From NCBI GenBank assembly GCA_013003535.1, contig JABDIY010000024.1, positions 1 through 64,000 of the forward strand: a stretch of DNA of 64,000 bases, read 5' to 3'. Shown piece by piece: positions 1 to 64,000 of this stretch. The stretch comes from Acidimicrobiales bacterium (lineage in GTDB: Bacteria > Actinomycetota > Acidimicrobiia > Acidimicrobiales > SZUA-35). Every line of letters begins with the position of its first letter. Position 1 is the stretch's first letter. The notes under the pieces were generated by a model. The model searched no databases. It had not been told where the DNA came from and saw only the letters and a program-made list of their open reading frames with translations. Made by a program: the position numbers and the translations under genes.

Positions 1-450
1 TTGGAAATCAACGGGGCCGACCCCGCCGTCACCAGTCTTGTCTGGCAGGCGGTTCTGTCACCGACCGGGTACCAACTCTTCCAGAGTCAGGCCGCAATTC
101 ACCTTGGCGACTCTGACTCGGAACTGATCGGTGGGATCAGCACAGCCCTGCAAACGGACAACTCCATCGAGCTTGGTATCTGGCTGGAGCCGGACCAGCG
201 CCGCCGAGGGCTCGGGACCGAGGCCCTGCAACTTGCGATCGAACACTGGAGTTCGTTGGGCCACAGCGTCCGGCTCAGCACCAGTGTCGAAAACGAGGCG
301 ATGCTCCGCGTTGCTGAGAAGGTTGGCCTGGAAAGAGTTGGAACCGAGCCCCGCACCTTGCCGAATGGGAAGGTCATTCTCGGGGCGAATTTCCTGGTGG
401 CCGAACATGAGGTGTCGGCCTCGCCGTCTCGCACGATGGGGGAGCGTTGA
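1..450 (+). CDS. GNAT-family N-acetyltransferase, probably 5'-truncated by the window edge
   Basis: The acetyl-CoA pyrophosphate loop is visible as RRRGLGTEAL (residues about 67-76), preceded by an acidic beta-strand segment and followed by the usual beta4-alpha3-beta5 pattern ending in a segment like EKVGLERVGTEPR. This is the core of RimJ/RimL-like GNAT enzymes, which transfer acetyl from acetyl-CoA to an amine. The reading frame is open from base 1 and the first codon is TTG with no upstream sequence in view, so the true start probably lies outside. It converges on the regulator gene at 454. The acceptor substrate cannot be told from sequence. Confidence 0.75.
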   Translation: MEINGADPAVTSLVWQAVLSPTGYQLFQSQAAIHLGDSDSELIGGISTALQTDNSIELGIWLEPDQRRRGLGTEALQLAIEHWSSLGHSVRLSTSVENEAMLRVAEKVGLERVGTEPRTLPNGKVILGANFLVAEHEVSASPSRTMGER

Positions 451-453
451 GGT

Positions 454-753
454 CTACTGGTCGAGCGACGTTATGAGGTCGGCGATCGTGTGGTGATCCT
501 CGAGAGGATGGCGCAAGGGTTGATCCGCCATGACTTCGTACCGATTGCGACGACCCACCCGTTCGCTTCGGATATAGCCCTCGGCCTCCAACTCGTTGAC
601 AATGCGCTGCACTGCCCCAACCGTGATTCCCACCAAGTAGCTGATGTCGCGCTGACGGATTTCAGGGTTGCGGCTGATCGCTATCAGCACATGGGCGTGG
701 TTGGTGAGAAAAGTCCACGATGGCAGATTGTTTTCTGGCGCTAGGAACGACAT
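454..753 (-). CDS. Small winged-helix (MarR-like) transcriptional regulator
   Basis: This 99-residue protein has a single helix-turn-helix domain: a helix resembling NPEIRQRDISYLVGITVGAV (recognition helix) followed by RIVNELEAEGYIRSERVGRRNRYEV, the typical wing that ends a MarR/ArsR-like fold. The start at 753 is chosen because GGAGG sits 7 nt upstream; an in-frame start at 819 would overlap the preceding gene and lacks such a site. It lies 25 nt after the carbonic anhydrase stop on the same strand, so it is probably the last gene of the mrp operon and a candidate regulator of it. No ligand-binding domain is present. The family is clear, its target is inference. Confidence 0.75.
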   Translation of the reverse strand: MSFLAPENNLPSWTFLTNHAHVLIAISRNPEIRQRDISYLVGITVGAVQRIVNELEAEGYIRSERVGRRNRYEVMADQPLRHPLEDHHTIADLITSLDQ

Positions 754-778
754 GCTTCGTCCTCCGAAAGAGTTGGGA

Positions 779-1318
779 TCAGGATGGTTCGTCGGAGGCG
801 TGGCGGAGATCCACCTCATGCAGGAGACCGTCGGTCACGTCGTACACAAAGCCGCGAATGTCGTGCTTGTAGGGCAAGAACGGGGTCATGTAGAGCCGCT
901 GGATCGATTGACGAATGTCCGCGTACGGGTCGTCGAACGTTTCAAGCGACCACCAGGGCTTCACTCCCAGCTCTGTTTCGAGCTCGTTGCGGAAGTCGTT
1001 TTCGTTCACCTTCTGAAGGCCGCAGTCGGTGTGATGAACGAGGATGATCTCCCTAGTGCCTAGCAACCGTTGTGAGAGGCACAGCGATCGGATCACATCG
1101 TCGGTGATCACCCCGCCGGCGTTGCGAATGATGTGGGCTTCCCCATTGGCCAGGCCAAGGATCTTGAAGGTATCGATTCGCGAGTCCATGCACGCCACAA
1201 CCGCGAGGTGGCGGATGGGATTGACTTGAAGATCGCTGTCGGCAAATTCGGCGGCGAACGCAGCGTTGTGCTGCAAGAGCTCGTCGGTGGTTGGGCTGAA
1301 CTGTTCAGATGTGGTCAT
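779..1318 (-). CDS. Beta-class carbonic anhydrase
   Basis: Predicted to interconvert CO2 and bicarbonate plus a proton in the cytoplasm. The zinc site is complete: CMDSR (Cys43, Asp45, Arg47) and HTDCG (His96, Cys99), with the IIRNAGG motif at 63-69 between them. At 179 residues it is a short, type-II-like beta-CA similar to the Rv1284 group (family knowledge). Its ATG overlaps the mrpG stop codon by 4 nt (ATGA), so it is translated from the Mrp antiporter transcript. Production of H+ and HCO3- beside an Na+/H+ antiporter suggests a shared role in pH or inorganic-carbon balance; that link is inference. Confidence 0.93.
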   Translation of the reverse strand: MTTSEQFSPTTDELLQHNAAFAAEFADSDLQVNPIRHLAVVACMDSRIDTFKILGLANGEAHIIRNAGGVITDDVIRSLCLSQRLLGTREIILVHHTDCGLQKVNENDFRNELETELGVKPWWSLETFDDPYADIRQSIQRLYMTPFLPYKHDIRGFVYDVTDGLLHEVDLRHASDEPS

Positions 1319-1686
1319 TGTGAATCCGTTTCTGGTTGGTCTTTTGATTGGTGGAGCGAGTTTGCCGCGCCCGCATGCATCGCTGGGGCGAGCTCGTCGA
1401 CCACGAGTTGAAGCGGCCGATTAGAGTGATAGACGGCGCGGAAAAGAAGATGGACTCCCACCGGGAGCGTGAGAACCATCGCCACCGCGGCAACCGCCAA
1501 AAAGGCGGCCTGGGACCAGCCCAGGGCCAAAGCAGCTCCAGTGCCGGCCACAAGGAACGCCACCGGACTGGCCTTCCCGGCAGCATGGAAGCGACCGAGC
1601 GAGGTACCGAAACGGAGAACTCCCACGCCTGCCAATACGGCGATCAGACCACCGACGGCCATCAGAGTGGATGCGATAATGCTCAT
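1315..1686 (-). CDS. mrpG: Mrp-type Na+/H+ antiporter subunit G
   Basis: A 123-residue membrane protein with about three hydrophobic helices, in the MnhG/PhaG family: VLRFGTSLGRFHAAGKA is the family's conserved loop between helix 1 and helix 2. It is a small subunit of the seven-part Mrp complex that exchanges cytoplasmic Na+ for external H+. The start at 1686 is fixed by ATGA overlap with the mrpF stop; longer readings would cover mrpF. Its own stop overlaps the carbonic anhydrase start. The C-terminal tail of about 30 residues is hydrophilic and probably cytoplasmic. Confidence 0.9.
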   Translation of the reverse strand: MSIIASTLMAVGGLIAVLAGVGVLRFGTSLGRFHAAGKASPVAFLVAGTGAALALGWSQAAFLAVAAVAMVLTLPVGVHLLFRAVYHSNRPLQLVVDELAPAMHAGAANSLHQSKDQPETDSQ

Positions 1687-1955
1687 ATTGTTTCTCCGCC
1701 CTGTCGCTGTTTCAGAGCGATGAATGCACTGGCGGCGGTCGTTGCGGTGAACCCGATGATGGCTAACACCGCAAGGCTCACGAGATATGTTGCATCTTTC
1801 GTTCGGGCCGCTTCTACTGCGATCGCGCCCATCAGGCTCATGACAACAACATCGAGCGCCATGATCCGGTCCGCGAGATCCGGTCCGATGAGCAGGCGAA
1901 GAATTCCGCAAAGGCCAGAGAAGCAGAAGCAGGCCAAGGCGAAGGTGGTGATCAC
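1683..1955 (-). CDS. mrpF: Mrp-type Na+/H+ antiporter subunit F
   Basis: A 90-residue protein with three predicted membrane helices and the MrpF/PhaF signature GPDLADRIMALD between helices 1 and 2, where the Asp is thought to matter for ion movement (family knowledge). Length is normal for the family. It overlaps mrpE upstream and mrpG downstream by 4 nt each, in the standard E-F-G order. Confidence 0.92.
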   Translation of the reverse strand: MITTFALACFCFSGLCGILRLLIGPDLADRIMALDVVVMSLMGAIAVEAARTKDATYLVSLAVLAIIGFTATTAASAFIALKQRQGGETI

Positions 1956-2434
1956 GAGGTCAGCTCCTTCCCGCCAGCCGGGGCGGGGAACGCGGCCGCC
2001 AACAGATCCGCCATTCGTGCCACGTGGCGAATGGTCTCCTGGCGACGGTCGTGGTGGAGTAGGTGAAGGTAGAGGTATCCCGCAAACGGATCCGTCTCGA
2101 TAACGGCGGTGCCTGGTGTCAGGGTGATCATTACGGTCAGCGGCAGCATGACGTGGCGCGCTTCGGAACCTATCGCGATCGCCACGATGGATTCTTGGGT
2201 GTGGTCGGTGGGCGTGACGATCTCGTAGGCCACACTTGCGGTGGATCGAGCCAGGTCAACGAGAACGAGCCCCACGAGACGGAGAACCGGCATGATCCGG
2301 GCCGGCCGGTTACCGAGTACGGGCCGACCAAGTACCAGCTGCACACCGATCGCCACGATCGTTCCCGACATGAGATTGGCAACAGAGAGGTCTCGCCACA
2401 GCGCACACCATCCAGCGATCAGCAGGAGCGTCAT
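1952..2434 (-). CDS. mrpE: Mrp-type Na+/H+ antiporter subunit E
   Basis: A 160-residue protein with two N-terminal hydrophobic helices (about 1-35) and a cytoplasmic part with the MnhE pattern VMLPLTVMITLTPGTAVIE (about 94-112), in which the LTPGT turn is the family hallmark. It is a structural subunit of the Mrp antiporter. The start overlaps the mrpD stop by 4 nt and the stop overlaps the mrpF start in the same way, consistent with fixed-ratio translation. Confidence 0.9.
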   Translation of the reverse strand: MTLLLIAGWCALWRDLSVANLMSGTIVAIGVQLVLGRPVLGNRPARIMPVLRLVGLVLVDLARSTASVAYEIVTPTDHTQESIVAIAIGSEARHVMLPLTVMITLTPGTAVIETDPFAGYLYLHLLHHDRRQETIRHVARMADLLAAAFPAPAGGKELTS

Positions 2435-3912
2435 GGGAATACCGCTCCGATGTAGAGGTCAGCTGTGGTGAGGCCGGTGGCAGCTCGCTGGCTGAGATCG
2501 AAGAGCGTGCCGGCAAAGAGCGAGATCGTGAGCGTTCCCGCCACGGCAGTTCCGGTGGCGGAATACATGAGTCGCCGATTGGCAGGAGTGGGAGATGGGC
2601 CAACGGCGTGTTCGGGGGGCGGACCCCAAAAGACACCGATCCAGATCTTCGTCATCGACAGCAGCGTCAACGCTCCTGCCAGCAAAGCGGCCATCACGAC
2701 GAGGGTGGCGGTCTCTTCTACGCCAGCGCGGATAACTCCCAGCTTCGCCACGAATCCGGAGAACGGTGGCAGGCCAGCGAGGCTGAGAGCCGGGACGGCG
2801 AAGAGAGCTGCGAGCGCTGGTGACGTCCTGGACAGACCTCCCAGTTTGCTGAGTCGGCTGGTGCCCTGCGTGTTTTCGATGAGGCCACCCACGAGGAAAA
2901 GCACTGTTTTCACCGGCATGTGATGGATGAGAAAGAGGATCGCGGCTGTGGTTCCAGCCACGGAAAAGAGCCCGAGGCCCATGAGCATGTATCCGATTTG
3001 GCTGATCACGTGGAATGAAAGAATTCGCTTGACGTCGCTTTGAGCCAGCGCCCCGAGTGCCCCAATCAACATGGTTATTGCTGCCACTGCGAGGAGCGCT
3101 GGCCCTAGGGCGTCCATCTCCATCAGGGTGTGGAATCGGATCATCGAGTAGATCCCGATCTTGGTGAGCAGCCCGGCAAAAACTGCAGTGATGGTGGTGG
3201 GTGCGGTGGGGTAGGAGTCTGGCAGCCACGAAAAGAGCGGGAAAACCGCGGCCTTGGTTCCGAAGACTACGAAGAACCAAGCTCCGAGCCCCCAACGAAT
3301 CCCATCGGGAAGTGTTGGGATTCGTTCAGCCAGGATGGCCATGTTGACCGTGCCGGCAGCGGCGTAGACGAAAGCGAGACCGAACAAGAACAGCGTGGAG
3401 GACAGGAGATTCATGACCACATAGGTCATTCCGGACCGAACCTGGGCCTGTTGGCCCTGATGGGTGAGTAAGACGTAGCTGGAAACAAGGATCATCTCGA
3501 ATGCGACGAAAAGCGTGAAAAGGTCGCCGGTGAGGATGGCCAGTGAAACCCCGGACGTGAGAACGAGAAGCAGCGGGCCCGCAAGTTCGGGATTTGCTCC
3601 CCATGCCGTCCGCCGCTGACTGATGGCGAAGAACTCCACGATGAGAATAATGAGCAGCGCGACGGGTAAGACCAGGGCAGCAAACAGGTCCGCTACCAAG
3701 ACGATGCCAAGTTCGGGGTGCCAGTTACCCACCCGTAAGACGTGGGTCCCACCGGACTCAACGTGCAGCAGAATCCCGATCGCCGATGCGGTGGCCACGG
3801 TGAGACCAGAGATTGCAGTGAAATCGCGTAACGACGCCGAGCGCCGGAAGAGGAGCGCAATTGCCGCCGCCAGGAGGGGACCCACAATTGTGGCGGAGAT
3901 CAAGATGCTCAT
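2431..3912 (-). CDS. mrpD: Mrp-type Na+/H+ antiporter subunit D (NuoM/N-like)
   Basis: A 493-residue polytopic protein homologous to complex I antiporter-like subunits. It begins MSILISATIVGPLLAAAIAL and carries the proton-channel core with a Glu in TLFVAFEMILVSSYVLLTH and a Lys in FFVVFGTKAAVFPLFSWLPD, as well as the motif LPDSYPTAPTTITAVFAGLL. These charged membrane residues carry protons in the family. The start at 3912 is fixed by ATGA overlap with mrpC; longer in-frame readings run through mrpC. It overlaps mrpE by 4 nt. Length matches MrpD of other bacteria (about 490-500). Confidence 0.94.
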   Translation of the reverse strand: MSILISATIVGPLLAAAIALLFRRSASLRDFTAISGLTVATASAIGILLHVESGGTHVLRVGNWHPELGIVLVADLFAALVLPVALLIILIVEFFAISQRRTAWGANPELAGPLLLVLTSGVSLAILTGDLFTLFVAFEMILVSSYVLLTHQGQQAQVRSGMTYVVMNLLSSTLFLFGLAFVYAAAGTVNMAILAERIPTLPDGIRWGLGAWFFVVFGTKAAVFPLFSWLPDSYPTAPTTITAVFAGLLTKIGIYSMIRFHTLMEMDALGPALLAVAAITMLIGALGALAQSDVKRILSFHVISQIGYMLMGLGLFSVAGTTAAILFLIHHMPVKTVLFLVGGLIENTQGTSRLSKLGGLSRTSPALAALFAVPALSLAGLPPFSGFVAKLGVIRAGVEETATLVVMAALLAGALTLLSMTKIWIGVFWGPPPEHAVGPSPTPANRRLMYSATGTAVAGTLTISLFAGTLFDLSQRAATGLTTADLYIGAVFP

Positions 3913-4286
3913 GGTTTGCGATCCCCGGGGAGATCTGGGAGCCGAGCGATCCGCCGATCCTCCAAATCGTCCTCCACCAAGTCGTCGGCCGTGAGTTCTT
4001 CTTGGCGGCGCGCCAGGGCCAGAAGGAAGAGGGTGAGGCCAAAGGAGATTACGATGGCGGTGAGTGCCAGGGCCTGGGTGAGCGGGTTGGCGATGCCGGT
4101 CGTTGTTCCGTCTGAAGAGATGATCGGGGCTTTGCCCGCAGGACCGCCGGCGGCGAGGAGTGAGAGAACCCCGGCATGTCCCAGCAGGGCGAACCCGAGC
4201 ACGATCCGACTGAGTGATCGGGCCGTGATCAGGTATAGCCCCACCGCAGTGAGCCCACCTACGGTACCGATGAGAGCGATACTCAC
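3909..4286 (-). CDS. mrpC: Mrp-type Na+/H+ antiporter subunit C (NuoK-like)
   Basis: A 125-residue protein with three membrane helices in the NuoK/MrpC pattern: GLYLITARSLSRIVLGFALL is the conserved first loop and helix 2, and DPLTQALALTAIVI-like sequence (here NPLTQALALTAIVISFG) marks helix 3. It packs against MrpA and MrpD in the complex (family knowledge). The acidic and basic C-terminal tail (about 30 residues) is an extension compared with short MrpC proteins. It overlaps both neighbours by 4 nt. Confidence 0.92.
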   Translation of the reverse strand: MSIALIGTVGGLTAVGLYLITARSLSRIVLGFALLGHAGVLSLLAAGGPAGKAPIISSDGTTTGIANPLTQALALTAIVISFGLTLFLLALARRQEELTADDLVEDDLEDRRIARLPDLPGDRKP

Positions 4287-4723
4287 GGATTCTCCTCTCG
4301 GACGTGAGGGATTTCATCAGAAGCCTCGATGGGGCTATCCAGCAGTGCCATCACCAAGCCGACCACGATTGCCGTGACGCCGATGTCAAATGGCAATGCG
4401 CTGCCGGACTTGACAGTGCCGATCAGAGGCAACTCCAACTTCCAGACCGACTGATCCAGAAGCGGGTTACCGAAGAGCAAGGGCGCCGCGGCAACTGTGG
4501 CGATCACAATGATTCCTGTGGCGATAAGTGGCGTAGCTACGGCGGGGAAGGGCAGATCCGCAAGACGGCGCAGAGCAATGACTGCCCCAATCACCAACCC
4601 GGCGGCGAAACCACCCCCTGGACCGTTGTGTCCTGCGAACAGAAGATAGGTGGCCATCACCAGGGCCAGCGGGCTGACCCCCTGTACGGCGGGTTCGAGG
4701 ATGGGTGAAAGGCGGGTTTTCAT
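4283..4723 (-). CDS. mrpB: Mrp-type Na+/H+ antiporter subunit B
   Basis: A 146-residue MnhB-domain protein with four predicted helices and the hallmark loop LLFAGHNGPGGGFAAGL (about 25-41). The start at 4723 is set by ATGA overlap with the mrpA stop; a longer in-frame reading to 5248 is out of register with mrpA coding and is rejected. MrpB contributes to the Na+ pathway of the complex. The gene order A-B-C-D-E-F-G is complete with no fusion between B and its neighbours. Confidence 0.93.
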   Translation of the reverse strand: MKTRLSPILEPAVQGVSPLALVMATYLLFAGHNGPGGGFAAGLVIGAVIALRRLADLPFPAVATPLIATGIIVIATVAAAPLLFGNPLLDQSVWKLELPLIGTVKSGSALPFDIGVTAIVVGLVMALLDSPIEASDEIPHVREENP

Positions 4724-6972
4724 CGTCTGTTTCGACCTGTCTCCCGTTGTGTCCGGGTCAGAGCGAGTATCCCCAGCGCCACCGTTCCGATCACCACTAC
4801 TTCGCCCAACGTGTCCAGGCCGCGGATGTCGGTGAGGATGACATTCACCACGTTCTGACCACCCCCGGTAACGACCGCCTGATCGGCGATTTCTCCAATG
4901 GGCGGGCGCCCGGCTGGTTGGCTGGCCGACGCAGCAAGCGCCACCATCACGCCCAGCCCACCGAGCCCGGCGACGCCGAGTCGAATTGAGCGCCACGTAG
5001 TCCCGACCGGCGGGAAGTTGCTGGAGAGATGGCCCAGACCAATGACGAAGCCAACGACCACAACGGTTTCGACCAAGAGCTGCGTGAGAAGCAAATCGGG
5101 CGCCCCATGGAGGACGAAGAGTCCCGACACGCCGACGCCCACAGCACCGAGCGCAACGGCCGCCCCCAGTCGTGATCCAACGCGGGCGCTGGCAAATGCG
5201 GTTAAGACCACCGCAGCACCAACGAACGCCTGGAGTGGGCGATCCCATGCGATCAGAACGTCGGCATTCAGCGCAGCGAGGAACGGAAGCGAGGCTGCCG
5301 CCGCCGTCGCGGCCATGGTGGCGACATAGACCGGAAGTGATCCGTGCTGAACTCGAGCAGTGACTCGTCGGGCGCCTTCCAGTACCCCATCAAGGAAGTC
5401 GTCAGCCAGGTTTGCGCCGCGAGGAATCGGGGTGGTTGGGGTGAAGGATCGAAGCCTGGCTCCGAGACCCAGGCCGATGATCACCACACCAACCGAGACG
5501 GCGAGTCCGGCGGTGAGGCCGGGCCACCGGAGCAGTGAATAGACCGCAGCGTCGGCATCGAGTTCGATCGCAGCAGGGCCGACGATGTCGTTGGCGAGCC
5601 CAAGAGCCAAGAAACCAACCACGCTCGCTGCGGCGAGCAGCCATCCCGGCCCGGCGAGGGTGAGTTTCGCTGGTGAAATGTCGACGGCAGGTCCGGGACC
5701 AAACACACCGAAGAGGAATCGAGTGGTGTAAGCCACGGTGAGAACGGCCCCGCCGATTACCGTCGTTGCGGCGATTGCCAGCTCGAGCCCTTCTAGCCCC
5801 AGCACTGCTTCGATGGCGGCTTCCTTAGCTGCGAAACCCAGGAGGGGTGGGATCCCCGCCATTGAGGCACCGGCTGCGACTGCGGCTGCGAACGTGACAG
5901 GCATAGTGCGGTAGAGGCCACCGAGCTGGGTGATATCACGGGTACCAGTGCGAACGTCTATCTCGCCGATCACCAGAAACAGCGCCGCTTTGAACAGTGC
6001 ATGGGCAAACAACAGCGAAATGGCCGCAAACGTCGCTTTGGCTGAACCGAGCGAGAGCAGCGTAATGAGGAGTCCGAGTTGGGAGATCGTGCCCCAGGCG
6101 AGAATGAGTTTGCCGTCTGAATGCCGCAGTGCGCCGACGGCTCCCCACAGCATCGAGGTGATGCCAAAGGTGAGGCCCAGCCACTTCCAGGTCTCAGACT
6201 CGGTAAAGAACGGACCGGTCACCGCAATGAGCAACACCCCGGCTTTCACCATCGTGGCCGAGTGCAGGTAAGCGCTCACCGGTGTTGGCGCCGCCATTGC
6301 CCCGGGGAGCCATACGTGAAACGGGATCTGGGCGGACTTCGTGGCCGCTGCCACCATGATCAATACTGCGGCCAGGGTTCCGGTTGAACCACCGGCAACG
6401 GAAAGATCACTGATCACCACAGTTCCCGAATTGTCGGCCAGCAACAAAAATCCGGCGAGAAGAGCAAGTCCGCCTCCACCGGTGATCATCAGAGCCCGGC
6501 GAGCCGCTGCTTGCACACTGTCGTCTTCGTGTTTGTGGCCAACGAGTAGGAAACTCGTGACCGAGGTGAGTTCCCAGAAGATGAACAGCGTCCAGATCGA
6601 GTCGGCCCAGACCAACCCCAGCATGGAGGCCGAGAACGCCAAGAGCGTGGCGGCGAAGCGTTGCAGCCCTTGAGCGGATGGGCTGAAGTAGCCGAAGGCA
6701 TACACGAATACAACGGTTCCGATGCCGGAAATCAGCAGCGTCATCAGTGCCGCCAGCGCATCCATTCGAAACCGGAATCCCAGGTCTAGGCCCTCAACCC
6801 ACAGCTGGTCCACTACAAGAGGGCTTGTCGTTCCGGCGTGAACCACCGCCCAGACGGAGGTGACCGCGAGCGGGAGTGCCCCTGCCAGCAGAGCAAAGCG
6901 TCCGAGGGGGCGGCCTCCAGTCGCCAGGGCCCCGATAACTGCAAGATGCAGTCCGAGCAGCAGCCAGATCAT
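4720..6972 (-). CDS. mrpA: Mrp-type Na+/H+ antiporter subunit A (NuoL-like with MbhE-like tail)
   Basis: A 750-residue protein that is the largest Mrp subunit. The N-terminal two thirds are NuoL-like: LWADSIWTLFIFWELTSVTS (Glu in helix 5), PFHVWLPGAMAAPTPVSAYL and KAALFLVIGEIDVRTGTRD. The last 250 residues hold the MrpA-specific DUF4040/MbhE-like region, including GAPDLLLTQLLVETVVVVGF. It carries the proton-translocation core of the antiporter in the cytoplasmic membrane. It is the first gene of a nine-gene minus-strand unit in which each of the seven mrp genes and the carbonic anhydrase overlap by 4 nt. It is somewhat shorter than 800-residue MrpA proteins, with no missing core motif seen. 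Confidence 0.95.
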   Translation of the reverse strand: MIWLLLGLHLAVIGALATGGRPLGRFALLAGALPLAVTSVWAVVHAGTTSPLVVDQLWVEGLDLGFRFRMDALAALMTLLISGIGTVVFVYAFGYFSPSAQGLQRFAATLLAFSASMLGLVWADSIWTLFIFWELTSVTSFLLVGHKHEDDSVQAAARRALMITGGGGLALLAGFLLLADNSGTVVISDLSVAGGSTGTLAAVLIMVAAATKSAQIPFHVWLPGAMAAPTPVSAYLHSATMVKAGVLLIAVTGPFFTESETWKWLGLTFGITSMLWGAVGALRHSDGKLILAWGTISQLGLLITLLSLGSAKATFAAISLLFAHALFKAALFLVIGEIDVRTGTRDITQLGGLYRTMPVTFAAAVAAGASMAGIPPLLGFAAKEAAIEAVLGLEGLELAIAATTVIGGAVLTVAYTTRFLFGVFGPGPAVDISPAKLTLAGPGWLLAAASVVGFLALGLANDIVGPAAIELDADAAVYSLLRWPGLTAGLAVSVGVVIIGLGLGARLRSFTPTTPIPRGANLADDFLDGVLEGARRVTARVQHGSLPVYVATMAATAAAASLPFLAALNADVLIAWDRPLQAFVGAAVVLTAFASARVGSRLGAAVALGAVGVGVSGLFVLHGAPDLLLTQLLVETVVVVGFVIGLGHLSSNFPPVGTTWRSIRLGVAGLGGLGVMVALAASASQPAGRPPIGEIADQAVVTGGGQNVVNVILTDIRGLDTLGEVVVIGTVALGILALTRTQRETGRNRR

Positions 6973-7014
6973 CGACGGGTTGGTGTTTCGCGGTGGATGA
7001 CCATGACGCCATCC

Positions 7015-7043
7015 AACCTACAAGCGGCTTTGATTAGTTGCAA
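7015..7043 (-). promoter_or_regulatory. Possible promoter of the mrp operon
   Basis: On the minus strand TTGCAA (7043-7038) and TAGGTT (7020-7015) are separated by 17 nt and would start transcription about 35 nt before the mrpA start. The stretch 7021-7085 is clearly more A+T-rich than its surroundings, which fits a promoter. No operator repeat is obvious. Consensus match is partial. Confidence 0.35.
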
Positions 7044-7216
7044 TGTAATACCGCTACTAGAAAGTATGTATTTTTAGTGCCAAATGCTGAGAGAAAGGTG
7101 CCACGGGTTGCGGTGACGTCGTGATCTGGCGCCAGACGAAGAACTTTGCTTATTAAGGATGGCGGCCAAGACGCCGTTTCTCTGGGACGATGAGATTGAT
7201 CTGAAAGTGAGTCCGT

Positions 7217-7897
7217 TTGAAGCCGACCTGTTTGGCACCCGAGGAAAAGCCCGAGGGACATCCTTGCGCTGACCCTGCGAACTACCAGAGCGACCACGCG
7301 CTCCTCGCCTATTTGCTGCAGGATCTCCGTTCGCTCATGCGACGGTGCCGAAAAGGCGAGATCACTATCGAACCCCACGAGGTGCTCACCTGGGAAGTGC
7401 ATGGTCTCCAACGGCGCGTGGTCATGTGTGATCCTCGAGCATTGCTCGAAAGCCCGATCGTGAATGTGGTGGGGTTCTTTGGTGAGCGGCGCATCAATGC
7501 TGACGTGGTGTGTCTGGACAATGTGGAAGTGGATCTACTGGCCGAGTTTCGGAACTATCCCGGGATCATGAGTTACAGCTCGGTTGAGTTGGTGGATCAC
7601 CACTGGGCCAACCTCGTGGTCCACTCCAAGCCAGATGACCGGCAGGCGTGGCGAGGCAGTTCGGTCCACAAGCACGCCGTAGCCACCATTGCTCCGCAGG
7701 TGTATCACAGTGTGCGTATCCACAACGGGTGCATCCGGGGCGGGGTCACCGGAGTTGGCCATGTCGAGATCGAGACCACCAAGTACTGGGACTACGATGT
7801 GTCGCCAACATGGGAAGCGATCAGGATTCTCACCAAGCCAGCCACGGCCGACAAGCCGCTCGAGCCAACAATCACCGGAACCCGCACCGACCGGTGA
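7217..7897 (+). CDS. Unrecognised soluble protein, partner of the PhnD-like protein
   Basis: I cannot assign a function. The 226-residue product has no signal peptide or membrane segment. The middle (about 115-175) is rich in His and aromatic residues: SYSSVELVDHHWANLVVHS, then AWRGSSVHKHAVATIAPQVYHSVRIHNG and a TKYWDYD motif. The strand-helix-strand rhythm with Trp and His resembles dimeric alpha/beta-barrel (monooxygenase-like) folds, which is only a guess. The start is uncertain: TTG at 7217 gives the full frame, and an internal ATG exists near residue 41. The stop overlaps the next gene by 4 nt (GTGA), so the two proteins are probably made together. Confidence 0.65.
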   Translation: MKPTCLAPEEKPEGHPCADPANYQSDHALLAYLLQDLRSLMRRCRKGEITIEPHEVLTWEVHGLQRRVVMCDPRALLESPIVNVVGFFGERRINADVVCLDNVEVDLLAEFRNYPGIMSYSSVELVDHHWANLVVHSKPDDRQAWRGSSVHKHAVATIAPQVYHSVRIHNGCIRGGVTGVGHVEIETTKYWDYDVSPTWEAIRILTKPATADKPLEPTITGTRTDR

Positions 7898-8580
7898 TCC
7901 TCACCACCCTGCTCGCGGAAAACACCGATGAGATTCTTGCCGCAACGTGCGATCAACTCGGGGCAACCTTCGACGCCTCTCTTCCATGGTCGGACCGGTT
8001 ACATCATGCAAGGAACGGCAACTTCGACGGGGTATGGGTCTGCGGCCTCCTGGGAATGCGACTGCTCCAATCCGGCGAGCTTGCCGGCTCGATCGGAGCG
8101 GCGCCGGTCTTCGAGGGGCGAAAGACGCCGTCCTACCACTCAGTGATCGTTGCGCGGCAAACAAGTGGGTATGCCTCCCTAGCTGACGTCGCGGGTGCAG
8201 TTTTGGCGGTCAACGACTACGAATCCTGGTCCGGCTACGGCGCGCTGGTTGATCATCTCGAAACTCACCGTCGCTCGATCGATCTTTTCAAAGGCGAGGA
8301 GGAAACGGGTTCGCACCTTCAGTCGATCGGAGCGGTACAGCAGCGTCGCGCCGATGTAGCAGCAATCGATCACTCCGTATGGGATTGGGCGACCGAACGC
8401 AAACTGACCAATGGGCTGGTGATCATCGATAGGTCCAGCTCATGGCCGGCACCGCCGCTGATCACCATCAATTCCGAGGTCGCTGATCGAGTCATCGCCA
8501 CCGATCTCACCGGTGTGTCCGGAATTGAGCGCTGGGTACGCGCCGCCCCTGAGGCCTATGAGGTCTTTCTGGATTCCTGA
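7894..8580 (+). CDS. Leaderless PhnD-type (PBP2 fold) substrate-binding protein
   Basis: A 228-residue protein of the phosphate/phosphonate-type binding family. Diagnostic segments are SLADVAGAVLAVNDYESWSG (the hinge-strand motif of PhnD proteins), followed by GYGALVDHL, and later QSIGAVQQRRADVAAIDHSV, where the second lobe checks the ligand. GTG at 7894 is chosen because it overlaps the preceding stop; upstream in-frame codons lie inside that gene. There is no signal peptide or lipobox, and no ABC permease or ATPase nearby, so it probably works in the cytoplasm as a sensor or enzyme rather than in transport. Ligand unknown. Confidence 0.75.
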   Translation: MILTTLLAENTDEILAATCDQLGATFDASLPWSDRLHHARNGNFDGVWVCGLLGMRLLQSGELAGSIGAAPVFEGRKTPSYHSVIVARQTSGYASLADVAGAVLAVNDYESWSGYGALVDHLETHRRSIDLFKGEEETGSHLQSIGAVQQRRADVAAIDHSVWDWATERKLTNGLVIIDRSSSWPAPPLITINSEVADRVIATDLTGVSGIERWVRAAPEAYEVFLDS

Positions 8581-8699
8581 GGACCGGCAGTAATCGGTCA
8601 AGCCCCGGATGGCTGAATGCGGCGACAAAGAGGGTTGTGTAGCGAGCGCTATGGGTGGCGGTGTTCTCAAAAGACCGGCGTTCGGGTACACCGGACCTC

Positions 8700-10100
8700 A
8701 TGACTGCGACAATTCAGAAGACCTTTGATGCGGCGGCGATCGTCGGGGAGGTCCGGCAGGGCTTCGACGCCGGGGTCACCCGCTCACTCCAGTGGCGGGA
8801 CGCTCAGCTAGATGCCATGGCGACGATGTTGGAAGACAACGCTGATAAATTTGCCGCCGCGTTGAATACCGACCTCGGCAAGGCGTCCACGGAGTCCTGG
8901 CTCACCGAGATCGGGTTCACCCTGTCCGATATCGCCCACACGCGGTCCCATTTGGCCAAGTGGGCCAAGCCGCGCAAGGCCAGCGTGCCGGTGACATTCC
9001 AGCCCGGCAAAGCCAAAGTGGTACCCGAGCCGAAAGGCGTAGTCCTGGTCATCGCCCCCTGGAACTATCCGGTACAGCTCCTTCTCTCACCGATGGTCGC
9101 GGCGATTGCGGCCGGCAACGCGATAGTGGCCAAACCATCCGAACTAGCGCCAGCCACCTCCGCGATGCTTTCTGAGCTGTGTGCCAAGTATCTCGACACC
9201 TCGGTCATTCGAGTTGTGGAGGGTGCCGTCGAGGAGTCCACGGCGTTGTTGGAGCAACCGTTCGACCACATATTCTTCACCGGGGGAACCCGGGTGGGCA
9301 AGATCGTGATGCGGGCGGCGGCAGAACACCTCACGCCGGTGACGCTGGAGCTGGGTGGGAAGAGCCCGGCCATAGTGGCCGCCGACGCAAACGTGGAGAT
9401 CGCTGGGCGCCGATTGGCCTGGGGCAAATTTGTGAACGCCGGGCAGACCTGCATCGCTCCCGATTACTTGCTGGTGGAGCGGGGAATGAAGGAGCCGCTG
9501 CTCAAGGCCATAAAGAAGTCGCTCGGTGAGTTCTACGGCAGCGACCCCAAAAAGAGCGCTGACTACGGTCGCCTTGTCAGCGACGATCACTTCGATCGAA
9601 TCCAGGGCTTGCTGACCGGTGCAGGGTCGGGCTCGGTGGCGATCGGTGGAACGACCGATCGAACCTCCCGCTTCGTGGAGCCGACCGTGCTGATCGACTC
9701 CGATCCCGAATCGGCGGTCATGAGCGAAGAGATCTTCGGCCCACTTCTCCCTGTTCTTGAAACGGACTCGATCGACGATGCCATTCGATTCGTCCGCGAG
9801 CGACCCAAGCCGCTGGCCCTGTATGTCTTCTCCGAAGACGACGACACCGTAGAGAAGGTTTTGGCCGAGACATCATCGGGCGGGGTCAGCGTGAACGGCA
9901 CTCTGTTGCACATCGGACCGCCCGAACTGCCCTTCGGTGGAATCGGCCCCAGCGGAATGGGTGCCTACCACGGCAAGACCGGATTCGAGACGTTCAGCCA
10001 CTTGAAGTCGGTGTACCAGAAGTCCACCCGACTCGATCTCAAGGTCCTCTACCCGCCCTACACCACCCTCAAAGAACGCATCCTCAAGCTCGTGCAGTAA
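8700..10100 (+). CDS. Aldehyde dehydrogenase, class-3 / fatty-aldehyde type
   Basis: A 466-residue NAD(P)-dependent aldehyde dehydrogenase. Visible parts are VVLVIAPWNYPVQLLLSPMV (cofactor binding), FFTGGTRVGK, the catalytic Glu in LELGGKSP, the nucleophile in VNAGQTCIAPDY, and EEIFGPLLPV. The C-terminal end FSHLKSVYQKS and a short length compared with 490-500-residue class-1/2 enzymes indicate the ALDH3 (fatty or aromatic aldehyde) branch. ATG at 8700 is preferred over an in-frame start at 8655 because the family begins near there. It oxidises an aldehyde to its acid; the natural substrate is not shown by context. A repeat element follows 17 nt after the stop. Confidence 0.9.
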   Translation: MTATIQKTFDAAAIVGEVRQGFDAGVTRSLQWRDAQLDAMATMLEDNADKFAAALNTDLGKASTESWLTEIGFTLSDIAHTRSHLAKWAKPRKASVPVTFQPGKAKVVPEPKGVVLVIAPWNYPVQLLLSPMVAAIAAGNAIVAKPSELAPATSAMLSELCAKYLDTSVIRVVEGAVEESTALLEQPFDHIFFTGGTRVGKIVMRAAAEHLTPVTLELGGKSPAIVAADANVEIAGRRLAWGKFVNAGQTCIAPDYLLVERGMKEPLLKAIKKSLGEFYGSDPKKSADYGRLVSDDHFDRIQGLLTGAGSGSVAIGGTTDRTSRFVEPTVLIDSDPESAVMSEEIFGPLLPVLETDSIDDAIRFVRERPKPLALYVFSEDDDTVEKVLAETSSGGVSVNGTLLHIGPPELPFGGIGPSGMGAYHGKTGFETFSHLKSVYQKSTRLDLKVLYPPYTTLKERILKLVQ

Positions 10101-10106
10101 TTCCGT

Positions 10107-10207
10107 GCTCTGTTGTCCCCTCCGGGGGCCGTTCGCCGCCACGGAGGCTCGCCTTCGGCCGGGCAACAACTGCATTGTCCACTGCGGCCGGGCCCGGAGG
10201 GACAGCA
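10107..10207 (+). repeat. Intergenic palindromic repeat, copy 1
   Basis: The core at 10118-10168 matches 40703-40754 on the opposite strand at about 44 of 52 aligned positions, including the blocks CCCTCCGGG, GCCGTTC, GCCACGGAGGCTC and GCCTTCGGCC. It begins 17 nt after the aldehyde dehydrogenase stop. CCTCCG (10119-10124) can pair with CGGAGG (10142-10147), and GGCCG (10127-10131) with CGGCC (10156-10160); these pairings interleave. The copy is also flanked by a wider inverted repeat, CCCTCCGGG near 10118 and CCCGGAGGG at 10193-10201. Not recognised as a named family. Confidence 0.7.
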
Positions 10208-10282
10208 CCGTTCCGGCGTGGCAACAGTCGACAGGGTCAGGTTTGACTGCTCGAGGGCGGTCTGCCTGCGGCGCGAGAACCT

Positions 10283-12091
10283 CTAGATGGTGCCGCGGAA
10301 TTGGGCGGTGAAGAGATCCTCATACATTCCGCCGATGGCTCGGAGTTCATCGTGGGTGCCGCGCTCGATGATGCGGCCGTCGGAGATCACCAGAATCAGG
10401 TCAGCGTCCCGGACCGTGGATAGCCGGTGGGCGATCACGAAACTGGTCCGGTCTTGCATCAGGCTGATCAGAGCGGCCTGAATGTCCCGCTCGGTGCGGG
10501 TGTCCACCGAGCTGGTGGCTTCGTCCAGAACCAGGAGGCGAGGCTGGGCCAATGCGGCTCGAGCGATCGCGATCAACTGGCGTTGCCCGAGTGACAAGTT
10601 GCTGCCACCCTCGGACACGGGTTCGTCGTACCCGTGCGGGAGGGCCCGGATGAACCGGTCGGCGTAGGCCAGATGGGCAGCGGCCTCCACCTCCTCGTCG
10701 GTAGCGTCCAACCGTCCGAACCGAATGTTTTCTCGCACCGTGGTGCTGAAGAGGAACGTCCGCTGTAAGACAATCCCTAACTGATTGCGGAGCGAGTCTT
10801 CCTGGACGTCGCGGATGTCGTGGCCGTCGATGGTGACTGAACCACCGGAGATGTCGTAGAACCGGTTGAGGACGTTGATGATCGTGGACTTGCCGGCCCC
10901 GGTTGGCCCCACCAGACCGATCATCTGTCCCGGCTCGGCAACAAACGAGATGTCCGACAGGATCGGCTCGCCGTGAACGTACTCGAAGTCAACGTGATCA
11001 AAGACCACCCGGCCCTGAACCGGCGGTAGTGGAGGGGCGGCGGAGGTGTCGATGAGATCGGGTTGTTCGTCGATCAGTTCGAACACCCGGGTAGCGCCCG
11101 CGAGAGCTGCGAAGACAGAGGTTACGGTGTTGGCGATGCGCCCCAGCGGTTGGCCGAGGCGGCTGGCGTATGTCACGAAGGCGGCGATCAACCCGATCGT
11201 TACCCCGTTGCCATCACCGGCGACGGCCAGCCAGGCTCCGAAGCCCACCACGGAAACCGTGCTGAGGTTTCCTAGGCCGAACATCAGCGGCATCATGATC
11301 ACGGTCAGCGTCTGGGCCTTGATGCCTTTGGCCCGGGTGGATTCGTTGGCTGTGCCGAACTCGGCCATTGCCTCGTTCTGGCGGTTCAACGCGATCACCG
11401 AGCGCTGACCGCCGATGCGTTCTTGTGCGACAGAATTGAGCCCTCCGATGCTGCGCTGATATTCGCCAAAGAGCGGCCCGGAGATGCGCCCGATTCGACT
11501 GACCGCGAAGAGCACGATCGGGACTGGTAAGAGTGCGGCCAACGTGAGCCGCCAGTCGAGGATCACCATGATGGTGAGCAAACTGACGATCTGCATTCCC
11601 GACACGACGACGTTCAAGAGGTTCTGGCTGAGCAACTGATCCACGGCGTCAACGTCGTTGGTGACCCGGCTCATGAGGTCGCCGGTTCGGTTGCGGTCGA
11701 AGAAACGCATGGACAGCGTTTGGAGCCGACGGAAGAGATCCCGCCGCATTTTGGCCATCACCTGTTGGGCCACCTTCGCCACAGTCCGGCCGTAGATCAC
11801 CGCCATGATCCATGCTCCCAAATAGGTGAGGGTCAAGATGATCACGATGGTTCGCAGGCCGTCGCGATCCCGGGTGGCGATGAAATCATCGATCGCAACG
11901 CCTTGGAGCCACGGACCGATCAGCTGGAGCATGGAGGCAGCGAAGATCAGGATGCCGCTGAGAATCAGCCCACCCCGGTGAGGTTGGAGATAGTGCAACA
12001 GCCGGCGGAACGACTCGCCGGTGGAGGCGTCCCGCTTGAGACCTTGGCCCATGCCGCCGCCAGACATCCGGTCCCTGCGGACAGCGGTCAC
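10283..12091 (-). CDS. ABC exporter half-transporter, catalytic-site partner (TMD-NBD)
   Basis: A 602-residue type IV exporter half: six membrane helices (about 35-320) then an ATPase domain with Walker A GPTGAGKS, signature LSLGQ (non-canonical; LSGGQ is usual), and Walker B LLVLDEATSSVD with the catalytic Glu intact. It pairs with the gene at 12088, whose defects are complementary, as in BmrCD, TM287/288 and LmrCD, where one of two ATP sites is degenerate (family knowledge). GTG start overlaps the partner's stop by 4 nt. It probably exports lipophilic drugs or lipids; substrate unknown. Confidence 0.9.
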   Translation of the reverse strand: MTAVRRDRMSGGGMGQGLKRDASTGESFRRLLHYLQPHRGGLILSGILIFAASMLQLIGPWLQGVAIDDFIATRDRDGLRTIVIILTLTYLGAWIMAVIYGRTVAKVAQQVMAKMRRDLFRRLQTLSMRFFDRNRTGDLMSRVTNDVDAVDQLLSQNLLNVVVSGMQIVSLLTIMVILDWRLTLAALLPVPIVLFAVSRIGRISGPLFGEYQRSIGGLNSVAQERIGGQRSVIALNRQNEAMAEFGTANESTRAKGIKAQTLTVIMMPLMFGLGNLSTVSVVGFGAWLAVAGDGNGVTIGLIAAFVTYASRLGQPLGRIANTVTSVFAALAGATRVFELIDEQPDLIDTSAAPPLPPVQGRVVFDHVDFEYVHGEPILSDISFVAEPGQMIGLVGPTGAGKSTIINVLNRFYDISGGSVTIDGHDIRDVQEDSLRNQLGIVLQRTFLFSTTVRENIRFGRLDATDEEVEAAAHLAYADRFIRALPHGYDEPVSEGGSNLSLGQRQLIAIARAALAQPRLLVLDEATSSVDTRTERDIQAALISLMQDRTSFVIAHRLSTVRDADLILVISDGRIIERGTHDELRAIGGMYEDLFTAQFRGTI

Positions 12092-13839
12092 TGCACCGTC
12101 TCCCCGAGCTGTGAGCGATAGATCTCTTGGTAAACGGGGCTGCTTTCCATCAGATCACGGTGGGAACCGTGGGCGCAAACATGGCCGTCGTCGAGGACAA
12201 CGATTTCGTCAGCACCCAGCGCCGTGCTGATCCGCTGCGCCACCAGAATCACGGTTTGGTTGGACAACGGCTCCAACGCTCGTTGGATCTGCTCTTCAGT
12301 CTCAGAGTCAACGGCGCTGGTGGAATCATCCAGAATCAGGATCGCTGGACCAACCAACAGCGTGCGGGCAATGGCCATTCGCTGGCGTTGCCCGCCGGAA
12401 AGGTTGGCGCCTTGCTGCTCCACCAGAGAGTTGTAGCCATCTGGCATCGCGGTGATGAAATCGTGGGCTTGGGCGGCCTTGGCGGCAGCAAAAACCTCGT
12501 CGTCGGTGGCGTCCGGCCGTCCATACCTGATGTTCTCCATGACCGTGCCTCCGAAAAGCTGCGGCTCCTGGAGGGCGACCCCAACATTGCGGCGCAGGGA
12601 GTCTTTGGAGAGTCGGCGAACGTCGATGCCGCCCACGTACACAGTGCCTTCGGACGTGTCATAGAACCTCGGGATCAGGTGGACAAGGCTGGATTTTCCG
12701 GACCCGGTTGCTCCAAGGACCGCCACCGTGGTCCCCTGGCGAATGTGCAGGTTGATACTGGTGAGCGCGTTGTCGAGCGTGTCGTCGGCGTCATCTGCAC
12801 GATAGGCGAAGCTGACGTTCTCGAACCGAATATCACCCGGTTCGAGCTGGGCCCCGAGGTCGATGCCGTCGGCAGCCTGGGGCACCTCTGGCTGTTCCTG
12901 AAGCACCTGGTCGATCCGGGCCATCGAAGCGCCCGCCGCGGAGATGAGAGGTTGAACGAATGCCAGCATCATCATTGGCATGGTGACCATCGCCATGTAG
13001 CTGATGAATGCCACCAGGTCACCCTCGCTGAGATTGCCGTCGATCACGTTGTTCCCACCCAGCCAAATCACCGCAGCGATCCCCAAACTGGAGATGGCGA
13101 TGAGCGTTGGCATCAGTGCGGCTACGAGCTGGTTCACGATCGTGGCCTGGTGCGCAAGATCGTCGGCTACCTCATCAAACTGCTCCGTTTCGAAGTCTTG
13201 CCGCACGAAAGCCTTGATGGCCTCGGTGCCCTCGATGTTCTCCTGCAGAACGGTGTTGAGCCGGTCCAGCCTGTTCTGTACGGCGTCGTAGAGGACGCCG
13301 GATCGGGCCAGCACATACCAGACCAGACCGCCGATCGCCGGAATCATCACCAGCACGATGATGAGCAGCGAAGCGTCGATGGACAGGATGGCGATAAGGG
13401 CACCCACGAACATCAGCGGTGTCTGGGCAATGAACGCCAAGCCCATCGTGAGGATGGTGGTCACCTTGGTCATGTCGCTGGTAAGCCGGGTGAGAATCCC
13501 GCCTGAGGTCAACCGGTCCAGGTTGCCGAAAGAGAAGTGCTGGGCGTGACCGTAGAGATCCCTGCGCAGATCGGTGATCGTGTTGAAGGCCATCCGCACC
13601 GCCATCGCGCTGGTAGTCGCCGAAACCACCACCCCGGCCAGGATGAGCGCCACCATGAACAAAACTGTGCTGCGAACCAGCTCGCCGTCGCTTTTCGCGA
13701 TGCCCTCGTCGATCACCCGAGCGGTCTGCAGCGGGATCAGAAGACTGATTCCGACCGAGAGAACCGTTCCGGCCAGAGCGCCGGCTAGATAGATCCAGTA
13801 GGGCTTCACCCACGGCCAGACCTTGAGGAGCTGTTTCAC
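12088..13839 (-). CDS. ABC exporter half-transporter, degenerate-site partner (TMD-NBD)
   Basis: A 583-residue half-transporter: six membrane helices (about 15-300), Walker A GATGSGKSS, intact signature NLSGGQRQRMAIAR, and Walker B AILILDDSTSAVDSETEEQI in which Asp replaces the catalytic Glu. With the partner's LSLGQ signature this gives one consensus and one degenerate ATP site in the heterodimer. The GTG at 13839 starts the unit and the stop overlaps the partner. The upstream intergenic region to the divergent MFS gene contains a TGACGCA inverted repeat. Confidence 0.9.
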   Translation of the reverse strand: MKQLLKVWPWVKPYWIYLAGALAGTVLSVGISLLIPLQTARVIDEGIAKSDGELVRSTVLFMVALILAGVVVSATTSAMAVRMAFNTITDLRRDLYGHAQHFSFGNLDRLTSGGILTRLTSDMTKVTTILTMGLAFIAQTPLMFVGALIAILSIDASLLIIVLVMIPAIGGLVWYVLARSGVLYDAVQNRLDRLNTVLQENIEGTEAIKAFVRQDFETEQFDEVADDLAHQATIVNQLVAALMPTLIAISSLGIAAVIWLGGNNVIDGNLSEGDLVAFISYMAMVTMPMMMLAFVQPLISAAGASMARIDQVLQEQPEVPQAADGIDLGAQLEPGDIRFENVSFAYRADDADDTLDNALTSINLHIRQGTTVAVLGATGSGKSSLVHLIPRFYDTSEGTVYVGGIDVRRLSKDSLRRNVGVALQEPQLFGGTVMENIRYGRPDATDDEVFAAAKAAQAHDFITAMPDGYNSLVEQQGANLSGGQRQRMAIARTLLVGPAILILDDSTSAVDSETEEQIQRALEPLSNQTVILVAQRISTALGADEIVVLDDGHVCAHGSHRDLMESSPVYQEIYRSQLGETVQ

Positions 13840-13854
13840 TTCCCAGAAGCCTAA

Positions 13855-13881
13855 TGACGCATCCTGCTCACACCTGCGTCA
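13855..13881. promoter_or_regulatory. Inverted repeat between divergent exporter genes
   Basis: TGACGCA (13855-13861) and TGCGTCA (13875-13881) form a perfect 7-bp inverted repeat with 13 nt between the arms, ending 16 nt before the ABC start codon. The position, in the only gap between a drug-type ABC pair and a DHA2-type MFS gene, would suit an operator for a repressor. No regulator gene is adjacent. Confidence 0.35.
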
Positions 13882-14025
13882 CCGAGTCCTCTCATCCCAC
13901 AGGCGCGACGGGCACGGTCATCCAGAAGCCGACGGTCAGCGGCGCTACTCAAACTGGTCGTTTGTCTCGTGATTCCCGTGATGTGAACACCGCTGGGTAC
14001 GGTTCCTGCTGGTGAGTGATCCCGG

Positions 14026-15432
14026 ATGTTGAGCCAGTACAAATACCGGGTCATGGCGGTCTACATTCTCGGTTTGTCGATGACCATCATCGACGGTACG
14101 GCCGTGAACGTCGCCCTGCCCAAGCTGGCGGAACAGTTCGGCGTGCCGACCACCGAGATCGAGTGGGTTGCCCTCGCCTACCTGCTGGCGCTCGCCTCCG
14201 CGATTCCGGCTGCCGGCTGGCTGGGCGACCGGTTCGGGACCAAGCGGATCTTCCTCACCGCACTGGCGGTGTTCGTGGTCGGGTCGTTGCTGTGCGGCGC
14301 CGCGCAGTCGTTGGCTCAGCTCATCGGCGCACGCGTGTTGCAGGGACTGGGGGCAGGGATGATCACCCCGATCGGGAGCGCGATGCTGTTCCGGGCTTTC
14401 CCATTGGAGGAGCGAGCGACCGCCACCGTCGGAGTTCTCAGCGTGGCTGTTGTCGCACCTGCGATCGGGCCCATCCTGGGTGGTGTTCTGGTGGACAACT
14501 TTTCCTGGCGGTGGATCTTTCTGATCAACCTGCCGATCGGTCTGGCCGGAATGACGCTCGCCACGAAATGGCTACGGGAGGAGACCCAGCCGAGCCCCGG
14601 ACGACTTGATGTTGGTGGGCTGGTGCTCTCGGCGTCCGGCGTTTCGCTGCTGATCTTCGCTCTGTCCACGGGACCGGACTACGGCTGGTTGTCACTGCCC
14701 ATTTCTTCAGCCGTGATCATAGGTGTCGTGGCGGTGATCGCACTCGTCGTTCTCGAGCTGAGGCTGGAACAGCCGATGCTCGCTCTGCGGCTGTTCGGCA
14801 ACCGACTGTTCCGAACGATCAACATCAGCGCGTCCATGATTTATGCCGGGTTCTTCGGTTGGATCTTCGTGGTCCCGCTTTACCTCCAGGATCTAAGAGG
14901 GTTCTCGGCCACCCAATCGGGACTCGGGCAGGCACCACAAGCCGTCGGTGTCTTCATCGTGTCCAACCTGATAGGCAAACGTGTCTACGTTGCGATCGGA
15001 CCCCGGCGCCTCATGATCTCCGGTGTCATCCTGACCGCCTTGGCTACGGCCGGGTTCGCACTGTTCAACCTGGAGACGCCCCTATGGGTGGTGGGTGTCG
15101 GCTCGTTCGTGCGCGGCTTGTCGGTCGGCATGGTGTTCGTGTCGGTCCAGACTGCGGTCTACGCAACTATCTCCAATGCCGATACCGGACGGGCTGCGTC
15201 GGTGTTCAATACCCAACGTCAGTTCGCCTTCGCCGGGGGCGTCGCACTTGCGGCCACAGTGGTCGCAACACGGATCTCATCAGTTGGTGGCGAGAACGCT
15301 CCGTCAGCCGATTTGCTTGGCGCCTATCGATGGGGTTTTCTGGCGATGGCGGCGATCATGCTTCCGGCTGCCGCGGTGAGTTTCTTCATCCACGACGCCG
15401 ATGTCGCCGCCACCCGGGGCCTTGCCACCTGA
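14026..15432 (+). CDS. MFS exporter of the DHA2 (EmrB/QacA) drug-antiporter type
   Basis: A 468-residue polytopic membrane protein. Helix 1 has the DHA2 motif MTIIDGTAVNVALPKLAEQF, the loop between helices 2 and 3 has motif A as GWLGDRFGTKRIF, and helix 5 has motif C as PAIGPILGGVLVDNFSWRWIF. These mark proton-driven export of drugs or metabolites. It is divergent from the ABC exporter pair, so both may serve the same efflux response (inference). ATG at 14026 is used; a second in-frame ATG at 14053 is possible. Confidence 0.88.
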   Translation: MLSQYKYRVMAVYILGLSMTIIDGTAVNVALPKLAEQFGVPTTEIEWVALAYLLALASAIPAAGWLGDRFGTKRIFLTALAVFVVGSLLCGAAQSLAQLIGARVLQGLGAGMITPIGSAMLFRAFPLEERATATVGVLSVAVVAPAIGPILGGVLVDNFSWRWIFLINLPIGLAGMTLATKWLREETQPSPGRLDVGGLVLSASGVSLLIFALSTGPDYGWLSLPISSAVIIGVVAVIALVVLELRLEQPMLALRLFGNRLFRTINISASMIYAGFFGWIFVVPLYLQDLRGFSATQSGLGQAPQAVGVFIVSNLIGKRVYVAIGPRRLMISGVILTALATAGFALFNLETPLWVVGVGSFVRGLSVGMVFVSVQTAVYATISNADTGRAASVFNTQRQFAFAGGVALAATVVATRISSVGGENAPSADLLGAYRWGFLAMAAIMLPAAAVSFFIHDADVAATRGLAT

Positions 15433-15653
15433 ACGTTCACCAGTCTGGACCGCGCTCGGCGCCAACGATCGGACAGCTGGGAGCGCGGGCAATCACTCTG
15501 TGCTAGAACTGGGTGGGTCCGGCCGCTGCGCCGACCTTTTCAGCCATTGTGTTTAGGTTAAGACGTAGCGGATAGCTGATCTTCAGAGGCCCAAGGGGGG
15601 CGCGCTCGGATCAAGCGATTACGTGTTCTAGCCGTGTGACGAAAGGGGAACCC

Positions 15654-17426
15654 ATGAGCGACCGAACAGCAGAATGGAAAGCGAGGCGCGACCGTAAAGA
15701 AGAGGAGCGAAGCGCACGACAGCGAGCGATCAGGGAGAGAGACCGCTTCGAGGGTTTGCAGGTCGACCCGGACGTCGATTACTACGAGGACGTCGCCAGG
15801 CGGGAGCCCGGTGACACAAACATCATCAAGTTCGGATTCGACATTCATCCCCAGGTGACCTTTGCTTCCGCAGGGTTCTTGGTCCTCTTCCTCGGGCTCA
15901 CGCTGGCGTTCCAGGAGCAGGCCGAGACGGTCTTCGCCGATTCCCTCTCGTTCATCGGCGACAACTTCGGCTGGTTCTACATCCTCTCGGCCAATATTTT
16001 CCTGGTCGCCATCACTTTCTTCGGATTCAGCCGCTTCGGTCGGATTCGGCTCGGGGGTCAGGACGCCAAACCGGAGTTCACCAACTTTGCTTGGTACGCC
16101 ATGCTGTTGAGTGCTGGCATGGGCATCGGTCTTCTCTTCTGGAGCGTCGCCGAGCCGATCTACCATTATCAGACGCCACCCCCTTTCTTCGGCGCTGAGG
16201 CAGAAACATCTCAGGCCGCTGAGGCCGCCATGGTGACCACCTTCTACCACTGGGGTTTCCATCCGTGGGGCATCTATGCGTTGGTGAGCCTTGCGCTCGC
16301 ATTCTTCACCTACAACCGGGGTCTACCCCTCACGATGCGATCGGTCTTCTACCCGATCCTGGGGGAGAGGATCTACGGGTTCTGGGGAAATCTGATCGAC
16401 ACGGTCGCCGTGATCGCCACACTCTTCGGGCTCGCGTCGTCGCTCGGTTTCGGCGTGAAGCAGGTGTCGGCGGGTATGAACTTCCTCTTTTCATCACCCG
16501 ACACTGTGACCTTCCAGGTGATTCTGATCACGGTCATCACTGGCGTCGCTACGCTGTCGGTGGTCTCCGGCCTCGACGGCGGTGTCAAGCGATTGTCCCA
16601 GCTCAACCTGAATCTGGGCGGGCTGTTCCTCGTTTTCCTGCTGATCGTCGGACCAACCGTATTCATCGTTGGCACATTCCTCGAGAGCACCGGCAGCTAC
16701 CTCCAAGCACTTCCCAGCCTCAGTCTGTGGACCGAATCGCTAAGCGGCAGTAGCTGGCAATCAGGTTGGACCGTTTTCTACTGGGGTTGGTGGATCTCGT
16801 GGGCGCCCTTTGTCGGGATGTTCATCGCTCGGGTTTCCAAGGGTCGCACCATCCGGGAGTTTGTCACCGGGGTCGTCCTGGTGCCAACCGCACTGAGTTT
16901 CCTGTGGATGTCCACCTTCGGCGGATCTGCACTCAAGACCCAGATGGACGGCACCCGAGACGTTGCGGCCGCGGTCAACGAAAACGTTGCGACGGCCTTG
17001 TTTGACCTGCTCGAGGCATTCCCATTGACGCAGTTGACATCGCTGATCGGCATCATCCTCGTCGTCTCGTTCTTCGTGACGTCGTCGGACTCGGGTTCCT
17101 TGGTCGTCGATCACCTCACCTCGGGTGGCAAGCTCGATTCACCGGTACCCCAGCGTGTTTTCTGGGCGATCATGGAGGGCGCCATTGCTTCGATCTTGTT
17201 GATCGGTGGCGGTCTCCAGGCTCTCCAATCGGCGGCGGTGGCGAGCGGCGCAATCTTCGCAGTGGTGCTGCTTATCGCCATCTACAGCATGAAACAAGGT
17301 TTCACCGAGGAACTCGAGATCATCGAGATCCATGAGGAAATCGCCGTGGCGATGGAGGCAGGTCTGATCGAAGACGTCCTTCACGACAAGAACGCGACCG
17401 TGACGCCGACCGGAGGTGAATCATGA
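15654..17426 (+). CDS. BCCT-family osmolyte/quaternary-amine carrier
   Basis: A 590-residue carrier for betaine, choline, carnitine or similar compounds. The family signature WGWWISWAPFVGMFIARVS is exact in style, and the substrate-region motif MGIGLLFWSVAEPIYHY lies in helix 3. The N-terminal 45 residues are hydrophilic and highly charged and the C-terminal 45 are acidic, like the sensory tails of osmoregulated BCCTs (family knowledge). ATG at 15654 has AAAGGGG 6 nt upstream; an in-frame GTG at 15636 has no such site. The stop codon overlaps the start of a substrate-binding lipoprotein gene, which is unusual for a secondary carrier. Confidence 0.93.
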   Translation: MSDRTAEWKARRDRKEEERSARQRAIRERDRFEGLQVDPDVDYYEDVARREPGDTNIIKFGFDIHPQVTFASAGFLVLFLGLTLAFQEQAETVFADSLSFIGDNFGWFYILSANIFLVAITFFGFSRFGRIRLGGQDAKPEFTNFAWYAMLLSAGMGIGLLFWSVAEPIYHYQTPPPFFGAEAETSQAAEAAMVTTFYHWGFHPWGIYALVSLALAFFTYNRGLPLTMRSVFYPILGERIYGFWGNLIDTVAVIATLFGLASSLGFGVKQVSAGMNFLFSSPDTVTFQVILITVITGVATLSVVSGLDGGVKRLSQLNLNLGGLFLVFLLIVGPTVFIVGTFLESTGSYLQALPSLSLWTESLSGSSWQSGWTVFYWGWWISWAPFVGMFIARVSKGRTIREFVTGVVLVPTALSFLWMSTFGGSALKTQMDGTRDVAAAVNENVATALFDLLEAFPLTQLTSLIGIILVVSFFVTSSDSGSLVVDHLTSGGKLDSPVPQRVFWAIMEGAIASILLIGGGLQALQSAAVASGAIFAVVLLIAIYSMKQGFTEELEIIEIHEEIAVAMEAGLIEDVLHDKNATVTPTGGES

Positions 17427-18421
17427 ATCGCTCGGTCTTCCCGCGCCGGCTGCGCCATTCCCCGCGGCGGCGACTGCGATTCGCTGCGATGCTTGGCTCG
17501 ATCCTGCTCCTCACCGCCAGTTGCGGCGACGACGGAGGGGTGGACACATTGGCCCCCGATGCGTTCGACGGAATCTCCGTGACGGTTGGCTCGAAAAACT
17601 TCACCGAGCAGTACGTGCTGAGCGAGATCTTGATCCAGGCTCTTGTTGCTCGAGGGGCTGAGGTTACTGACGCCACAGACAGCGGCGACACTGCCACCAC
17701 CCGCCAGGCGTTGCTGAACGGCGAGATCGACGCTTACTGGGAATACAACAGTACCGGCTGGGTGGAGCACCTCGGACGCTCCGATCCGGAGGAGGACGGG
17801 GAGAAGCTCACGGAGAACGTGCACGAGGCAGACCTGGCCGAGAACGGAATCAACTGGATCGGCAGGTCGTCGTTCAACGACACTTACGGGTTCGCCGTCG
17901 GTCCGGATCTAGCCGAGAAGAATCAGGCGACCAGGTACTCCGTCGATGCCTTCGATCTCGAAGCGATGGCGGAGTATCTCAAGGACAACAGTGACGCTGT
18001 GGTCTGCATCGAGCCCGAGTTCGCCGAGCGTTCCGATGGGCTGGTTTTGTTTGAGACAGAGACAGACTTCTCCATCCCGGAGGATCAGATCCGCATTGTG
18101 GACGACGAGGCCGACATTTATCCGCTCACCGCATCCGGTGCCTGCGATTTTGGGGAAGTCTTCACCACCGATGGCCGTATCGACGCTCTCGACCTCGACG
18201 TTGTGGTCGATCCCGGGGTGTTCTACGTCTACAACGTTTCGCTCAACCTTCCGACCGAGGTCTACGAGCAGGCGCCGGAGGCGTTCGATGCGCTCGCCGA
18301 GGCGATCCTGCGACCGTTGTCGCAATCGCGTATTACCGAGCTCAATCGCCAGGTCAACGATGGCACACCGGTCTCGCAGGTAGCAGCCGACTACCTGAAG
18401 CTGTTCAAGATCAACGCCTGA
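17423..18421 (+). CDS. Osmolyte-binding lipoprotein (OpuAC/ProX-type, PF04069-like)
   Basis: A 332-residue exported protein with a basic N-terminus, hydrophobic stretch and lipobox LTASC (Cys34), so it should be anchored to the outer face of the membrane. The mature part starts with VTVGSKNFTEQYVLSEILIQ, the signature of glycine betaine/choline-binding proteins of ABC systems, and has AYWEYNSTG, the family's aromatic-rich ligand segment. No ABC permease or ATPase gene is near; instead its ATG overlaps the stop of a BCCT carrier. It may deliver substrate to that carrier or to an ABC system encoded elsewhere. Confidence 0.9.
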   Translation: MNRSVFPRRLRHSPRRRLRFAAMLGSILLLTASCGDDGGVDTLAPDAFDGISVTVGSKNFTEQYVLSEILIQALVARGAEVTDATDSGDTATTRQALLNGEIDAYWEYNSTGWVEHLGRSDPEEDGEKLTENVHEADLAENGINWIGRSSFNDTYGFAVGPDLAEKNQATRYSVDAFDLEAMAEYLKDNSDAVVCIEPEFAERSDGLVLFETETDFSIPEDQIRIVDDEADIYPLTASGACDFGEVFTTDGRIDALDLDVVVDPGVFYVYNVSLNLPTEVYEQAPEAFDALAEAILRPLSQSRITELNRQVNDGTPVSQVAADYLKLFKINA

Positions 18422-18452
18422 GCAGAGCGACGGGCCATCGGTACCCTCCTGG

Positions 18453-19307
18453 TCAGGTGAACCGGTCGATCACCTTTTTGGCAGCATCTATGTAGTGGCC
18501 GCCGAACTTGATCGCATGAACCAGTAGCGGCGCCAACTGCCACAGTTGGATGCGATGCTCCCATCCATCAGCTAGGGGAAAGACCTCGGAATACGATGCG
18601 AACGCATCGGGACCGAACCCGCCGAACAGTCGCATCATCGCCAGGTCGAATTCGCGGTGTCCGCCAAAGCTCGCCGGATCGATCAGCCAGCTGTCGCCGT
18701 TTCGATCCACCATTCGATTCCCGGCCCAAAGATCGCCGTGCAATCGAGCGGGCGATTCGGCCGGCCCGGCAAGATCCGCCAGGCGTGAGACGATCGTTCG
18801 CAGACCCGCTCGGGCCTCGCTGTCGAGGATGCCAGCGTCCCCGGTCAGACGGCCCAGCGGTTCGAGGCGGTTGATCGCAAAGAACTCGACCCAGTCATCG
18901 CACTGGACATTGGGCAGCGCTCTGCTTCCGGTGGTGCGTTCGTCGAGGCGTCCGAACCGCTCGAATCCTGCGCGGTGGAGTTCAGCCAGCTCCCGCCCGA
19001 AGGCTCTCTCGTCAGGCACTCGCCTCGGGTTGGTTTCGATCCACTCGAGCACCAGGATTGGCGGGTCGTCGGCCACGGCCAGTACCTCGGGCACACGAAC
19101 CGCAGCTGGTTCGGACAGCCATCGAAGACCCGTCGCCTCAGTTGTGAAGAAGTGCGGCGGCGGATCATGGTTGGTCTTGGCAAACACCGCTCGGCCGTCG
19201 GTCAGATCTACCCTGAACGATTGGGCGACGTCGCCCCCGCTGAGTCCAACTCCCGACTTCACGCTCCCACCAAGGTGTCGGGCGAGCCAGTCGTAGTTCA
19301 GAGTCAT
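18453..19307 (-). CDS. Fructosamine/ketosamine-3-kinase family protein
   Basis: A 284-residue kinase-fold protein. The catalytic loop LHGDLWAGNRMVD and the Mg-binding segment WLIDPASFGGHREFDLAMM are diagnostic of fructosamine kinases, which phosphorylate sugar adducts on lysine so that they fall off (protein deglycation). Length is normal for bacterial members. It converges on the binding-protein gene at 18421 and is alone on its strand, so it appears to be a single-gene unit. Confidence 0.9.
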   Translation of the reverse strand: MTLNYDWLARHLGGSVKSGVGLSGGDVAQSFRVDLTDGRAVFAKTNHDPPPHFFTTEATGLRWLSEPAAVRVPEVLAVADDPPILVLEWIETNPRRVPDERAFGRELAELHRAGFERFGRLDERTTGSRALPNVQCDDWVEFFAINRLEPLGRLTGDAGILDSEARAGLRTIVSRLADLAGPAESPARLHGDLWAGNRMVDRNGDSWLIDPASFGGHREFDLAMMRLFGGFGPDAFASYSEVFPLADGWEHRIQLWQLAPLLVHAIKFGGHYIDAAKKVIDRFT

Positions 19308-19633
19308 CGATGCAAGTATTGCGCGGCCGACGACAGTACAGAATGCTCTGCCGTCCCTGCTGATCCCGACATCAGGGTTTTCTCAGTGGCACTCGGGGTT
19401 GATTCAGGGTTCTCCCCCCTGGTCACCGCCGGTCGGGTACATGAACCTTCGAACATGGCACGAACCAGACCCGACGAACGGCCCGCGATGTTGCTACCGG
19501 AGGACTGCGGCACGGTTGGAGCGCTCGTTGGCCGGGTCCCGCACAGCGTTCCGCCAGCCGGGCTTCAGTCCGTTGACAGTCCTGTGTCAGTGCTCGGTCG
19601 GATGATCTGCCCAGGCCAAGGAGCAGGCAACAG
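19308..19633. other. Gene-free 326-nt stretch between divergent genes
   Basis: Lies between the starts of the kinase gene (minus) and the PAP2-like gene (plus) and should hold both promoters. I recognise no riboswitch, RNA gene or strong repeat. A short plus-strand frame ending at 19637 would overlap the next start as ATGA, but it continues far into the antisense of the kinase gene and has no family resemblance, so I do not call it. Confidence 0.5.
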
Positions 19634-20452
19634 ATGACGACGATCAATAGACCAATCCAGCATCGGGCAGAAGGCCGAGGGACCCGTAGGTTGTCTCGGG
19701 CGCTCATCACCGATCGACTCACGTTCGAACTGGCAAAACAGCTCAGCCTCGTACTGGCTGCCGTTCTCCTCTACTTCGGCGTTCGAGGAGCGACTCAGGG
19801 GGACACTGCCACCGCCGTGCGGAACGGACGGAAGGTTCTTGAGTTCGAGAAGTCCGTTGCTCTCGATATCGAACGTTGGGCCCAGGGGATGATCCTGGAT
19901 CATCACTGGCTCGTGACCCTCGCGAACTGGATCTACATTTGGGGCCATTGGCCGGTCATCGCCGCCTCCCTGATCTGGCTCCATCAGACGCGAAGAGTCG
20001 ACTACCTGCAGCTACGAAACGCGATGTTCATATCCGGCGCCATCGGTCTCATCATCTTCACAAGGTTTGCAGTCGCTCCACCCCGATTGCTCAACGTGGG
20101 CTTGCAAGACACCGTCACCGAATTCTCCAACTCGTACCGCATTCTTCAACCGCCGTCATTGGTCAACAAGTACGCCGCGGTCCCGAGCCTGCACGTTGGC
20201 TGGAACTTGCTCATCGGGATGGCGCTGTATCGAGCTAGTCGCAGCGCCGTGGTCAAGACTCTTGGCATCCTCAGTCCGATCCTGATGACGATCACCGTGG
20301 TGGTGACGGCCAACCACTACGTCATCGACGCAGTCCTGGGCGCCGCAGTAGCTCTGATCGGCTGGTTTGCAGCGTTTTGGCTCACCCCTCGGCTCGTGGC
20401 ACTTGAGTCTCGCCTCGGCCAGATCCCGGGAAAGCTCCCACGAAACCAATAA
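19634..20452 (+). CDS. PAP2-like membrane phosphatase/transferase (AUR1/inositolphosphotransferase type)
   Basis: A 272-residue membrane protein with six predicted helices. The active-site pattern of the PAP2_3 group is present: RFAVAPPRLL, then VPSLHVGWN (catalytic His) and ANHYVIDAVLGA (second His and Asp). Such enzymes transfer or hydrolyse phosphate on lipids at the outer membrane face, for example in phosphoinositide or lipoarabinomannan-type lipid pathways (family knowledge). The specific substrate is not evident. It converges on the PGPGW gene 27 nt away. Confidence 0.82.
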   Translation: MTTINRPIQHRAEGRGTRRLSRALITDRLTFELAKQLSLVLAAVLLYFGVRGATQGDTATAVRNGRKVLEFEKSVALDIERWAQGMILDHHWLVTLANWIYIWGHWPVIAASLIWLHQTRRVDYLQLRNAMFISGAIGLIIFTRFAVAPPRLLNVGLQDTVTEFSNSYRILQPPSLVNKYAAVPSLHVGWNLLIGMALYRASRSAVVKTLGILSPILMTITVVVTANHYVIDAVLGAAVALIGWFAAFWLTPRLVALESRLGQIPGKLPRNQ

Positions 20453-20479
20453 AGACGAACAGGCGAGTGTCGCCGCCGG

Positions 20480-20881
20480 CTAGCGGGTAGCAAACCAGGT
20501 GGAGAGCGCTAATGCTCCTAGCGTCATGGTCGTCATCGTGGCGATCTGGGAGCGGGGAATCTTGCCGTCGTCTGGGATTCCCGGCACTCTCCGGCGCAGC
20601 GTCCGGAGCAGACGGTCCGCCCAAGCAACGTCCTTGGCCAGGATGAACAGGCCCCCGGCGATTGCCAGCACGCCGGGACCCGGTAACACCATCATCGCAA
20701 TGCCCAGAATCACCACGCTGAGACCCAGCGACATGCGGGCCAGCCGAATGGCGATGTGGGAGCGTGCTGCTTCTTCGCTGGCCTCGTGTTCGCCGGTTTC
20801 GTACTCGGCTTCGAGCGCGGCCTCGGCAAGGCGCGCCTTCGTCAGGTGTTTCGGGAAGTCGGACAGGTCGTCGAGTGCCAC
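20480..20881 (-). CDS. PGPGW-type small transmembrane protein
   Basis: A 133-residue protein with an N-terminal charged helix (about 1-45) and two membrane helices around the family motif: VILGIAMMVLPGPGVLAIAG followed by GLFILAKDVAWADRLL. This is the PF09656-like layout (putative transmembrane PGPGW protein) common in actinomycetes and of unknown function. A third hydrophobic segment is at the C-terminus. Start is a GTG with a weak AGG upstream. Confidence 0.75.
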   Translation of the reverse strand: MALDDLSDFPKHLTKARLAEAALEAEYETGEHEASEEAARSHIAIRLARMSLGLSVVILGIAMMVLPGPGVLAIAGGLFILAKDVAWADRLLRTLRRRVPGIPDDGKIPRSQIATMTTMTLGALALSTWFATR

Positions 20882-20953
20882 GTGTACCTATCGTCACCTG
20901 AAGCCGAGAAGTTCCCAATCGATTGGTAGAAATCTGCTCAGCAAGCGGAGCGT

Positions 20954-21397
20954 CTACTTCCCGCTTTCGGTCTTCAGAGTGCTGTCCACCCACTGTCGGA
21001 TCTGAGCCAGCGGCAGAGCACCTACCTGGCGTCCGATCTCGGCGCCGTCATCAAACAACACCATCGTAGGGATTCCCTGCACTCCTAGCCCCGATGAGAC
21101 CGTGGGTTCTGCATCGACGTTGACCTTCACGACCCGCAACGAACCGGCCCGTTCCTTGGCCAGCTGCTCAAGCGCTGGCGCTACCGCCCGACACGGGCCA
21201 CACCATGGCGCCCAGAGGTCCAGCAGGATGGGAACAGAAGACGATGCGAGGACGCCCGGGAAGTTGGTGGTGTCCACGTCTGCCAGCCAGGGCAGGTCGG
21301 TGTGGCACGAGGCGCAGCGAGGTTTACCCGGTGTCGTGACCGGCACACGATTTCGGGTACCACATTTTGGACATGCGATCGGTTTCGGAGCGGCCAT
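20954..21397 (-). CDS. Thioredoxin with N-terminal zinc ribbon (TrxC type)
   Basis: A 147-residue protein. Two CxxC pairs at the N-terminus (CPKCGTRNRVP and CASCHTD) form a zinc ribbon as in thioredoxin 2, followed by a thioredoxin fold with the redox motif WAPWCGPCRAV and the cis-proline loop GIPTMVLF. It reduces protein disulfides in the cytoplasm, and zinc-ribbon thioredoxins respond to oxidative stress in E. coli (family knowledge). ATG at 21397 is preferred to TTG at 21403. Confidence 0.93.
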   Translation of the reverse strand: MAAPKPIACPKCGTRNRVPVTTPGKPRCASCHTDLPWLADVDTTNFPGVLASSSVPILLDLWAPWCGPCRAVAPALEQLAKERAGSLRVVKVNVDAEPTVSSGLGVQGIPTMVLFDDGAEIGRQVGALPLAQIRQWVDSTLKTESGK

Positions 21398-21425
21398 GGT
21401 CAAGGCCTGCTCTCTGAGCGGTCGA

Positions 21426-21644
21426 TCACCATGACAACTCTATTTCGAGGCTGGTGCCTTCGTCGCCGATCTCCAGTTCCATCTCCATGGTGATCTGGTC
21501 CGGCACGACCACCTTGTACGGCAGCCCATCCCGTTCGAACTCGAGGTCGTTGTGACGAGCGAGATCGTCGGCCAGCGTTCTGAGCCATTGAGCAGCCTCT
21601 TCTCGCTGCAGTTGTCGCTTCTGTTCAATGTCGATCAATTTCAT
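21426..21644 (-). CDS. Amphi-Trp domain protein
   Basis: A 72-residue acidic protein: an N-terminal amphipathic helix (EQKRQLQREEAAQWLRTLAD) followed by beta strands ending in SLEIELSW, the pattern of the amphi-Trp domain whose last Trp is conserved. Function is unknown in the family. ATG at 21644 is the only start that gives the family length; a longer frame to 21749 would be implausibly basic. It sits between a thioredoxin and a methyltransferase gene on the same strand. Confidence 0.72.
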   Translation of the reverse strand: MKLIDIEQKRQLQREEAAQWLRTLADDLARHNDLEFERDGLPYKVVVPDQITMEMELEIGDEGTSLEIELSW

Positions 21645-21745
21645 TGTGGTTCCCGTTGGCTCTTGGTAGGGCTTGGTTCGCTCTGGCCTGAGTTTGGGTG
21701 TTGTTGTCGTCGGGGGGCAGAGTCTTTGGTCAGTACCGCGCCGCT

Positions 21746-22351
21746 TCACGGTTGTGTGGCAATGACCAAGGTGTCCAGAGCTACCTGGTCGCCAGCGTCG
21801 GTGGCGACGACCCGGTCAACAACCTCAGCCACAGAGATCCCCATGCCATCGAGCGCAGCGACCGTTTCTTCCACGCTGTAACAGACTTCGGTTGATGGCG
21901 GTCCGCCGTGTCCGTCTGCCACGTTGGTCTGGTCGTGAGCGATCACGAAGAGTGTGCCTCCGGGGCGAAGCCAGGTCTTGGCGTTGCTGAGAACTGTTGC
22001 CCGACCGACCGGGTCGAGCTGCAGATATGACAGAAGCACCAGATCAACCGTTCCATCGGGCTGCCAAGTTGTGGCGTCGGCTTCGACGAAGTCGACGGTC
22101 ACGTTGTGGTCTTGGGCCAGTTGCCGGCCCTTCTCCAAGCCAACGCTCGAGAAGTCGACCGCAGTTACCTTCCAGCCTTTCTGTGCCAGCCACACTGCAT
22201 TCCGCCCCTCGCCGGTGCCGAGGTCGATGGCCTCGCCCGGTTCCAGATCGGCAAGATGCCGTTCCACGAACTGGTTGACCTTGATCGTCCACGCGTAATC
22301 GCTCGCCGAGTAGCGGTCATTCCATGCCTTACGAGCTGATGAAGTATCCAT
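21746..22351 (-). CDS. Class I SAM-dependent methyltransferase (TehB-like)
   Basis: A 201-residue cytoplasmic methyltransferase. It opens with RKAWNDRYSASDYAW, has the SAM-binding motif I AIDLGTGEGRNAVWLAQKG and post-motif AVDFSSVGLEKG, then ATTWQPDGTVDLVLLSYLQL. This arrangement resembles tellurite-resistance TehB and small-molecule thiopurine-type methyltransferases. Substrate unknown. It is divergent from the ABC-2 exporter genes. Confidence 0.87.
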   Translation of the reverse strand: MDTSSARKAWNDRYSASDYAWTIKVNQFVERHLADLEPGEAIDLGTGEGRNAVWLAQKGWKVTAVDFSSVGLEKGRQLAQDHNVTVDFVEADATTWQPDGTVDLVLLSYLQLDPVGRATVLSNAKTWLRPGGTLFVIAHDQTNVADGHGGPPSTEVCYSVEETVAALDGMGISVAEVVDRVVATDAGDQVALDTLVIATQP

Positions 22352-22516
22352 TTGTCTTTTCCATGTTTGTTGCGTCGAGCGGTGCGGATCCTAGCTTGCT
22401 CTGTTTCGTCGTCTAGGTAAAACGCGCGGGGGACCGAATACCTGGCGAACGGTCTCACTCGCAGGCCAAACTGTGTCTATGGAGTTTTCCGAAGCGCCGT
22501 TCGGACCGTTGGTTCT

Positions 22517-23263
22517 GTGTCGGCGGTAGCAGCGATACCTGGCTCCTCGGTCGCGATCCAGATGGATCGCGTCAGCATCACCAGAGGTGACCGTCAGGTG
22601 GTTACCGACTTCACCACAACGGTGCCGGTTGGTTCTGTCGTGGGTTTGTTGGGGCCGAGTGGCTGCGGAAAGTCCACGGTGATGCGAGGGATCGTTGGTG
22701 TCCAAGCCCAAGTCGCAGGAAAAATCACCGTGTTCGGTCACCCCGCCGGTGACCCACGCCTGCGGTCACTCGTTGGTTATCGATCCCAGGACGTGTCGCT
22801 CTATGAGGATCTCACCGTGCAGGAGAATATGGAGTACTTCTCGGAGCTGCTCGGACTCCAGGCCGATCAAACTCGCTCACTCCTGGAAACCGTGCAACTC
22901 GCATCGTTCCGGAACCAGCGGGTCGACCGGCTCTCGGGAGGGCAACGGGCCCGCTTGTCGCTAGCCAGTGCCCTGCTCAACGAGCCGCGCCTGCTCGTCC
23001 TGGACGAGCCAACCGTTGGGCTGGACCCGGTGCTTCGTCGCGAACTCTGGGAGTTGTTCTCTGATCTTGCGGCGGCCGGAACCACTCTGCTCGTTTCCAG
23101 CCACGTCATGGATGAAGCGGCGCGCTGTGAATCGTTGTTGTTGATGCGCGACGGCCGCCTTCTCGCTGAAGGCTCACCGCAGGAACTGATGAGGTCCACC
23201 TCCTCACCCACTGTCGAAGAGGCTTTCTTGACGCTCATCGAAGAGAGAGGTGACTCACCGTGA
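22517..23263 (+). CDS. ABC-2 type exporter, ATP-binding subunit
   Basis: A 248-residue ATPase: Walker A GPSGCGKST, Q-loop GYRSQDVSLYEDLTV, signature RLSGGQRARLSLA, Walker B LLVLDEPTVGLDPV and the switch His in VSSHVMDEA. The type is that of DrrA/YhhJ-like exporters. The start is uncertain: GTG at 22517, or ATG at 22562 just before the first strand. The stop overlaps the permease start (GTGA), so the two form one exporter. Confidence 0.92.
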   Translation: MSAVAAIPGSSVAIQMDRVSITRGDRQVVTDFTTTVPVGSVVGLLGPSGCGKSTVMRGIVGVQAQVAGKITVFGHPAGDPRLRSLVGYRSQDVSLYEDLTVQENMEYFSELLGLQADQTRSLLETVQLASFRNQRVDRLSGGQRARLSLASALLNEPRLLVLDEPTVGLDPVLRRELWELFSDLAAAGTTLLVSSHVMDEAARCESLLLMRDGRLLAEGSPQELMRSTSSPTVEEAFLTLIEERGDSP

Positions 23264-23997
23264 TCTTGACAACGGCGCGATCCACAGCCAAACGGGTGCT
23301 CCGTCAGCTGCGACATGATCGGCGGACGGTGATGCTGTTGATCGGCGTACCCAATCTTTTGCTCATCTTGGTGCGGTACGCCTTTGACGGTCGCCCGGAA
23401 GTCTTTCAGCGGGCTGGGCTGCCGCTGGTCGGTATTTTTCCGCTGGTATCTATGTTCTTGGTGGCGTCGATCGCGATGTTGCGGGAACGACGCACAGGGA
23501 CACTGGAACGCTTGATGAGCATGCCGACCGCCAAATTGGGCCTCCTCCTCGGATATGGGGCAGCTTTTGGTGCATTGGCGGTCGTCCAGGCGAGCACGGT
23601 GCTGGCCGTAGCAACGCTCGCACTAGATCTCCACGTAGCCGGACCGGTCTGGCTGGCCGTGATCGTGGCGGTGGCGAACGCCCTGCTCGGCATGTCCCTC
23701 GGCCTGTTCTTCAGTGCGTTCGCCCACACCGAGTTCCAGGCGATCCAGTTCATGCCCGCCTTCATCCTTCCTCAGTTCATGCTGTGTGGTCTCTTGGTTC
23801 CCCGGAGCGCGATGGCCCGGCCGTTGGAATTGGCGTCGATGGTCATGCCTCTGACCTATGCTTACGACGCTCTACGGGCCGTTGGTGACCAGGCGAATCC
23901 CGGGGCCGACCTCTTCCGCGACCTGGCGATCACCCTGGCCATGGGGGCGGTGGCGTTAGCGGCCGGGGCCGCCACCCTGCCGAGGCGAACGCCCTGA
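23260..23997 (+). CDS. ABC-2 type exporter, permease subunit
   Basis: A 245-residue membrane protein with six predicted helices, including the conserved ABC-2 segment RRTGTLERLMSMPTAKLGLL after helix 2 and the proline-containing FILPQFMLCGLLVPRSAMAR before the last helices. It forms the membrane pore of the exporter encoded with the preceding ATPase gene. Substrate unknown; drug or antibiotic export (DrrB-like) is the usual guess. A GC-rich hairpin follows the stop. Confidence 0.9.
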   Translation: MILTTARSTAKRVLRQLRHDRRTVMLLIGVPNLLLILVRYAFDGRPEVFQRAGLPLVGIFPLVSMFLVASIAMLRERRTGTLERLMSMPTAKLGLLLGYGAAFGALAVVQASTVLAVATLALDLHVAGPVWLAVIVAVANALLGMSLGLFFSAFAHTEFQAIQFMPAFILPQFMLCGLLVPRSAMARPLELASMVMPLTYAYDALRAVGDQANPGADLFRDLAITLAMGAVALAAGAATLPRRTP

Positions 23998-24056
23998 TGA
24001 GCACAACCGGCAATGAACTGCCGCGGCCGTAGGAACACTTGACTAGGAACACCAAA

Positions 24057-24101
24057 GGGCCGGCCGGCTCAGCACTCAAGGTGCTGTGCTTCGGCCGGCC
24101 C
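24057..24101. terminator. Long GC-rich hairpin between convergent genes
   Basis: GGGCCGGCCG (24057-24066) pairs perfectly with CGGCCGGCCC (24092-24101), and inside it CAGCAC (24070-24075) pairs with GTGCTG (24081-24086). It lies between the ends of the ABC-2 permease (plus) and the secreted protein gene (minus), so it can serve both strands. There is no T-run. Confidence 0.65.
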
Positions 24102-24124
24102 AGAGGCGGGGAGAACCTGGAGTT

Positions 24125-24757
24125 TTATGCGTCGACGGTGTCAGCGTCGGCTACTGGGCCAGCGCCTCGGCGGCCGTGTCCCGGTCGGCCACGGCCTTCC
24201 AACTCACCGTTCACTCGTGCGGTAACCCTCTCTTCGAGGTCCGCGGAACGTTCCGCGGCTTCTTCTTCGGTCAGGCGGCCGTCGGTCACGGCCTGGTCGA
24301 GGTGTTCCTGATGCTCAGTGACCAGGGCGTCGATCAGGGTTTGAGTGGGGACGCCCTGAGCTTCGGCGACCTCGGCCAAGGTGTTACCAGCCTGTATTTC
24401 GGTACGAATCTCGGCTTCGGTGAGACCCAGGAGTTCGGTTACGACCTCGGACTCACCGGCTCGGAAACCGTGGCGATGATGGCCTCTGCCAAAGCCCCGC
24501 TCCGCCAAGCTCTCGGCGATCGAGTCGGCTTGCTCTTGAGTGATCGTGCCGTCCTCCACCAGCGTGCCGAGAAAGTTCTCGAACGATGGGGTTGCTTCTT
24601 CGACCGTCGACTCGGGGGTCGTATCGTCGGTTTGGGCCGAGGCGATCGCCGGGGCGAACGCCAGCCCGGTCATCGCCATACCGGCTCCGGCCAGCGCGAA
24701 CGGAAGAATGCGTCGGCCCTTTGATGAGGTTTCGGTCTTCTTGTCGGTGTTGATCAT
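24125..24757 (-). CDS. Secreted acidic helical protein (DUF2680-like repeats)
   Basis: A 210-residue protein with a signal peptide (basic start, PFALAGAGMAMTGLAFAPAI, cleavage after ASA). The mature part has short helical units of the type DGTITQEQADSIAESLAERG and DGRLTEEEAAERSADLEERV around a central LTEAEIRTEIQAGNTLAEVA unit, with a His/Gly-rich linker (GFGRGHHRHGFRAGE). Such proteins are frequent in actinomycetes and have no known function. ATG at 24757 has AAGGA 8 nt upstream and overlaps the DoxX-like stop by 4 nt. Confidence 0.78.
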   Translation of the reverse strand: MINTDKKTETSSKGRRILPFALAGAGMAMTGLAFAPAIASAQTDDTTPESTVEEATPSFENFLGTLVEDGTITQEQADSIAESLAERGFGRGHHRHGFRAGESEVVTELLGLTEAEIRTEIQAGNTLAEVAEAQGVPTQTLIDALVTEHQEHLDQAVTDGRLTEEEAAERSADLEERVTARVNGELEGRGRPGHGRRGAGPVADADTVDA

Positions 24758-25482
24758 TGGTTCGTTCCTTGGGGGAGGGGGAGTGTGCGATCTGCACACA
24801 ACGAACTATGAACGGTTGCCCTGAAACGATTCTGACCAGCTGAATTCCTGTTCAGCTTCCACTCTGCCGGCTGCACCCGTTTGTAGGTCTGTTGGCAGGC
24901 GATCATGCCAAGCGCACCGATGGTGAGAAACATGATGGCCGGGTCGTCGATCACGTTGGCGGGTTGGAGGGTGCGGACGAACGGCAGGCTAATCAGCGCC
25001 GAGATGCCGGTCCACGCTTGGCCGATCCGTAGGTACGAGAGCGTGTGAACCCCCGCAAAACTGGCCCGTTCAGCCATCCACAGAGCGAGCGCACCCTGAC
25101 TGAGGATGTAGAAGGCGGACGGGTTGACCGCTCCGGCCGCCAGGAAGTGGAAGTTCATAACGAGACCGGCGAACAACCCGTAACCGACGAACCGGCCGCT
25201 GACGAGCGTCAACCCGGCCACGAGCTGGAGGGCCACCACGAGCATTGTGAACACCGTGAGCTGGGCGAGAACCACATGGTCGACAAACGGCTGATACCAA
25301 ACGAGCGTGGTCGGCTGCCGCTCGGCCAGAAACTCGGTGATCACGGCGCCCTGCCACCACGACGGATCGATGATCTTCTCCGTGGCAGCTCTCAGCCAAC
25401 CCAGTCCAATGAAGAGCTGTGTGAGAAGAACCCAACCGGGAAGACCGCCGGTTCGTTGCCGTAAGAGAGCTTTCATGGGCAT
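24754..25482 (-). CDS. DoxX/DoxD-like membrane protein
   Basis: A protein of about 242 residues with four to six hydrophobic helices. It begins with a cytoplasmic RQRTGGLPGWVLLTQLFIGL and the DoxX-like GWLRAATEKIIDPSWWQG, followed by VAGLTLVSGRFVGYGLFAGL. Members are linked to thiosulfate:quinone oxidoreductase or unknown membrane redox roles. The last 35 residues are a hydrophilic tail. ATG at 25482 is chosen; a TTG at 25521 is in frame. Its stop overlaps the start of the secreted-protein gene, a coupling worth noting. Confidence 0.75.
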   Translation of the reverse strand: MPMKALLRQRTGGLPGWVLLTQLFIGLGWLRAATEKIIDPSWWQGAVITEFLAERQPTTLVWYQPFVDHVVLAQLTVFTMLVVALQLVAGLTLVSGRFVGYGLFAGLVMNFHFLAAGAVNPSAFYILSQGALALWMAERASFAGVHTLSYLRIGQAWTGISALISLPFVRTLQPANVIDDPAIMFLTIGALGMIACQQTYKRVQPAEWKLNRNSAGQNRFRATVHSSLCADRTLPLPQGTNQ

Positions 25483-25573
25483 AGGTTCGGAGCCATCCTC
25501 GCCGCGGATGGATTCACTCAATGGATGATCGAACTATTCTGCTGCCGGGAGGAACTATTGGCAGCTCGTTTGG

Positions 25574-27013
25574 CTAGACCGGCATTCCTGAAACCGACTT
25601 GACCTCGAGAAACTCTTCGATGCCCAACGGTCCTCCCTCGCGACCGTTGCCGGATTGTTTGTAGCCACCGAACGGTGCCCCTGGAGCACGATTGGCCCCA
25701 TTGAGTTGCACCATGCCGGCCCGCAACTGATGGCTCACTCGGCGGGCGCGCTCGGGGTCGCCGGTCTGAAGGTAGGCAGCCAAGCCGTAGGGCGTGTCGT
25801 TGGCGATCTCGACCGCTTCTTCTTCGGTGTCGAATGGAATCATGACCAGCACCGGTCCGAAGATCTCTTCCCGGGCAACTGTCATTTGATTGTTCACGTC
25901 GGCGAAAACAGTTGGTTTGGCGTAGTAGCCGGTTTCCAAACCTTCGGGTTTGCCTGGGCCGCCGCTCACCAGTCGAGCACCTTCATCGACCCCCTTCTGA
26001 ATCAGTGCCTGCACCTTCTCATACTGCACTGATGAGGAGAGCGGACCGATGTGACGACCTTCCTCGGCGGGATCTCCAACCGCAGTGGCATCCGCGGCCT
26101 CGGCGGCCAGCTTGACCGCCTCGTCATACACACTTCGCTCCACGAGCATTCGGGTGGGAGCATTGCAGGACTGGCCGGTGTTCATCATTACTGACGCAAC
26201 ACCGTGTTTGATGGCTTTGGGCAGATCGGCGTCGGCGAAGATCAGGTTTGGTGACTTGCCACCGAGCTCCAGCGAAACCCGGGTGATGTTCTCGGCCCCG
26301 GCTTGGGAGATGAGGCGACCGGCACGGGTGGATCCGGTGAAGGAGATCACGTCGACCTCGGGGTGGGCTGTGAGGGCCGACCCCGTGGTGGCACCGTCAC
26401 CGTTCACCAGGTTGAACACGCCCGTTGGGATACCGGCTTCGTCAACGAACTCAGCGAAGAGCATGGAAGACAGCGGTGCGATTTCTGATGGCTTCAACAC
26501 CATCGTGCATCCGGCGGCGAGGGCAGCGCCGACCTTCAACACCACCTGGTTCATTGGCCAGTTCCACGGGGTTATGAGCGCCGCCACGCCGATGGCCTCC
26601 CGAATCAACTGGTGCTCGGGAGCGTCCGGGTTTGGGATCTCCACCCACTGGATTTCGTCCAGTGACGCGATGAACGCCTTCAGGTGACCGAGGCCGGCCC
26701 CGGTTTGAGCTCGAGAAGAAAGCGACATCGGGGCGCCCATTTCGCGCGAGATCGCTTTTGCCATCTCGTCGCTTCGGCGGATGTAGACATCGGTCAGGGC
26801 GCTGAGGTAGTTGCGCCGTTGTTCCGGTGTGGTCATACTCCATGCCGGGAACGCCTTGCGGGCGGCCTTGGCGGCCTGGTCAATATGGTTGGCAGTGCCG
26901 ATAGAGATCTGCGTCAACACCTCCTCGGTTGCGGGGTTTATGACCTCGAGCGTTTCCGAGCCGCTAGGGGTAACCCATGCTCCATCGATGTAGAAATCGG
27001 TGTCTTCAGCCAT
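25574..27013 (-). CDS. Aldehyde dehydrogenase (class 1/2 superfamily)
   Basis: A 479-residue NAD(P)-dependent enzyme. Seen in order: N-terminal DFYIDGAWVTPSGSETLEVI, cofactor motif ALITPWNWPMNQVVLKVGAA, TGSTRAGRL, general base Glu in LELGGKSPNLIFADADL, nucleophile Cys in NTGQSCNAPTRM, EEIFGPVLVM, and PFGGYKQSGNGREGG. The acid product is formed from an unidentified aldehyde. GGAG lies 8 nt before ATG 27013; ATG 27019 is an alternative. It is divergent from the DUF202 pair across an unusual inverted repeat that may control it. Confidence 0.92.
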   Translation of the reverse strand: MAEDTDFYIDGAWVTPSGSETLEVINPATEEVLTQISIGTANHIDQAAKAARKAFPAWSMTTPEQRRNYLSALTDVYIRRSDEMAKAISREMGAPMSLSSRAQTGAGLGHLKAFIASLDEIQWVEIPNPDAPEHQLIREAIGVAALITPWNWPMNQVVLKVGAALAAGCTMVLKPSEIAPLSSMLFAEFVDEAGIPTGVFNLVNGDGATTGSALTAHPEVDVISFTGSTRAGRLISQAGAENITRVSLELGGKSPNLIFADADLPKAIKHGVASVMMNTGQSCNAPTRMLVERSVYDEAVKLAAEAADATAVGDPAEEGRHIGPLSSSVQYEKVQALIQKGVDEGARLVSGGPGKPEGLETGYYAKPTVFADVNNQMTVAREEIFGPVLVMIPFDTEEEAVEIANDTPYGLAAYLQTGDPERARRVSHQLRAGMVQLNGANRAPGAPFGGYKQSGNGREGGPLGIEEFLEVKSVSGMPV

Positions 27014-27075
27014 GTTCATTGCTCCGTTGCGGGGGATGGGAATTGTTGCTCAAGGCTAGCTTCGCCGCATTGAAT

Positions 27076-27157
27076 TCGAAATTCCTGTTCAGAACCACGA
27101 AACGGTGAAATTCCTGCTGGGACCCACAAAAAGTGTGGCTGTCAACAGGAATTTCGA
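27076..27157. promoter_or_regulatory. Widely spaced perfect inverted repeat with a third half-copy
   Basis: TCGAAATTCCTGTT (27076-27089) is the exact reverse complement of AACAGGAATTTCGA (27144-27157). A third copy of the core, GAAATTCCTG, lies at 27107-27116 in the orientation of the first. A fourth, weaker version overlaps the start of the next gene (from 27184). All lie in the gap between the divergent aldehyde dehydrogenase and DUF202 genes, which fits an array of operator half-sites or two binding sites joined by looping. Confidence 0.55.
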
Positions 27158-27183
27158 GGGGAATGTGGTCATAGGGTGACGGG

Positions 27184-27540
27184 GTGAAATTTCTTCCTGG
27201 CGACCCCCGCCGTGTCGGCCAAGAGCCGGATTATCGGTTCACCCTGGCCAACGAACGAACCTTCCTGGCGTGGGTACGAACCTCGCTGGCGCTGACCGCG
27301 GGCGGCTTAGGTGCGGTGAGTCTCCTCCCTGACTTTTATGGTTCGGAGTTCTTGGGGGTTCTGCTGCTGGTGCTCAGTTTCGCCACCGCCGCAACGTCGT
27401 ACCGCCGATGGGCCTTGAACGAGGCGGCGATGCGTCTGGCCCAACCGTTGCCGCCGTCTCGTTTGCCTCAACTGATGGCCATTGGCACCGCGCTTGTGGC
27501 GTTCGTGGCGGCCGCCTTGTTCGTGATCGACAGCGCCTAA
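27184..27540 (+). CDS. DUF202 membrane protein 1 (YidH-like)
   Basis: A 118-residue protein with three hydrophobic helices and the DUF202 entry motif LANERTFLAWVRTSLALTAG. The family is unassigned; E. coli YidH/YidG are examples of paired members. GTG at 27184 directly precedes the first motif. A second DUF202 gene follows 4 nt after its stop. Confidence 0.8.
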   Translation: MKFLPGDPRRVGQEPDYRFTLANERTFLAWVRTSLALTAGGLGAVSLLPDFYGSEFLGVLLLVLSFATAATSYRRWALNEAAMRLAQPLPPSRLPQLMAIGTALVAFVAAALFVIDSA

Positions 27541-27544
27541 TGTC

Positions 27545-27910
27545 ATGACCGATTCCCCGGGTCCCCGACCCGTCAACAGTGTTGGCGGTGGTCTCCAACA
27601 CGAGCGAACCAGTTTGGCGTGGGAGCGGACTGCGATCGCCATGATGGTGGCAGGGGTGGTCTTGGCCCGATACGCGGGTGAGACCGTCCATTTCACGCTG
27701 GGTTTTGCCGGCGTGGTGCAGACTTTCGCCGGTGGACTCCTGCTGGCCTGGGCCGGCCGTCACGATGACGATCTCCACAACCCGGCAACACCGGTCAGTG
27801 CGGTGCCCCAAGTTGGTCTGGCCAGAGTCGTGGGTCTCGGCACGGTGGGTTTCAGCGCGATCGCGTTGGTGCTCGGCCTCTACCTTTTTTTCGACCGAAT
27901 CGGTACGTGA
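27545..27910 (+). CDS. DUF202 membrane protein 2 (YidG-like)
   Basis: A 121-residue paralogue of the preceding gene with three hydrophobic helices and the motif LQHERTSLAWERTAIAMMVA. The two form a YidH/YidG-type pair, perhaps a heteromer. It converges on the PRC-barrel gene at 27944 with a 33-nt gap. Confidence 0.8.
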   Translation: MTDSPGPRPVNSVGGGLQHERTSLAWERTAIAMMVAGVVLARYAGETVHFTLGFAGVVQTFAGGLLLAWAGRHDDDLHNPATPVSAVPQVGLARVVGLGTVGFSAIALVLGLYLFFDRIGT

Positions 27911-27943
27911 GCGATGTGGGTACTTCAGTGACCAGTGCTCTAC

Positions 27944-28396
27944 TCAGGCCTCGGTTGGGGCATCGATGATCAAGGCGTAACTGCCCAACGACCGCATGCG
28001 ATCGGCGGGGACGAGCGTCTTCTTGCCCACCATCATCCCGACGATCTCGCCGGTACCGCCGTCGAACATGACGTCGTGCACCTTGCCAACGTCATACCCG
28101 GCCGTAGTGAGCACCCTGGTGCCACGAGCACGAATATCGCCTTTCACGGCTTCCTTTTCTCGTTCGTCGGGAGCTCGGGCTACATCGGCGCCTTCCACGA
28201 TGACCGCATCATCGCCGAAGGCGTTCACGTTGGCCCAGTCCACCAACTCGGCCTTTCCGCCCCTGCCACCAATCTGTATCGCAGTTACATGGCTGGCCGT
28301 AGTGTCGACCACGAAACTCTTCACCTTGCCGATCTCTTCGGCAGTGGTTTTGGCGATCACTTTGCGGCCGTCTGCGGCTCGAAATGACTGGCTCAC
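27944..28396 (-). CDS. PRC-barrel domain protein
   Basis: A 150-residue soluble protein in two similar halves: GRKVIAKTTAEEIGKVKSFVVD and GTRVLTTAGYDVGKVHDVMFDG, each a PRC-barrel beta unit. PRC barrels occur in RimM and photosynthetic reaction centre H chains and act in protein or RNA contact (family knowledge). GTG start has GAGGAG 7 nt upstream. It follows the second PRC gene after 2 nt, on the same strand. Confidence 0.78.
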   Translation of the reverse strand: MSQSFRAADGRKVIAKTTAEEIGKVKSFVVDTTASHVTAIQIGGRGGKAELVDWANVNAFGDDAVIVEGADVARAPDEREKEAVKGDIRARGTRVLTTAGYDVGKVHDVMFDGGTGEIVGMMVGKKTLVPADRMRSLGSYALIIDAPTEA

Positions 28397-28398
28397 AA

Positions 28399-28968
28399 TT
28401 ATTCTCCTCGGAGTTGGCCGGAGCGATAGGTGGCGACCGAGGCACCAAACCCGGCCAGATCGTTGGTGATGAAGGGTTCGAGTTCGGCTGGAACGAGGAG
28501 ATTCTCGCCGGAGATCGTCATCTGCTCCGTGATCGGAATGAACCGGGTCTCCTTGCTGTCGGCCTTCTTGACCTCGTACCCCACGGCGCTGGGCTCGCCG
28601 TCGGTTTCGATGACCACGCCAATGATTTCGCCAAGGTCGGACCCGTTGGCGCTCATGACCCTGTTACCGATGACGTGAACAGCGTTTTTTGGTGACACTA
28701 CGTCGCCGGCTTCTTCCTGCGCAGTGAGGTTGGCGACGGTGTTGATCATCACGGCATCGGCGCCGATTGCCGTGCAGTTTTCAATGAGGAGCACCTGTTT
28801 GAGCCGACCGGCGAGGAGACCGCGTTTGTTGAGCGTAAAGCCGTGGAGTTTGTGCTCGGCACCGTCATAAATGACGTCTCGGATTTCGGCGACGTCTTCA
28901 CCGGAGTCGATGCAGACAACCGGGAGGCCGGGAACGTCACCGGCCCGCATCAATGCTTTTACAGCCAT
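28399..28968 (-). CDS. Two-unit PRC-barrel protein
   Basis: A 189-residue protein with a first unit (VCIDSGEDVAEIRDVIYDGA, LHGFTLNKRGLLAGRLKQVL) and a second (HVIGNRVMSANGSDLGEIIG, VVIETDGEPSAVGYEVKKAD), both PRC-barrel-like. It probably regulates or scaffolds at a membrane or ribosome; no enzyme motif is present. GGAGG lies 6 nt before the ATG, inside the end of the small gene upstream. Confidence 0.78.
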   Translation of the reverse strand: MAVKALMRAGDVPGLPVVCIDSGEDVAEIRDVIYDGAEHKLHGFTLNKRGLLAGRLKQVLLIENCTAIGADAVMINTVANLTAQEEAGDVVSPKNAVHVIGNRVMSANGSDLGEIIGVVIETDGEPSAVGYEVKKADSKETRFIPITEQMTISGENLLVPAELEPFITNDLAGFGASVATYRSGQLRGE

Positions 28969-28969
28969 G

Positions 28970-29101
28970 TCAGTTCCTCCTGAACCTGGAGGATGTTGCC
29001 ATCACCGACCCCTTGCGGCGGCGGATTCGAAATGCGAGAGCGGCCACGATGATCAGGACCACTGCAATTGCTATGAGGATGATGAGTTGCGTTGTTGTCA
29101 T
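28970..29101 (-). CDS. Small single-helix membrane protein
   Basis: A 43-residue protein: polar start MTTTQ, one hydrophobic helix (about residues 6-23, IILIAIAVVLIIVAALAF), then a strongly basic RIRRRK that would stay in the cytoplasm. The stop is 1 nt from the start of the PRC-barrel gene, whose ribosome site lies within this frame, so the three genes form a unit. It resembles DUF6458/small envelope-stress proteins only in layout, and I cannot name a family. Confidence 0.6.
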   Translation of the reverse strand: MTTTQLIILIAIAVVLIIVAALAFRIRRRKGSVMATSSRFRRN

Positions 29102-29194
29102 GGGTTTTCGATTCTCTCGCCCAACGTAATGCCTACTTGAACGTTACCGTTCACCAGCGAAAACCGTAGATGTGAAGATCCTGATAGCGCCGCC

Positions 29195-30520
29195 CTAGAG
29201 CGAGTAGAGGCGGGGGAGCTCCAAGATGGCCGCCAACTCGTGGAGGGCCGCCGATGATTCCCGGGCCAGCGCCGGATCGGTCAAGTCGGCAGGGCTCAGC
29301 TCATCCCGGTAGTGCTCCCGCACCCACTGTTCCAGTTGGGCGAGCAACGCATCGTCTGCGAGAACCTTTCCGCTGAGTGCCTCCTGTTCGGCATCGGTGA
29401 GAACAACTCGGAGGCGAAGACACGCCGGCCCGCCGCCGTTTTGCATGCTCTCCTGAAGATCGAATGTTTGTACCCCGGCGATCGGGTTGGCTGGATCTGT
29501 CACTGCCCTGTCCAGATAGGCGGCCGTGGACTCGGTGGCCAAGACGTTGCTCGGGGCGATCAGCATCATCGTGCCGTTTGCCAACGTCACCAATTGGGAA
29601 TTGAACAAATAAGAAGAAATCGCATCGTGGAGCGGTACGGCGCTTTCGCTCACCTCGACAACGAGGGCATCGCCCAGTTGGCCATAGAGCTCCTCTGGCT
29701 GGTCGAAAGCATGTTCATGGGTGAAGAGGACATGCTGATTGACCACCGAGACAACGTCGTTGTGGAACGCTCCGGCGTCAATGGCGCGGGCGGACTGGCG
29801 GGCGAATATGACCCGGTCCGGGTCAAGACCGTGGCTGGTGCTGATCAACTCACCGGCCAGACGGCTCTGGCGCCGGGGGAAGCCGGTGGAGATCACGGGG
29901 TCCTCGGCGTCGCGCCCGTACACAAAGAGATGCGTTCCCTGCTTGTGGTGAGCGGCACTGAAACGACCGTGGTTGGCGGCCCCCTCGTCGGCGAAGGCGG
30001 CCGCCCCAGGCAGCGGGCGATGAACGCAGAAGCGCTCTTCTGATGCGAAGATCGTTCGGAGGATGTGGAAGGTCTGACGGGACTCGAATGACCGGTGTGT
30101 GGTTGAGCTCAAATTGGCGGGCGTGAAATGCACACGGCCATCGGCGGTGTCTGCCGATGGGGACACCGTGGCCGCATTGGCCGCCCACATCGGCGATGCC
30201 GACATCAAAAACGGCACCAGTGCTGGTTGCGTATCCGCAACCTCGCTCAGCGACACCGTTCCGCTGAATCCCAGCGATGCCAGAATCTCCGGGTCAGGCC
30301 GAATCTGCGGCGGGAGTATCCCTTGAGGAACCCCCAAATCTATCAGCGAGCGCATTTTCGCCAGCCCTTGAAGAGCGGCTCGACGCGGACTGGAGGTGGC
30401 CCCGGCGTTGCCCATCGAGGCCCGGTTCCCCAGTGAGAGACCGGCGTAGTTGTGCGTGGGACCCACAAGACCGTCGAAGTTGACCTCGGCCGCATTGGTG
30501 CTCCGTGGTGGTGAGCTCAC
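29195..30520 (-). CDS. astB: N-succinylarginine dihydrolase
   Basis: A 441-residue enzyme of the arginine succinyltransferase (AST) pathway that cleaves N2-succinylarginine to N2-succinylornithine, CO2 and two NH3. The N-terminal NFDGLVGPTHNYAGLSLGN is the family signature. The catalytic residues of the amidinotransferase fold are present: His in AFHNDVVSVVNQHVLF and nucleophile Cys367 in NGGGPACLRLRVVL. Length equals that of E. coli AstB (447). GTG start overlaps the astD stop by 4 nt. It is the last gene of the M20-astA-astD-astB unit. Confidence 0.96.
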   Translation of the reverse strand: MSSPPRSTNAAEVNFDGLVGPTHNYAGLSLGNRASMGNAGATSSPRRAALQGLAKMRSLIDLGVPQGILPPQIRPDPEILASLGFSGTVSLSEVADTQPALVPFLMSASPMWAANAATVSPSADTADGRVHFTPANLSSTTHRSFESRQTFHILRTIFASEERFCVHRPLPGAAAFADEGAANHGRFSAAHHKQGTHLFVYGRDAEDPVISTGFPRRQSRLAGELISTSHGLDPDRVIFARQSARAIDAGAFHNDVVSVVNQHVLFTHEHAFDQPEELYGQLGDALVVEVSESAVPLHDAISSYLFNSQLVTLANGTMMLIAPSNVLATESTAAYLDRAVTDPANPIAGVQTFDLQESMQNGGGPACLRLRVVLTDAEQEALSGKVLADDALLAQLEQWVREHYRDELSPADLTDPALARESSAALHELAAILELPRLYSL

Positions 30521-32010
30521 AGGGCCCCTCCCTGTATCTCGTTGGCCAAACCGGGCAGTGGCGAATCAGAGTCGGTGACCGAGGCATAGGTCACCATTGC
30601 CACTGGGTAGGAACAGAAGTCGGCGGCGGTCCAACCCGCGGGACGATGATTGCCGCTGGCGCCAACGCCGCCGAAGGGGAGTCGCCCCGACGCCCCGGTT
30701 GTGGGCGTGTTCCAGTTGATCACGCCCGCCCTGACGGTTTGCTGGAACTCTTGAAATTCTTCGGCGCTGGTACTGAGCAGTCCTGCTGCTAATCCGAAGT
30801 CGGTGGCTGTGGCCCGTCCAAACACTTCGTGCAAGTGCTCGAATCGCTGCACCGTAAGCACGGGCCCGAAGATTTCCTCATCGGGGATGGCGACGTGGTC
30901 GGCGTCGAGAATCGTTGGTCGCACGAAGCCGGTGCCGGGTATCGGTTCCCCCGGTCCGGTCAGTGCCGTTGCCCCGGATGCTACGAGATCGGTGATCGAA
31001 GCGCGAATGCTTGCCGCCGCCGCGGCGGAGACTACCGGTCCCAGAAACGGGGGTGGGTTGTCGTCGTACGCTCCAACTCTGAGGCGCATGGTGGTGTTTA
31101 CCAGGGCTTCTAGCAGATCATCCCCTTCAACCGAGCTGGGGATGTAGAGACGGCGAGCACATGTGCAGCGCTGCCCTGCAGTGAGGAAGGCCGAGCGGAT
31201 GATCGTGTTGACAGCAGCGCCAAGATCGTCCCAACTCGACGCTACGAGAGGATTGTTGCCACCCATCTCCAACGCCAAGAGGACATTTGGTCGATCGGCC
31301 AGCGCTCGGTGCAGGGCCCGTCCGGTGGCGACGCTGCCAGTGAAGGCGATCCCGTCCACGGCTCCGTCCACCAAAGCGGCGCCGACATCTCGCCCGCCGA
31401 TCACCAAGTTCAGTATCCCCGGCGGAAGGCCCGCCTTCTGAAGTAGATCCACATGGAATTGAGCGACCGCCGGGGTCAGTTCGCTGGGTTTGTAGACAAC
31501 GGCATTACCGGCCAAGAGCGCCGGGACGATCTGACCATTGGGTAGATGGGCTGGGAAGTTGAATGGTCCGAGTACGCCCATGACCCCGAGCGGGCGGTGG
31601 GAAAGTCGTGCTGTTTCGGAGAATTCCACGCTCGGCGTACGGTCTTTGTACGCCTCGATCGACAATGCCACCTTCCCCGCGACGGCGGCCACCTCTGTTG
31701 CCGCCTCCCATAGAGGCTTGCCCGTTTCACTGCTGATGAGAACTGCAAACTCCTCTTTGTTTTCGTTCACCAATTCTTCGAATCGGCGCAGAACCGCCTC
31801 CCGTTCATTCAGCGGAGTGTGGTCCCATGACGGCTGGGCCGAGCGGCTTGAGGCCAGGGCATCGGCCACGTCGCCGGCGGTGGCCTGGCCGGCCGACCAG
31901 ACGGTTCGACCGTCGGCGGGGTTGCCTGATGTCAGTTCCGGTCCTTTGCCCTGACGCCAGCGGCCGTCGATCGACACCGCCGAGGCTTCGGAATGCCCTT
32001 CTGAGATCAT
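30517..32010 (-). CDS. astD: N-succinylglutamate 5-semialdehyde dehydrogenase
   Basis: A 497-residue aldehyde dehydrogenase of the AST pathway that makes N-succinylglutamate with NAD+. The AstD-type cofactor motif VLGPFNFPAHLPNGQIVPAL (with FNFPAHLPNG) is typical, as are the Glu in LALEMGGNNPLV and Cys in TAGQRCTCARRLY. The ATG at 32010 overlaps the astA stop by 4 nt; a longer frame to 32121 would run inside astA. Its stop overlaps astB. A complete active site indicates a working enzyme. Confidence 0.95.
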   Translation of the reverse strand: MISEGHSEASAVSIDGRWRQGKGPELTSGNPADGRTVWSAGQATAGDVADALASSRSAQPSWDHTPLNEREAVLRRFEELVNENKEEFAVLISSETGKPLWEAATEVAAVAGKVALSIEAYKDRTPSVEFSETARLSHRPLGVMGVLGPFNFPAHLPNGQIVPALLAGNAVVYKPSELTPAVAQFHVDLLQKAGLPPGILNLVIGGRDVGAALVDGAVDGIAFTGSVATGRALHRALADRPNVLLALEMGGNNPLVASSWDDLGAAVNTIIRSAFLTAGQRCTCARRLYIPSSVEGDDLLEALVNTTMRLRVGAYDDNPPPFLGPVVSAAAAASIRASITDLVASGATALTGPGEPIPGTGFVRPTILDADHVAIPDEEIFGPVLTVQRFEHLHEVFGRATATDFGLAAGLLSTSAEEFQEFQQTVRAGVINWNTPTTGASGRLPFGGVGASGNHRPAGWTAADFCSYPVAMVTYASVTDSDSPLPGLANEIQGGAL

Positions 32011-33038
32011 GCTGGTCGTTCCAGTTGCGATGCGGCGAGAAGGGTTCCCTCCGTGGCCCCGAGGGCCGTGAGTGCCTCGGCGGCTATTCCGATCGCCGGG
32101 TCGTCGATCACGGCGTGACAACGTGTGACCCGGAATTCGGCGACGCTCGTGACCGACACCAATGCGTCCCGACCCTCTGTTCGGGCTTTTTCGTTTGTGA
32201 TGATTTGAGCAGGCGCGTGCCGATGGGTTTTCTTGGTGGTGAGTTGGTCGATCGAGGCGATCAGAGTGGGCCCACCGTCGATCGGGTCATACCGGCCGTT
32301 TGGTTCAAGACCTTCGCTGATGAGTAGGTGGAAGGCCGGCAGGGAGGCGGCGTTCACAGGGCCGAGGGACTCCAGTACCGGAGCCGTGAGGGGAAGCGTG
32401 TGGCCGGCCAACGCCTTCAGCTGGGAGGGGTCGGCGATCAACCCAAGCTCAGCGTCGATAGACGTCTTCCAATGGGGGGCAAAGTTTGATCCGAACCGGT
32501 CCCAGAACGGGGCGTGACCATCGGCGTCGACCCGGCCCCGCAGATGTGAGCTGATCGTAGTAGGGATCTGACTGCGGATGAGGTTCAAAAACACGAGTCG
32601 GCCCCGAGAAAGCAGCGTTCCCACCCGACGCCCTCGGGCATCGACGCCGAGAAAGCTGGAATTCAATTCGGTACGGGTCCATGGTTCGGAACTACTGCGC
32701 ATCACCAGACCGAGGCCATCCGGACTCGTGCCAACCCGGACCGACAGATCCGGAACCGATTGTTTGAAGGTGACACCGCTGATCCCGAGGGGTGTCCGGG
32801 TGACGGAATCGATGGCGAGAAACAACAGTCGTCGGTGCTCACCGTCGGCCAGCTGGAAGGAGCCGGTGGCCAGTTGAGCCAGCGTCTTGGCGCTGTGATC
32901 GCATAGTTCTTGGGTGGACTGGGGGGAGTCGGGTAGCGCGGTCATACCGATCGTTTCATCGACGGCATCACGGAGCAGTTCCCAGATTCCATCGGCGTCG
33001 GCGGCCCGTGCCGGGACGAGAACCACTTGGTTCTTCAT
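32007..33038 (-). CDS. astA: Arginine N-succinyltransferase
   Basis: A 343-residue enzyme of the AstA/AruFG family that transfers succinyl from succinyl-CoA to arginine, the first step of the AST pathway. Characteristic parts are VLVPARAADADGIWELL, the core SFLGVDARGRRVGTLLSRGR and SHLRGRVDADGHAPFWDRFG. Length is normal (344 in E. coli). A single astA rather than the split AruF/AruG pair of Pseudomonas is present. It overlaps the M20 gene upstream and astD downstream by 4 nt. Confidence 0.95.
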   Translation of the reverse strand: MKNQVVLVPARAADADGIWELLRDAVDETIGMTALPDSPQSTQELCDHSAKTLAQLATGSFQLADGEHRRLLFLAIDSVTRTPLGISGVTFKQSVPDLSVRVGTSPDGLGLVMRSSSEPWTRTELNSSFLGVDARGRRVGTLLSRGRLVFLNLIRSQIPTTISSHLRGRVDADGHAPFWDRFGSNFAPHWKTSIDAELGLIADPSQLKALAGHTLPLTAPVLESLGPVNAASLPAFHLLISEGLEPNGRYDPIDGGPTLIASIDQLTTKKTHRHAPAQIITNEKARTEGRDALVSVTSVAEFRVTRCHAVIDDPAIGIAAEALTALGATEGTLLAASQLERPA

Positions 33039-34228
33039 GCGACACTCCGTCGGTAGGCGCGCCGCAGGACTTCCACAACAACCGGAACGCGCTCCGCGAT
33101 GCTGCCCACTTCCGCGAACTCCTGCGAGCTGTGGATGTTTCCGCCGCAGATGCCGAGGCTGTCCACGTTGGGCAAGCCCGCTGCAGCTAGGTCATTGCCG
33201 TCGCAACAGCCGCCGGTATCCTCGGCGGCGATCTGAAGCCCCGCTTCGTCGGCGGCGCTGGCCACGTCGGCGAGAAGTTGATCCAGCGCGGGGGTTCGGG
33301 GCTTCGGGTCTCGACTCGAGCCCCAGATGAGCTCGATCTCCAGTTCGTGGGCGGCGGCCGTTCGGGCGGTGACCCGCTCGAACTGCTGGCGAATCCAGGC
33401 GCTGTCTTCGGCTGTGCCGACGCGCAGGTTGAAAGCCCCCATGGCGAAGTCGGGGACCACGTTGGTCGGTCCGCCACCCGAAATCCGACCGAAGTTGACG
33501 GTGACACCGTCGCGCTCGTTCAGCTCCTCCAGCGTGTCGATGAGTCGAGCCAGACCCCGCACGGCGGAGCGACCTTCGTGGTGGGCTCGACCGGCGTGAG
33601 CTGCTCGGCCGCGGACAACGGTGTGGCCGTTGAGCGTTCCCTTCCTCGCCCCGGCCACACCGCCCGATGGCAATGCCGGCTCGAAGCCAAGGCCGATGTT
33701 GCACCGGCCGGCTGCGGCCCGGAGAAGTGGTTGCGAGCCAACCGAGCCGACCTCCTCATCCGGGACAACCAGGAATTCCCAGCCGATCTGTTGGCCCCAC
33801 TCCACCGTTTCTACGTGGCGAAGGACCTCGGTGGCCAGCACCAGACCGCCCTTGCAGTCGGCCACGCCAGGCCCGTGAAGTCTGTGATTTGAAACAGCTA
33901 CGGTCTGGAACGGATGCTCGGCTGGAAACACTGTGTCCAAATGACCGAAGAGGCAAACTTGAAAAGGGGTGTCAGCCCGTTTGGTAACACGAAGGGCGTT
34001 GCCGACCGGGCGGCTGGTTTGCTCCCCGTTTTCAGTCACTATCGGCGTCGGGTCAACGGGAACCATCTCCACCCGATCGGGCCGCAATGCTTCCACCTGC
34101 TCAGCGAGGCGTTCAGCGCAGCGGTTGACGCCGTCGGGATTGTGCGTTCCGGAGTTGATCTCGGCAAGCGCAACGACGTTGGCGATGAGTTCGTCGAGTC
34201 TTCCGGTGAGCTGCTCCCGCAGGGTCAT
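33035..34228 (-). CDS. M20-family metallohydrolase, candidate N-succinylglutamate desuccinylase
   Basis: A 397-residue zinc peptidase/deacylase of the M20 (CPG2/ArgE-like) family. Metal and catalytic motifs: FGHLDTVFPA (His, Asp), GPGVADCKGGLVLATEVL (bridging Asp), VVPDEEVGS (catalytic Glu pair) and a late NIHSSQEF (His). It is the first gene of the AST operon and overlaps astA by 4 nt. In E. coli the last AST step uses AstE, an unrelated M14-type enzyme. This M20 enzyme most likely replaces it and frees succinate from N-succinylglutamate (inference). ATG at 34228 is chosen; upstream in-frame sequence reads into the promoter of the fur gene. Confidence 0.88.
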   Translation of the reverse strand: MTLREQLTGRLDELIANVVALAEINSGTHNPDGVNRCAERLAEQVEALRPDRVEMVPVDPTPIVTENGEQTSRPVGNALRVTKRADTPFQVCLFGHLDTVFPAEHPFQTVAVSNHRLHGPGVADCKGGLVLATEVLRHVETVEWGQQIGWEFLVVPDEEVGSVGSQPLLRAAAGRCNIGLGFEPALPSGGVAGARKGTLNGHTVVRGRAAHAGRAHHEGRSAVRGLARLIDTLEELNERDGVTVNFGRISGGGPTNVVPDFAMGAFNLRVGTAEDSAWIRQQFERVTARTAAAHELEIELIWGSSRDPKPRTPALDQLLADVASAADEAGLQIAAEDTGGCCDGNDLAAAGLPNVDSLGICGGNIHSSQEFAEVGSIAERVPVVVEVLRRAYRRSVA

Positions 34229-34300
34229 GCGCGTGAGGGTAGTAGTGGTCGGGCGCCGTTTCTCCGACCTCCGAACTTTGCTTCCAATACAATCTTCGTG

Positions 34301-34765
34301 GTGAACACCGAACCGGCTGAACTCCTTCGCTCCGGTGGTCATCGCGTTACCGACGCCCGGCTTCGGGTGTGGAGTGTGCTAGCCGATGCCACGGACCACC
34401 TCACCGCCGAAGAGGTTGCGGCTGCTGTTGGTGAGGTGGACCCATCGATCAACCTGGCCTCGGTCTACCGGTCTTTGGCGTTGTTCGAAGAGATGGGGGC
34501 CGTACGACAATCCCGGCTGGGTTCAGAGCGCGTGTCGTATTGGGAGCTCGGTCATCCGGACGAGCACTTCCACCTGGTCTGCCGAGTGTGCGGGTCAGTT
34601 GATCATCATCGCGGTTCCCTGGTAGGCCCCGTGCTGGAACATTTACGAGACGGCCATGGGTTCGCGGTGGAACGGATCGAGCTCACAGTGACCGGAGTCT
34701 GCACGGCCTGCGGACCGTTGCCGAACACGGGCGAAAACGCAGCGGGCTCCGAGTCACAAGAGTGA
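34301..34765 (+). CDS. Fur-family transcriptional regulator
   Basis: A 154-residue protein. A winged-helix DNA-binding part (GHRVTDARLRVWSVLADAT to ASVYRSLALFEEMGAVRQ) is followed by the metal-binding dimerisation part HPDEHFHLVCRVCGSVDHH (CxxC zinc site) and a second CTAC. It could be Fur, Zur or PerR; the motifs alone do not decide. GTG at 34301 (or 34298) is the start, as the N-terminus before the HTH is about 12 residues. It is divergent from the AST operon and shares its 72-nt control gap, so cross-regulation is possible. Confidence 0.85.
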   Translation: MNTEPAELLRSGGHRVTDARLRVWSVLADATDHLTAEEVAAAVGEVDPSINLASVYRSLALFEEMGAVRQSRLGSERVSYWELGHPDEHFHLVCRVCGSVDHHRGSLVGPVLEHLRDGHGFAVERIELTVTGVCTACGPLPNTGENAAGSESQE

Positions 34766-34818
34766 CCCGGAGCCCGGTTCCGCCGAACGCTACGTCACAG
34801 TGTGGCCGGTGACGTAGC
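34744..34818 (+). terminator. Two consecutive hairpins after the Fur-family gene
   Basis: GGGCTCCGAGTCAC (34744-34757) pairs with GTGACCCGGAGCCC (34762-34775) with one mismatch and a 4-nt loop, covering the stop codon. A second perfect stem, GCTACGTCAC (34789-34798) with GTGACGTAGC (34809-34818), follows. They separate the convergent Fur and CHRD genes and probably end both transcripts. There is no clear T-run. Confidence 0.6.
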
Positions 34819-34825
34819 CGCCCTC

Positions 34826-35296
34826 TCAGTTGCCGAGCTGGGCTCGCACCGCGCCACCGGGGAACTCGGCATTGTGAACGTTTACGTAGTACTCGCTTGA
34901 CTCCCGAAGCACGATGTCCGCGGCCAAGTCGGCGTCACCGGTATCGACGCAGCCCTCGGAATAACCGTTGACAGGGGGAGCCAGGGTCACGACGACCGGG
35001 CCGTTGCTGCCCGCGGTGGCTTCGTGGATGTGAGCTGCGGTTGGCGTGGCGATCTTGCTTACATAGAGCTCGAAACACACAACTCCGCCACCGGGGGAGG
35101 AGACCTCGGCGTAACCCCGACCGTTGGGGTCACCCACGATGCGATTGTTGGTTGCAGAGCTGTCAATTTCGGCGCGACCGCTGAAGTAGCCATCGGTGGA
35201 GGCTCCGCCGTGGGCGGCAGCAGCGATTCCGGTGAATCCGAAGCCGAGCGCAGCGGTAGCGGCGGCGAAAGTGGCGAACTTGGTGGACTTTTTCAT
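34826..35296 (-). CDS. Secreted CHRD-domain protein
   Basis: A 156-residue exported protein with a signal peptide (MKKSTKFATFAAATAALG, cleavage after about IAAAA). The mature part has the CHRD pattern: AAHIHEATAGSNGPVVVTLA (His-x-His) and YYVNVHNAEFPGGAVRAQL at the end. CHRD domains are beta modules first seen in chordin and are common in secreted bacterial proteins of unknown role. Two Cys residues (VVCFEL and EGCVD) may form a disulfide. Confidence 0.85.
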   Translation of the reverse strand: MKKSTKFATFAAATAALGFGFTGIAAAAHGGASTDGYFSGRAEIDSSATNNRIVGDPNGRGYAEVSSPGGGVVCFELYVSKIATPTAAHIHEATAGSNGPVVVTLAPPVNGYSEGCVDTGDADLAADIVLRESSEYYVNVHNAEFPGGAVRAQLGN

Positions 35297-35428
35297 ATCG
35301 GGTCAATCCTTTGTAGTGCGTGGTACCCGCGGTGGGTAGTGCGTGCTACCTCTTCGGACTGGTTGGCTGTTCGGATTGGAATCATCCAAACAATTGCAGG
35401 AAACCTGGTACGGCGTGCCCACGAGCCG

Positions 35429-35857
35429 TCAGTCGGTGGAGCCGCTTTGCGCCTTGCGGGCGGCCTTCCACTCTTCGTAGGAGATTACCGGGAGCCCGTC
35501 CTCGGCCCAGCCAGTGAAGCCCGACTCCACATGGCTCACTCTTGGCAGCCCCATGTCCTGCATCTGTTTGGTGGCCAACGCCGACCGCCAGCCCGCGGCA
35601 CAGCAGAATATGAACTCCCGCTCCTCGCTAAAGATCTCTTGTTGGTATGGGGAGTCCGCGGCCACCCAGAACTCCAGCATTCCGCGCGGCGCATGGTGAG
35701 CTCCCTCTGCCACGCCAAGGCGTTGAAGCTCACGAACATCGCGGATATCCACGAGCAGCGCCCCCTCTTCGGTGACTCGTCGGTGGGCTTCGGCCGTGCT
35801 GAGATTCTCGATCTCGGCCTTGGCGGCCTCAACCATTTCCATAACGCTCTTGATCAT
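35429..35857 (-). CDS. Rhodanese-domain sulfurtransferase
   Basis: A 142-residue single-domain rhodanese. The active-site loop is FCCAAGWRSA, with the persulfide-forming Cys in the CxxGxR motif; the substrate-side motif LLVDIRDVRELQRLGV is also seen. It transfers sulfane sulfur, for example to cyanide or acceptor proteins. It lies 9 nt after the P450 gene on the same strand and is probably co-transcribed with it. Confidence 0.87.
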   Translation of the reverse strand: MIKSVMEMVEAAKAEIENLSTAEAHRRVTEEGALLVDIRDVRELQRLGVAEGAHHAPRGMLEFWVAADSPYQQEIFSEEREFIFCCAAGWRSALATKQMQDMGLPRVSHVESGFTGWAEDGLPVISYEEWKAARKAQSGSTD

Positions 35858-35866
35858 CGTCCCAGA

Positions 35867-37165
35867 CTAAGCGGTTGGCTGGTCCCACTCCAGATAGAGC
35901 GTTTCGGGCCCGCGGAAGGTGATGTTGGGAAATACGCTGAGTTTCTGATCGGGTTTCAGACGCAGCGACGGAGCCTTCTGCGTCAAGAGCTCCAGCGCAA
36001 TTCTCGCTTCCATCTTGGCTAGACCTGCACCGAGACAATGGTGGATGCCTTTGCCAAAACTGATGTTTCGGGCGGCGTTGGGCCGGGAGATGTTGAAGGT
36101 ATCGGGCTGTTCAAACATCTCGGGCTGCCGGTTGGCGGCAGCGAAATTCAGAAAGATCGGGGTCCCCGCCGGGAGTTCCACACCGCCCAGCGTGGTGTTT
36201 TCGATCGTCACTCGCCGCCAGGCGATCTGACTGCTTTCGTAGCGCAATGTCTCATCAACTGCGTTGGGAATGAGCGTTGGGTCCGCACATATGGCATCCC
36301 ACTGGTCCCGATGATCGAAAAGGCACAGCAAAGAATTGCAGAGAAGATTCGTGACGGGGTCATGGCCGGCGAATGACAGGCCATACACGATGGACTCCAC
36401 CTCCCGATAGGAGAGTTCGGTGTTGTCAGCATCGTGGGCATCGAGGAGTTCGGAGGCGAAGTCGTCTCGTCTGTTGTCTCGGCGATCGGCCACGAAATCA
36501 CGACAGTACCGCCAGTAGGTCAGCATGTGTTCTGCAATCTCCACCTGCTGGGCCGGGGAGGGCTTTCCCCAGGAGAAGGCCTTTCGGTCCGCACACCAGC
36601 CCTTGATCATCGTGTCGTGGCCCGGGGGGAATCCGATGAACCGGAAGACGATCTCGGCGGGCAGTGGGAACGCCACGGACGATACATACTCCGCACTTGT
36701 TCCGCTGGCCAGCATGTGGTCGATCATGACGGTGGCTCGGTCATACATGTACTGTTCGAGAGTTTTGAGCCTTCGGTTGGAAAACCCCTTGCGGGTATAG
36801 ACCCTGATGCGCCCATGATCGGGCTCGGGCCGGTTGCTCATCACCGCAATAGGGTCGAAGTCGGGGGCGTCGAGGATCGCCTTGGCTTCGGGGGCCAGTG
36901 GATAGATCGGGTCCTGCACGTTGGTTGAGGCGTAGGTATCGGGGTGCATGAAAACGTGTTCGATGTCTTCCATTCGGGTCACAATCACATAGCCCAGCTC
37001 TTCGGCATAGAAGATCGGGTGGTCCTCCCGTAGCTCCCGTGCGATCGGATACGGGTCTTGGAGATAGTCCGCATTGAGCGGGCTCCAACCGTGATTGACC
37101 GGACACCCGACGGGGGCGGTGGCGATCGTTTCGGGGGCGACGTGATAGGTGTTCTTCTGCGACAT
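35867..37165 (-). CDS. Cytochrome P450
   Basis: A 432-residue soluble P450. The heme-thiolate loop is FGKGIHHCLGAGLAKME (Cys377), the ExxR motif is in DETLRYESSQIAWRR and the oxygen-binding I-helix reads SFAGHDPVTNLL. In that helix Pro follows the acid, where a Thr often stands; the Thr is two residues later, which may or may not alter oxygen activation. No ferredoxin or reductase gene is adjacent. It is transcribed ahead of a rhodanese gene from a good promoter at 37244-37274. Substrate unknown. Confidence 0.93.
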   Translation of the reverse strand: MSQKNTYHVAPETIATAPVGCPVNHGWSPLNADYLQDPYPIARELREDHPIFYAEELGYVIVTRMEDIEHVFMHPDTYASTNVQDPIYPLAPEAKAILDAPDFDPIAVMSNRPEPDHGRIRVYTRKGFSNRRLKTLEQYMYDRATVMIDHMLASGTSAEYVSSVAFPLPAEIVFRFIGFPPGHDTMIKGWCADRKAFSWGKPSPAQQVEIAEHMLTYWRYCRDFVADRRDNRRDDFASELLDAHDADNTELSYREVESIVYGLSFAGHDPVTNLLCNSLLCLFDHRDQWDAICADPTLIPNAVDETLRYESSQIAWRRVTIENTTLGGVELPAGTPIFLNFAAANRQPEMFEQPDTFNISRPNAARNISFGKGIHHCLGAGLAKMEARIALELLTQKAPSLRLKPDQKLSVFPNITFRGPETLYLEWDQPTA

Positions 37166-37243
37166 AGCGGCCAGCCGATCCGGGGTTGTTTTGTCGCTCG
37201 TGCACGGAAATCTGGGCGCGAAGCGCGGTAGTTAACGTGTTAG

Positions 37244-37274
37244 ATTATAGAGCGGCCCGTTGGGCGGTCGTCAA
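37244..37274 (-). promoter_or_regulatory. Probable promoter of the P450-rhodanese unit
   Basis: On the minus strand TTGACG (37274-37269) and TATAAT (37249-37244) are 19 nt apart, so transcription would begin about 70 nt before the P450 start. A short palindrome TAACACGTTA overlaps the start site and could bind a regulator. The perfect -10 is notable in this GC-rich region. Confidence 0.5.
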
Positions 37275-37315
37275 GTTCAAGACCTCTATCGTGGGGTGGA
37301 ACCAAGGGAGAACGA

Positions 37316-37411
37316 ATGAAGGACCAGCTACTCATCGGCGGAACGTGGGTTGATGGATCCGATTGCATCTACGAGTTCTGCGAAACGCAGTACATCGCCA
37401 CCCAGTGGTAA
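37316..37411 (+). pseudogene. 5' stub of a lost aldehyde dehydrogenase gene
   Basis: A strong ribosome site (AAGGGAG) and ATG start a 31-codon frame beginning MKDQLLIGGTWVDGSD. This is the typical N-terminus of aldehyde dehydrogenases (compare DFYIDGAWVTPSGSE of the gene at 27013). After residue 16 the resemblance stops and the frame ends at 37411, inside the PAP2 gene. The natural reading is a deletion or insertion that joined the start of an ALDH gene to a foreign segment near 37363. A functional leader peptide is the alternative. Confidence 0.55.
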
Positions 37412-37893
37412 TCCCATCGCAGGGTCTGGTCACGGCGGCAGCGGCGCTGTCCGCCGCCGGTCGATATTCGATGCTGTGGTTGGCTGCGGCTGGTCTCGGC
37501 GTGGCGCTGGGTTCGGACCGCTCCAGTTTTGTTGTGTTCGTGCTCGCAGTTCTGGCCGAGTGGGTGCTGACCAATGGGCCGGTCAAGCTCCTCTTTCGCC
37601 GGGACCGGCCAGACAACTCCGACGTCCAAGCGATGGTTCCGACCTGGCTGCATCCGCCCCGATCCAGTTCTTTTCCCAGCGGACATTCGTCGGCGGCAGC
37701 CTTTGCCACCGTCATCTGGTGGGCGTACTCGCCGGTGGCCGGAGTGGCTGCCGCATTGGCCGCTCTGTTGATGGGGCTCAGCCGCATCGTGCTACGAGCT
37801 CACCACCCCACCGACGTGGTAGCCGGTCTTCTCTGGGGGGCAGCCTTAGCGGGGCTTTCGCTGGCGGTGTTCGGCGGTTCGCTGCCGAGCTAG
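37363..37893 (+). CDS. PAP2-family membrane phosphatase
   Basis: A membrane protein of up to 176 residues with the three phosphatase motifs complete: KLLFRRDRP, SSSFPSGHSSAA and SRIVLRAHHPTD (catalytic His and Asp). It would act on a lipid phosphate such as undecaprenyl or phosphatidate phosphate. The start is uncertain: TTG at 37363 or GTG at 37402, both without a clear ribosome site, and it lies inside the ALDH stub, so its original 5' end may be lost. Its stop overlaps the end of the DUF1707 gene by 4 nt. Confidence 0.82.
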   Translation: MHLRVLRNAVHRHPVVIPSQGLVTAAAALSAAGRYSMLWLAAAGLGVALGSDRSSFVVFVLAVLAEWVLTNGPVKLLFRRDRPDNSDVQAMVPTWLHPPRSSSFPSGHSSAAAFATVIWWAYSPVAGVAAALAALLMGLSRIVLRAHHPTDVVAGLLWGAALAGLSLAVFGGSLPS

Positions 37894-38507
37894 CGGCCTC
37901 GCAGCGCCCGCCACAGCCGCTGCATTCGCCCCTGGGGTACCTGGCTGAGGCTGTAGAGCCTGGCGTTACCGAAAAGCGAAGCCGCCACAACCCGCACGTA
38001 GGGTGCGCCAGCCACCGGGGTGGTGAGAGCAGAGTTGGCATCACCGAAAACGGTGACGGGCTCCATGGTGGCCCGAACACCGTCAGGGAGGACAACCGTT
38101 ACATCGTCGAAGATCGAGCGCACGCGCACGGTGATGTCCTGCTGAAGATCAGCCGACGACAGATCCACGAATACCTTGCCGAACCCGCTCCCGTAGTTGA
38201 GGTCACCGTTTGCCGCAATCCAGCCTCCCACCTTTATGTCGCCAAAAATCGAATAGCTGGTGCGGGCGATGGGGTGAGGCGGAGGCACGATTTCCGGGAC
38301 GTCATGAACTGGCAACCGACCGGTGACAGCGATGATCTCGGACAAGGTAGTGGCGCGATACACCTGGTCGAAAAGGTCGTCGAGTTCATCGAACTCCACT
38401 TCGTCATGGGCGACCGCTCGTTGGATCCGGTCAACTGCCACCCGTCGGTCATGGTCTGTTGCCGGCCTCTCGGGGTAGGGCGCCGGAGGCCGCGGTTCGA
38501 TCGCCAT
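37890..38507 (-). CDS. DUF1707 / LiaF-like envelope-stress protein
   Basis: A 205-residue protein. The N-terminus holds the DUF1707 helix-turn pattern RRVAVDRIQRAVAHDEVEF and DELDDLFDQVYRATTLSEI; the rest is a right-handed beta-type domain with IFGDIKVGGW, SIFDDVTVVLPDGV and VTVFGDANS, as in cell-wall-active antibiotic response (LiaF-like) proteins. No membrane helix is seen, so it is probably cytoplasmic and bound to partners. A hairpin downstream of potD separates it from the pot operon. Confidence 0.75.
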   Translation of the reverse strand: MAIEPRPPAPYPERPATDHDRRVAVDRIQRAVAHDEVEFDELDDLFDQVYRATTLSEIIAVTGRLPVHDVPEIVPPPHPIARTSYSIFGDIKVGGWIAANGDLNYGSGFGKVFVDLSSADLQQDITVRVRSIFDDVTVVLPDGVRATMEPVTVFGDANSALTTPVAGAPYVRVVAASLFGNARLYSLSQVPQGRMQRLWRALRGR

Positions 38508-38520
38508 GAAAAAAGACTAC

Positions 38521-38580
38521 GGGTCAGATCTTGCTTCTCCCCTGAGCTATCGGCCCGGGTGGAGAGAAGCAGATCTGACC
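38521..38580 (-). terminator. Rho-independent terminator of the pot operon
   Basis: GGGTCAGATCTTGCTTCTC (38521-38539) and GAGAAGCAGATCTGACC (about 38563-38580) form a stem of about 18 bp with one bulged base. On the minus strand the stem is followed by CTTTTTTC, a run of six T. It lies just after the potD stop (38590), so it ends the polyamine operon transcript before the DUF1707 start. Confidence 0.8.
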
Positions 38581-38589
38581 CGCTTGAAA

Positions 38590-39690
38590 CTAACCCTTTG
38601 CTCGGCTGAAGGCGTCCGCGTAGTTCGTCTCGAAGTCGCCTGTGTCGATGATGGACTCCAGTGTTTCCTGCCCACCGGTCAAGACCGTGGGGTCGGTGAG
38701 GAATGCGTTGAGTTCCTCATCGAGCAAGTCGATGGACGCACTGTTCGGCGTGCCGTAGTAGTTCCAGTTACTCAATGCCGCGCCCTGCTCGCCATCCAAC
38801 AACCAGTTGATGAACGTGTGAGCGGTGCATGGATGCGGCGCATCAAATGGGATGGCCATGTTGTCTATCCAGCGTGTGCCGCCTTCTTCGGGTACGAAGA
38901 ACACGTACCGGCTGGGATCGTCGGTTTCGAGGAACTGGGTGAACATGTCGCCGGAGTAACCGTGGGCGATGGCGGTTTCGCCGCTGGTGATGAGCTCGTC
39001 GCCGGAATCAGTGTTGAAGGCGGCGAGGTTGTCTTTGTATTCCGATACGAGCGCCTGCGCTTCGTCCAGTTGGCTTTGGTCGGTGGTGTTCAGTGAGTAC
39101 CCGAGGCTCTTGAGCGCCGCTCCGAGGGTTTCGCGCGGATCATCCAACAGGGTGATTCGTCCGCTGTAGTCAGCGGCGAAATCGCTGAACACGATGTCCC
39201 ACGAGCGGGGGAAATCGGTTCCGACCACTTCGGTGTCTACGGCGATGCCCGTGTAGCCCCATTGATAGGGAACTGCGTAGCTGCCATCGGGGTCATAGCT
39301 CGGGTTCGCAAAGTCTGGGGAAACGTTGCTCAAATTGGGGATGAGATCCTTGTTCAGCGCCTGGACATGTTCGCCGGCGATGAGAATGCCCACCATGTAG
39401 TCCGAGGGAACGATCACGTCGTAGCCGGAGTTTCCTGCGGCAATCTTGGGCTGGAGGACTTCGTTGGACTCGTAGGTGTCCATGGTGGCGCTGATTCCGT
39501 ATTCGGCGGCGAACTCATCCAGCTGTTCTTCGTCGATGTATTCGGCCCAGTTGTAGAGGGCGAGGTCGCCGTCTACCTGACCGACTTCGCAGGACCCGGC
39601 CGCGCTATCGCCACCGTCGGATCCACAGGCGGTGGCCAAGAAGCTGAGCGCTAAAAGGATTCCGACGGTTGCTTTCCCATTTGACTTCAT
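38590..39690 (-). CDS. potD: Polyamine-type ABC transporter, substrate-binding lipoprotein
   Basis: A 366-residue exported lipoprotein with lipobox LATAC. The mature part is PotD-like: LALYNWAEYIDEEQLDEFAA, GYDVIVPSDYMVGILI, and the aromatic/acidic groove segments GYSGDMFTQFL and EGGTRWIDNMAIP (Trp, Asp). The family binds putrescine or spermidine; here the operon also carries agmatinase, so agmatine is possible. It is the last gene, separated from potC by a stem-loop and with its own AGGGAG site, typical of the excess of binding protein over membrane parts. Confidence 0.9.
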   Translation of the reverse strand: MKSNGKATVGILLALSFLATACGSDGGDSAAGSCEVGQVDGDLALYNWAEYIDEEQLDEFAAEYGISATMDTYESNEVLQPKIAAGNSGYDVIVPSDYMVGILIAGEHVQALNKDLIPNLSNVSPDFANPSYDPDGSYAVPYQWGYTGIAVDTEVVGTDFPRSWDIVFSDFAADYSGRITLLDDPRETLGAALKSLGYSLNTTDQSQLDEAQALVSEYKDNLAAFNTDSGDELITSGETAIAHGYSGDMFTQFLETDDPSRYVFFVPEEGGTRWIDNMAIPFDAPHPCTAHTFINWLLDGEQGAALSNWNYYGTPNSASIDLLDEELNAFLTDPTVLTGGQETLESIIDTGDFETNYADAFSRAKG

Positions 39691-39742
39691 TCTCGTTGTT
39701 CTCCCTGATTGGTTCTGGGTGGGGCCCCGCCTAGCCCCGGAG

Positions 39743-39781
39743 CATTCTGGCACATCGGGACACGGGGAAAGTGGCAGAATG
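39743..39781 (-). promoter_or_regulatory. Stem-loop between potC and potD
   Basis: CATTCTGGCAC (39743-39753) pairs with GTGGCAGAATG (39771-39781), 10 of 11 positions, with a 17-nt loop. It lies between the potC stop and the potD start on the transcript. Such an element can stabilise or partly terminate mRNA and set different amounts of permease and binding protein. No U-run follows, so I do not call it a terminator. Confidence 0.45.
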
Positions 39782-39813
39782 CGATGATCGGCGGTGTTGT
39801 AATATTTGGCTTT

Positions 39814-40641
39814 TCAGGCTTCAGAGCCGCGATCCCCGCGTGCCCGTTCGGCCAGAAGCGACAACGCTACGAGGCCCATCGAGGCGATGAGCATGATCAC
39901 CGAAATCGCATTGATGAGCGGGGTTACACCCTTTCGGATCAGGCCGAACACGAAAACCGGAAGGGTGGTCCAGCCGGGGCCGGTGACGAATTCGGTAATA
40001 ACAACATCGTCTAGCGACAGCGTAAATGCCAACAACGCACCACCTGTGATACCCGGCATGATCGCCGGCAATGTGACATACCGGAAGGCCTGTCGACGGG
40101 TTGCGTAGAGATCCATGGCCGCCTCCTCCAACTGTTCGCTCATGCCCGATATTCGAGCTCGCACCACGATGGAGACGAAACTGATACTGAAGGCGATGTG
40201 GCTCAGCGTGATGGTTGCAAAGCCTTTGGAGAATCCGAACAGCGATGCTGCCTCCGCGAAGAAGAGGAGCAGCATGACGGCCATTGTGACGTCGGGAACG
40301 ATTACTGGCAGGTAGAGCAGAGCGTCGAAGAACGCGCGGCCGCGGAACCGGTAACGTTCGATCGCGAGGGCCGACATGGTTCCAAGAACAACGGCAACGA
40401 CGGTGGAGGCAACCGCAACCTTGAGGGAGTTGGTCAGCGCTCCCTTGGCCTGACGCGAGTTTCCGAAGTCCTCGTACCAGTCCAGGGTGAATCCGCCCCA
40501 CACTCCAACGTTGCGGCTATCGCTGAAGGAGTAGATTACCAGCACGACGATGGGTGCGTAGAAGAACAAATACACGAGCCAGGCATTGGCTGCCAAGAGC
40601 CTTCCTGTCTTCCCGGTTGGCCGCACCACCGACCCACTCAT
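39814..40641 (-). CDS. potC: Polyamine-type ABC transporter, permease C
   Basis: A 275-residue permease with six helices. The N-terminal FYAPIVVLVIYSFSDSRNVG is PotC-like and the EAA loop reads EQLEEAAMDLYATRRQAFRYVTL, which docks to the ATPase. The ATG at 40641 is the first start with family alignment; a longer frame to 40800 covers a repeat and potB sequence. A 115-nt gap containing repeat copy 2 separates it from potB. Confidence 0.93.
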   Translation of the reverse strand: MSGSVVRPTGKTGRLLAANAWLVYLFFYAPIVVLVIYSFSDSRNVGVWGGFTLDWYEDFGNSRQAKGALTNSLKVAVASTVVAVVLGTMSALAIERYRFRGRAFFDALLYLPVIVPDVTMAVMLLLFFAEAASLFGFSKGFATITLSHIAFSISFVSIVVRARISGMSEQLEEAAMDLYATRRQAFRYVTLPAIMPGITGGALLAFTLSLDDVVITEFVTGPGWTTLPVFVFGLIRKGVTPLINAISVIMLIASMGLVALSLLAERARGDRGSEA

Positions 40642-40702
40642 CGCGACCCCCTGGAGGGATGATCTGCGTTGAGCGGACCAGCTCGGTGTCCGCCAAGGCA
40701 TC

Positions 40703-40754
40703 TGTTGTAGGCCGAAGGCAGAGCCTCCGTGGCGTTTGAACGGCTCCCGGAGGG
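40703..40754 (-). repeat. Intergenic palindromic repeat, copy 2
   Basis: Reverse-strand copy of the element at 10118-10168 (about 44 of 52 positions). It starts 2 nt after the potB stop codon in the direction of transcription, as copy 1 starts 17 nt after its upstream gene's stop in the same sense. CCTCCG can again pair with CGGAGG and GCCG with CGGC, in the same interleaved order. It lies inside the pot operon, between potB and potC. Confidence 0.7.
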
Positions 40755-40756
40755 AA

Positions 40757-41650
40757 TCATAATGTGCGCCCGCCCTTGCGGAAGTAGATGAGCGTGGCAC
40801 TGAGCATCACGATCATGAGAACGAAGGACAGGGCGGCGCCGAAGGGGAAGTCTCGAGCTGATAGAAACTGCGTCACGATGTAGCTACCGAGGAGAGTGGT
40901 CTTCGCTCCACCCAGAATCGATGGGGTGACGTATGCCCCCAGGGAAGGCACGAAAACCAGTATGGATCCGGCGATGACGCCGGGCATCGAGAGCGGCAGC
41001 AGAATCCGTCTGAACGTTCCGAATCCGGTGGCGTAGAGGTCTCTGCTGGCTTCCAACAGTCGAGGGTCCACTCGTTCGATCGACGCGTAAAGCGGCAAGA
41101 TCATGAACGGCAGGAATCCGTAGACCAGACCCAACACCACGGCAACCTGGGTGAAAAGGAGCCGGCCCGAACCTAGACCGACCGCGGATGTTAGTTGGGA
41201 GTAGGGCCCGTCGGTTCCGAGGATTACCCGCCATGCATAGGTGCGGACAAGGAAGTTGGTCCAGAAGGGAATCATCACGAAGACCAGCATCAAGTTTCGG
41301 GTTCGTTCGCTTCGAGTCGCCATGTAGTAGCTGAACGGATACGCCAGCACGAGGCACACGACCGTGGTGAGCAGTGCCAGCCACGCAGACCGAAAAAGTA
41401 CGTCTCGAACCAAATCGTCGCCGAGGCGACGGTACGAGTTGAGGTTCCAGCCGCTCAGGTCGGTCCCGAATCGAGTCCGGGTGGCGAAGGAGTACACCAC
41501 CACGATCCCAAACGGGATCACGAAGAAGATGATCAGATAGAGATAGGCCGGCAACGCCAGCAAGGCGCCCCGACGGCGTCGTAGCCGCTCGTTGGAGTGC
41601 TCGAATTCGGGCGTCACCGCCTCGGCGATCGTCTCCACGGTGGTGGCCAT
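40757..41650 (-). CDS. potB: Polyamine-type ABC transporter, permease B
   Basis: A 297-residue permease with six helices. The N-terminus GALLALPAYLYLIIFFVIPF and the EAA loop DPRLLEASRDLYATGFGTFR are PotB/PotH-like, and FWTNFLVRTYAWRVILG is a typical helix-3 segment. The start at 41650 shares a base with the potA stop (TGATG). It forms the membrane channel with potC. The repeat copy 2 follows its stop by 2 nt. Confidence 0.93.
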   Translation of the reverse strand: MATTVETIAEAVTPEFEHSNERLRRRRGALLALPAYLYLIIFFVIPFGIVVVYSFATRTRFGTDLSGWNLNSYRRLGDDLVRDVLFRSAWLALLTTVVCLVLAYPFSYYMATRSERTRNLMLVFVMIPFWTNFLVRTYAWRVILGTDGPYSQLTSAVGLGSGRLLFTQVAVVLGLVYGFLPFMILPLYASIERVDPRLLEASRDLYATGFGTFRRILLPLSMPGVIAGSILVFVPSLGAYVTPSILGGAKTTLLGSYIVTQFLSARDFPFGAALSFVLMIVMLSATLIYFRKGGRTL

Positions 41651-42735
41651 CAGTCCGCCACCACGCTGGCGCCCGTGTCGAGCCAGGTGAGAGCCACGTT
41701 GGTGCCAGGATTGAGCCGAGCAACCGAGGGCCGGTTCTCGGTTCGAACCTCCACCTCCATCCAATCGATGGCGACGGTGTACGCCAGCGAGTTCCCCATA
41801 TACGTGACGTCGCGAATGACGCCGTTGAGTCCGCGTCCGTCGGTCCCGGGCTGCGCTTCATTGTCGCCTCGGTCTCTGATGATGATGCGCTCGGGGCGGA
41901 GACTCAACGCCACCTTGGTGCCCGCGGTGTGCCTGGACGGGGCGGCGACGGCCGAGCCGTTGGCTAAGACGACCGTCTCGCTGTCGCGGACCGTGCCGTC
42001 GAGGAAGTTTGTCTGACCGATGAAGTCGGCGACGAAGCGGTTGGCTGGATGCTCATAGATTTCGTCCGGAGAACCCACCTGTAGCAACTTGCCGTGATCC
42101 ATCACCGCGATACGGTCGCTCATGGTCAGCGCTTCCTCTTGATCGTGGGTGACGAAGACGAAGCTGACGCCAAGCTCTCGCTGTAGCTCCTTCAGCTCGT
42201 GCTGCATTTCCTGCCGCAGTTTGAGATCGAGGGCTCCAAGTGGCTCGTCCAACAGGAGCACTTTGGGGCGATTCACCAATGCCCGGGCCAACGCCACGCG
42301 CTGCTGTTGACCACCGGAGAGCTGGTTGGGTTTACGCTTTTCCATTCCGCCGAGGCGAACCATCTCGATCGCCTCGCGGGCTCGCTGGGCAGCCTCGCCC
42401 TTGTCAACTCCCTGCATCCGCAGCCCGAAGCTGGCGTTGTCGAGGACATTCATGTGGGGGAAGAGTGCGTAGTTCTGGAAGACCGTATTGACCGGTCGTT
42501 TGTTCGGCGGGAGCGTGCCCACCTCGTCGCCGAAGATCTTGAGACTGCCCTGGGTGGGGAATTCCAGGCCGGCAATCATGCGTAACGTGGTGGTTTTTCC
42601 GCAGCCCGAGGGTCCGAGCATGGCGAAGAACTCGCCGTCGGCAATCCGGAGATCAATCGTGTCGACGGCGATGACGTCGTCGAATCGTTTGGTGACTCCG
42701 GTCAGTTCAACCGCCGGGTTCTTGATGTCTTCCAT
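41650..42735 (-). CDS. potA: Polyamine-type ABC transporter, ATP-binding subunit
   Basis: A 361-residue ATPase. Walker A GPSGCGKTTTLR, Q-loop VNTVFQNYALFPHMNV, signature NQLSGGQQQRVALARAL, Walker B LLLDEPLGALD and the switch His in THDQEEALTMSD. A C-terminal TOBE/regulatory domain follows (VALSLRPERIIIRD). It powers uptake by PotB/PotC/PotD. The ATG at 42735 has AGGGGA 9 nt before it. The gene follows agmatinase by 14 nt. Confidence 0.95.
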   Translation of the reverse strand: MEDIKNPAVELTGVTKRFDDVIAVDTIDLRIADGEFFAMLGPSGCGKTTTLRMIAGLEFPTQGSLKIFGDEVGTLPPNKRPVNTVFQNYALFPHMNVLDNASFGLRMQGVDKGEAAQRAREAIEMVRLGGMEKRKPNQLSGGQQQRVALARALVNRPKVLLLDEPLGALDLKLRQEMQHELKELQRELGVSFVFVTHDQEEALTMSDRIAVMDHGKLLQVGSPDEIYEHPANRFVADFIGQTNFLDGTVRDSETVVLANGSAVAAPSRHTAGTKVALSLRPERIIIRDRGDNEAQPGTDGRGLNGVIRDVTYMGNSLAYTVAIDWMEVEVRTENRPSVARLNPGTNVALTWLDTGASVVAD

Positions 42736-42749
42736 GGTTTGTGAATCCC

Positions 42750-43736
42750 CTATTGCCTGCCGTAGGGGACGATGGCTGCCCCCTTCTGCATAGCGATCAG
42801 ACAAAGGTAGTCGTGGGCGATGGTGGCGGCCGCAATTGCGGTGATTTCCGACAGGTCGTAGGCCGGTGCCACCTCCACCACGTCGAATCCCACCAAGTTC
42901 AATCCGGTGAGGCCCCGAATGGCGTCGAAGGCTTGGGACGTCGAGAGACCACCAGCGACCGGAGTGCCAGTGCCGGGTGCGAATGCTGGGTCGAGGCAGT
43001 CGATATCGAACGTGACATAGGCAGGGTGGTTGCCGACCTTCTCACGGATCACCTCGAGCACTGCGGGAATCCCTTCTCGATGCACCCACGGTGTGGTGAG
43101 AACCGTGAACCCGTGATCGGAAGAGTTCGGTGTGCGAATGCCGGTCTGCACCGACCTCTCGGGAACGATGATGCCCTCCCTCTTTGCCCGCAGGAACATG
43201 GAGCCATGATCGAGTCGAACGCCGTCGTCTCCCCAGGTGTCGGAGTGGGCGTCGAAGTGAATGAGCGCGAGCGGTCCGTGTTTCTTGGCGTGGGCTCGAA
43301 GCAACGGGTACGTGACGAAGTGGTCGCCGCCGAAGGAAATCAGGGTGGCTCCGCTGGAGAGGATCTCGTGGGCGTGGGCCTCGATGCGTTCCACCACCTG
43401 CATTGGATGTCCATAGTCGAGGTAACAGTCGCCATAATCGGCGATGGCCAGCTCCTGGAGCGGGTCGAACCCAAATGGGTAGCCGGGCAGTTCCGCCAGC
43501 CCTGTGGACGCTTCGCGGATAGCCCGGGGACCGAATCGGGCCCCCGGCCGGCCTGATGTTGCTTGATCGAACGGGAAGCCAGTGATGACCACGTCGGCGT
43601 CACCGATCTCGCGAGAGTAGTTTCGCCGCAGGAACGACAATGCGCCGGCATAAGGTGCTTCGTCGCCCGGTCCTTTCAGTCCTTTGCGCCGGAATGCCTG
43701 GTCACCGTCCAGCGGACCGCTCAGATGTTGGCTCAT
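42750..43736 (-). CDS. speB: Agmatinase
   Basis: A 328-residue ureohydrolase that would convert agmatine to putrescine and urea. The binuclear Mn site is complete: SFGGDHFVTYP, HFDAHSDTWGDD and FDIDCLDPAFAPGTGTPVAG. The length, RPGARFGPRAIREAS motif and operon context fit agmatinase better than arginase, but guanidinobutyrase or another guanidino acid substrate cannot be excluded. The start at 43736 overlaps the GNAT stop by 4 nt. Role here: turn imported agmatine into putrescine for the downstream amine pathway. Confidence 0.88.
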   Translation of the reverse strand: MSQHLSGPLDGDQAFRRKGLKGPGDEAPYAGALSFLRRNYSREIGDADVVITGFPFDQATSGRPGARFGPRAIREASTGLAELPGYPFGFDPLQELAIADYGDCYLDYGHPMQVVERIEAHAHEILSSGATLISFGGDHFVTYPLLRAHAKKHGPLALIHFDAHSDTWGDDGVRLDHGSMFLRAKREGIIVPERSVQTGIRTPNSSDHGFTVLTTPWVHREGIPAVLEVIREKVGNHPAYVTFDIDCLDPAFAPGTGTPVAGGLSTSQAFDAIRGLTGLNLVGFDVVEVAPAYDLSEITAIAAATIAHDYLCLIAMQKGAAIVPYGRQ

Positions 43737-44425
43737 TCCTCGTTCAGTCCTTCGCTTCCGCCGGGCGGGCGGGAAGGCTCGTAATCGGGATTGTGCCACA
43801 CGATCATCGACGCGTAGTTGTTGACTGCCGGGTCTTTGATGTAGTCGCTCAGAGCACAGAGCACCTCGAACCCATTTTCCAACTGAAAGGAGAGGGTGGG
43901 GTCATACAGGTTGCCAGCTCGGACCTCGTTGATGTACTCATCGGCAGTGAGGGAGTCAACGTGGGCGGCGTAACCGGGAATAACTCCGCCAGCAACCAAC
44001 CCCCGCAGGTTGAGGTCTCGGCAGACCCGTTTCCGGAGCTGGTAAAGCTCATTGCCGATGCCCCGACGGCGGTAGTCGGCTTGCACGGCGATCCCGCTTC
44101 CGTAATACCATTGGCCAGTGGGGATGTGTCCACTGCTCCCGTCGTCGGGAATGATCTCGGAGATCTTGTGTTGGGGATGATCCAGATCGAAATTGGTGCG
44201 CACCCCCACCCCCATCGCGACGAGTCGCTCGTTGTCGAAACCGGCGAAACAGCCGTTTGGAAAGTCCTCGGCGAGGCGAGTGATGCCTTGGGCATCGTAA
44301 AGATCCACGGGATCGGCGGTGGGGTACGACGCCTGCTCGAGGGCCGCTATTTCCTCGGCCCATTCCACCGTGATGGTGAAGTAGCGGAGCCCGGACCGTT
44401 CGCCGATCATCACCGGCTCACTCAT
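43733..44425 (-). CDS. GNAT-family acyltransferase in the agmatine operon
   Basis: A 230-residue GNAT protein with the acetyl-CoA loop VQADYRRRGIGNELYQLRK and a following conserved segment LRGLVAGGVIPGYAAHVDSL. This type, with the GGVIPGY motif, also occurs as the N- or C-domain of GNAT-nitrilase fusions (family memory). It might acylate a polyamine or agmatine, or a related amine. It overlaps the C45 gene by 8 nt and agmatinase by 4 nt, so a shared pathway is likely, though the reaction is inferred. Confidence 0.85.
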   Translation of the reverse strand: MSEPVMIGERSGLRYFTITVEWAEEIAALEQASYPTADPVDLYDAQGITRLAEDFPNGCFAGFDNERLVAMGVGVRTNFDLDHPQHKISEIIPDDGSSGHIPTGQWYYGSGIAVQADYRRRGIGNELYQLRKRVCRDLNLRGLVAGGVIPGYAAHVDSLTADEYINEVRAGNLYDPTLSFQLENGFEVLCALSDYIKDPAVNNYASMIVWHNPDYEPSRPPGGSEGLNEE

Positions 44426-45530
44426 CCGTGGCCCCTACGGACATGGGCGAGACCAACTCGAAGTCGTTGGTTGTGGGCAGTCCCCAACACGCCCAAAACT
44501 GCCCAGTGGCAGGTCGCATGACCGCAGCCCCGCTGGATTCGATGTGATACGGGTCCATCGCAACCTGACAGATCGCGTCGGGCTCGCGCAGCAAATCGAA
44601 GAGGCGATGTTCATCGACCGGGCCGTCAGATAACAGTTGTTCCGCTGTGTCTCGCCGTTTGAAGGAACTGGCCATGAGGGCGTTCGCCTTTTCGGCCTGC
44701 TTGGCCTTGGCTTCCCGGTCGATCACATGGTTGGTGTGCACAATGGCCGTCGCCTCGTCTAGTGCGGTGACGGGTCGGATCGATGGCATCGCTTCAACGT
44801 TGTAGCCACGGCCCGTCTTGTCGAGGATCAGATAGTTGTGGGCCCCGGCAAGATTTGCGCCGAGCAACACCGCAAGAGCATCGTCGGCCGATTCAGTGCC
44901 GAGCATTCCGCGGACTACTGACGGCCAGGTGACGCCAGGTGTTCCGTCGAGAGCGGTGAGGTTGTTGATCCCAACGCAAAGGCCGGCCTCATTCATCCCG
45001 ATCTGACCAAGGCAACCAGTCGTGGTGAACACCGTGACGGCAGGTCGGTCGGTGGGTTGGAGCCGCATGAGCAGAACGTGGTCGGTTGCACTGTCGTGCA
45101 TGTCCCAGGTTTGGGCCAAGAAACCATGCCCGTTGGCTCGGGCATTGGGGATGATGACGGCGGTGCAATCGTCTTCCTGAACCGATGCGGGAATGTCACC
45201 GCCCACTTCAGCTCGAACGGCATCAACGAAGTCAGTGAAACCACCCCCAATGATTGCCTCGGCCGGCGTGATCCCTGCTGCGGCTGCCATGGCCACCATC
45301 TCGGTATGAAGCGCTGCATCGAATGCTTCGTGTTTGGCGACCATGGCCTCAGCGATCGCCAGCACGTGGGCTCTATCGATCGGGCCGCCGCTCCAGAGAC
45401 CGGAGGTGACAAGGTCGATGCGGTCTTGGGTGTAGTGAACGATCTCGTGGGCATACGCAGTGCCGTGCGCCGCGCCGATCGCCTCGGGTGACCCGGCGGC
45501 ATCGAGAATGCGGATAGCTGGTCGCTGCAT
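44418..45530 (-). CDS. C45-family (penicillin acyltransferase-like) N-acyl amidase
   Basis: A 370-residue protein of the self-processing NTN-hydrolase group (isopenicillin N acyltransferase type). The conserved nucleophile region is QEDDCTAVIIPNARANG, where Cys should become the new N-terminus after cleavage. Later segments FLAQTWDMHDSATDHVLLMR and QIGMNEAGLCVGINNLTA are typical of the family. It may cut or make an acyl-amine bond; as first gene of an agmatine/polyamine operon it may release an amine from an acyl conjugate. ATG at 45530 is the best start. Confidence 0.8.
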   Translation of the reverse strand: MQRPAIRILDAAGSPEAIGAAHGTAYAHEIVHYTQDRIDLVTSGLWSGGPIDRAHVLAIAEAMVAKHEAFDAALHTEMVAMAAAAGITPAEAIIGGGFTDFVDAVRAEVGGDIPASVQEDDCTAVIIPNARANGHGFLAQTWDMHDSATDHVLLMRLQPTDRPAVTVFTTTGCLGQIGMNEAGLCVGINNLTALDGTPGVTWPSVVRGMLGTESADDALAVLLGANLAGAHNYLILDKTGRGYNVEAMPSIRPVTALDEATAIVHTNHVIDREAKAKQAEKANALMASSFKRRDTAEQLLSDGPVDEHRLFDLLREPDAICQVAMDPYHIESSGAAVMRPATGQFWACWGLPTTNDFELVSPMSVGATDE

Positions 45531-46008
45531 GGATTTCCAAGTTACTACCACCAAGAAGGGCAAGTTCATTTTGTCGAAGTGGGGTGCGCTGCTGGCGGTC
45601 AAGGATGAGGCCCGGATGTTCGGGCACCACCCTTCGATGATTTTCGACCCCGTAACTCCCTCAGCGCAGCCCAGTGTCTGTCGAGTAAGGGGGAGGAGAG
45701 CAGGGTTTCTCTCAGCAGCTGACTGTGCCTGCGATGCTGTTCATGCCTTCACCAATACCGGTGAGTGTGAGTTGCGATCGCACACCGAGCGTTCCCTTGT
45801 TGGGTAGTGAATGCTGAACGTTGCGGCTGAGACCCGTAAGAAAATTACCCGAGCCCTCGTTGAACCAGACGACCGTTCCGTAGCCGCAACCTTCAACGAG
45901 GCCAGTGAAGGTGAGTGTTCCCCGGAACTGGAAATCGAGATTCTTGTTAGGTGGTTTCAGCCCGCTGTACAAACGATTGTCCTGTTCGCGGTGTGCCGTC
46001 GACCGCGC
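45531..46008. other. Gene-poor stretch (478 nt) upstream of the agmatine operon
   Basis: Located between the start of the C45 gene and the end of the ABC-F gene, both minus-strand. It must hold the promoter of the pot operon, but I find no convincing -10/-35. It contains the candidate small gene 45712-45972. Confidence 0.5.
45712..45972 (-). CDS. Candidate small or broken secreted-type protein
   Basis: An 86-residue frame with a beta-rich look: LDFQFRGTLTFTGLVEGCGYG, GVRSQLTLTGIGEGMNSIAG and a last Cys. The alternating hydrophobic pattern and two Cys residues suggest the end of a secreted beta-sandwich protein. It starts at a TTG with no ribosome site and no signal peptide, so it may be a truncated remnant. 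Not recognised. Confidence 0.3.
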   Translation of the reverse strand: MYSGLKPPNKNLDFQFRGTLTFTGLVEGCGYGTVVWFNEGSGNFLTGLSRNVQHSLPNKGTLGVRSQLTLTGIGEGMNSIAGTVSC

Positions 46009-47646
46009 TTACCTCGTGAGCTTCTTCGCGAACTTGAGTGACGAGACGTTGTTCGGTTTGCTGAGAGCGGCCATGGCGATCTCAAAATCGGGAAGTGAGT
46101 AGACGTCGCCGTCGTCGTTGATCATCACGAATCGATCCAGCCGAGCCAGGAAGGTGCGGTCGTGGCTGACGGCGATAACCGTTCCTTGGAACCCGTCGAG
46201 TGCCAGTTCCAATGCTTCGGAAGACTCGATGTCCAGGTTGTCGGTTGGTTCGTCGAGCAGGAGAACGTTGTGTCCTTCCAGTTCGAGGCAGAGGATTTCG
46301 AGCCGGGCTTTCTGACCACCGGACATCGTTTCGAATTCTTGGCGAGCGTTGTTGCCGAGGCCGTACCGGGCGAGCCGTTTCATAGCCTGTTCATCGTCGG
46401 GAACCCGATCGCGAACGATGTCCACAGCGTCTCGACCCAAGAAGTCCGGTCGATCATTGATCTGGGTGAACGTTCCGATGGAAGTCCTCGGCCCCAACCT
46501 GATCGAGCCGAGGTCGGGGCTGGTTTCTCCGGCGAGCGCTCGAAGCAGGTGGGTTTTTCCAGTGCCGTTGGGCCCGATCAGGCCCACCCGCTCACCGAAG
46601 TGCACCTCGTCACTGAACGGGAAAAAGAGGTCTGCCACCGAGACGTCCTTTAGCACCAGCACCCGGCGAGCCGAATCTGCGCCGCGTAGGTTCACGTGGA
46701 TGTTCTGGTCATTCACTGGCGGTGGCGGCGGACCGGCCGCTACAAATTTCTCCCAGCGCGTTTCAGCAGCGTTGGCCTTGGTGGCGTTCTTGAAGTTCTG
46801 CGCCGCTCGCGCTTTCATCACTTTCATGTGGGCATAGAGGCGACGTTCTTCGTCGTTCCATCGTTTGAGAGCGTTGCCCAACAACCTCTGGCGTTGAGCC
46901 CGAGCATCCGGGAATGTGGCATAAGAACCGCCGTGGACCCAGCATCCTGATCCCTCGATGACCACGATCTTGTTGGCGCATCGCTCCAGGAGCGAGCGGT
47001 CATGACTGACCATGAGGATGGTTTTGTCGCTGGCGGCCAGCTGGTTCTCCAGCCAAACGCGAGTCGGGATGTCCAGGTAGTTGTCCGGCTCATCGAGCAG
47101 AAGCACGTCGGCCGTGGAGTTGAAGAGCAGGTCCAGAACCAGCCGCTTTCGCTCCCCGCCTGAGAGATCGCCGATGCGGCGAGTGTTGAGATCCTCTACG
47201 GAGCTCTTGATGCTGCGCTCAACGGCGGCCGCCCATTGTGACTCCAGCTCGTACCCGCCAAGGTCGCCCCACTCGGTGATCGCTTCGGCGAAGGCCATGC
47301 CGTCGTCGGACCCATCGAGCATTGCTTCTTCGGCTGCGATCATCTTCCGACCGGCGGTGCGGAGTTCCGGTAGGGCCACCTCGAGGAGCATGTCTCGAAT
47401 TGTGCTGTCCGGTCGTGACATGCCGACGTCCTGGGTCATGGTGAGCATGGTGCCGCCCACCGCAAACTCCCCCTCGTCGGGAATGAGCTCACCGCTGAGG
47501 ATCCGTAGAATCGTACTCTTGCCCACCCCGTTCGCACCTACCAAGGCTGCTCGGTCGCCGGGCGCGATTCCGAAACTGATGTCGAAAAACAACGAGTCGG
47601 AGGCGGGTGGGGCGTATTCGAGTTCAGAGACCGTGATGCTGGGCAA
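46009..47646 (-). CDS. ABC-F family ATPase
   Basis: A 545-residue protein with two ATPase domains and no membrane part: Walker A GANGVGKST and GPNGTGKTH, signatures DLSGGERKRLVLD and TMSGGQKARLEI, Walker B VLLLDEPDNYLDIP and VLLLDEPTDNLDIE, with a charged linker (RLLGNALKRWNDEERRLYAH). ABC-F proteins bind ribosomes and rescue stalled or antibiotic-blocked translation (family knowledge). The start is a TTG at 47646. It lies on the same strand as, and upstream of, the pot operon, with 478 nt between them. Confidence 0.92.
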   Translation of the reverse strand: MPSITVSELEYAPPASDSLFFDISFGIAPGDRAALVGANGVGKSTILRILSGELIPDEGEFAVGGTMLTMTQDVGMSRPDSTIRDMLLEVALPELRTAGRKMIAAEEAMLDGSDDGMAFAEAITEWGDLGGYELESQWAAAVERSIKSSVEDLNTRRIGDLSGGERKRLVLDLLFNSTADVLLLDEPDNYLDIPTRVWLENQLAASDKTILMVSHDRSLLERCANKIVVIEGSGCWVHGGSYATFPDARAQRQRLLGNALKRWNDEERRLYAHMKVMKARAAQNFKNATKANAAETRWEKFVAAGPPPPPVNDQNIHVNLRGADSARRVLVLKDVSVADLFFPFSDEVHFGERVGLIGPNGTGKTHLLRALAGETSPDLGSIRLGPRTSIGTFTQINDRPDFLGRDAVDIVRDRVPDDEQAMKRLARYGLGNNARQEFETMSGGQKARLEILCLELEGHNVLLLDEPTDNLDIESSEALELALDGFQGTVIAVSHDRTFLARLDRFVMINDDGDVYSLPDFEIAMAALSKPNNVSSLKFAKKLTR

Positions 47647-47702
47647 GTCTTCAGTGTGCCATGTCTACGTGACCGTCCTGGTTGAGGATGTACTGTCTGG
47701 AA

Positions 47703-48917
47703 ATGGCCAACTCAGGTGCTCTCCTCCAACCGTTCTCTGACCCGGCGAAGCCCCACGATCAGTTCATCAAAGTCGTGAAAGCCGAGGGAACCACGCTCTG
47801 GGATGCCAACGGGAAGAAGTACTTGGATGGCATGGCCAGTCTCTGGTATTGCCAGGTCGGCCATGGCCGGAGTGAGATGGTGGAAGCGATCACCAAACAA
47901 CTCATGGCGACCGATGCCTACCACGTGTTCGATCCGTTCATCAATCAGCCGGCCATCGACGTTGCCGACGCAATCATCGCCCGTTCGCCCTATGACACCG
48001 GCAGGGTTTTCCTGGGTTGTTCAGGCTCTGAGGCCATCGATACCGCGTTCAAGCTGATTCGTCTGGTGCAGCGCGTCCGCGGCCATGAAGACAAGCAGAT
48101 CGTGATTCGCAGAACGCGGGGCTATCACGGCACCAATGTTGGGGGCACAAGTGCGCAGGGCATCGAGAGTAACCGGGTGGGGTGGGGAGATCTGGTGCCG
48201 CACTTCATCGAAGTCGACCCTGATGACGTCGAAGACGCCGCCAGGGTGTTTGCCGAGCACGGCGATCGGATCGCCGGCGTGATCACCGAACCGATCCAGG
48301 GAGCCGGTGGCGTCTACCCGCCGCCGGAGGGGTACCTTGAGGGGCTTCGCAAACTCTGCACCAAACACGGTGCGATTCTGTGTTTTGACGAGGTGATTGC
48401 GGGTTTTGCGCGGACTGGCGATTGGTTCGGAGCCCAAACCTACGGCGTTACGCCAGACATGTTCACTTTCGCGAAAGGCGTGTCGTCCGGATACCAGCCG
48501 TTGTCTGGCGTTGCCATCGGTCCGGAGGTGTCGGCGGCGCTGGAAGGCATGGGTGCCATGTTGCGCCACGGCTACACCTATTCCGGTCATCCGGCCGCAT
48601 GCGCCGCCGGGCTCAAGAACATCGAACTGATCGAGGAGTGGGGACTGATTGAGCGCGCCAACCACATCGGAGAGCTGTTCAAATCCGGGTTCCAGTCTCT
48701 TGTCGATGATGGAGCAATCCTCAGTTACCGGGGCGTTGGGGCCATATGGGCTGCCATATTGCCGTACGAGGCGGCCGAAGTTCGGGTCCGAATGTTGGAC
48801 CGGGGCGTTGTCGTTCGGCCGATCCTTGATGCGGTGGCGTTCTGCCCGCCGCTCACCTCCACCGATGAAGAGATCGGGCAGATGATCGATGTCATGGCCG
48901 ACTCGCTAAACAAATGA
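47703..48917 (+). CDS. Class III omega-aminotransferase (putrescine/beta-alanine:pyruvate type)
   Basis: A 404-residue PLP enzyme. The PLP lysine is in FTFAKGVSSGYQPLSGVA, the cofactor-phosphate region is GCSGSEAIDTAFKLIR, and the PLP-ring Asp is in CFDEVIAGFARTG. The N-terminal SLWYCQVGHGRSEMVEAITK matches omega-amino acid:pyruvate and putrescine aminotransferases rather than AstC/ArgD. It may convert putrescine to 4-aminobutanal in this amine-catabolic neighbourhood. ATG at 47703 is preferred to a TTG at 47682. It is divergent from the ABC-F gene. Confidence 0.88.
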   Translation: MANSGALLQPFSDPAKPHDQFIKVVKAEGTTLWDANGKKYLDGMASLWYCQVGHGRSEMVEAITKQLMATDAYHVFDPFINQPAIDVADAIIARSPYDTGRVFLGCSGSEAIDTAFKLIRLVQRVRGHEDKQIVIRRTRGYHGTNVGGTSAQGIESNRVGWGDLVPHFIEVDPDDVEDAARVFAEHGDRIAGVITEPIQGAGGVYPPPEGYLEGLRKLCTKHGAILCFDEVIAGFARTGDWFGAQTYGVTPDMFTFAKGVSSGYQPLSGVAIGPEVSAALEGMGAMLRHGYTYSGHPAACAAGLKNIELIEEWGLIERANHIGELFKSGFQSLVDDGAILSYRGVGAIWAAILPYEAAEVRVRMLDRGVVVRPILDAVAFCPPLTSTDEEIGQMIDVMADSLNK

Positions 48918-48930
48918 TCGTAGGATCAAC

Positions 48931-50346
48931 ATGACGAAAGGTGCCGTAGAGGTCGCAAAAGCGACAACTCTGTGGATAGACCAGTTGGAATCCCCGGTGG
49001 TTCCCCGGCCACCACTTCCGGGTGACATTGACGTTGATGTCGCGATTGTCGGTGGAGGCTTCAGTGGTCTCTGGACGGCTTACTACCTGATTCGACACGA
49101 CCCATCACTTCGGATCGCGGTGCTGGAAAGGGAGTACTGCGGTTTTGGTGCCTCCGGAAGGAACGGCGGCTGGTGTATTGGCGAGCTCGCCGGCTCATTC
49201 GCCAAGTACGCCAAGCTCAGCAACCCTGGGGAGGCGCTTCGTCAGGCCAGGGCGGTCTTCGACACAGTCGACGAGGTCGGTCGCGTAGCCGCCCTTGAAG
49301 GGATTGATTGTGACTTCGCCAAGGGTGGCACCGTCCGCTTGGCCCGCAATGCGCCGCAGGCCAAACGGCAGGCCGACGAGATAGCCGAGGCCCGTAGTCA
49401 AGGGTTCACCAAAGACGAGATCCGCCTTCTTTCCGCCGCCGAGGCTCGCAGCATGTTGAATGCCACGGAGGTCCGGTCGGGCGTCTTTTTCGCAGCAACG
49501 GCGGCTTTACAGCCGGCCAAGTTGGTGCGCGGGCTCGCGTCCGTCGTAGAAGCGGCAGGGGTCAAGATCTTCGAGCAGACTCCGGTAGCGAGCGTGGAAG
49601 ATCGAGTGGTCCGGACTGCGCGAGGTCGAGTGAAAGCCCAATCGATCGTGCGAGCAACTGAGGCGTACACCCGAGACCTTGTGGGGGAGCGGCGAACGGT
49701 GTTGCCGGTCTACTCGTTCATGATTGCCACCGAGCCGCTACCAGAGGAATTGTTTGCCGAGATCGGCCTGGCGAATCGATCCACGTTCGCCGACGATCGG
49801 TACATGGTGATTTACGGCCAACGGACCGGTGATAACCGTTTGGCGTTTGGTGGAACGGGCGTCCCCTACTTGTGGTCCTCCGGAATCTCGGAGAAGACCG
49901 AGTTCGATCTCGAGTCGCACGGTCGGGTTCACGACGTACTCGTCGATCTCTTGCCATCGCTGGCGAACACGACAATCACGCATCGATGGGGCGGCGTGCT
50001 GGCGATTCCGCGGAACTGGGTTCCTGGTCTGACCTACGACCAAGATAGCGGTTTAGGTGCCTTTGGTGGATACGTAGGCGAGGGCGTGGCTGCGTCCAAC
50101 CTGGCCGGTCGAACCATGGCGGATCTCATCACTCGCCAGGACACGCCTCGCGTCAGTCTGCCGTGGGTGGGTGCCAAGGCGCGCCGGTGGGAGCCGGAAC
50201 CATTGCGCTTCATCGGGGTTCGTTCCAGCCGGAAGATTCTCGCGGCCGCCGATGCCTCGGAGTTCGGCTCGGATGAAGAGGCCAAGATGGCGTTCCAGAT
50301 CTCCCGGATACTGCGAGGGGCGTGGACCTCCCCGAGGGTGACCTGA
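48931..50346 (+). CDS. FAD-dependent amine oxidoreductase (PuuB/DAO family)
   Basis: A 471-residue flavoprotein. The N-terminal FAD motif is VAIVGGGFSGLWTAYYL, followed by LEREYCGFGASGRNGGWCIG, which is typical of gamma-glutamylputrescine oxidase-like and glycine/D-amino acid oxidase proteins. The C-terminal WGGVLAIPRNWVPGL and GYVGEGVAASNLAGR also fit. It starts 13 nt after the aminotransferase stop and is probably in the same transcript. A polyamine or glutamyl-polyamine is the likely substrate (inference). Confidence 0.87.
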   Translation: MTKGAVEVAKATTLWIDQLESPVVPRPPLPGDIDVDVAIVGGGFSGLWTAYYLIRHDPSLRIAVLEREYCGFGASGRNGGWCIGELAGSFAKYAKLSNPGEALRQARAVFDTVDEVGRVAALEGIDCDFAKGGTVRLARNAPQAKRQADEIAEARSQGFTKDEIRLLSAAEARSMLNATEVRSGVFFAATAALQPAKLVRGLASVVEAAGVKIFEQTPVASVEDRVVRTARGRVKAQSIVRATEAYTRDLVGERRTVLPVYSFMIATEPLPEELFAEIGLANRSTFADDRYMVIYGQRTGDNRLAFGGTGVPYLWSSGISEKTEFDLESHGRVHDVLVDLLPSLANTTITHRWGGVLAIPRNWVPGLTYDQDSGLGAFGGYVGEGVAASNLAGRTMADLITRQDTPRVSLPWVGAKARRWEPEPLRFIGVRSSRKILAAADASEFGSDEEAKMAFQISRILRGAWTSPRVT

Positions 50347-50359
50347 GCGAACAGTGAGG

Positions 50360-52873
50360 TTACTGGATCGTGATGGAGAACGTGACTGGCCCACTGGAGT
50401 CAAGGCCGTCGCTAACCGCTGTGGTCACCGCCGTCGTGCCGGAGGAACCGCTGCCGGTAAACCGCAGAACCCCGTTGGGATCGATCCAGGGCTGGACGGT
50501 GAAGAGGTCAGTGTTGACTGCGGTGGTGATGAAACTGAGGGACTGCGTTGGCTCGTTGTCCTCTCCGACCGAGAGGTTGGTGGCCCACTGCTGAACGAAT
50601 GAGGCCCCGGGTGCGGCAACGACGGAAGGACCGGCGGAAAAACGGGGAAGGTCGTTCACCCTGGTGATTTCAACACTGAGGTAACCCAGAGAACACAGAC
50701 CGAAGGTGTTGCAGATCTCATAGGTCACGGATCCAAGCCCATATGCGTCGCGGTCGCCCTGGAACGCAATCACCCCGTCGCCGGCATGGATAGCGGTTCC
50801 AAGTCGAGTGGTGGTGATTCGGACAGACGCCGGGTCCAGTTTGGATTCCGGCGCGGTGTCGTTCGTGAGTACGTTTACCGACCCGGCCGAGTCCTCCGGA
50901 ATGATGATTCGGTCTGGTGCGGTGATCGGGGGCGGGGGAGTAATCGTTACCACCAGTCTGGCTTTCGCCGTTGTATTCCCGTCGGAGATCTCGTAGGCGA
51001 TCGTGGCGGCCCCCACCCGATCGTTGGCGGTGAAGATGATGTTGTCGCCGCTGATCTCCACCCGGCCAAGATCGATGCCGTCGATGACGGCGGCAGAAAT
51101 TATCGTGAGGGCATCCTCGGACGGATCCGAATCGTTGGCCAGAACTGCGGCAACAACGGTTTCGGTTGCAGGCACTGTGGCCACGTCGTCCAACGCGGTC
51201 GGTGAGGCGTTGAAGTCCGGCACGGTGATACGGGCCAATCCGATGTCGGACCCTCCGAACCCATCGATGATCGTGTATGCCAGTGCGATGATCTGGGGCT
51301 TGTCATGGTCCGGCGTGACCACTAGGGCGTCGCCAGTGACCGCTACTTCGGCCGCACCTTCGGTCACCTCGGCGGAATCAATCGTGAGGGTGTCGGAGTC
51401 CAGATCGGAATCGTTGAGGAGCGGTCGGATGGTGATTGGGCCGGGGGCCGTTGCCGTTTCGTCGTCGTCGGATGCGGTCGGGGCATCGTTCACCGCAGTG
51501 AATGTGGTGGCGGCCTCACCTTTCAAGCAGCCGCCATTTGACCAGCACGCCTCGTAGCGGACGGTGACATCGCCGTTGGCGTTTGGTTCGGGCGTGATGA
51601 CGATCTCCTGGCCATTCCACTCTGCTGCGGCCGGTCCAAGGACTTTCAGGATCTCCACAGAGTCTGGAAGATCTGTGCCGGGTGCATTAACCGAAAAGCT
51701 GAGTTGAGTGTCCTCGGCTGCAGTGAGGTTGCTGTATGCGATCAGTTCAGGGGAGAACACTCCCGGGGCCAGGGTGAAGGCTGCGATGACAGCGGCCACG
51801 GTGCTGGAGATGGTGATTCCGCTATTGGGCCAAGATGCTCCCAGGATTGGGACTTGAGCGATCCATGCTGCGAGCGGACTGAATCGCTTCTGGGCGATTG
51901 AGACGTTCAACATCGCTTTCACAACGTCGGGGTCGAACTGTGATCCAGCACATCGGGCCAGTTCTGCCCTCGCGTCGGCCGCTGGGAAGGGGTTCTTGTA
52001 TGAACGGGCAGATGTCATCACGTCATAGGCGTCGGCAACAGCCACAATCCTGGCGCTGAGAGAAATTTCCTCGCGCCGGAGTCCGAAGGGATAGCCGCTC
52101 CCGTCCCACTTCTCGTGATGCTGGCCGGCCGAATTCACCCATTCGCCCAGCCATGGTCGCAGGGGTTCGGTCATTTCGGCCCCGTGCAGCGGATGCTGGG
52201 CAAGCTCATTCCACTCGGTGTCGCTGGGTCGACCGACCGTGTTGAGCACCGAAGGTCGAACCCGCAACTTGCCCACGTCGTGGATCAAAGCGGACCAGCG
52301 GAGCATTTCGAGCTCATCGTCCTTCAATCCCATCTCTTCGCCGATGAGTTGGGCGTATGCCCGCACCCGTTCGGTGTGGCCTCGCGTGGCTCGATCATGG
52401 CTGGAGAGCGCGTTGGCCATACCGAGCAACTGCGTAGCAGCTTCGGTTGGGGTCTGTTGTTCGTCGATGGTTCGGTCTTCAATGCTGCGCTGCAAAGCTC
52501 GCAACGACGGGGCTCGAAGTGCCGTGGCAAATCGGGACGGGGCTTGGTCTGGGAATGCCAGGGTCATGTCCAGAACGGCGGCGATCGGAAGAAGTCGCCG
52601 GAAGATTCGCTCGCTGCCGATGGCGAAGAGGATCACGGTGATTCCGAGCGTGGCCCACCAACCCGCCGTTTCGCCGGGGTTTGCCGGAGCAGGAAGTATG
52701 CGGATCAGGAGGAGAGCGAAGCAAACCGACAAGCCCACCGGAAACACGAACGAAGCTATTCGAAGAAGGCGGGCTGAGGTTCGACGCGGTTTCCACCGTA
52801 CCGAAGGATCCATCTGGGTAGGCCCCAACGGCGCGACCACGTCGTCGCCCGATGCCAGAAGATCCGTTTCCAT
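50360..52873 (-). CDS. HD-GYP phosphohydrolase fused to tandem Ig/cadherin-like repeats
   Basis: A protein of about 837 residues in an unusual order. Two membrane helices (about 35-60 and 72-90) precede a full HD-GYP domain: HD at 198-199 in ALIHDVGKL and HHEKWDGSGYP at 252-262 (the GYP motif is kept). A third hydrophobic helix (about 350-370) leads to four or five beta-sandwich repeats of the VNDAPTASDDDETATAPGPI type with LLNDSDLDSDTL linkers, as in cadherin/Big_9 and VCBS modules. The enzyme would hydrolyse c-di-GMP inside while the repeats face outside. The start is uncertain (52873 or 52966). The frame continues upstream to 53428 only by overlapping the fasciclin gene. Confidence 0.82.
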   Translation of the reverse strand: METDLLASGDDVVAPLGPTQMDPSVRWKPRRTSARLLRIASFVFPVGLSVCFALLLIRILPAPANPGETAGWWATLGITVILFAIGSERIFRRLLPIAAVLDMTLAFPDQAPSRFATALRAPSLRALQRSIEDRTIDEQQTPTEAATQLLGMANALSSHDRATRGHTERVRAYAQLIGEEMGLKDDELEMLRWSALIHDVGKLRVRPSVLNTVGRPSDTEWNELAQHPLHGAEMTEPLRPWLGEWVNSAGQHHEKWDGSGYPFGLRREEISLSARIVAVADAYDVMTSARSYKNPFPAADARAELARCAGSQFDPDVVKAMLNVSIAQKRFSPLAAWIAQVPILGASWPNSGITISSTVAAVIAAFTLAPGVFSPELIAYSNLTAAEDTQLSFSVNAPGTDLPDSVEILKVLGPAAAEWNGQEIVITPEPNANGDVTVRYEACWSNGGCLKGEAATTFTAVNDAPTASDDDETATAPGPITIRPLLNDSDLDSDTLTIDSAEVTEGAAEVAVTGDALVVTPDHDKPQIIALAYTIIDGFGGSDIGLARITVPDFNASPTALDDVATVPATETVVAAVLANDSDPSEDALTIISAAVIDGIDLGRVEISGDNIIFTANDRVGAATIAYEISDGNTTAKARLVVTITPPPPITAPDRIIIPEDSAGSVNVLTNDTAPESKLDPASVRITTTRLGTAIHAGDGVIAFQGDRDAYGLGSVTYEICNTFGLCSLGYLSVEITRVNDLPRFSAGPSVVAAPGASFVQQWATNLSVGEDNEPTQSLSFITTAVNTDLFTVQPWIDPNGVLRFTGSGSSGTTAVTTAVSDGLDSSGPVTFSITIQ

Positions 52874-53108
52874 CAGGGATTTCGTCGACCGAAACGCGCC
52901 TCCACTTGAGAATCCGATGCGGAACGGAAACCTGGCTGCTGATGTGACATCGGGGTATCTCAACATTTCTTTCTCGTCAGGATCCCTGCTCACCTGGCTT
53001 TTAACACTAAACGTGTCGTTTGTCATGATCCGAACCGCATCCAGAACCTGGGCGGCTGACGACAGTGGCGGAATACCCCCTACCACTTCCCCCGATTTGA
53101 GGAGAGAA

Positions 53109-53780
53109 ATGAAAAAGAACACCCGTATCGCAGTCTCGATGCTCATGACCCTTGGCCTGGTGGCCGCCGCCTGTGGATCCGACGAAGCCGACTCGGCCGT
53201 CGACGGTTCCGTTGTAGAAACCACCGAGGTCGTTGAGGAAACGCCTGAAGAGACCGAGCCAGCCAGCGACGATGAGATGGCTGAGGAAGCCAGCGACGAT
53301 GAGATGGCGGAAGAAGCGAGCGACGATGCGATGGCCGAGGAGGACGGCGAGATGGCGGAAGAGCCGGCCACCGTTGTTGACATTGCTCTCAGCTCTCCAG
53401 ATTTCAGCATTCTGGTCGAGGCGCTCACCGCCGCTGACCTTGTTGAGACACTTCAGGGCTCCGGCCCATTCACCGTCTTTGCCCCCACCAACGATGCGTT
53501 CGCGCAGGCGCTAACCGACCTCAACCTCACCAAGGAGGAGCTGCTCGCCAGCCCCGACTTGGCCGGCATTTTGACCTACCACGTGGTTCCTGCATTGGTT
53601 GATTCCGGTGCCGCGGTGGCAGCTGATGGCACCGAGGTCCCGACCGTCAATGGTGACACGATCGCCGTGTCGGTTGTTGATGGCAGCGTAATGGTGGACG
53701 GTGCAACGGTGACCACCGTCGATCTCATGGCTGGCAACGGCATCGTGCACGTAATCGACAGCGTGATTCTGCCCGGCTAG
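53109..53780 (+). CDS. Fasciclin-domain lipoprotein with acidic repeat linker
   Basis: A 223-residue lipoprotein: signal peptide with lipobox LVAAAC, an acidic linker with three ASDDEMAEE-type repeats, then a FAS1 domain (GPFTVFAPTNDAFAQAL, YHVVPALVDSG, NGIVHVIDSVILPG). FAS1 domains mediate adhesion on the cell surface (family knowledge). The ATG has GAGGAG close upstream. It is divergent from the HD-GYP gene across a 236-nt gap. Confidence 0.92.
   Translation: MKKNTRIAVSMLMTLGLVAAACGSDEADSAVDGSVVETTEVVEETPEETEPASDDEMAEEASDDEMAEEASDDAMAEEDGEMAEEPATVVDIALSSPDFSILVEALTAADLVETLQGSGPFTVFAPTNDAFAQALTDLNLTKEELLASPDLAGILTYHVVPALVDSGAAVAADGTEVPTVNGDTIAVSVVDGSVMVDGATVTTVDLMAGNGIVHVIDSVILPG
53262..53342 (+). 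repeat. Three 27-nt tandem repeats inside the fasciclin gene
   Basis: Units 53262-53288, 53289-53315 and 53316-53342 encode ASDDEMAEE, ASDDEMAEE and ASDDAMAEE, and a shorter related segment (GEMAEE) follows. The copies differ at third codon positions, so they are not very recent. Such a run can change length by slippage, altering the linker between membrane anchor and FAS1 domain. Confidence 0.8.
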
Positions 53781-53827
53781 TCAATCTGTCCCCGCGGTCG
53801 TCAGCGGCCGAACACAGTCGGAGCGGT

Positions 53828-53847
53828 GCCGAGCCTTCGGGTTCGGC
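53828..53847. terminator. Hairpin between convergent fasciclin and nuclease-like genes
   Basis: GCCGAGCC (53828-53835) pairs with GGTTCGGC (53840-53847) with one G-T pair and a stable TTCG loop. On the plus strand a short GTTTTG follows. It lies between the gene ends at 53780 and 53871 and could end both transcripts. Confidence 0.6.
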
Positions 53848-53870
53848 ATCGCCGCGTTTTGACAACCGGG

Positions 53871-54563
53871 TTAGACGATTCGAACCGTTCCCGTAAGTGG
53901 ATAGTGATCGCTCAGGTGGAAACGGTGGCCATCGACCGACAGGGCGGAATCCAGAACGCGAACGTCAGACACCTCCACGCCGGGGCTGGCGAACCACCGT
54001 GTGAAATAGGCGGTGAAACGGGGCCCGCCAGCGTTGAAGCGGTTCTTCTTGCTGTCCCAGGTGGGGCGGGGTGGTGGCGCTCCGTGGAGTCCGGCCTCAG
54101 CCAGCGCTGCCAGCTCGTCTACGCGGGTATTGGTATCGCCGGCGATGAGTAGGCAGGCGCTGGGGCTGGCCTCCACGATGGTGGCGAGCTGATGTAGACG
54201 GTCGCCGGTCCCGCCCACTCCCGGTGCAAGATGAACATTGGCGATGCTCAGCGACTCGTGGAACGTGGTGAGAATCGCACAGCCGGGCACCACCAGGGTG
54301 GAGGGCTGGCTGGCGAGGAGGTCGTGGCGGACCAGGGTTGCGAGGTTGCCGCTGTGACTGCGCGGGTTGGCTCGAACCATGCCATGGGTTTCCACGAAAG
54401 GAACCAGCCCTGGCAGCTCCTGGAGCAGGATGACATCTGGATCCACGTCGAGCATGACGGTACGGAAGGCGGCCTCGGTGTCCTCCTGCTGCCATTGCGC
54501 CGGCGCCGCATCGGAACGGTGCAGCATCGCCAGATTCCAAGTGAGAAAGGTAATGGGGTTCAC
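53871..54563 (-). CDS. Endonuclease/exonuclease/phosphatase-family protein
   Basis: A 230-residue metal-dependent phosphodiesterase fold. Motifs in order: FLTWNLAML, DVILLQELPG (metal Glu), IANVHLAPG (His), LIAGDTNTR (Asp, Asn) and FHLSDHYPLTG (final Asp-His pair). It may be a DNA/RNA nuclease or a phospholipid/inositol phosphatase; sequence alone does not decide. The start is probably GTG at 54563, 10 nt after the pyruvate carboxylase stop, so the two are co-transcribed. There is no signal peptide. Confidence 0.8.
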   Translation of the reverse strand: MNPITFLTWNLAMLHRSDAAPAQWQQEDTEAAFRTVMLDVDPDVILLQELPGLVPFVETHGMVRANPRSHSGNLATLVRHDLLASQPSTLVVPGCAILTTFHESLSIANVHLAPGVGGTGDRLHQLATIVEASPSACLLIAGDTNTRVDELAALAEAGLHGAPPPRPTWDSKKNRFNAGGPRFTAYFTRWFASPGVEVSDVRVLDSALSVDGHRFHLSDHYPLTGTVRIV

Positions 54564-54573
54564 GTCTCTGTCG

Positions 54574-57500
54574 TCACGCTGGACTGATAACGGCGATGAG
54601 GTCCCCGGGCTCAACACTGGAGATCTCGGCGATAGCGATCCGTTCGATCGTGCCACTGATCGGCGCCGAAATGACCGACTCCATCTTCATCGCCTCGATA
54701 ATCGCCAGCGGCGTGTTGGCGGTGACAGTGTCGCCAACCGCCACCTTCAGACTGGCGATTCCGGTGAACGGTGCAGCAACATGGCCGGGATTGGCGGGAT
54801 CGGCTTTCTCCGCGGCGGTGATCCCGGCCTTTACGGACGTGTCCAAAACGTCGATCGGTCGCAGTTGCCCATTCAGTTCAAATACCACCCGACGGAGGCC
54901 CCGCTCGTCTGGTTCTCCAATGGCATCCAAGGCCACCAGGAGTTGCACACCTTTGCCCAGGCCGATTCTGATGTCCTTGTCGCCGGGCTCCAAACCATAG
55001 AGGAACATCTGGGTAGGGAGCCGAGAGAGTTCCCCGTAGGAGGAGAGGTGGCGCTCGAAGTCGGCAGCCGGCTCGGGAAACAGGAGTTTGTTGAGCGTGG
55101 TGCGCACCGTGGTCGGCTCGGCGAGGGCTGCGATCTGGTCATCGGCGAGTGGAACGGGGTCCTTGGCCGGTCGGCGACCCACCAGTGCATCGGTGCGGAA
55201 CGGCTCGGGGAACCCTCCGGGTGGCTCACCCAATTCGCCGTGGAGGAAACCGATCACGCTGTCCGGAAGATCCACCGAGGCCGGGCTTGCGGCCACATCG
55301 GCGGTGGTCAAGCCAGCACCTACGAGGTGCAACGCCATATCTCCTACCACCTTCGACGTTGGCGTCACCTTGATCACCCGTCCGAGGAGGGCATCGCACG
55401 CCGCGTACATCTCCTCGATCATCTCGAAACGATCGCCCAGACCCATAGCGATCGCCTGCTGGCGAAGGTTGGAGAGCTGGCCGCCGGGGATCTCGTGGTG
55501 GTAGACCGAGCCGGTAGGGCTGCGGAGTCCCGCTTCGAACGGTTGGTACAACCGCCGAACCGCTTCCCAATACGGCTCCATGGACGTGAGCGCGGAGAGC
55601 GACAAACCGGTGTCACGGGTTGTGTTCGCAAAAGCGGCAACGATGGCCGGGAGTGCCGGCTGTGACGTCATACCGCTCAGTGGTGCAGCCGCACCATCAA
55701 CGGCGTCGACTCCGGCGTCAGCGGCGGCGAGATATGTTGCAAGCTGGCCACCGGCACTGTCGTGGGTGTGGAGATGGACCGGTGCATCGAACCGGCCACG
55801 AAGCGCCGTAACCAGAGTCCGGGCCGCCGGTGCTCGCAGCAGGCCTGCCATGTCCTTGACGCACAGCACATGAACGCCGGCTTCAACGAGTGCCTCTGCC
55901 ACGCCCAGGTAGTAGTCCAACGTGTAGATGCTTTCGTTGGGGCTAGTGAGGTCGCCCGAGTAACAAATGGTTCCCTCGATGAGAGCCCCGGTGCCTTGGA
56001 GTGCATTGATCGCTGGCTTCATCTGATCGATGTTGTTGAGAGCGTCGAACACCCTGAAGATGTCGATTCCGGTGCGGTGAGCTTCTCGTACGAAGGCCTC
56101 GGCCACCGCATCTGGGTATGCGGTGTAGCCGACGGTGTTCCTGCCTCGCAGAAGCATCTGGAGGCACGTATTGGGAAGTGCCGCCCGTAGCCTTTCCAAC
56201 CGTTCCCACGGGTCCTCGTGGAGGAATCGCAAGGCCACATCGAAGGTTGCCCCACCCCAACACTCAGCGCTGAGAAGGTTGGGGGTCTGGCTGGCCATCT
56301 GCCTGGCACCCATGACCAGATCGATCGTGCGGACTCGGGTGGCGAGGATGGATTGGTGAGCGTCTCGGAGTGTTGTATCGGTGACCAACAATTGTTCTTG
56401 GGTCCGCATCCACTGAGCGAAGCCCGCTGGTCCCAGCTCGGTGAGCCGCTGGCGGGATCCAGGCGGGGGCTCCACCTCAGTCCGGGGAGGCAACTTGGTG
56501 GACGGGTCCAACTCTGTGGGGCTGAGTCCGTGCGGCCGATTGACAGTCACCTCGCCAAGCCAGCGCAAAAGCCGCGTGGCACGGTCGCCGGAAACCTCGC
56601 CCTCCATGAGGTGGGGTCGTTCATCGATGAAACTGGTGGTGAAGCGGCCCGCTTGGAAGTCCGGATCGGCCAGCACGGACTGGAGGAAGCTGAGGTTGGT
56701 GATCGGCCCTCGCACCCGGAACTCCGCGAGCGCCCGGCGGGCTCGCCCTACCGCTTGATCGAACGTGTTTCCGCGACAGGTGAGTTTGGTGAGCAACGAA
56801 TCGAAGTAGGGCGTGATCTCCGCACCGGCGTACCCGCCGCCGCCATCGAGACGAATGCCGGCACCGCCCGGTTGGCGGAAGGCGAGAATTCGACCGGTGT
56901 CGGGACGGAAGTCTGAAGAAGGATCCTCGGTAGTGATCCGGCATTGCAGCGCCGCCCCATGTTGGCGGATCGACTCCTGCACCAGACCCATCTCGGCCAG
57001 CGTTTCGCCCCCGGCGATCCGAAGCTGAGTCTGCACGATGTCGATGTCGGTCGTTTCCTCGGTGACCGTGTGTTCCACCTGGACTCGGGGATTCATCTCG
57101 ATAAAAACGAAGTCCTCGCCATTCTCGTCCAGCAGGAACTCCACCGTCCCGGCGTTGACGTACTTGATGTGTTGGCCGAATTGGACAGCTTGCTGGCACA
57201 TCTGGTCCCGAAGCTCTTTGTTCAGGTTCGGAGCCGGGGCGAGCTCAACGACTTTCTGATGCCTCCGCTGAATCGAACAATCCCGCTCGAACAAGTGCAC
57301 GACGTCGGTGCCGTCGCCGATCAGTTGGACCTCGATATGGCGGGGATTGGTGACCGCCCTCTCCAAGAACACTGTGGCGTCCCCAAAAGCGCTGAGCGCT
57401 TCCCGGCGGGCGGTGGCCACCGCCTCGACCAGAAGGGTGGGGTCGCTGATGCGTCGCAGACCGCGTCCGCCACCGCCGCTGGCGGCCTTCACGAAGAGAG

Positions 57501-57966
57501 GGAACCCGATCTTCTCAGCTTCGGTCAGTGCTGTTTCTGCGGTCACCTCGGCGGACTGGTTCAATACGGTCAGTCCTGCGGCCGCCGCAGCTGCCTGGGC
57601 TCGCATCTTGTTGCCACACAATTTGAGCACGCTTTGCGGCGGACCCACGAAGGTGATTCCGGCGTCGGCGCAGGCCTGGGCGAGGTCGGGGTTCTCCGAC
57701 AGGAAGCCGTACCCCGGATGGATGGCGTCGGCACCGGCCGCCTGGGCCGCTTTGAGAATCAACTCGATGTCCAGGTAGGGCTGTAGCGGTCGGCCGGCGG
57801 TGCCAATTTGGTACGCCTCGTCAGCTTTCAACCGGTGCAGACTTTGGCGGTCTTCCCATGTGTGGACCGCAACAGTCTCGATCCCCAACTCGACAGCGGC
57901 ACGAAATACCCGGATGGCAATCTCCCCTCGATTGGCCACAAGCAGTTTCTGGATCCCGGTACTCAT
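54574..57966 (-). CDS. pyc: Pyruvate carboxylase
   Basis: A 1130-residue single-chain enzyme forming oxaloacetate from pyruvate, bicarbonate and ATP. Biotin carboxylase domain (about 1-450; KLLVANRGEIAIRVFRAA, GGGGRGLRR ATP loop, FIEMNPRVQVEHTVTEE), carboxyltransferase domain (DTTLRDAHQSILATRVRT, metal site HLHTHDSAGGQLATYLAA) and C-terminal biotinyl domain with the lysine in IEAMKMES. Length is normal for the alpha-4 form. It replenishes the TCA cycle, which suits a cell eating arginine and amines. ATG at 57966. Confidence 0.97.
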   Translation of the reverse strand: MSTGIQKLLVANRGEIAIRVFRAAVELGIETVAVHTWEDRQSLHRLKADEAYQIGTAGRPLQPYLDIELILKAAQAAGADAIHPGYGFLSENPDLAQACADAGITFVGPPQSVLKLCGNKMRAQAAAAAAGLTVLNQSAEVTAETALTEAEKIGFPLFVKAASGGGGRGLRRISDPTLLVEAVATARREALSAFGDATVFLERAVTNPRHIEVQLIGDGTDVVHLFERDCSIQRRHQKVVELAPAPNLNKELRDQMCQQAVQFGQHIKYVNAGTVEFLLDENGEDFVFIEMNPRVQVEHTVTEETTDIDIVQTQLRIAGGETLAEMGLVQESIRQHGAALQCRITTEDPSSDFRPDTGRILAFRQPGGAGIRLDGGGGYAGAEITPYFDSLLTKLTCRGNTFDQAVGRARRALAEFRVRGPITNLSFLQSVLADPDFQAGRFTTSFIDERPHLMEGEVSGDRATRLLRWLGEVTVNRPHGLSPTELDPSTKLPPRTEVEPPPGSRQRLTELGPAGFAQWMRTQEQLLVTDTTLRDAHQSILATRVRTIDLVMGARQMASQTPNLLSAECWGGATFDVALRFLHEDPWERLERLRAALPNTCLQMLLRGRNTVGYTAYPDAVAEAFVREAHRTGIDIFRVFDALNNIDQMKPAINALQGTGALIEGTICYSGDLTSPNESIYTLDYYLGVAEALVEAGVHVLCVKDMAGLLRAPAARTLVTALRGRFDAPVHLHTHDSAGGQLATYLAAADAGVDAVDGAAAPLSGMTSQPALPAIVAAFANTTRDTGLSLSALTSMEPYWEAVRRLYQPFEAGLRSPTGSVYHHEIPGGQLSNLRQQAIAMGLGDRFEMIEEMYAACDALLGRVIKVTPTSKVVGDMALHLVGAGLTTADVAASPASVDLPDSVIGFLHGELGEPPGGFPEPFRTDALVGRRPAKDPVPLADDQIAALAEPTTVRTTLNKLLFPEPAADFERHLSSYGELSRLPTQMFLYGLEPGDKDIRIGLGKGVQLLVALDAIGEPDERGLRRVVFELNGQLRPIDVLDTSVKAGITAAEKADPANPGHVAAPFTGIASLKVAVGDTVTANTPLAIIEAMKMESVISAPISGTIERIAIAEISSVEPGDLIAVISPA

Positions 57967-58055
57967 TGCTCTAGATTCGCCGTTCAAGGCACGATCCACA
58001 AGTGGAGTAGGGGAGCATTCTCCCTGCTTTGGGGTATCGCGAATACTCTGACAAC

Positions 58056-58637
58056 GTGATCACGCCCACCCACGTAGTGACCAATGCATTCGTGGCGCGC
58101 CGCGCCGCCGAGACGGAGGGCGTTTCCACAAAGCAGATCCTGTCCGATGGGCCAGCCCGTCGGTGGTTTGTGCTCGGGGGCCTTGCGCCGGATGTTGGTC
58201 TCTACGCGCTGACCGCCGGGGCTGCCATGTTTTACCCGACGGTCCGGGGACTCTCATTGCAGGAAACGTTCGCTCTGGCCTTCGATGACCTATTTTTCAA
58301 TGACCCCTTGTGGATCATCGTTCAGAACACTCTCCACAGTCCGGTGGTTCTCGGCGGCCTTACGGCCGTTGCAGCACTGACGAGCAAGAAGCGTCTTCTC
58401 AGTTTCGCTTTGGGCTGCTTGCTCCATACGGCGATGGACATCCCGGTGCACCACGACGACGGTCCGCTCTATCTCTTTCCGTTCAACTGGTCCCTTCGTT
58501 TCAGCAGTCCGGTGAGCTACTGGGACCCGGCGCACTACGGACGGCTCGTGCAACCGGTCGATATGGCCATCACGCTGATCGGCGGTGCCTACTTGCTCTA
58601 TGCGTGGCGGCGGTCGCGTCGTCGTGCCGGCGCCTGA
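58056..58637 (+). CDS. Membrane-bound metal-dependent hydrolase-like protein (YdjM/DUF457 type)
   Basis: A 193-residue membrane protein. The segments GLAPDVGLYALTAG, LLHTAMDIPVHHDD and PLYLFPFNWSLRFSSPVSYW place it with the YdjM/DUF457-like group, with conserved Asp and His residues at the membrane face. The role is unknown. GTG at 58056 is taken as the start, the frame being open further up to 58029. It is divergent from pyruvate carboxylase. Confidence 0.7.
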   Translation: MITPTHVVTNAFVARRAAETEGVSTKQILSDGPARRWFVLGGLAPDVGLYALTAGAAMFYPTVRGLSLQETFALAFDDLFFNDPLWIIVQNTLHSPVVLGGLTAVAALTSKKRLLSFALGCLLHTAMDIPVHHDDGPLYLFPFNWSLRFSSPVSYWDPAHYGRLVQPVDMAITLIGGAYLLYAWRRSRRRAGA

Positions 58638-58647
58638 AACAGAAGCT

Positions 58648-58670
58648 ATCAACCTGAGCTAAAGGTTGAT
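58648..58670. terminator. Short hairpin between convergent genes
   Basis: ATCAACC (58648-58654) pairs perfectly with GGTTGAT (58664-58670) around a 9-nt loop, 11 nt after the YdjM-like stop. The next gene on the minus strand ends at 58748. No T-run is present, so the terminator call is tentative. Confidence 0.4.
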
Positions 58671-58747
58671 CGTGTAGGCGTTTCTTGAATCAAATCTGAA
58701 TCGCAGGGTCTAGTTGACGTTGAAACGAGGAGGCGGCACCCGATCGC

Positions 58748-59791
58748 CTAGATCTGGCGGCGTAAAGCATTCAGTTCGTCGTCGCTACCCAAGGCGATCA
58801 GGACGTCGCCTCGCTCCATCTCGGTCTGGGGCGCCGGATTGGTGTGATACAGATTATCCGTCTTGCGAATTGCGATGATCAGCGACCGTTTCCCAGTCTT
58901 CTGACTCAACTCCACCAACCGTTGTCCCACCATGGAGGAGTCTTCGGTGATCACGAACTCTTGAACGGAAACATCGTGTTGCTCGTCGTGCAGGATCTCG
59001 TCGATGAACTCCGCCACGTTGGGCTGCAACGCCAGCGCAGCCATACGGGATCCACCGATCTCGTGAGGATTGATCACTCTGCTGGCCCCGGCCTGGAAGA
59101 ACTTCGGTTGGTTCTTCTGGTCGCTGGTCCGAGCCACGATGAAGAGATCCTTGCGCAGCGCTCTTGCGGAGAGGCAGACGAACAGATTGTCGGCGTCGCT
59201 GTCGAGCGCCAGAATCATGGTGCGGGCGCGTTCTAGACCGGCGGCGCGGAGCACGTCATCATCGGTGGCGTCGCCGATGATGATGGGAACGTCGGACTCC
59301 GAGGCATTGGGGTCGCGGTCGATAACCACTACGTCGGTCTGGTGGCGTCTACAGAAGTCCGCCACGGCGTGACCTACTTGGCCCCAACCACAGATGATGG
59401 TGTGGCCGGTCATTTCCGCGATTGCTTTAGTCATTCGTCGTCTCCGAAATGCATCGTTGATTGTGCCTTCGATCAAGGTGTCCACAAAGACACTGATCGT
59501 GTAGAGGACTGAGCCCACGCCGGTCACCACTAGGAAGAGCGTGAACAGGCGGTAGCTCGTGGTGTTGGTCAGGTCGATGTCGACCTCGGAGAAACCGACT
59601 GTGGTGATGGTGATGATCGTCTGGTAGAGCGCGTCGAACCATGGGAGCCCCAACATGGCGTACCCAATCCAGCCGATGATCACGATGACCGCCACGGCAA
59701 AAAGGCTTACTTGAAACCGTCGCCACGGATCTCGGGTGCGGCGCTGGCCGTACGCTAGCGTCGAGCTGGATTGATCGGAGGGGGCACTCAC
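58748..59791 (-). CDS. Two-helix K+ channel with RCK regulatory domain
   Basis: A 347-residue protein: two membrane helices (about 27-47 and 82-105) around a pore with filter TTVGF (63-67), and a cytoplasmic RCK domain (HTIICGWGQVGHAVADFCR Rossmann motif) plus an RCK-C part (MVGQRLVELSQKTGKRSLI). It is like MthK and actinomycete Kch channels. Residue Phe in the filter (TVGF instead of TVGY) and Ser-Glu after it are known variants. GTG at 59791 is selected; upstream in-frame residues look unrelated. Confidence 0.88.
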   Translation of the reverse strand: MSAPSDQSSSTLAYGQRRTRDPWRRFQVSLFAVAVIVIIGWIGYAMLGLPWFDALYQTIITITTVGFSEVDIDLTNTTSYRLFTLFLVVTGVGSVLYTISVFVDTLIEGTINDAFRRRRMTKAIAEMTGHTIICGWGQVGHAVADFCRRHQTDVVVIDRDPNASESDVPIIIGDATDDDVLRAAGLERARTMILALDSDADNLFVCLSARALRKDLFIVARTSDQKNQPKFFQAGASRVINPHEIGGSRMAALALQPNVAEFIDEILHDEQHDVSVQEFVITEDSSMVGQRLVELSQKTGKRSLIIAIRKTDNLYHTNPAPQTEMERGDVLIALGSDDELNALRRQI

Positions 59792-59967
59792 AGGCTCTGA
59801 TCTGAATCCGCTCGGAGCTGGCTCGAGGCAACATTCCGCTGGCGGCGGGTGATTCCCAGCTCCTGATCCATGAGCCAAATATAGATCCCTCCTTTCCCGT
59901 TCAGGGCCATGTGCGCCAACTCCGGCGCTTTGGGCCGCCTTTGCCGATCCTGATCTAGGCTGTCCGC

Positions 59968-60360
59968 ATGGGGATTACCAACATTGCATCCGAGAAATAT
60001 CTGAGCTTTACCACGTATCGCAAAGACGGAACACCCAAATCGACTCCGGTTTGGATCGCCGATTTGCAAGATGGGACTATCGGCTTCACCAGTGCCTCGT
60101 CGAGCTGGAAAGTGAAACGACTTGCCAACAACTCCTCCGTTCTCCTTCAGCCTTCGGACGCTAGAGGCAAAGTAAAGGAGGGGACCGAACCGGTGAGCGC
60201 AACCGCGGTGGCCTCGACGGAAGACTTCTCCAGGGTTGGAGGCGCTGTCCAGAAGAAGTACGGGATGCAGTTCAAGGCGATCATGGTGTTCGGCAAGCTG
60301 ATGAAGCTCCTTGGACGCGGGTCCGGAACCGATACCGCCATCATCGTCACCCCTCTCTAG
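59968..60360 (+). CDS. Split-barrel F420/FMN-binding oxidoreductase (PPOX type)
   Basis: A 130-residue pyridoxamine-oxidase-like barrel. The pattern KYLSFTTYRKDGTPKSTPVW followed by SWKVKRLANNSSVLLQPSDARGK is that of PPOX-class F420-dependent proteins common in actinomycetes. It may use F420 or FMN to reduce a small compound. ATG at 59968. Divergent from the channel gene. Confidence 0.83.
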   Translation: MGITNIASEKYLSFTTYRKDGTPKSTPVWIADLQDGTIGFTSASSSWKVKRLANNSSVLLQPSDARGKVKEGTEPVSATAVASTEDFSRVGGAVQKKYGMQFKAIMVFGKLMKLLGRGSGTDTAIIVTPL

Positions 60361-60370
60361 TGAGAATGCC

Positions 60371-61126
60371 ATGAGCGAAGACATGTACCCAGAGTTCCCC
60401 GGCGTGGAACCGTTTGGAACGAAACGCACCCCGTCGGCTGAGCGGGCTCACCGCAAGAAGGTCGTGGCGCGCGGGTATCAAATCTTCGGAGCGATGCGTT
60501 GGGGGCAGCTTGGTGATGGCCACATAACCGCTCGAGATCCCGAGCTCACCGATCATTTCTGGGTTTTGAATTGGGGCGTGCCCTTCGTCGACGCCACCGT
60601 CGAGAAGCTGGTCCTAGTCGGTCCCGACGGGGCGGTCACCGATGAGAATGGTGTTCCCACCGGCGCGGTGAACACGGCGGGCTACAACATTCACGCCCCT
60701 CTCTATGCGGCGCGGCCCGATGTTGTGGCGGCCGCTCACACTCATACTCAGTTCGGGACGCCGTGGTCGGCCAACGTTGAGCCGTTCCGGGCGCTCAGTC
60801 AGGAGTCGTGTGCCTTCGTTTTCGATCAGGCGGTATTCGACGACGAAGAAGTAGAGGTGCTCTCCACCGATGGCGGTCGGCGTATCGCCGCTGCTCTCGG
60901 TCAGAACAAATTGTGCATCCTTCGCAATCATGGTGTGCTGACGGTGGGGCGAACGGTTGAGGCGGCCGTTGGTTGGTTTGTGCAAGCCGAGCGAGTGGCC
61001 GAGGTACACGTGAAGGCCCCCAACGGTCGAGCCATCAGCGACGAGGCCGCCAAGCTGGCCTCAGAATCGCTGAGCACCGACCATGCTGGCTGGCGCATCT
61101 ATCAGTGGCTCAACCTCACGATGTGA
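60371..61126 (+). CDS. Class II aldolase/adducin-family protein
   Basis: A 251-residue enzyme with the zinc ligands in AAAHTHTQFGTPWS (two His) and a third His in LRNHGVLTVG; the active-site acid region is RWGQLGDGHITARDPELTDH. Fuculose-phosphate aldolase-like members split sugar phosphates, and others work on decarboxylation; the substrate is unknown here. ATG at 60371 follows the preceding gene's stop by 10 nt, so they may be co-transcribed. Confidence 0.87.
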   Translation: MSEDMYPEFPGVEPFGTKRTPSAERAHRKKVVARGYQIFGAMRWGQLGDGHITARDPELTDHFWVLNWGVPFVDATVEKLVLVGPDGAVTDENGVPTGAVNTAGYNIHAPLYAARPDVVAAAHTHTQFGTPWSANVEPFRALSQESCAFVFDQAVFDDEEVEVLSTDGGRRIAAALGQNKLCILRNHGVLTVGRTVEAAVGWFVQAERVAEVHVKAPNGRAISDEAAKLASESLSTDHAGWRIYQWLNLTM

Positions 61127-61151
61127 GAAATGGGTTCGCTCAGGGCCTGCC

Positions 61152-61856
61152 CTAGTTTCGGGCCACGTCGAGCTGGCGGATGGCCGCAGCCACCGGGCCG
61201 GGATATTTGCGGTGCACGGAATGACCAGCACCACCGATAACGGCGGAGTGGATAACGTTCAGTTTCGCCTCGAAGACCTTCATCGCCGGTTGGAAGCGCT
61301 TGTCATTCTCGCCGACGATCACCACGGTGGGCGCTGTGATCGTTCCAAGTTCGTCCAGCACCCAGGAGTCGGTGTGCTTGGAGATCTCTTCGCTACCGGC
61401 CGGCAGATCGAGTTTCGCAGCTGAGAGATCGACTGCCCGATTCCACTGTTCTCGTGCGTCGGCGTTTCGGAACCCAGGGCCGGAGGCGATCAGGGCGAGC
61501 CCGGCCACTTGTTCTGGATGTTGCAGTGTGTACGCCAGGCTCAGGTAGCCGCCCAACGAATGGCCGGCAAGGACTACTGGCTTGTCAAACTGACCGAGAA
61601 CGTGCTGGAGGTCGGCCAGCACTGCTTCCCGCCCGTATTCACCGGGCGGGGGCGAATCGGATTGGCCATGGCCGCGAAGGTCCCACGCCATAGTGGTACG
61701 GTCGCCCAGTTCACGGCGGACGCTGTTCCACACGGTGCTGTTGTCAACCCAGCCGTGAGTGAAGACGATAGGGGGCAATACCGAGTCGGTCGGCGTGACC
61801 GTGACATTGATGTGAACCACGACCACCAATTTCCCATTCAGAACAACCCGGACCAC
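61152..61856 (-). CDS. Alpha/beta-fold hydrolase
   Basis: A 234-residue hydrolase. Oxyanion motif FTHGWVDNSTVW, nucleophile elbow GHSLGGYLSLAY (Ser), the acid in VIVGENDKRFQ (Asp) and base in GAGHSVHRKYPGPV (His) make a full triad. It could be an esterase, lactonase or epoxide-type enzyme. Start is a GTG at 61856, and the next gene begins 12 nt away on the other strand, so they share a promoter gap. Confidence 0.87.
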   Translation of the reverse strand: MVRVVLNGKLVVVVHINVTVTPTDSVLPPIVFTHGWVDNSTVWNSVRRELGDRTTMAWDLRGHGQSDSPPPGEYGREAVLADLQHVLGQFDKPVVLAGHSLGGYLSLAYTLQHPEQVAGLALIASGPGFRNADAREQWNRAVDLSAAKLDLPAGSEEISKHTDSWVLDELGTITAPTVVIVGENDKRFQPAMKVFEAKLNVIHSAVIGGAGHSVHRKYPGPVAAAIRQLDVARN

Positions 61857-61867
61857 AATCCTTGGTG

Positions 61868-62830
61868 ATGCACAGACTCAATGGCCCCTATTACGACGAC
61901 CTCGCACCAGGTACGGAGCTGCCCAAGCTTCCGGCGGTGACGATCACCGATGCCGAGAACGTTGCTTACCGCAGCATCACCGGTGACGAGAACCGACTCA
62001 CTGCCGATCGTTCGGCCTACGCCGCGGCCTCCGGAAGCAACGGCGCGTTGGCGAACCCGGGACTCGTTCTTCAGCTGTCCATCGGGCTCAGCACCAGCGC
62101 GACCCGTCATGCCATAGCCAACCTCTTTTATCGAGGGGTTCTTGTGCAACGCCCCGTGGAGGTGGGGGAGACGGTGCAGTCAACTACCACTGTGCTGGGG
62201 ATGGCCGACTCCCGCCCCAAAGGCGATCTCAACCGAGGAAAGGTGCTGCTGGGAATCGACACCATCGGCAGCAACGGACCGATCGCCAGTTACCAGCGAT
62301 GCGCACTATTACCGGCCCGGGGCGAAGCGCCGGGATTCTCCGACGATGTGGGTTCGGCCACTTCGGCTCCGGATCCGGACTACTCCTCAGTTATCCCGGA
62401 ATGGGACCTGTCGGCGCTTCCCGATCTGCCGGTCGCCGCCGGAGAGACCGTCGAGGATCCCATGGAGGACCACATCGACCTGGCCGCCGCATTCGCCAGG
62501 ATGACGTTCAATCAGGCCATGGTGCATCGATCGGAGTTCGCCACCACCTATCCCACTCGCCTGGTCTATGGCGGGCATGTGATCGCGCTTGCTCAAGCGT
62601 CGGCTACGCGGGTTTTCCCGGGCATGGCAACCGTCCTCGGTTGGAAAAGGTGCAATCACACCGCCCCCGCGTTTGAAGGTGACACGCTGAGTTTCACTCA
62701 CACGTTGAAGTCGAGCGACTTTGTCGGCACCGGTCAGATGCTGACGATCGAGACCTTGGGCTTTCGCCGCACCGCCGACGCCGAACCAGAGCAACTTCTC
62801 GATTGGGAATATGTAGCGCTTCACAGGTGA
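61868..62830 (+). CDS. Double-hotdog MaoC-like hydratase (mesaconyl-CoA hydratase type)
   Basis: A protein of about 320 residues with two hotdog halves. The first has VTITDAENVAYRSITGDENR, NGALANPGLVLQLSIGLSTS and NLFYRGVLVQRPVEVGETV; the second has DHIDLAAAFARMTFNQAM and TRLVYGGHVIALAQASA with HTAPAFEGDTLSFTHTL. The tandem arrangement and length resemble mesaconyl-CoA (methylfumaryl-CoA) hydratases and acyl-CoA dehydratases. The exact acyl-CoA is unknown. ATG 61868. Confidence 0.8.
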   Translation: MHRLNGPYYDDLAPGTELPKLPAVTITDAENVAYRSITGDENRLTADRSAYAAASGSNGALANPGLVLQLSIGLSTSATRHAIANLFYRGVLVQRPVEVGETVQSTTTVLGMADSRPKGDLNRGKVLLGIDTIGSNGPIASYQRCALLPARGEAPGFSDDVGSATSAPDPDYSSVIPEWDLSALPDLPVAAGETVEDPMEDHIDLAAAFARMTFNQAMVHRSEFATTYPTRLVYGGHVIALAQASATRVFPGMATVLGWKRCNHTAPAFEGDTLSFTHTLKSSDFVGTGQMLTIETLGFRRTADAEPEQLLDWEYVALHR

Positions 62831-62870
62831 GCGCAGACCGTTCGGTGGCGGACCGGCCCGCAGTGACGTT

Positions 62871-63629
62871 CTAGCTGTCCCGGATGGCCAACAGACGCTC
62901 AACCTCGGTGAGGTCGTAGGGGTTGCCAGCCATGTAGATCAGGTGACGAACGCCGACCTCGGCCCAAGCCTCCACGTCGGCGTTGGCTTCCACCATGGTG
63001 GTGCGTTCAATCGACGCCGAATCCTTCCCCAACTTCTCGCACCACTCGTCCAAAGTGGCCATGATCCCCTTGGCTTGTTCGGGGGTCTTGCCCACCATGT
63101 TATGCATCTGGGCGTACTGGGCGGTGAGGCGAAGCGTGACCTTTGGTCCGGTGCCACCGATCAAGATTGGCAACGGTCCCATGGGCGGCGGATTGAGGTT
63201 TTCCAGTCGGCGCACGACCCGGGGCAGTTCTTGGCCGAAGATTTTCAGCCGCCCGGGGGCAGTGCCGAACTCGTAGCCGTACTCGTCGTAATCCCGCTCG
63301 AACCAGCCGGAACCCATTCCCAGAACCACCCGTCCGCTGCTGATGTGATCCACCGTGCGGGCAATATCGGCCAGAAGGTCGGGGTTCCGGTAGCTCATGG
63401 GCGTGACCATCGGTCCGATCGTGGCGTGGCTGGTGGTGGCTGCCATCGCCGCCAGAATTGACCAGCACTCGAAATGGGACGCCTCGGGATCACCGTAGAG
63501 CGGGAAGAAGTGGTCCCACGTCCAGAGGGAGTCGACCCCCAGCGAGTCTGCCTTGATCCAGGCTTCACGAAGTTCGGCCATGGTGGTGGCCTGGGGATGA
63601 AGTTGAACACCGACTTTGAGATCTGCCAT
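62871..63629 (-). CDS. Luciferase-like F420-dependent oxidoreductase
   Basis: A 252-residue TIM-barrel flavin/F420 enzyme. The N-terminal VGVQLHPQATTMAELREAW, SLWTWDHFFPLYGDPE, MVTPMSYRNPDLLADIARTV and VLGMGSGWFERDYDEYG match LLM-class F420-dependent oxidoreductases. The substrate is unknown. ATG at 63629. It ends 40 nt from the double-hotdog gene's stop. Confidence 0.88.
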   Translation of the reverse strand: MADLKVGVQLHPQATTMAELREAWIKADSLGVDSLWTWDHFFPLYGDPEASHFECWSILAAMAATTSHATIGPMVTPMSYRNPDLLADIARTVDHISSGRVVLGMGSGWFERDYDEYGYEFGTAPGRLKIFGQELPRVVRRLENLNPPPMGPLPILIGGTGPKVTLRLTAQYAQMHNMVGKTPEQAKGIMATLDEWCEKLGKDSASIERTTMVEANADVEAWAEVGVRHLIYMAGNPYDLTEVERLLAIRDS

Positions 63630-63735
63630 GCCGCCAACCTAATTGGACCGGCAGGGGATACCACTACGAGATCTACACATGATCTGCAAATCTCGCCGGG
63701 GACCTCTCCACACCGTTTCCGTATCTTCGGAGATC

Positions 63736-64000
63736 ATGACCGAACCCCACACTCCGCTGGATATCCCGCCGCCGACTGCAGCGGATCGTGTGAAAGAACC
63801 GACGTCGGTTTCGCGTCCCGCTCGGTCGACCGCCACCCCGCTGCGCTCAGAGTGGGTGGCCGGTGCGCTCGCCGTTGGTGTATTGCTGGACATTGCGGTT
63901 CGCCAGCAGTACATGAGCAGCGTGGGCGTGTCCATGCTGCTGGTCGGCAGTTCGCTGGCGGTTTGGTTCGCCGGAGTCTCGCGCGGAACCCGTACTGCTG
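63736..64000 (+). CDS. Membrane protein, 3' end beyond the window (DUF4173/DUF4153-like start)
   Basis: Only the first 88 residues are in view: a Pro/Thr-rich cytoplasmic start (MTEPHTPLDIPPPTAADRV) and the first hydrophobic segments (VAGALAVGVLLDIAVRQQ and VSMLLVGSSLAVWFAG). The layout fits the N-terminus of DUF4173/DUF4153-type membrane proteins, but the fragment is too short for a sure call. Confidence 0.5.
   Translation, partial: MTEPHTPLDIPPPTAADRVKEPTSVSRPARSTATPLRSEWVAGALAVGVLLDIAVRQQYMSSVGVSMLLVGSSLAVWFAGVSRGTRTA

Follow-up and report, generated by a model that had tools for sequence, protein, structure and literature searches.

Which enzyme completes the AST pathway of arginine catabolism when the gene for its last enzyme, the M14-type hydrolase AstE, is missing from an otherwise recognisable operon? 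The question is raised by a locus of an Acidimicrobiales bacterium (GCA_013003535.1), located in the 64,000-nucleotide stretch of contig JABDIY010000024.1 (positions 1 to 64,000) that was analysed here as a whole and is referred to as the window. The first gene of this operon encodes a hydrolase of the M20 superfamily, which is most likely a dinuclear-zinc N-succinylglutamate desuccinylase and a non-orthologous replacement of AstE.

The operon and its missing enzymes

All four genes lie on the minus strand. The M20 hydrolase, a member of the NF005602 family and the proposed N-succinylglutamate desuccinylase replacing AstE (33035..34228, 397 aa, starting at the ATG at 34228), is followed by an AstA-like arginine N-succinyltransferase (32007..33038), the succinylglutamate-semialdehyde dehydrogenase AstD (30517..32010, counted from an internal ATG of an ORF that extends to 32121 at its longest) and the N-succinylarginine dihydrolase AstB (29195..30520). 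The four ORFs are open and overlap by 4 nt at every junction, so the coordinates bear out the operon M20-astA-astD-astB that the first-pass annotation had described. AstD scores above its cut-off (TIGR03240, 602 bits) and shares 48% identity with the E. coli enzyme. AstB is likewise 48% identical to E. coli AstB and reaches 584 bits on the Pfam AstB model while also exceeding the NF009789 cut-off; its residues E179, H253 and C367 align with E174, H248 and C365 of E. coli AstB, which we take to be the catalytic residues, and judged by this alignment the catalytic E/H/C set of the window AstB is intact. The AstA-like protein has diverged more than AstB and AstD, being 31% identical to its E. coli counterpart across 301 columns and reaching 119 bits on the Pfam AstA model, a score that lies above the Pfam gathering score and below the TIGR03244 equivalog cut-off.

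Divergent from the operon, a Fur-like regulator, recognised by eye from its sequence, is encoded on the plus strand at about 34301-34765, its start lying about 70 nt from that of the M20 gene. Further along, positions 38590-50346 hold a putative polyamine island with a PotABCD-like ABC transporter, an agmatinase-family enzyme (42750-43799), a C45 autoproteolytic acyltransferase/hydrolase (44418-45602), an omega-aminotransferase-like enzyme (47682-48917) and an FAD oxidoreductase (48931-50346).

The first-pass annotation had also reported that astE and astC are missing from the operon, and had named an astE elsewhere in the genome as the finding that would count against its proposal. In the genome assembly (4.0 Mb, 221 contigs, 95.8% complete), PF04952 gave no match for AstE, nor did TIGR03242 even at E <= 10. 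The genome encodes several class-III aminotransferases, none of which scores above the AstC cut-off, the best being an ArgD-like protein with 322 bits on the AstC model versus a cut-off of 610. The aminotransferase of the putative polyamine island was considered as AstC and rejected, as omega-aminotransferase-type models fit it better and it obtains 173 bits on the AstC model. Since AstC is missing from it, the operon does not by itself make up a complete route to succinylglutamate, and a dual-function ArgD has to be assumed. In the proposed pathway, AstA would succinylate arginine, AstB would take off the guanidino group, and the dual-function ArgD-type aminotransferase would produce the semialdehyde, which AstD would oxidise to succinylglutamate.

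A CPG2-like M20 protein

The window M20 protein belongs to NF005602/PRK07338 (407 bits versus a cut-off of 357), a family named only 'hydrolase' in NCBIfam and whose record gives neither substrate nor pathway. It remains below the cut-off of the glutamate carboxypeptidase model PRK06133 (164 versus 349 bits) and far below those for DapE (TIGR01900, gram-positive type, 66 versus 304 bits) and ArgE (TIGR01892, 55 versus 298 bits). The metal motifs GHLDTV, GVADCKGG and DEEVGS pointed out in the first reading of the sequence are all found in the protein, which possesses the five metal ligands, the catalytic Glu and the dimerisation domain of an M20 metallohydrolase. Across 49 AST-linked M20 sequences the metal-binding positions are invariant. 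R214 and K309 are likewise invariant in all 49 and missing in five non-AST relatives, a comparison from which the non-AST row L023 was left out because it is apparently in the wrong reading frame, while R195 and K196 are common to both groups. The two extra positive charges contributed by R214 and K309 would suit a substrate with three carboxylates.

An AlphaFold model built from the 49 AST-linked sequences has a mean pLDDT of 96.8. Carboxypeptidase G2 (CPG2) ranks first in the sequence-profile search, in Foldseek and in VIA-align, where it reaches a Z score of 43.8 and the next families, DapE among them, score 36 and below. H211, N256, R269 and R306 of the M20 protein align with conserved CPG2 residues. 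CPG2 is known to act on N-acyl-glutamates and to free glutamate, which would also be the leaving group when succinylglutamate is cleaved. By the proposed mechanism, the M20 enzyme would convert N-succinylglutamate and water into glutamate and succinate, cutting the amide with two zinc ions held by H96, D124, E159, E183 and H366, with E158 as the general base. R306, which aligns with a conserved CPG2 arginine, would hold the alpha-carboxylate of glutamate. The extra carboxylates, on the succinyl group and the glutamate side chain, would be bound by R214 and K309, which are specific to the subfamily.

Mutual exclusion of M20 and AstE

Across bacterial and archaeal genomes, the M20 protein has at least 563 relatives. 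Among the best 80 of these, nearly all with enough flanking sequence sit in AST operons, which come from Acidimicrobiia, Oceanospirillaceae, Endozoicomonas, Nevskia and its relatives, and many Alphaproteobacteria; all NF005602 matches that exceed 340 bits in the window organism's own family adjoin AstA, AstB or AstD. About 30 of the 80 loci also carry AstC, mostly upstream of M20 and usually with 55-60% identity to E. coli AstC, so that in the recurring gene set AstC-M20-AstA-(AstA)-AstD-AstB the sole absent member is AstE. Caulobacter vibrioides, included as a named control, has AstB, AstD and M20 and lacks AstE. The proposed replacement is not a quirk of the window's genome, and hundreds of proteobacteria too appear to complete the pathway with the M20 enzyme. 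Two contexts deviate from the common layout: a contig labelled Candidatus Melainabacteria (L101), a label that may reflect a binning error or a transfer, carries M20 and AstB together with AstA and AstD in opposite orientation, and in L012 and L031 a second aldehyde dehydrogenase with 31% identity to the window's AstD adjoins M20, the true AstD being located on another contig (G034:C178).

An evenly drawn set of 398 Pseudomonadota genomes contained 102 with AstB and 36 with M20, and 35 of these 36 also have AstB. Scoring for AstE and M20 covered 80 of the 102 AstB-bearing genomes and revealed AstE only in 50, M20 only in 29, both in none and neither in one (Fisher p about 6e-21, a statistic that ignores shared ancestry). 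In 27 of the 29 M20-bearing genomes, the M20 and AstB genes share a strand and are less than 9 kb apart. AstD is above cut-off in all 29, in about a dozen of them elsewhere in the genome, so succinylglutamate must be made there. These results support the non-orthologous replacement of AstE put forward in the first-pass annotation. The single genome with neither enzyme, of 1.9 Mb, is also without AstD, and its AstB (G459:C2:73516-74772) may serve another pathway.

Two other explanations for the missing AstE bear on these counts. One is that AstE is present but was overlooked through genome incompleteness or excessive divergence; this could be argued from the 221-contig, 95.8% complete assembly and from faint TIGR03242 hits, none above 42 bits, in 5 of 45 further genomes with an M20 operon. 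However, none of these 45 genomes, cultured strains included, has an AstE above cut-off, whereas the same type of search gives a strong match in 50 of the 80 AstB-bearing genomes, and E. coli AstE used as query matches nothing in the 80 AST loci, which makes an overlooked AstE barely conceivable. The other explanation regards M20 as an ArgE-, DapE- or dipeptidase-like hydrolase that is merely linked to the operon while an unrelated, unrecognised enzyme performs the last step. The M20 superfamily is functionally broad and Foldseek also returns DapE, ArgE and carnosinases for the model, but the window protein falls far short of the cut-offs for ArgE and DapE, and the linkage conserved across three classes, Acidimicrobiia, Alphaproteobacteria and Gammaproteobacteria, the one-for-one exclusion with AstE and the start/stop overlap within the operon render such a bystander role very unlikely.

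It is therefore highly probable that the operon encodes the AST pathway with a CPG2-like M20 enzyme carrying out the last step instead of the M14-type AstE. Gene content, operon structure, the absence of AstE, the exclusivity, the co-occurrence with AstD, the fold and the conserved residues are observations from which we infer the substrate, what each residue does and the use of ArgD as AstC.

AstD-less clusters, ancestry and known systems

The picture is more complicated in some other Acidimicrobiia. AstD (E <= 1e-90) is absent in 12 of 22 entries of this class, some genomes being entered twice under different handles, and one of the AstD-less genomes, G032, is 98% complete. M20 occurs with AstB, with or without AstA, in the AstD-less L028, L183, L014, L016, L018-L021, L030, L032, L033 and L035. 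In L028 and L183, a threonine/serine-dehydratase-like PLP enzyme (PRK06815/EutB-related; L028:6849-7943, L183:6766-7803) lies directly upstream of M20-AstA-AstB, while in L032 and L035, where no AstA was found in the locus, a guanine-deaminase-like amidohydrolase (L032:1908-3275, L035:3815-5125) directly precedes M20-AstB. R214 and K309 are retained in the sampled M20 proteins of AstD-less genomes. An M20 that accompanies AstB without AstD does not fit a role restricted to succinylglutamate; in these genomes the enzyme may free ornithine from succinylornithine, or AstD may also have been replaced, and the clusters possibly represent a shortened route for arginine or another guanidino compound. 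The window is untouched by this complication, as it has AstD.

Taken as the general function of the family, a desuccinylase for N-succinylornithine (or for N-alpha-succinyl amino acids at large) would release ornithine early and bypass AstC, AstD and AstE. ArgE and DapE are known M20 deacylases that act on ornithine- and diaminopimelate-type substrates, which lends this idea some plausibility, as does the position of M20 beside AstA and AstB, or AstB alone, in several AstD-less Acidimicrobiia including the 98% complete G032. Nevertheless, AstD would be useless under such a scheme and yet is kept in the window and in 29 of 29 M20-bearing Pseudomonadota, AstC is also kept in many M20 operons, AstE is never found alongside M20, and the nearest fold is that of CPG2, which releases glutamate, with ArgE and DapE ranking behind it. 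As an account of the family it is thus improbable. A tentative wider reading would combine both activities: M20 as a widespread, independently recruited N-succinylglutamate desuccinylase that was swapped with AstE more than once and, in AstD-less Acidimicrobiia, was repurposed into a shortened, undescribed AstA-AstB-M20 route from arginine to ornithine with release of the succinyl group.

Within Gammaproteobacteria, the AstB tree places operons of the AstE type among those of the M20 type, and its well-supported branches force at least four label changes for the latter and two for the former. This nesting indicates that the last-step enzyme was exchanged between pathways that are otherwise close relatives; the direction of the exchange is not settled by the tree, as its AstE-type rows were mostly picked by score. 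In the M20 tree, 20 Acidimicrobiia members group together with strong support, and the divergent L013 and L017 stand apart. The AST-linked group has a support of 0.64 and the tree was rooted with only six outgroup rows, a weak deep placement from which no single origin of the AST-linked M20 proteins is claimed. Among 296 sampled Actinomycetota genomes, AstB occurs only in that of the window, with same-family relatives also having it, which agrees with the earlier remark that the AST pathway is unusual in actinomycete-like genomes. The pathway may have been acquired horizontally.

In the main texts of openly licensed papers, no published statement that M20 replaces AstE was found, although a prior assignment at the database level is possible; the GapMind papers treat AST and succinylated arginine biosynthesis without mention of such a replacement, and the literature yielded no assay or mutant phenotype for any member of the M20 family. 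The family was already known as a 'hydrolase' annotated without a function name, and the AST role is newly proposed here. This would provide a likely substrate for NF005602 and fill an apparent gap at the last step of arginine catabolism in AST genomes without AstE (29 of the 80 AstB-bearing Pseudomonadota sampled). It would also constitute a clear and easily tested non-orthologous replacement, present in the culturable model organism Caulobacter as well, and it places the AST pathway in one family of Actinomycetota.

Among known systems, Bacteroides BT3549, the proposed N-succinylcitrulline desuccinylase of arginine biosynthesis (PMC7311316), resembles the window M20 in being a DapE-related enzyme assigned to a succinylated arginine intermediate, but belongs to biosynthesis instead of catabolism and has a different substrate. 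The succinyl-diaminopimelate desuccinylase DapE shares the M20 fold and the removal of an N-succinyl group, whereas the window protein scores far under the DapE cut-offs and matches the DapE fold clearly less well than that of CPG2. CPG2, itself an M20 glutamate carboxypeptidase, is the top match among solved structures by fold and sequence, and its metal residues align, as does the arginine of the RP motif; in contrast, the identity is about 22% and CPG2 has other residues at R195-K196, R214 and K309, which are invariant in the AST-linked family. The AST pathway of E. coli and Pseudomonas (astCADBE / aru) has homologues of AstA, AstD and AstB in the start/stop-overlapping window operon, and the chemistry would be equal up to succinylglutamate, the difference being that the window operon lacks AstC and the M14-type AstE and carries an M20 hydrolase.
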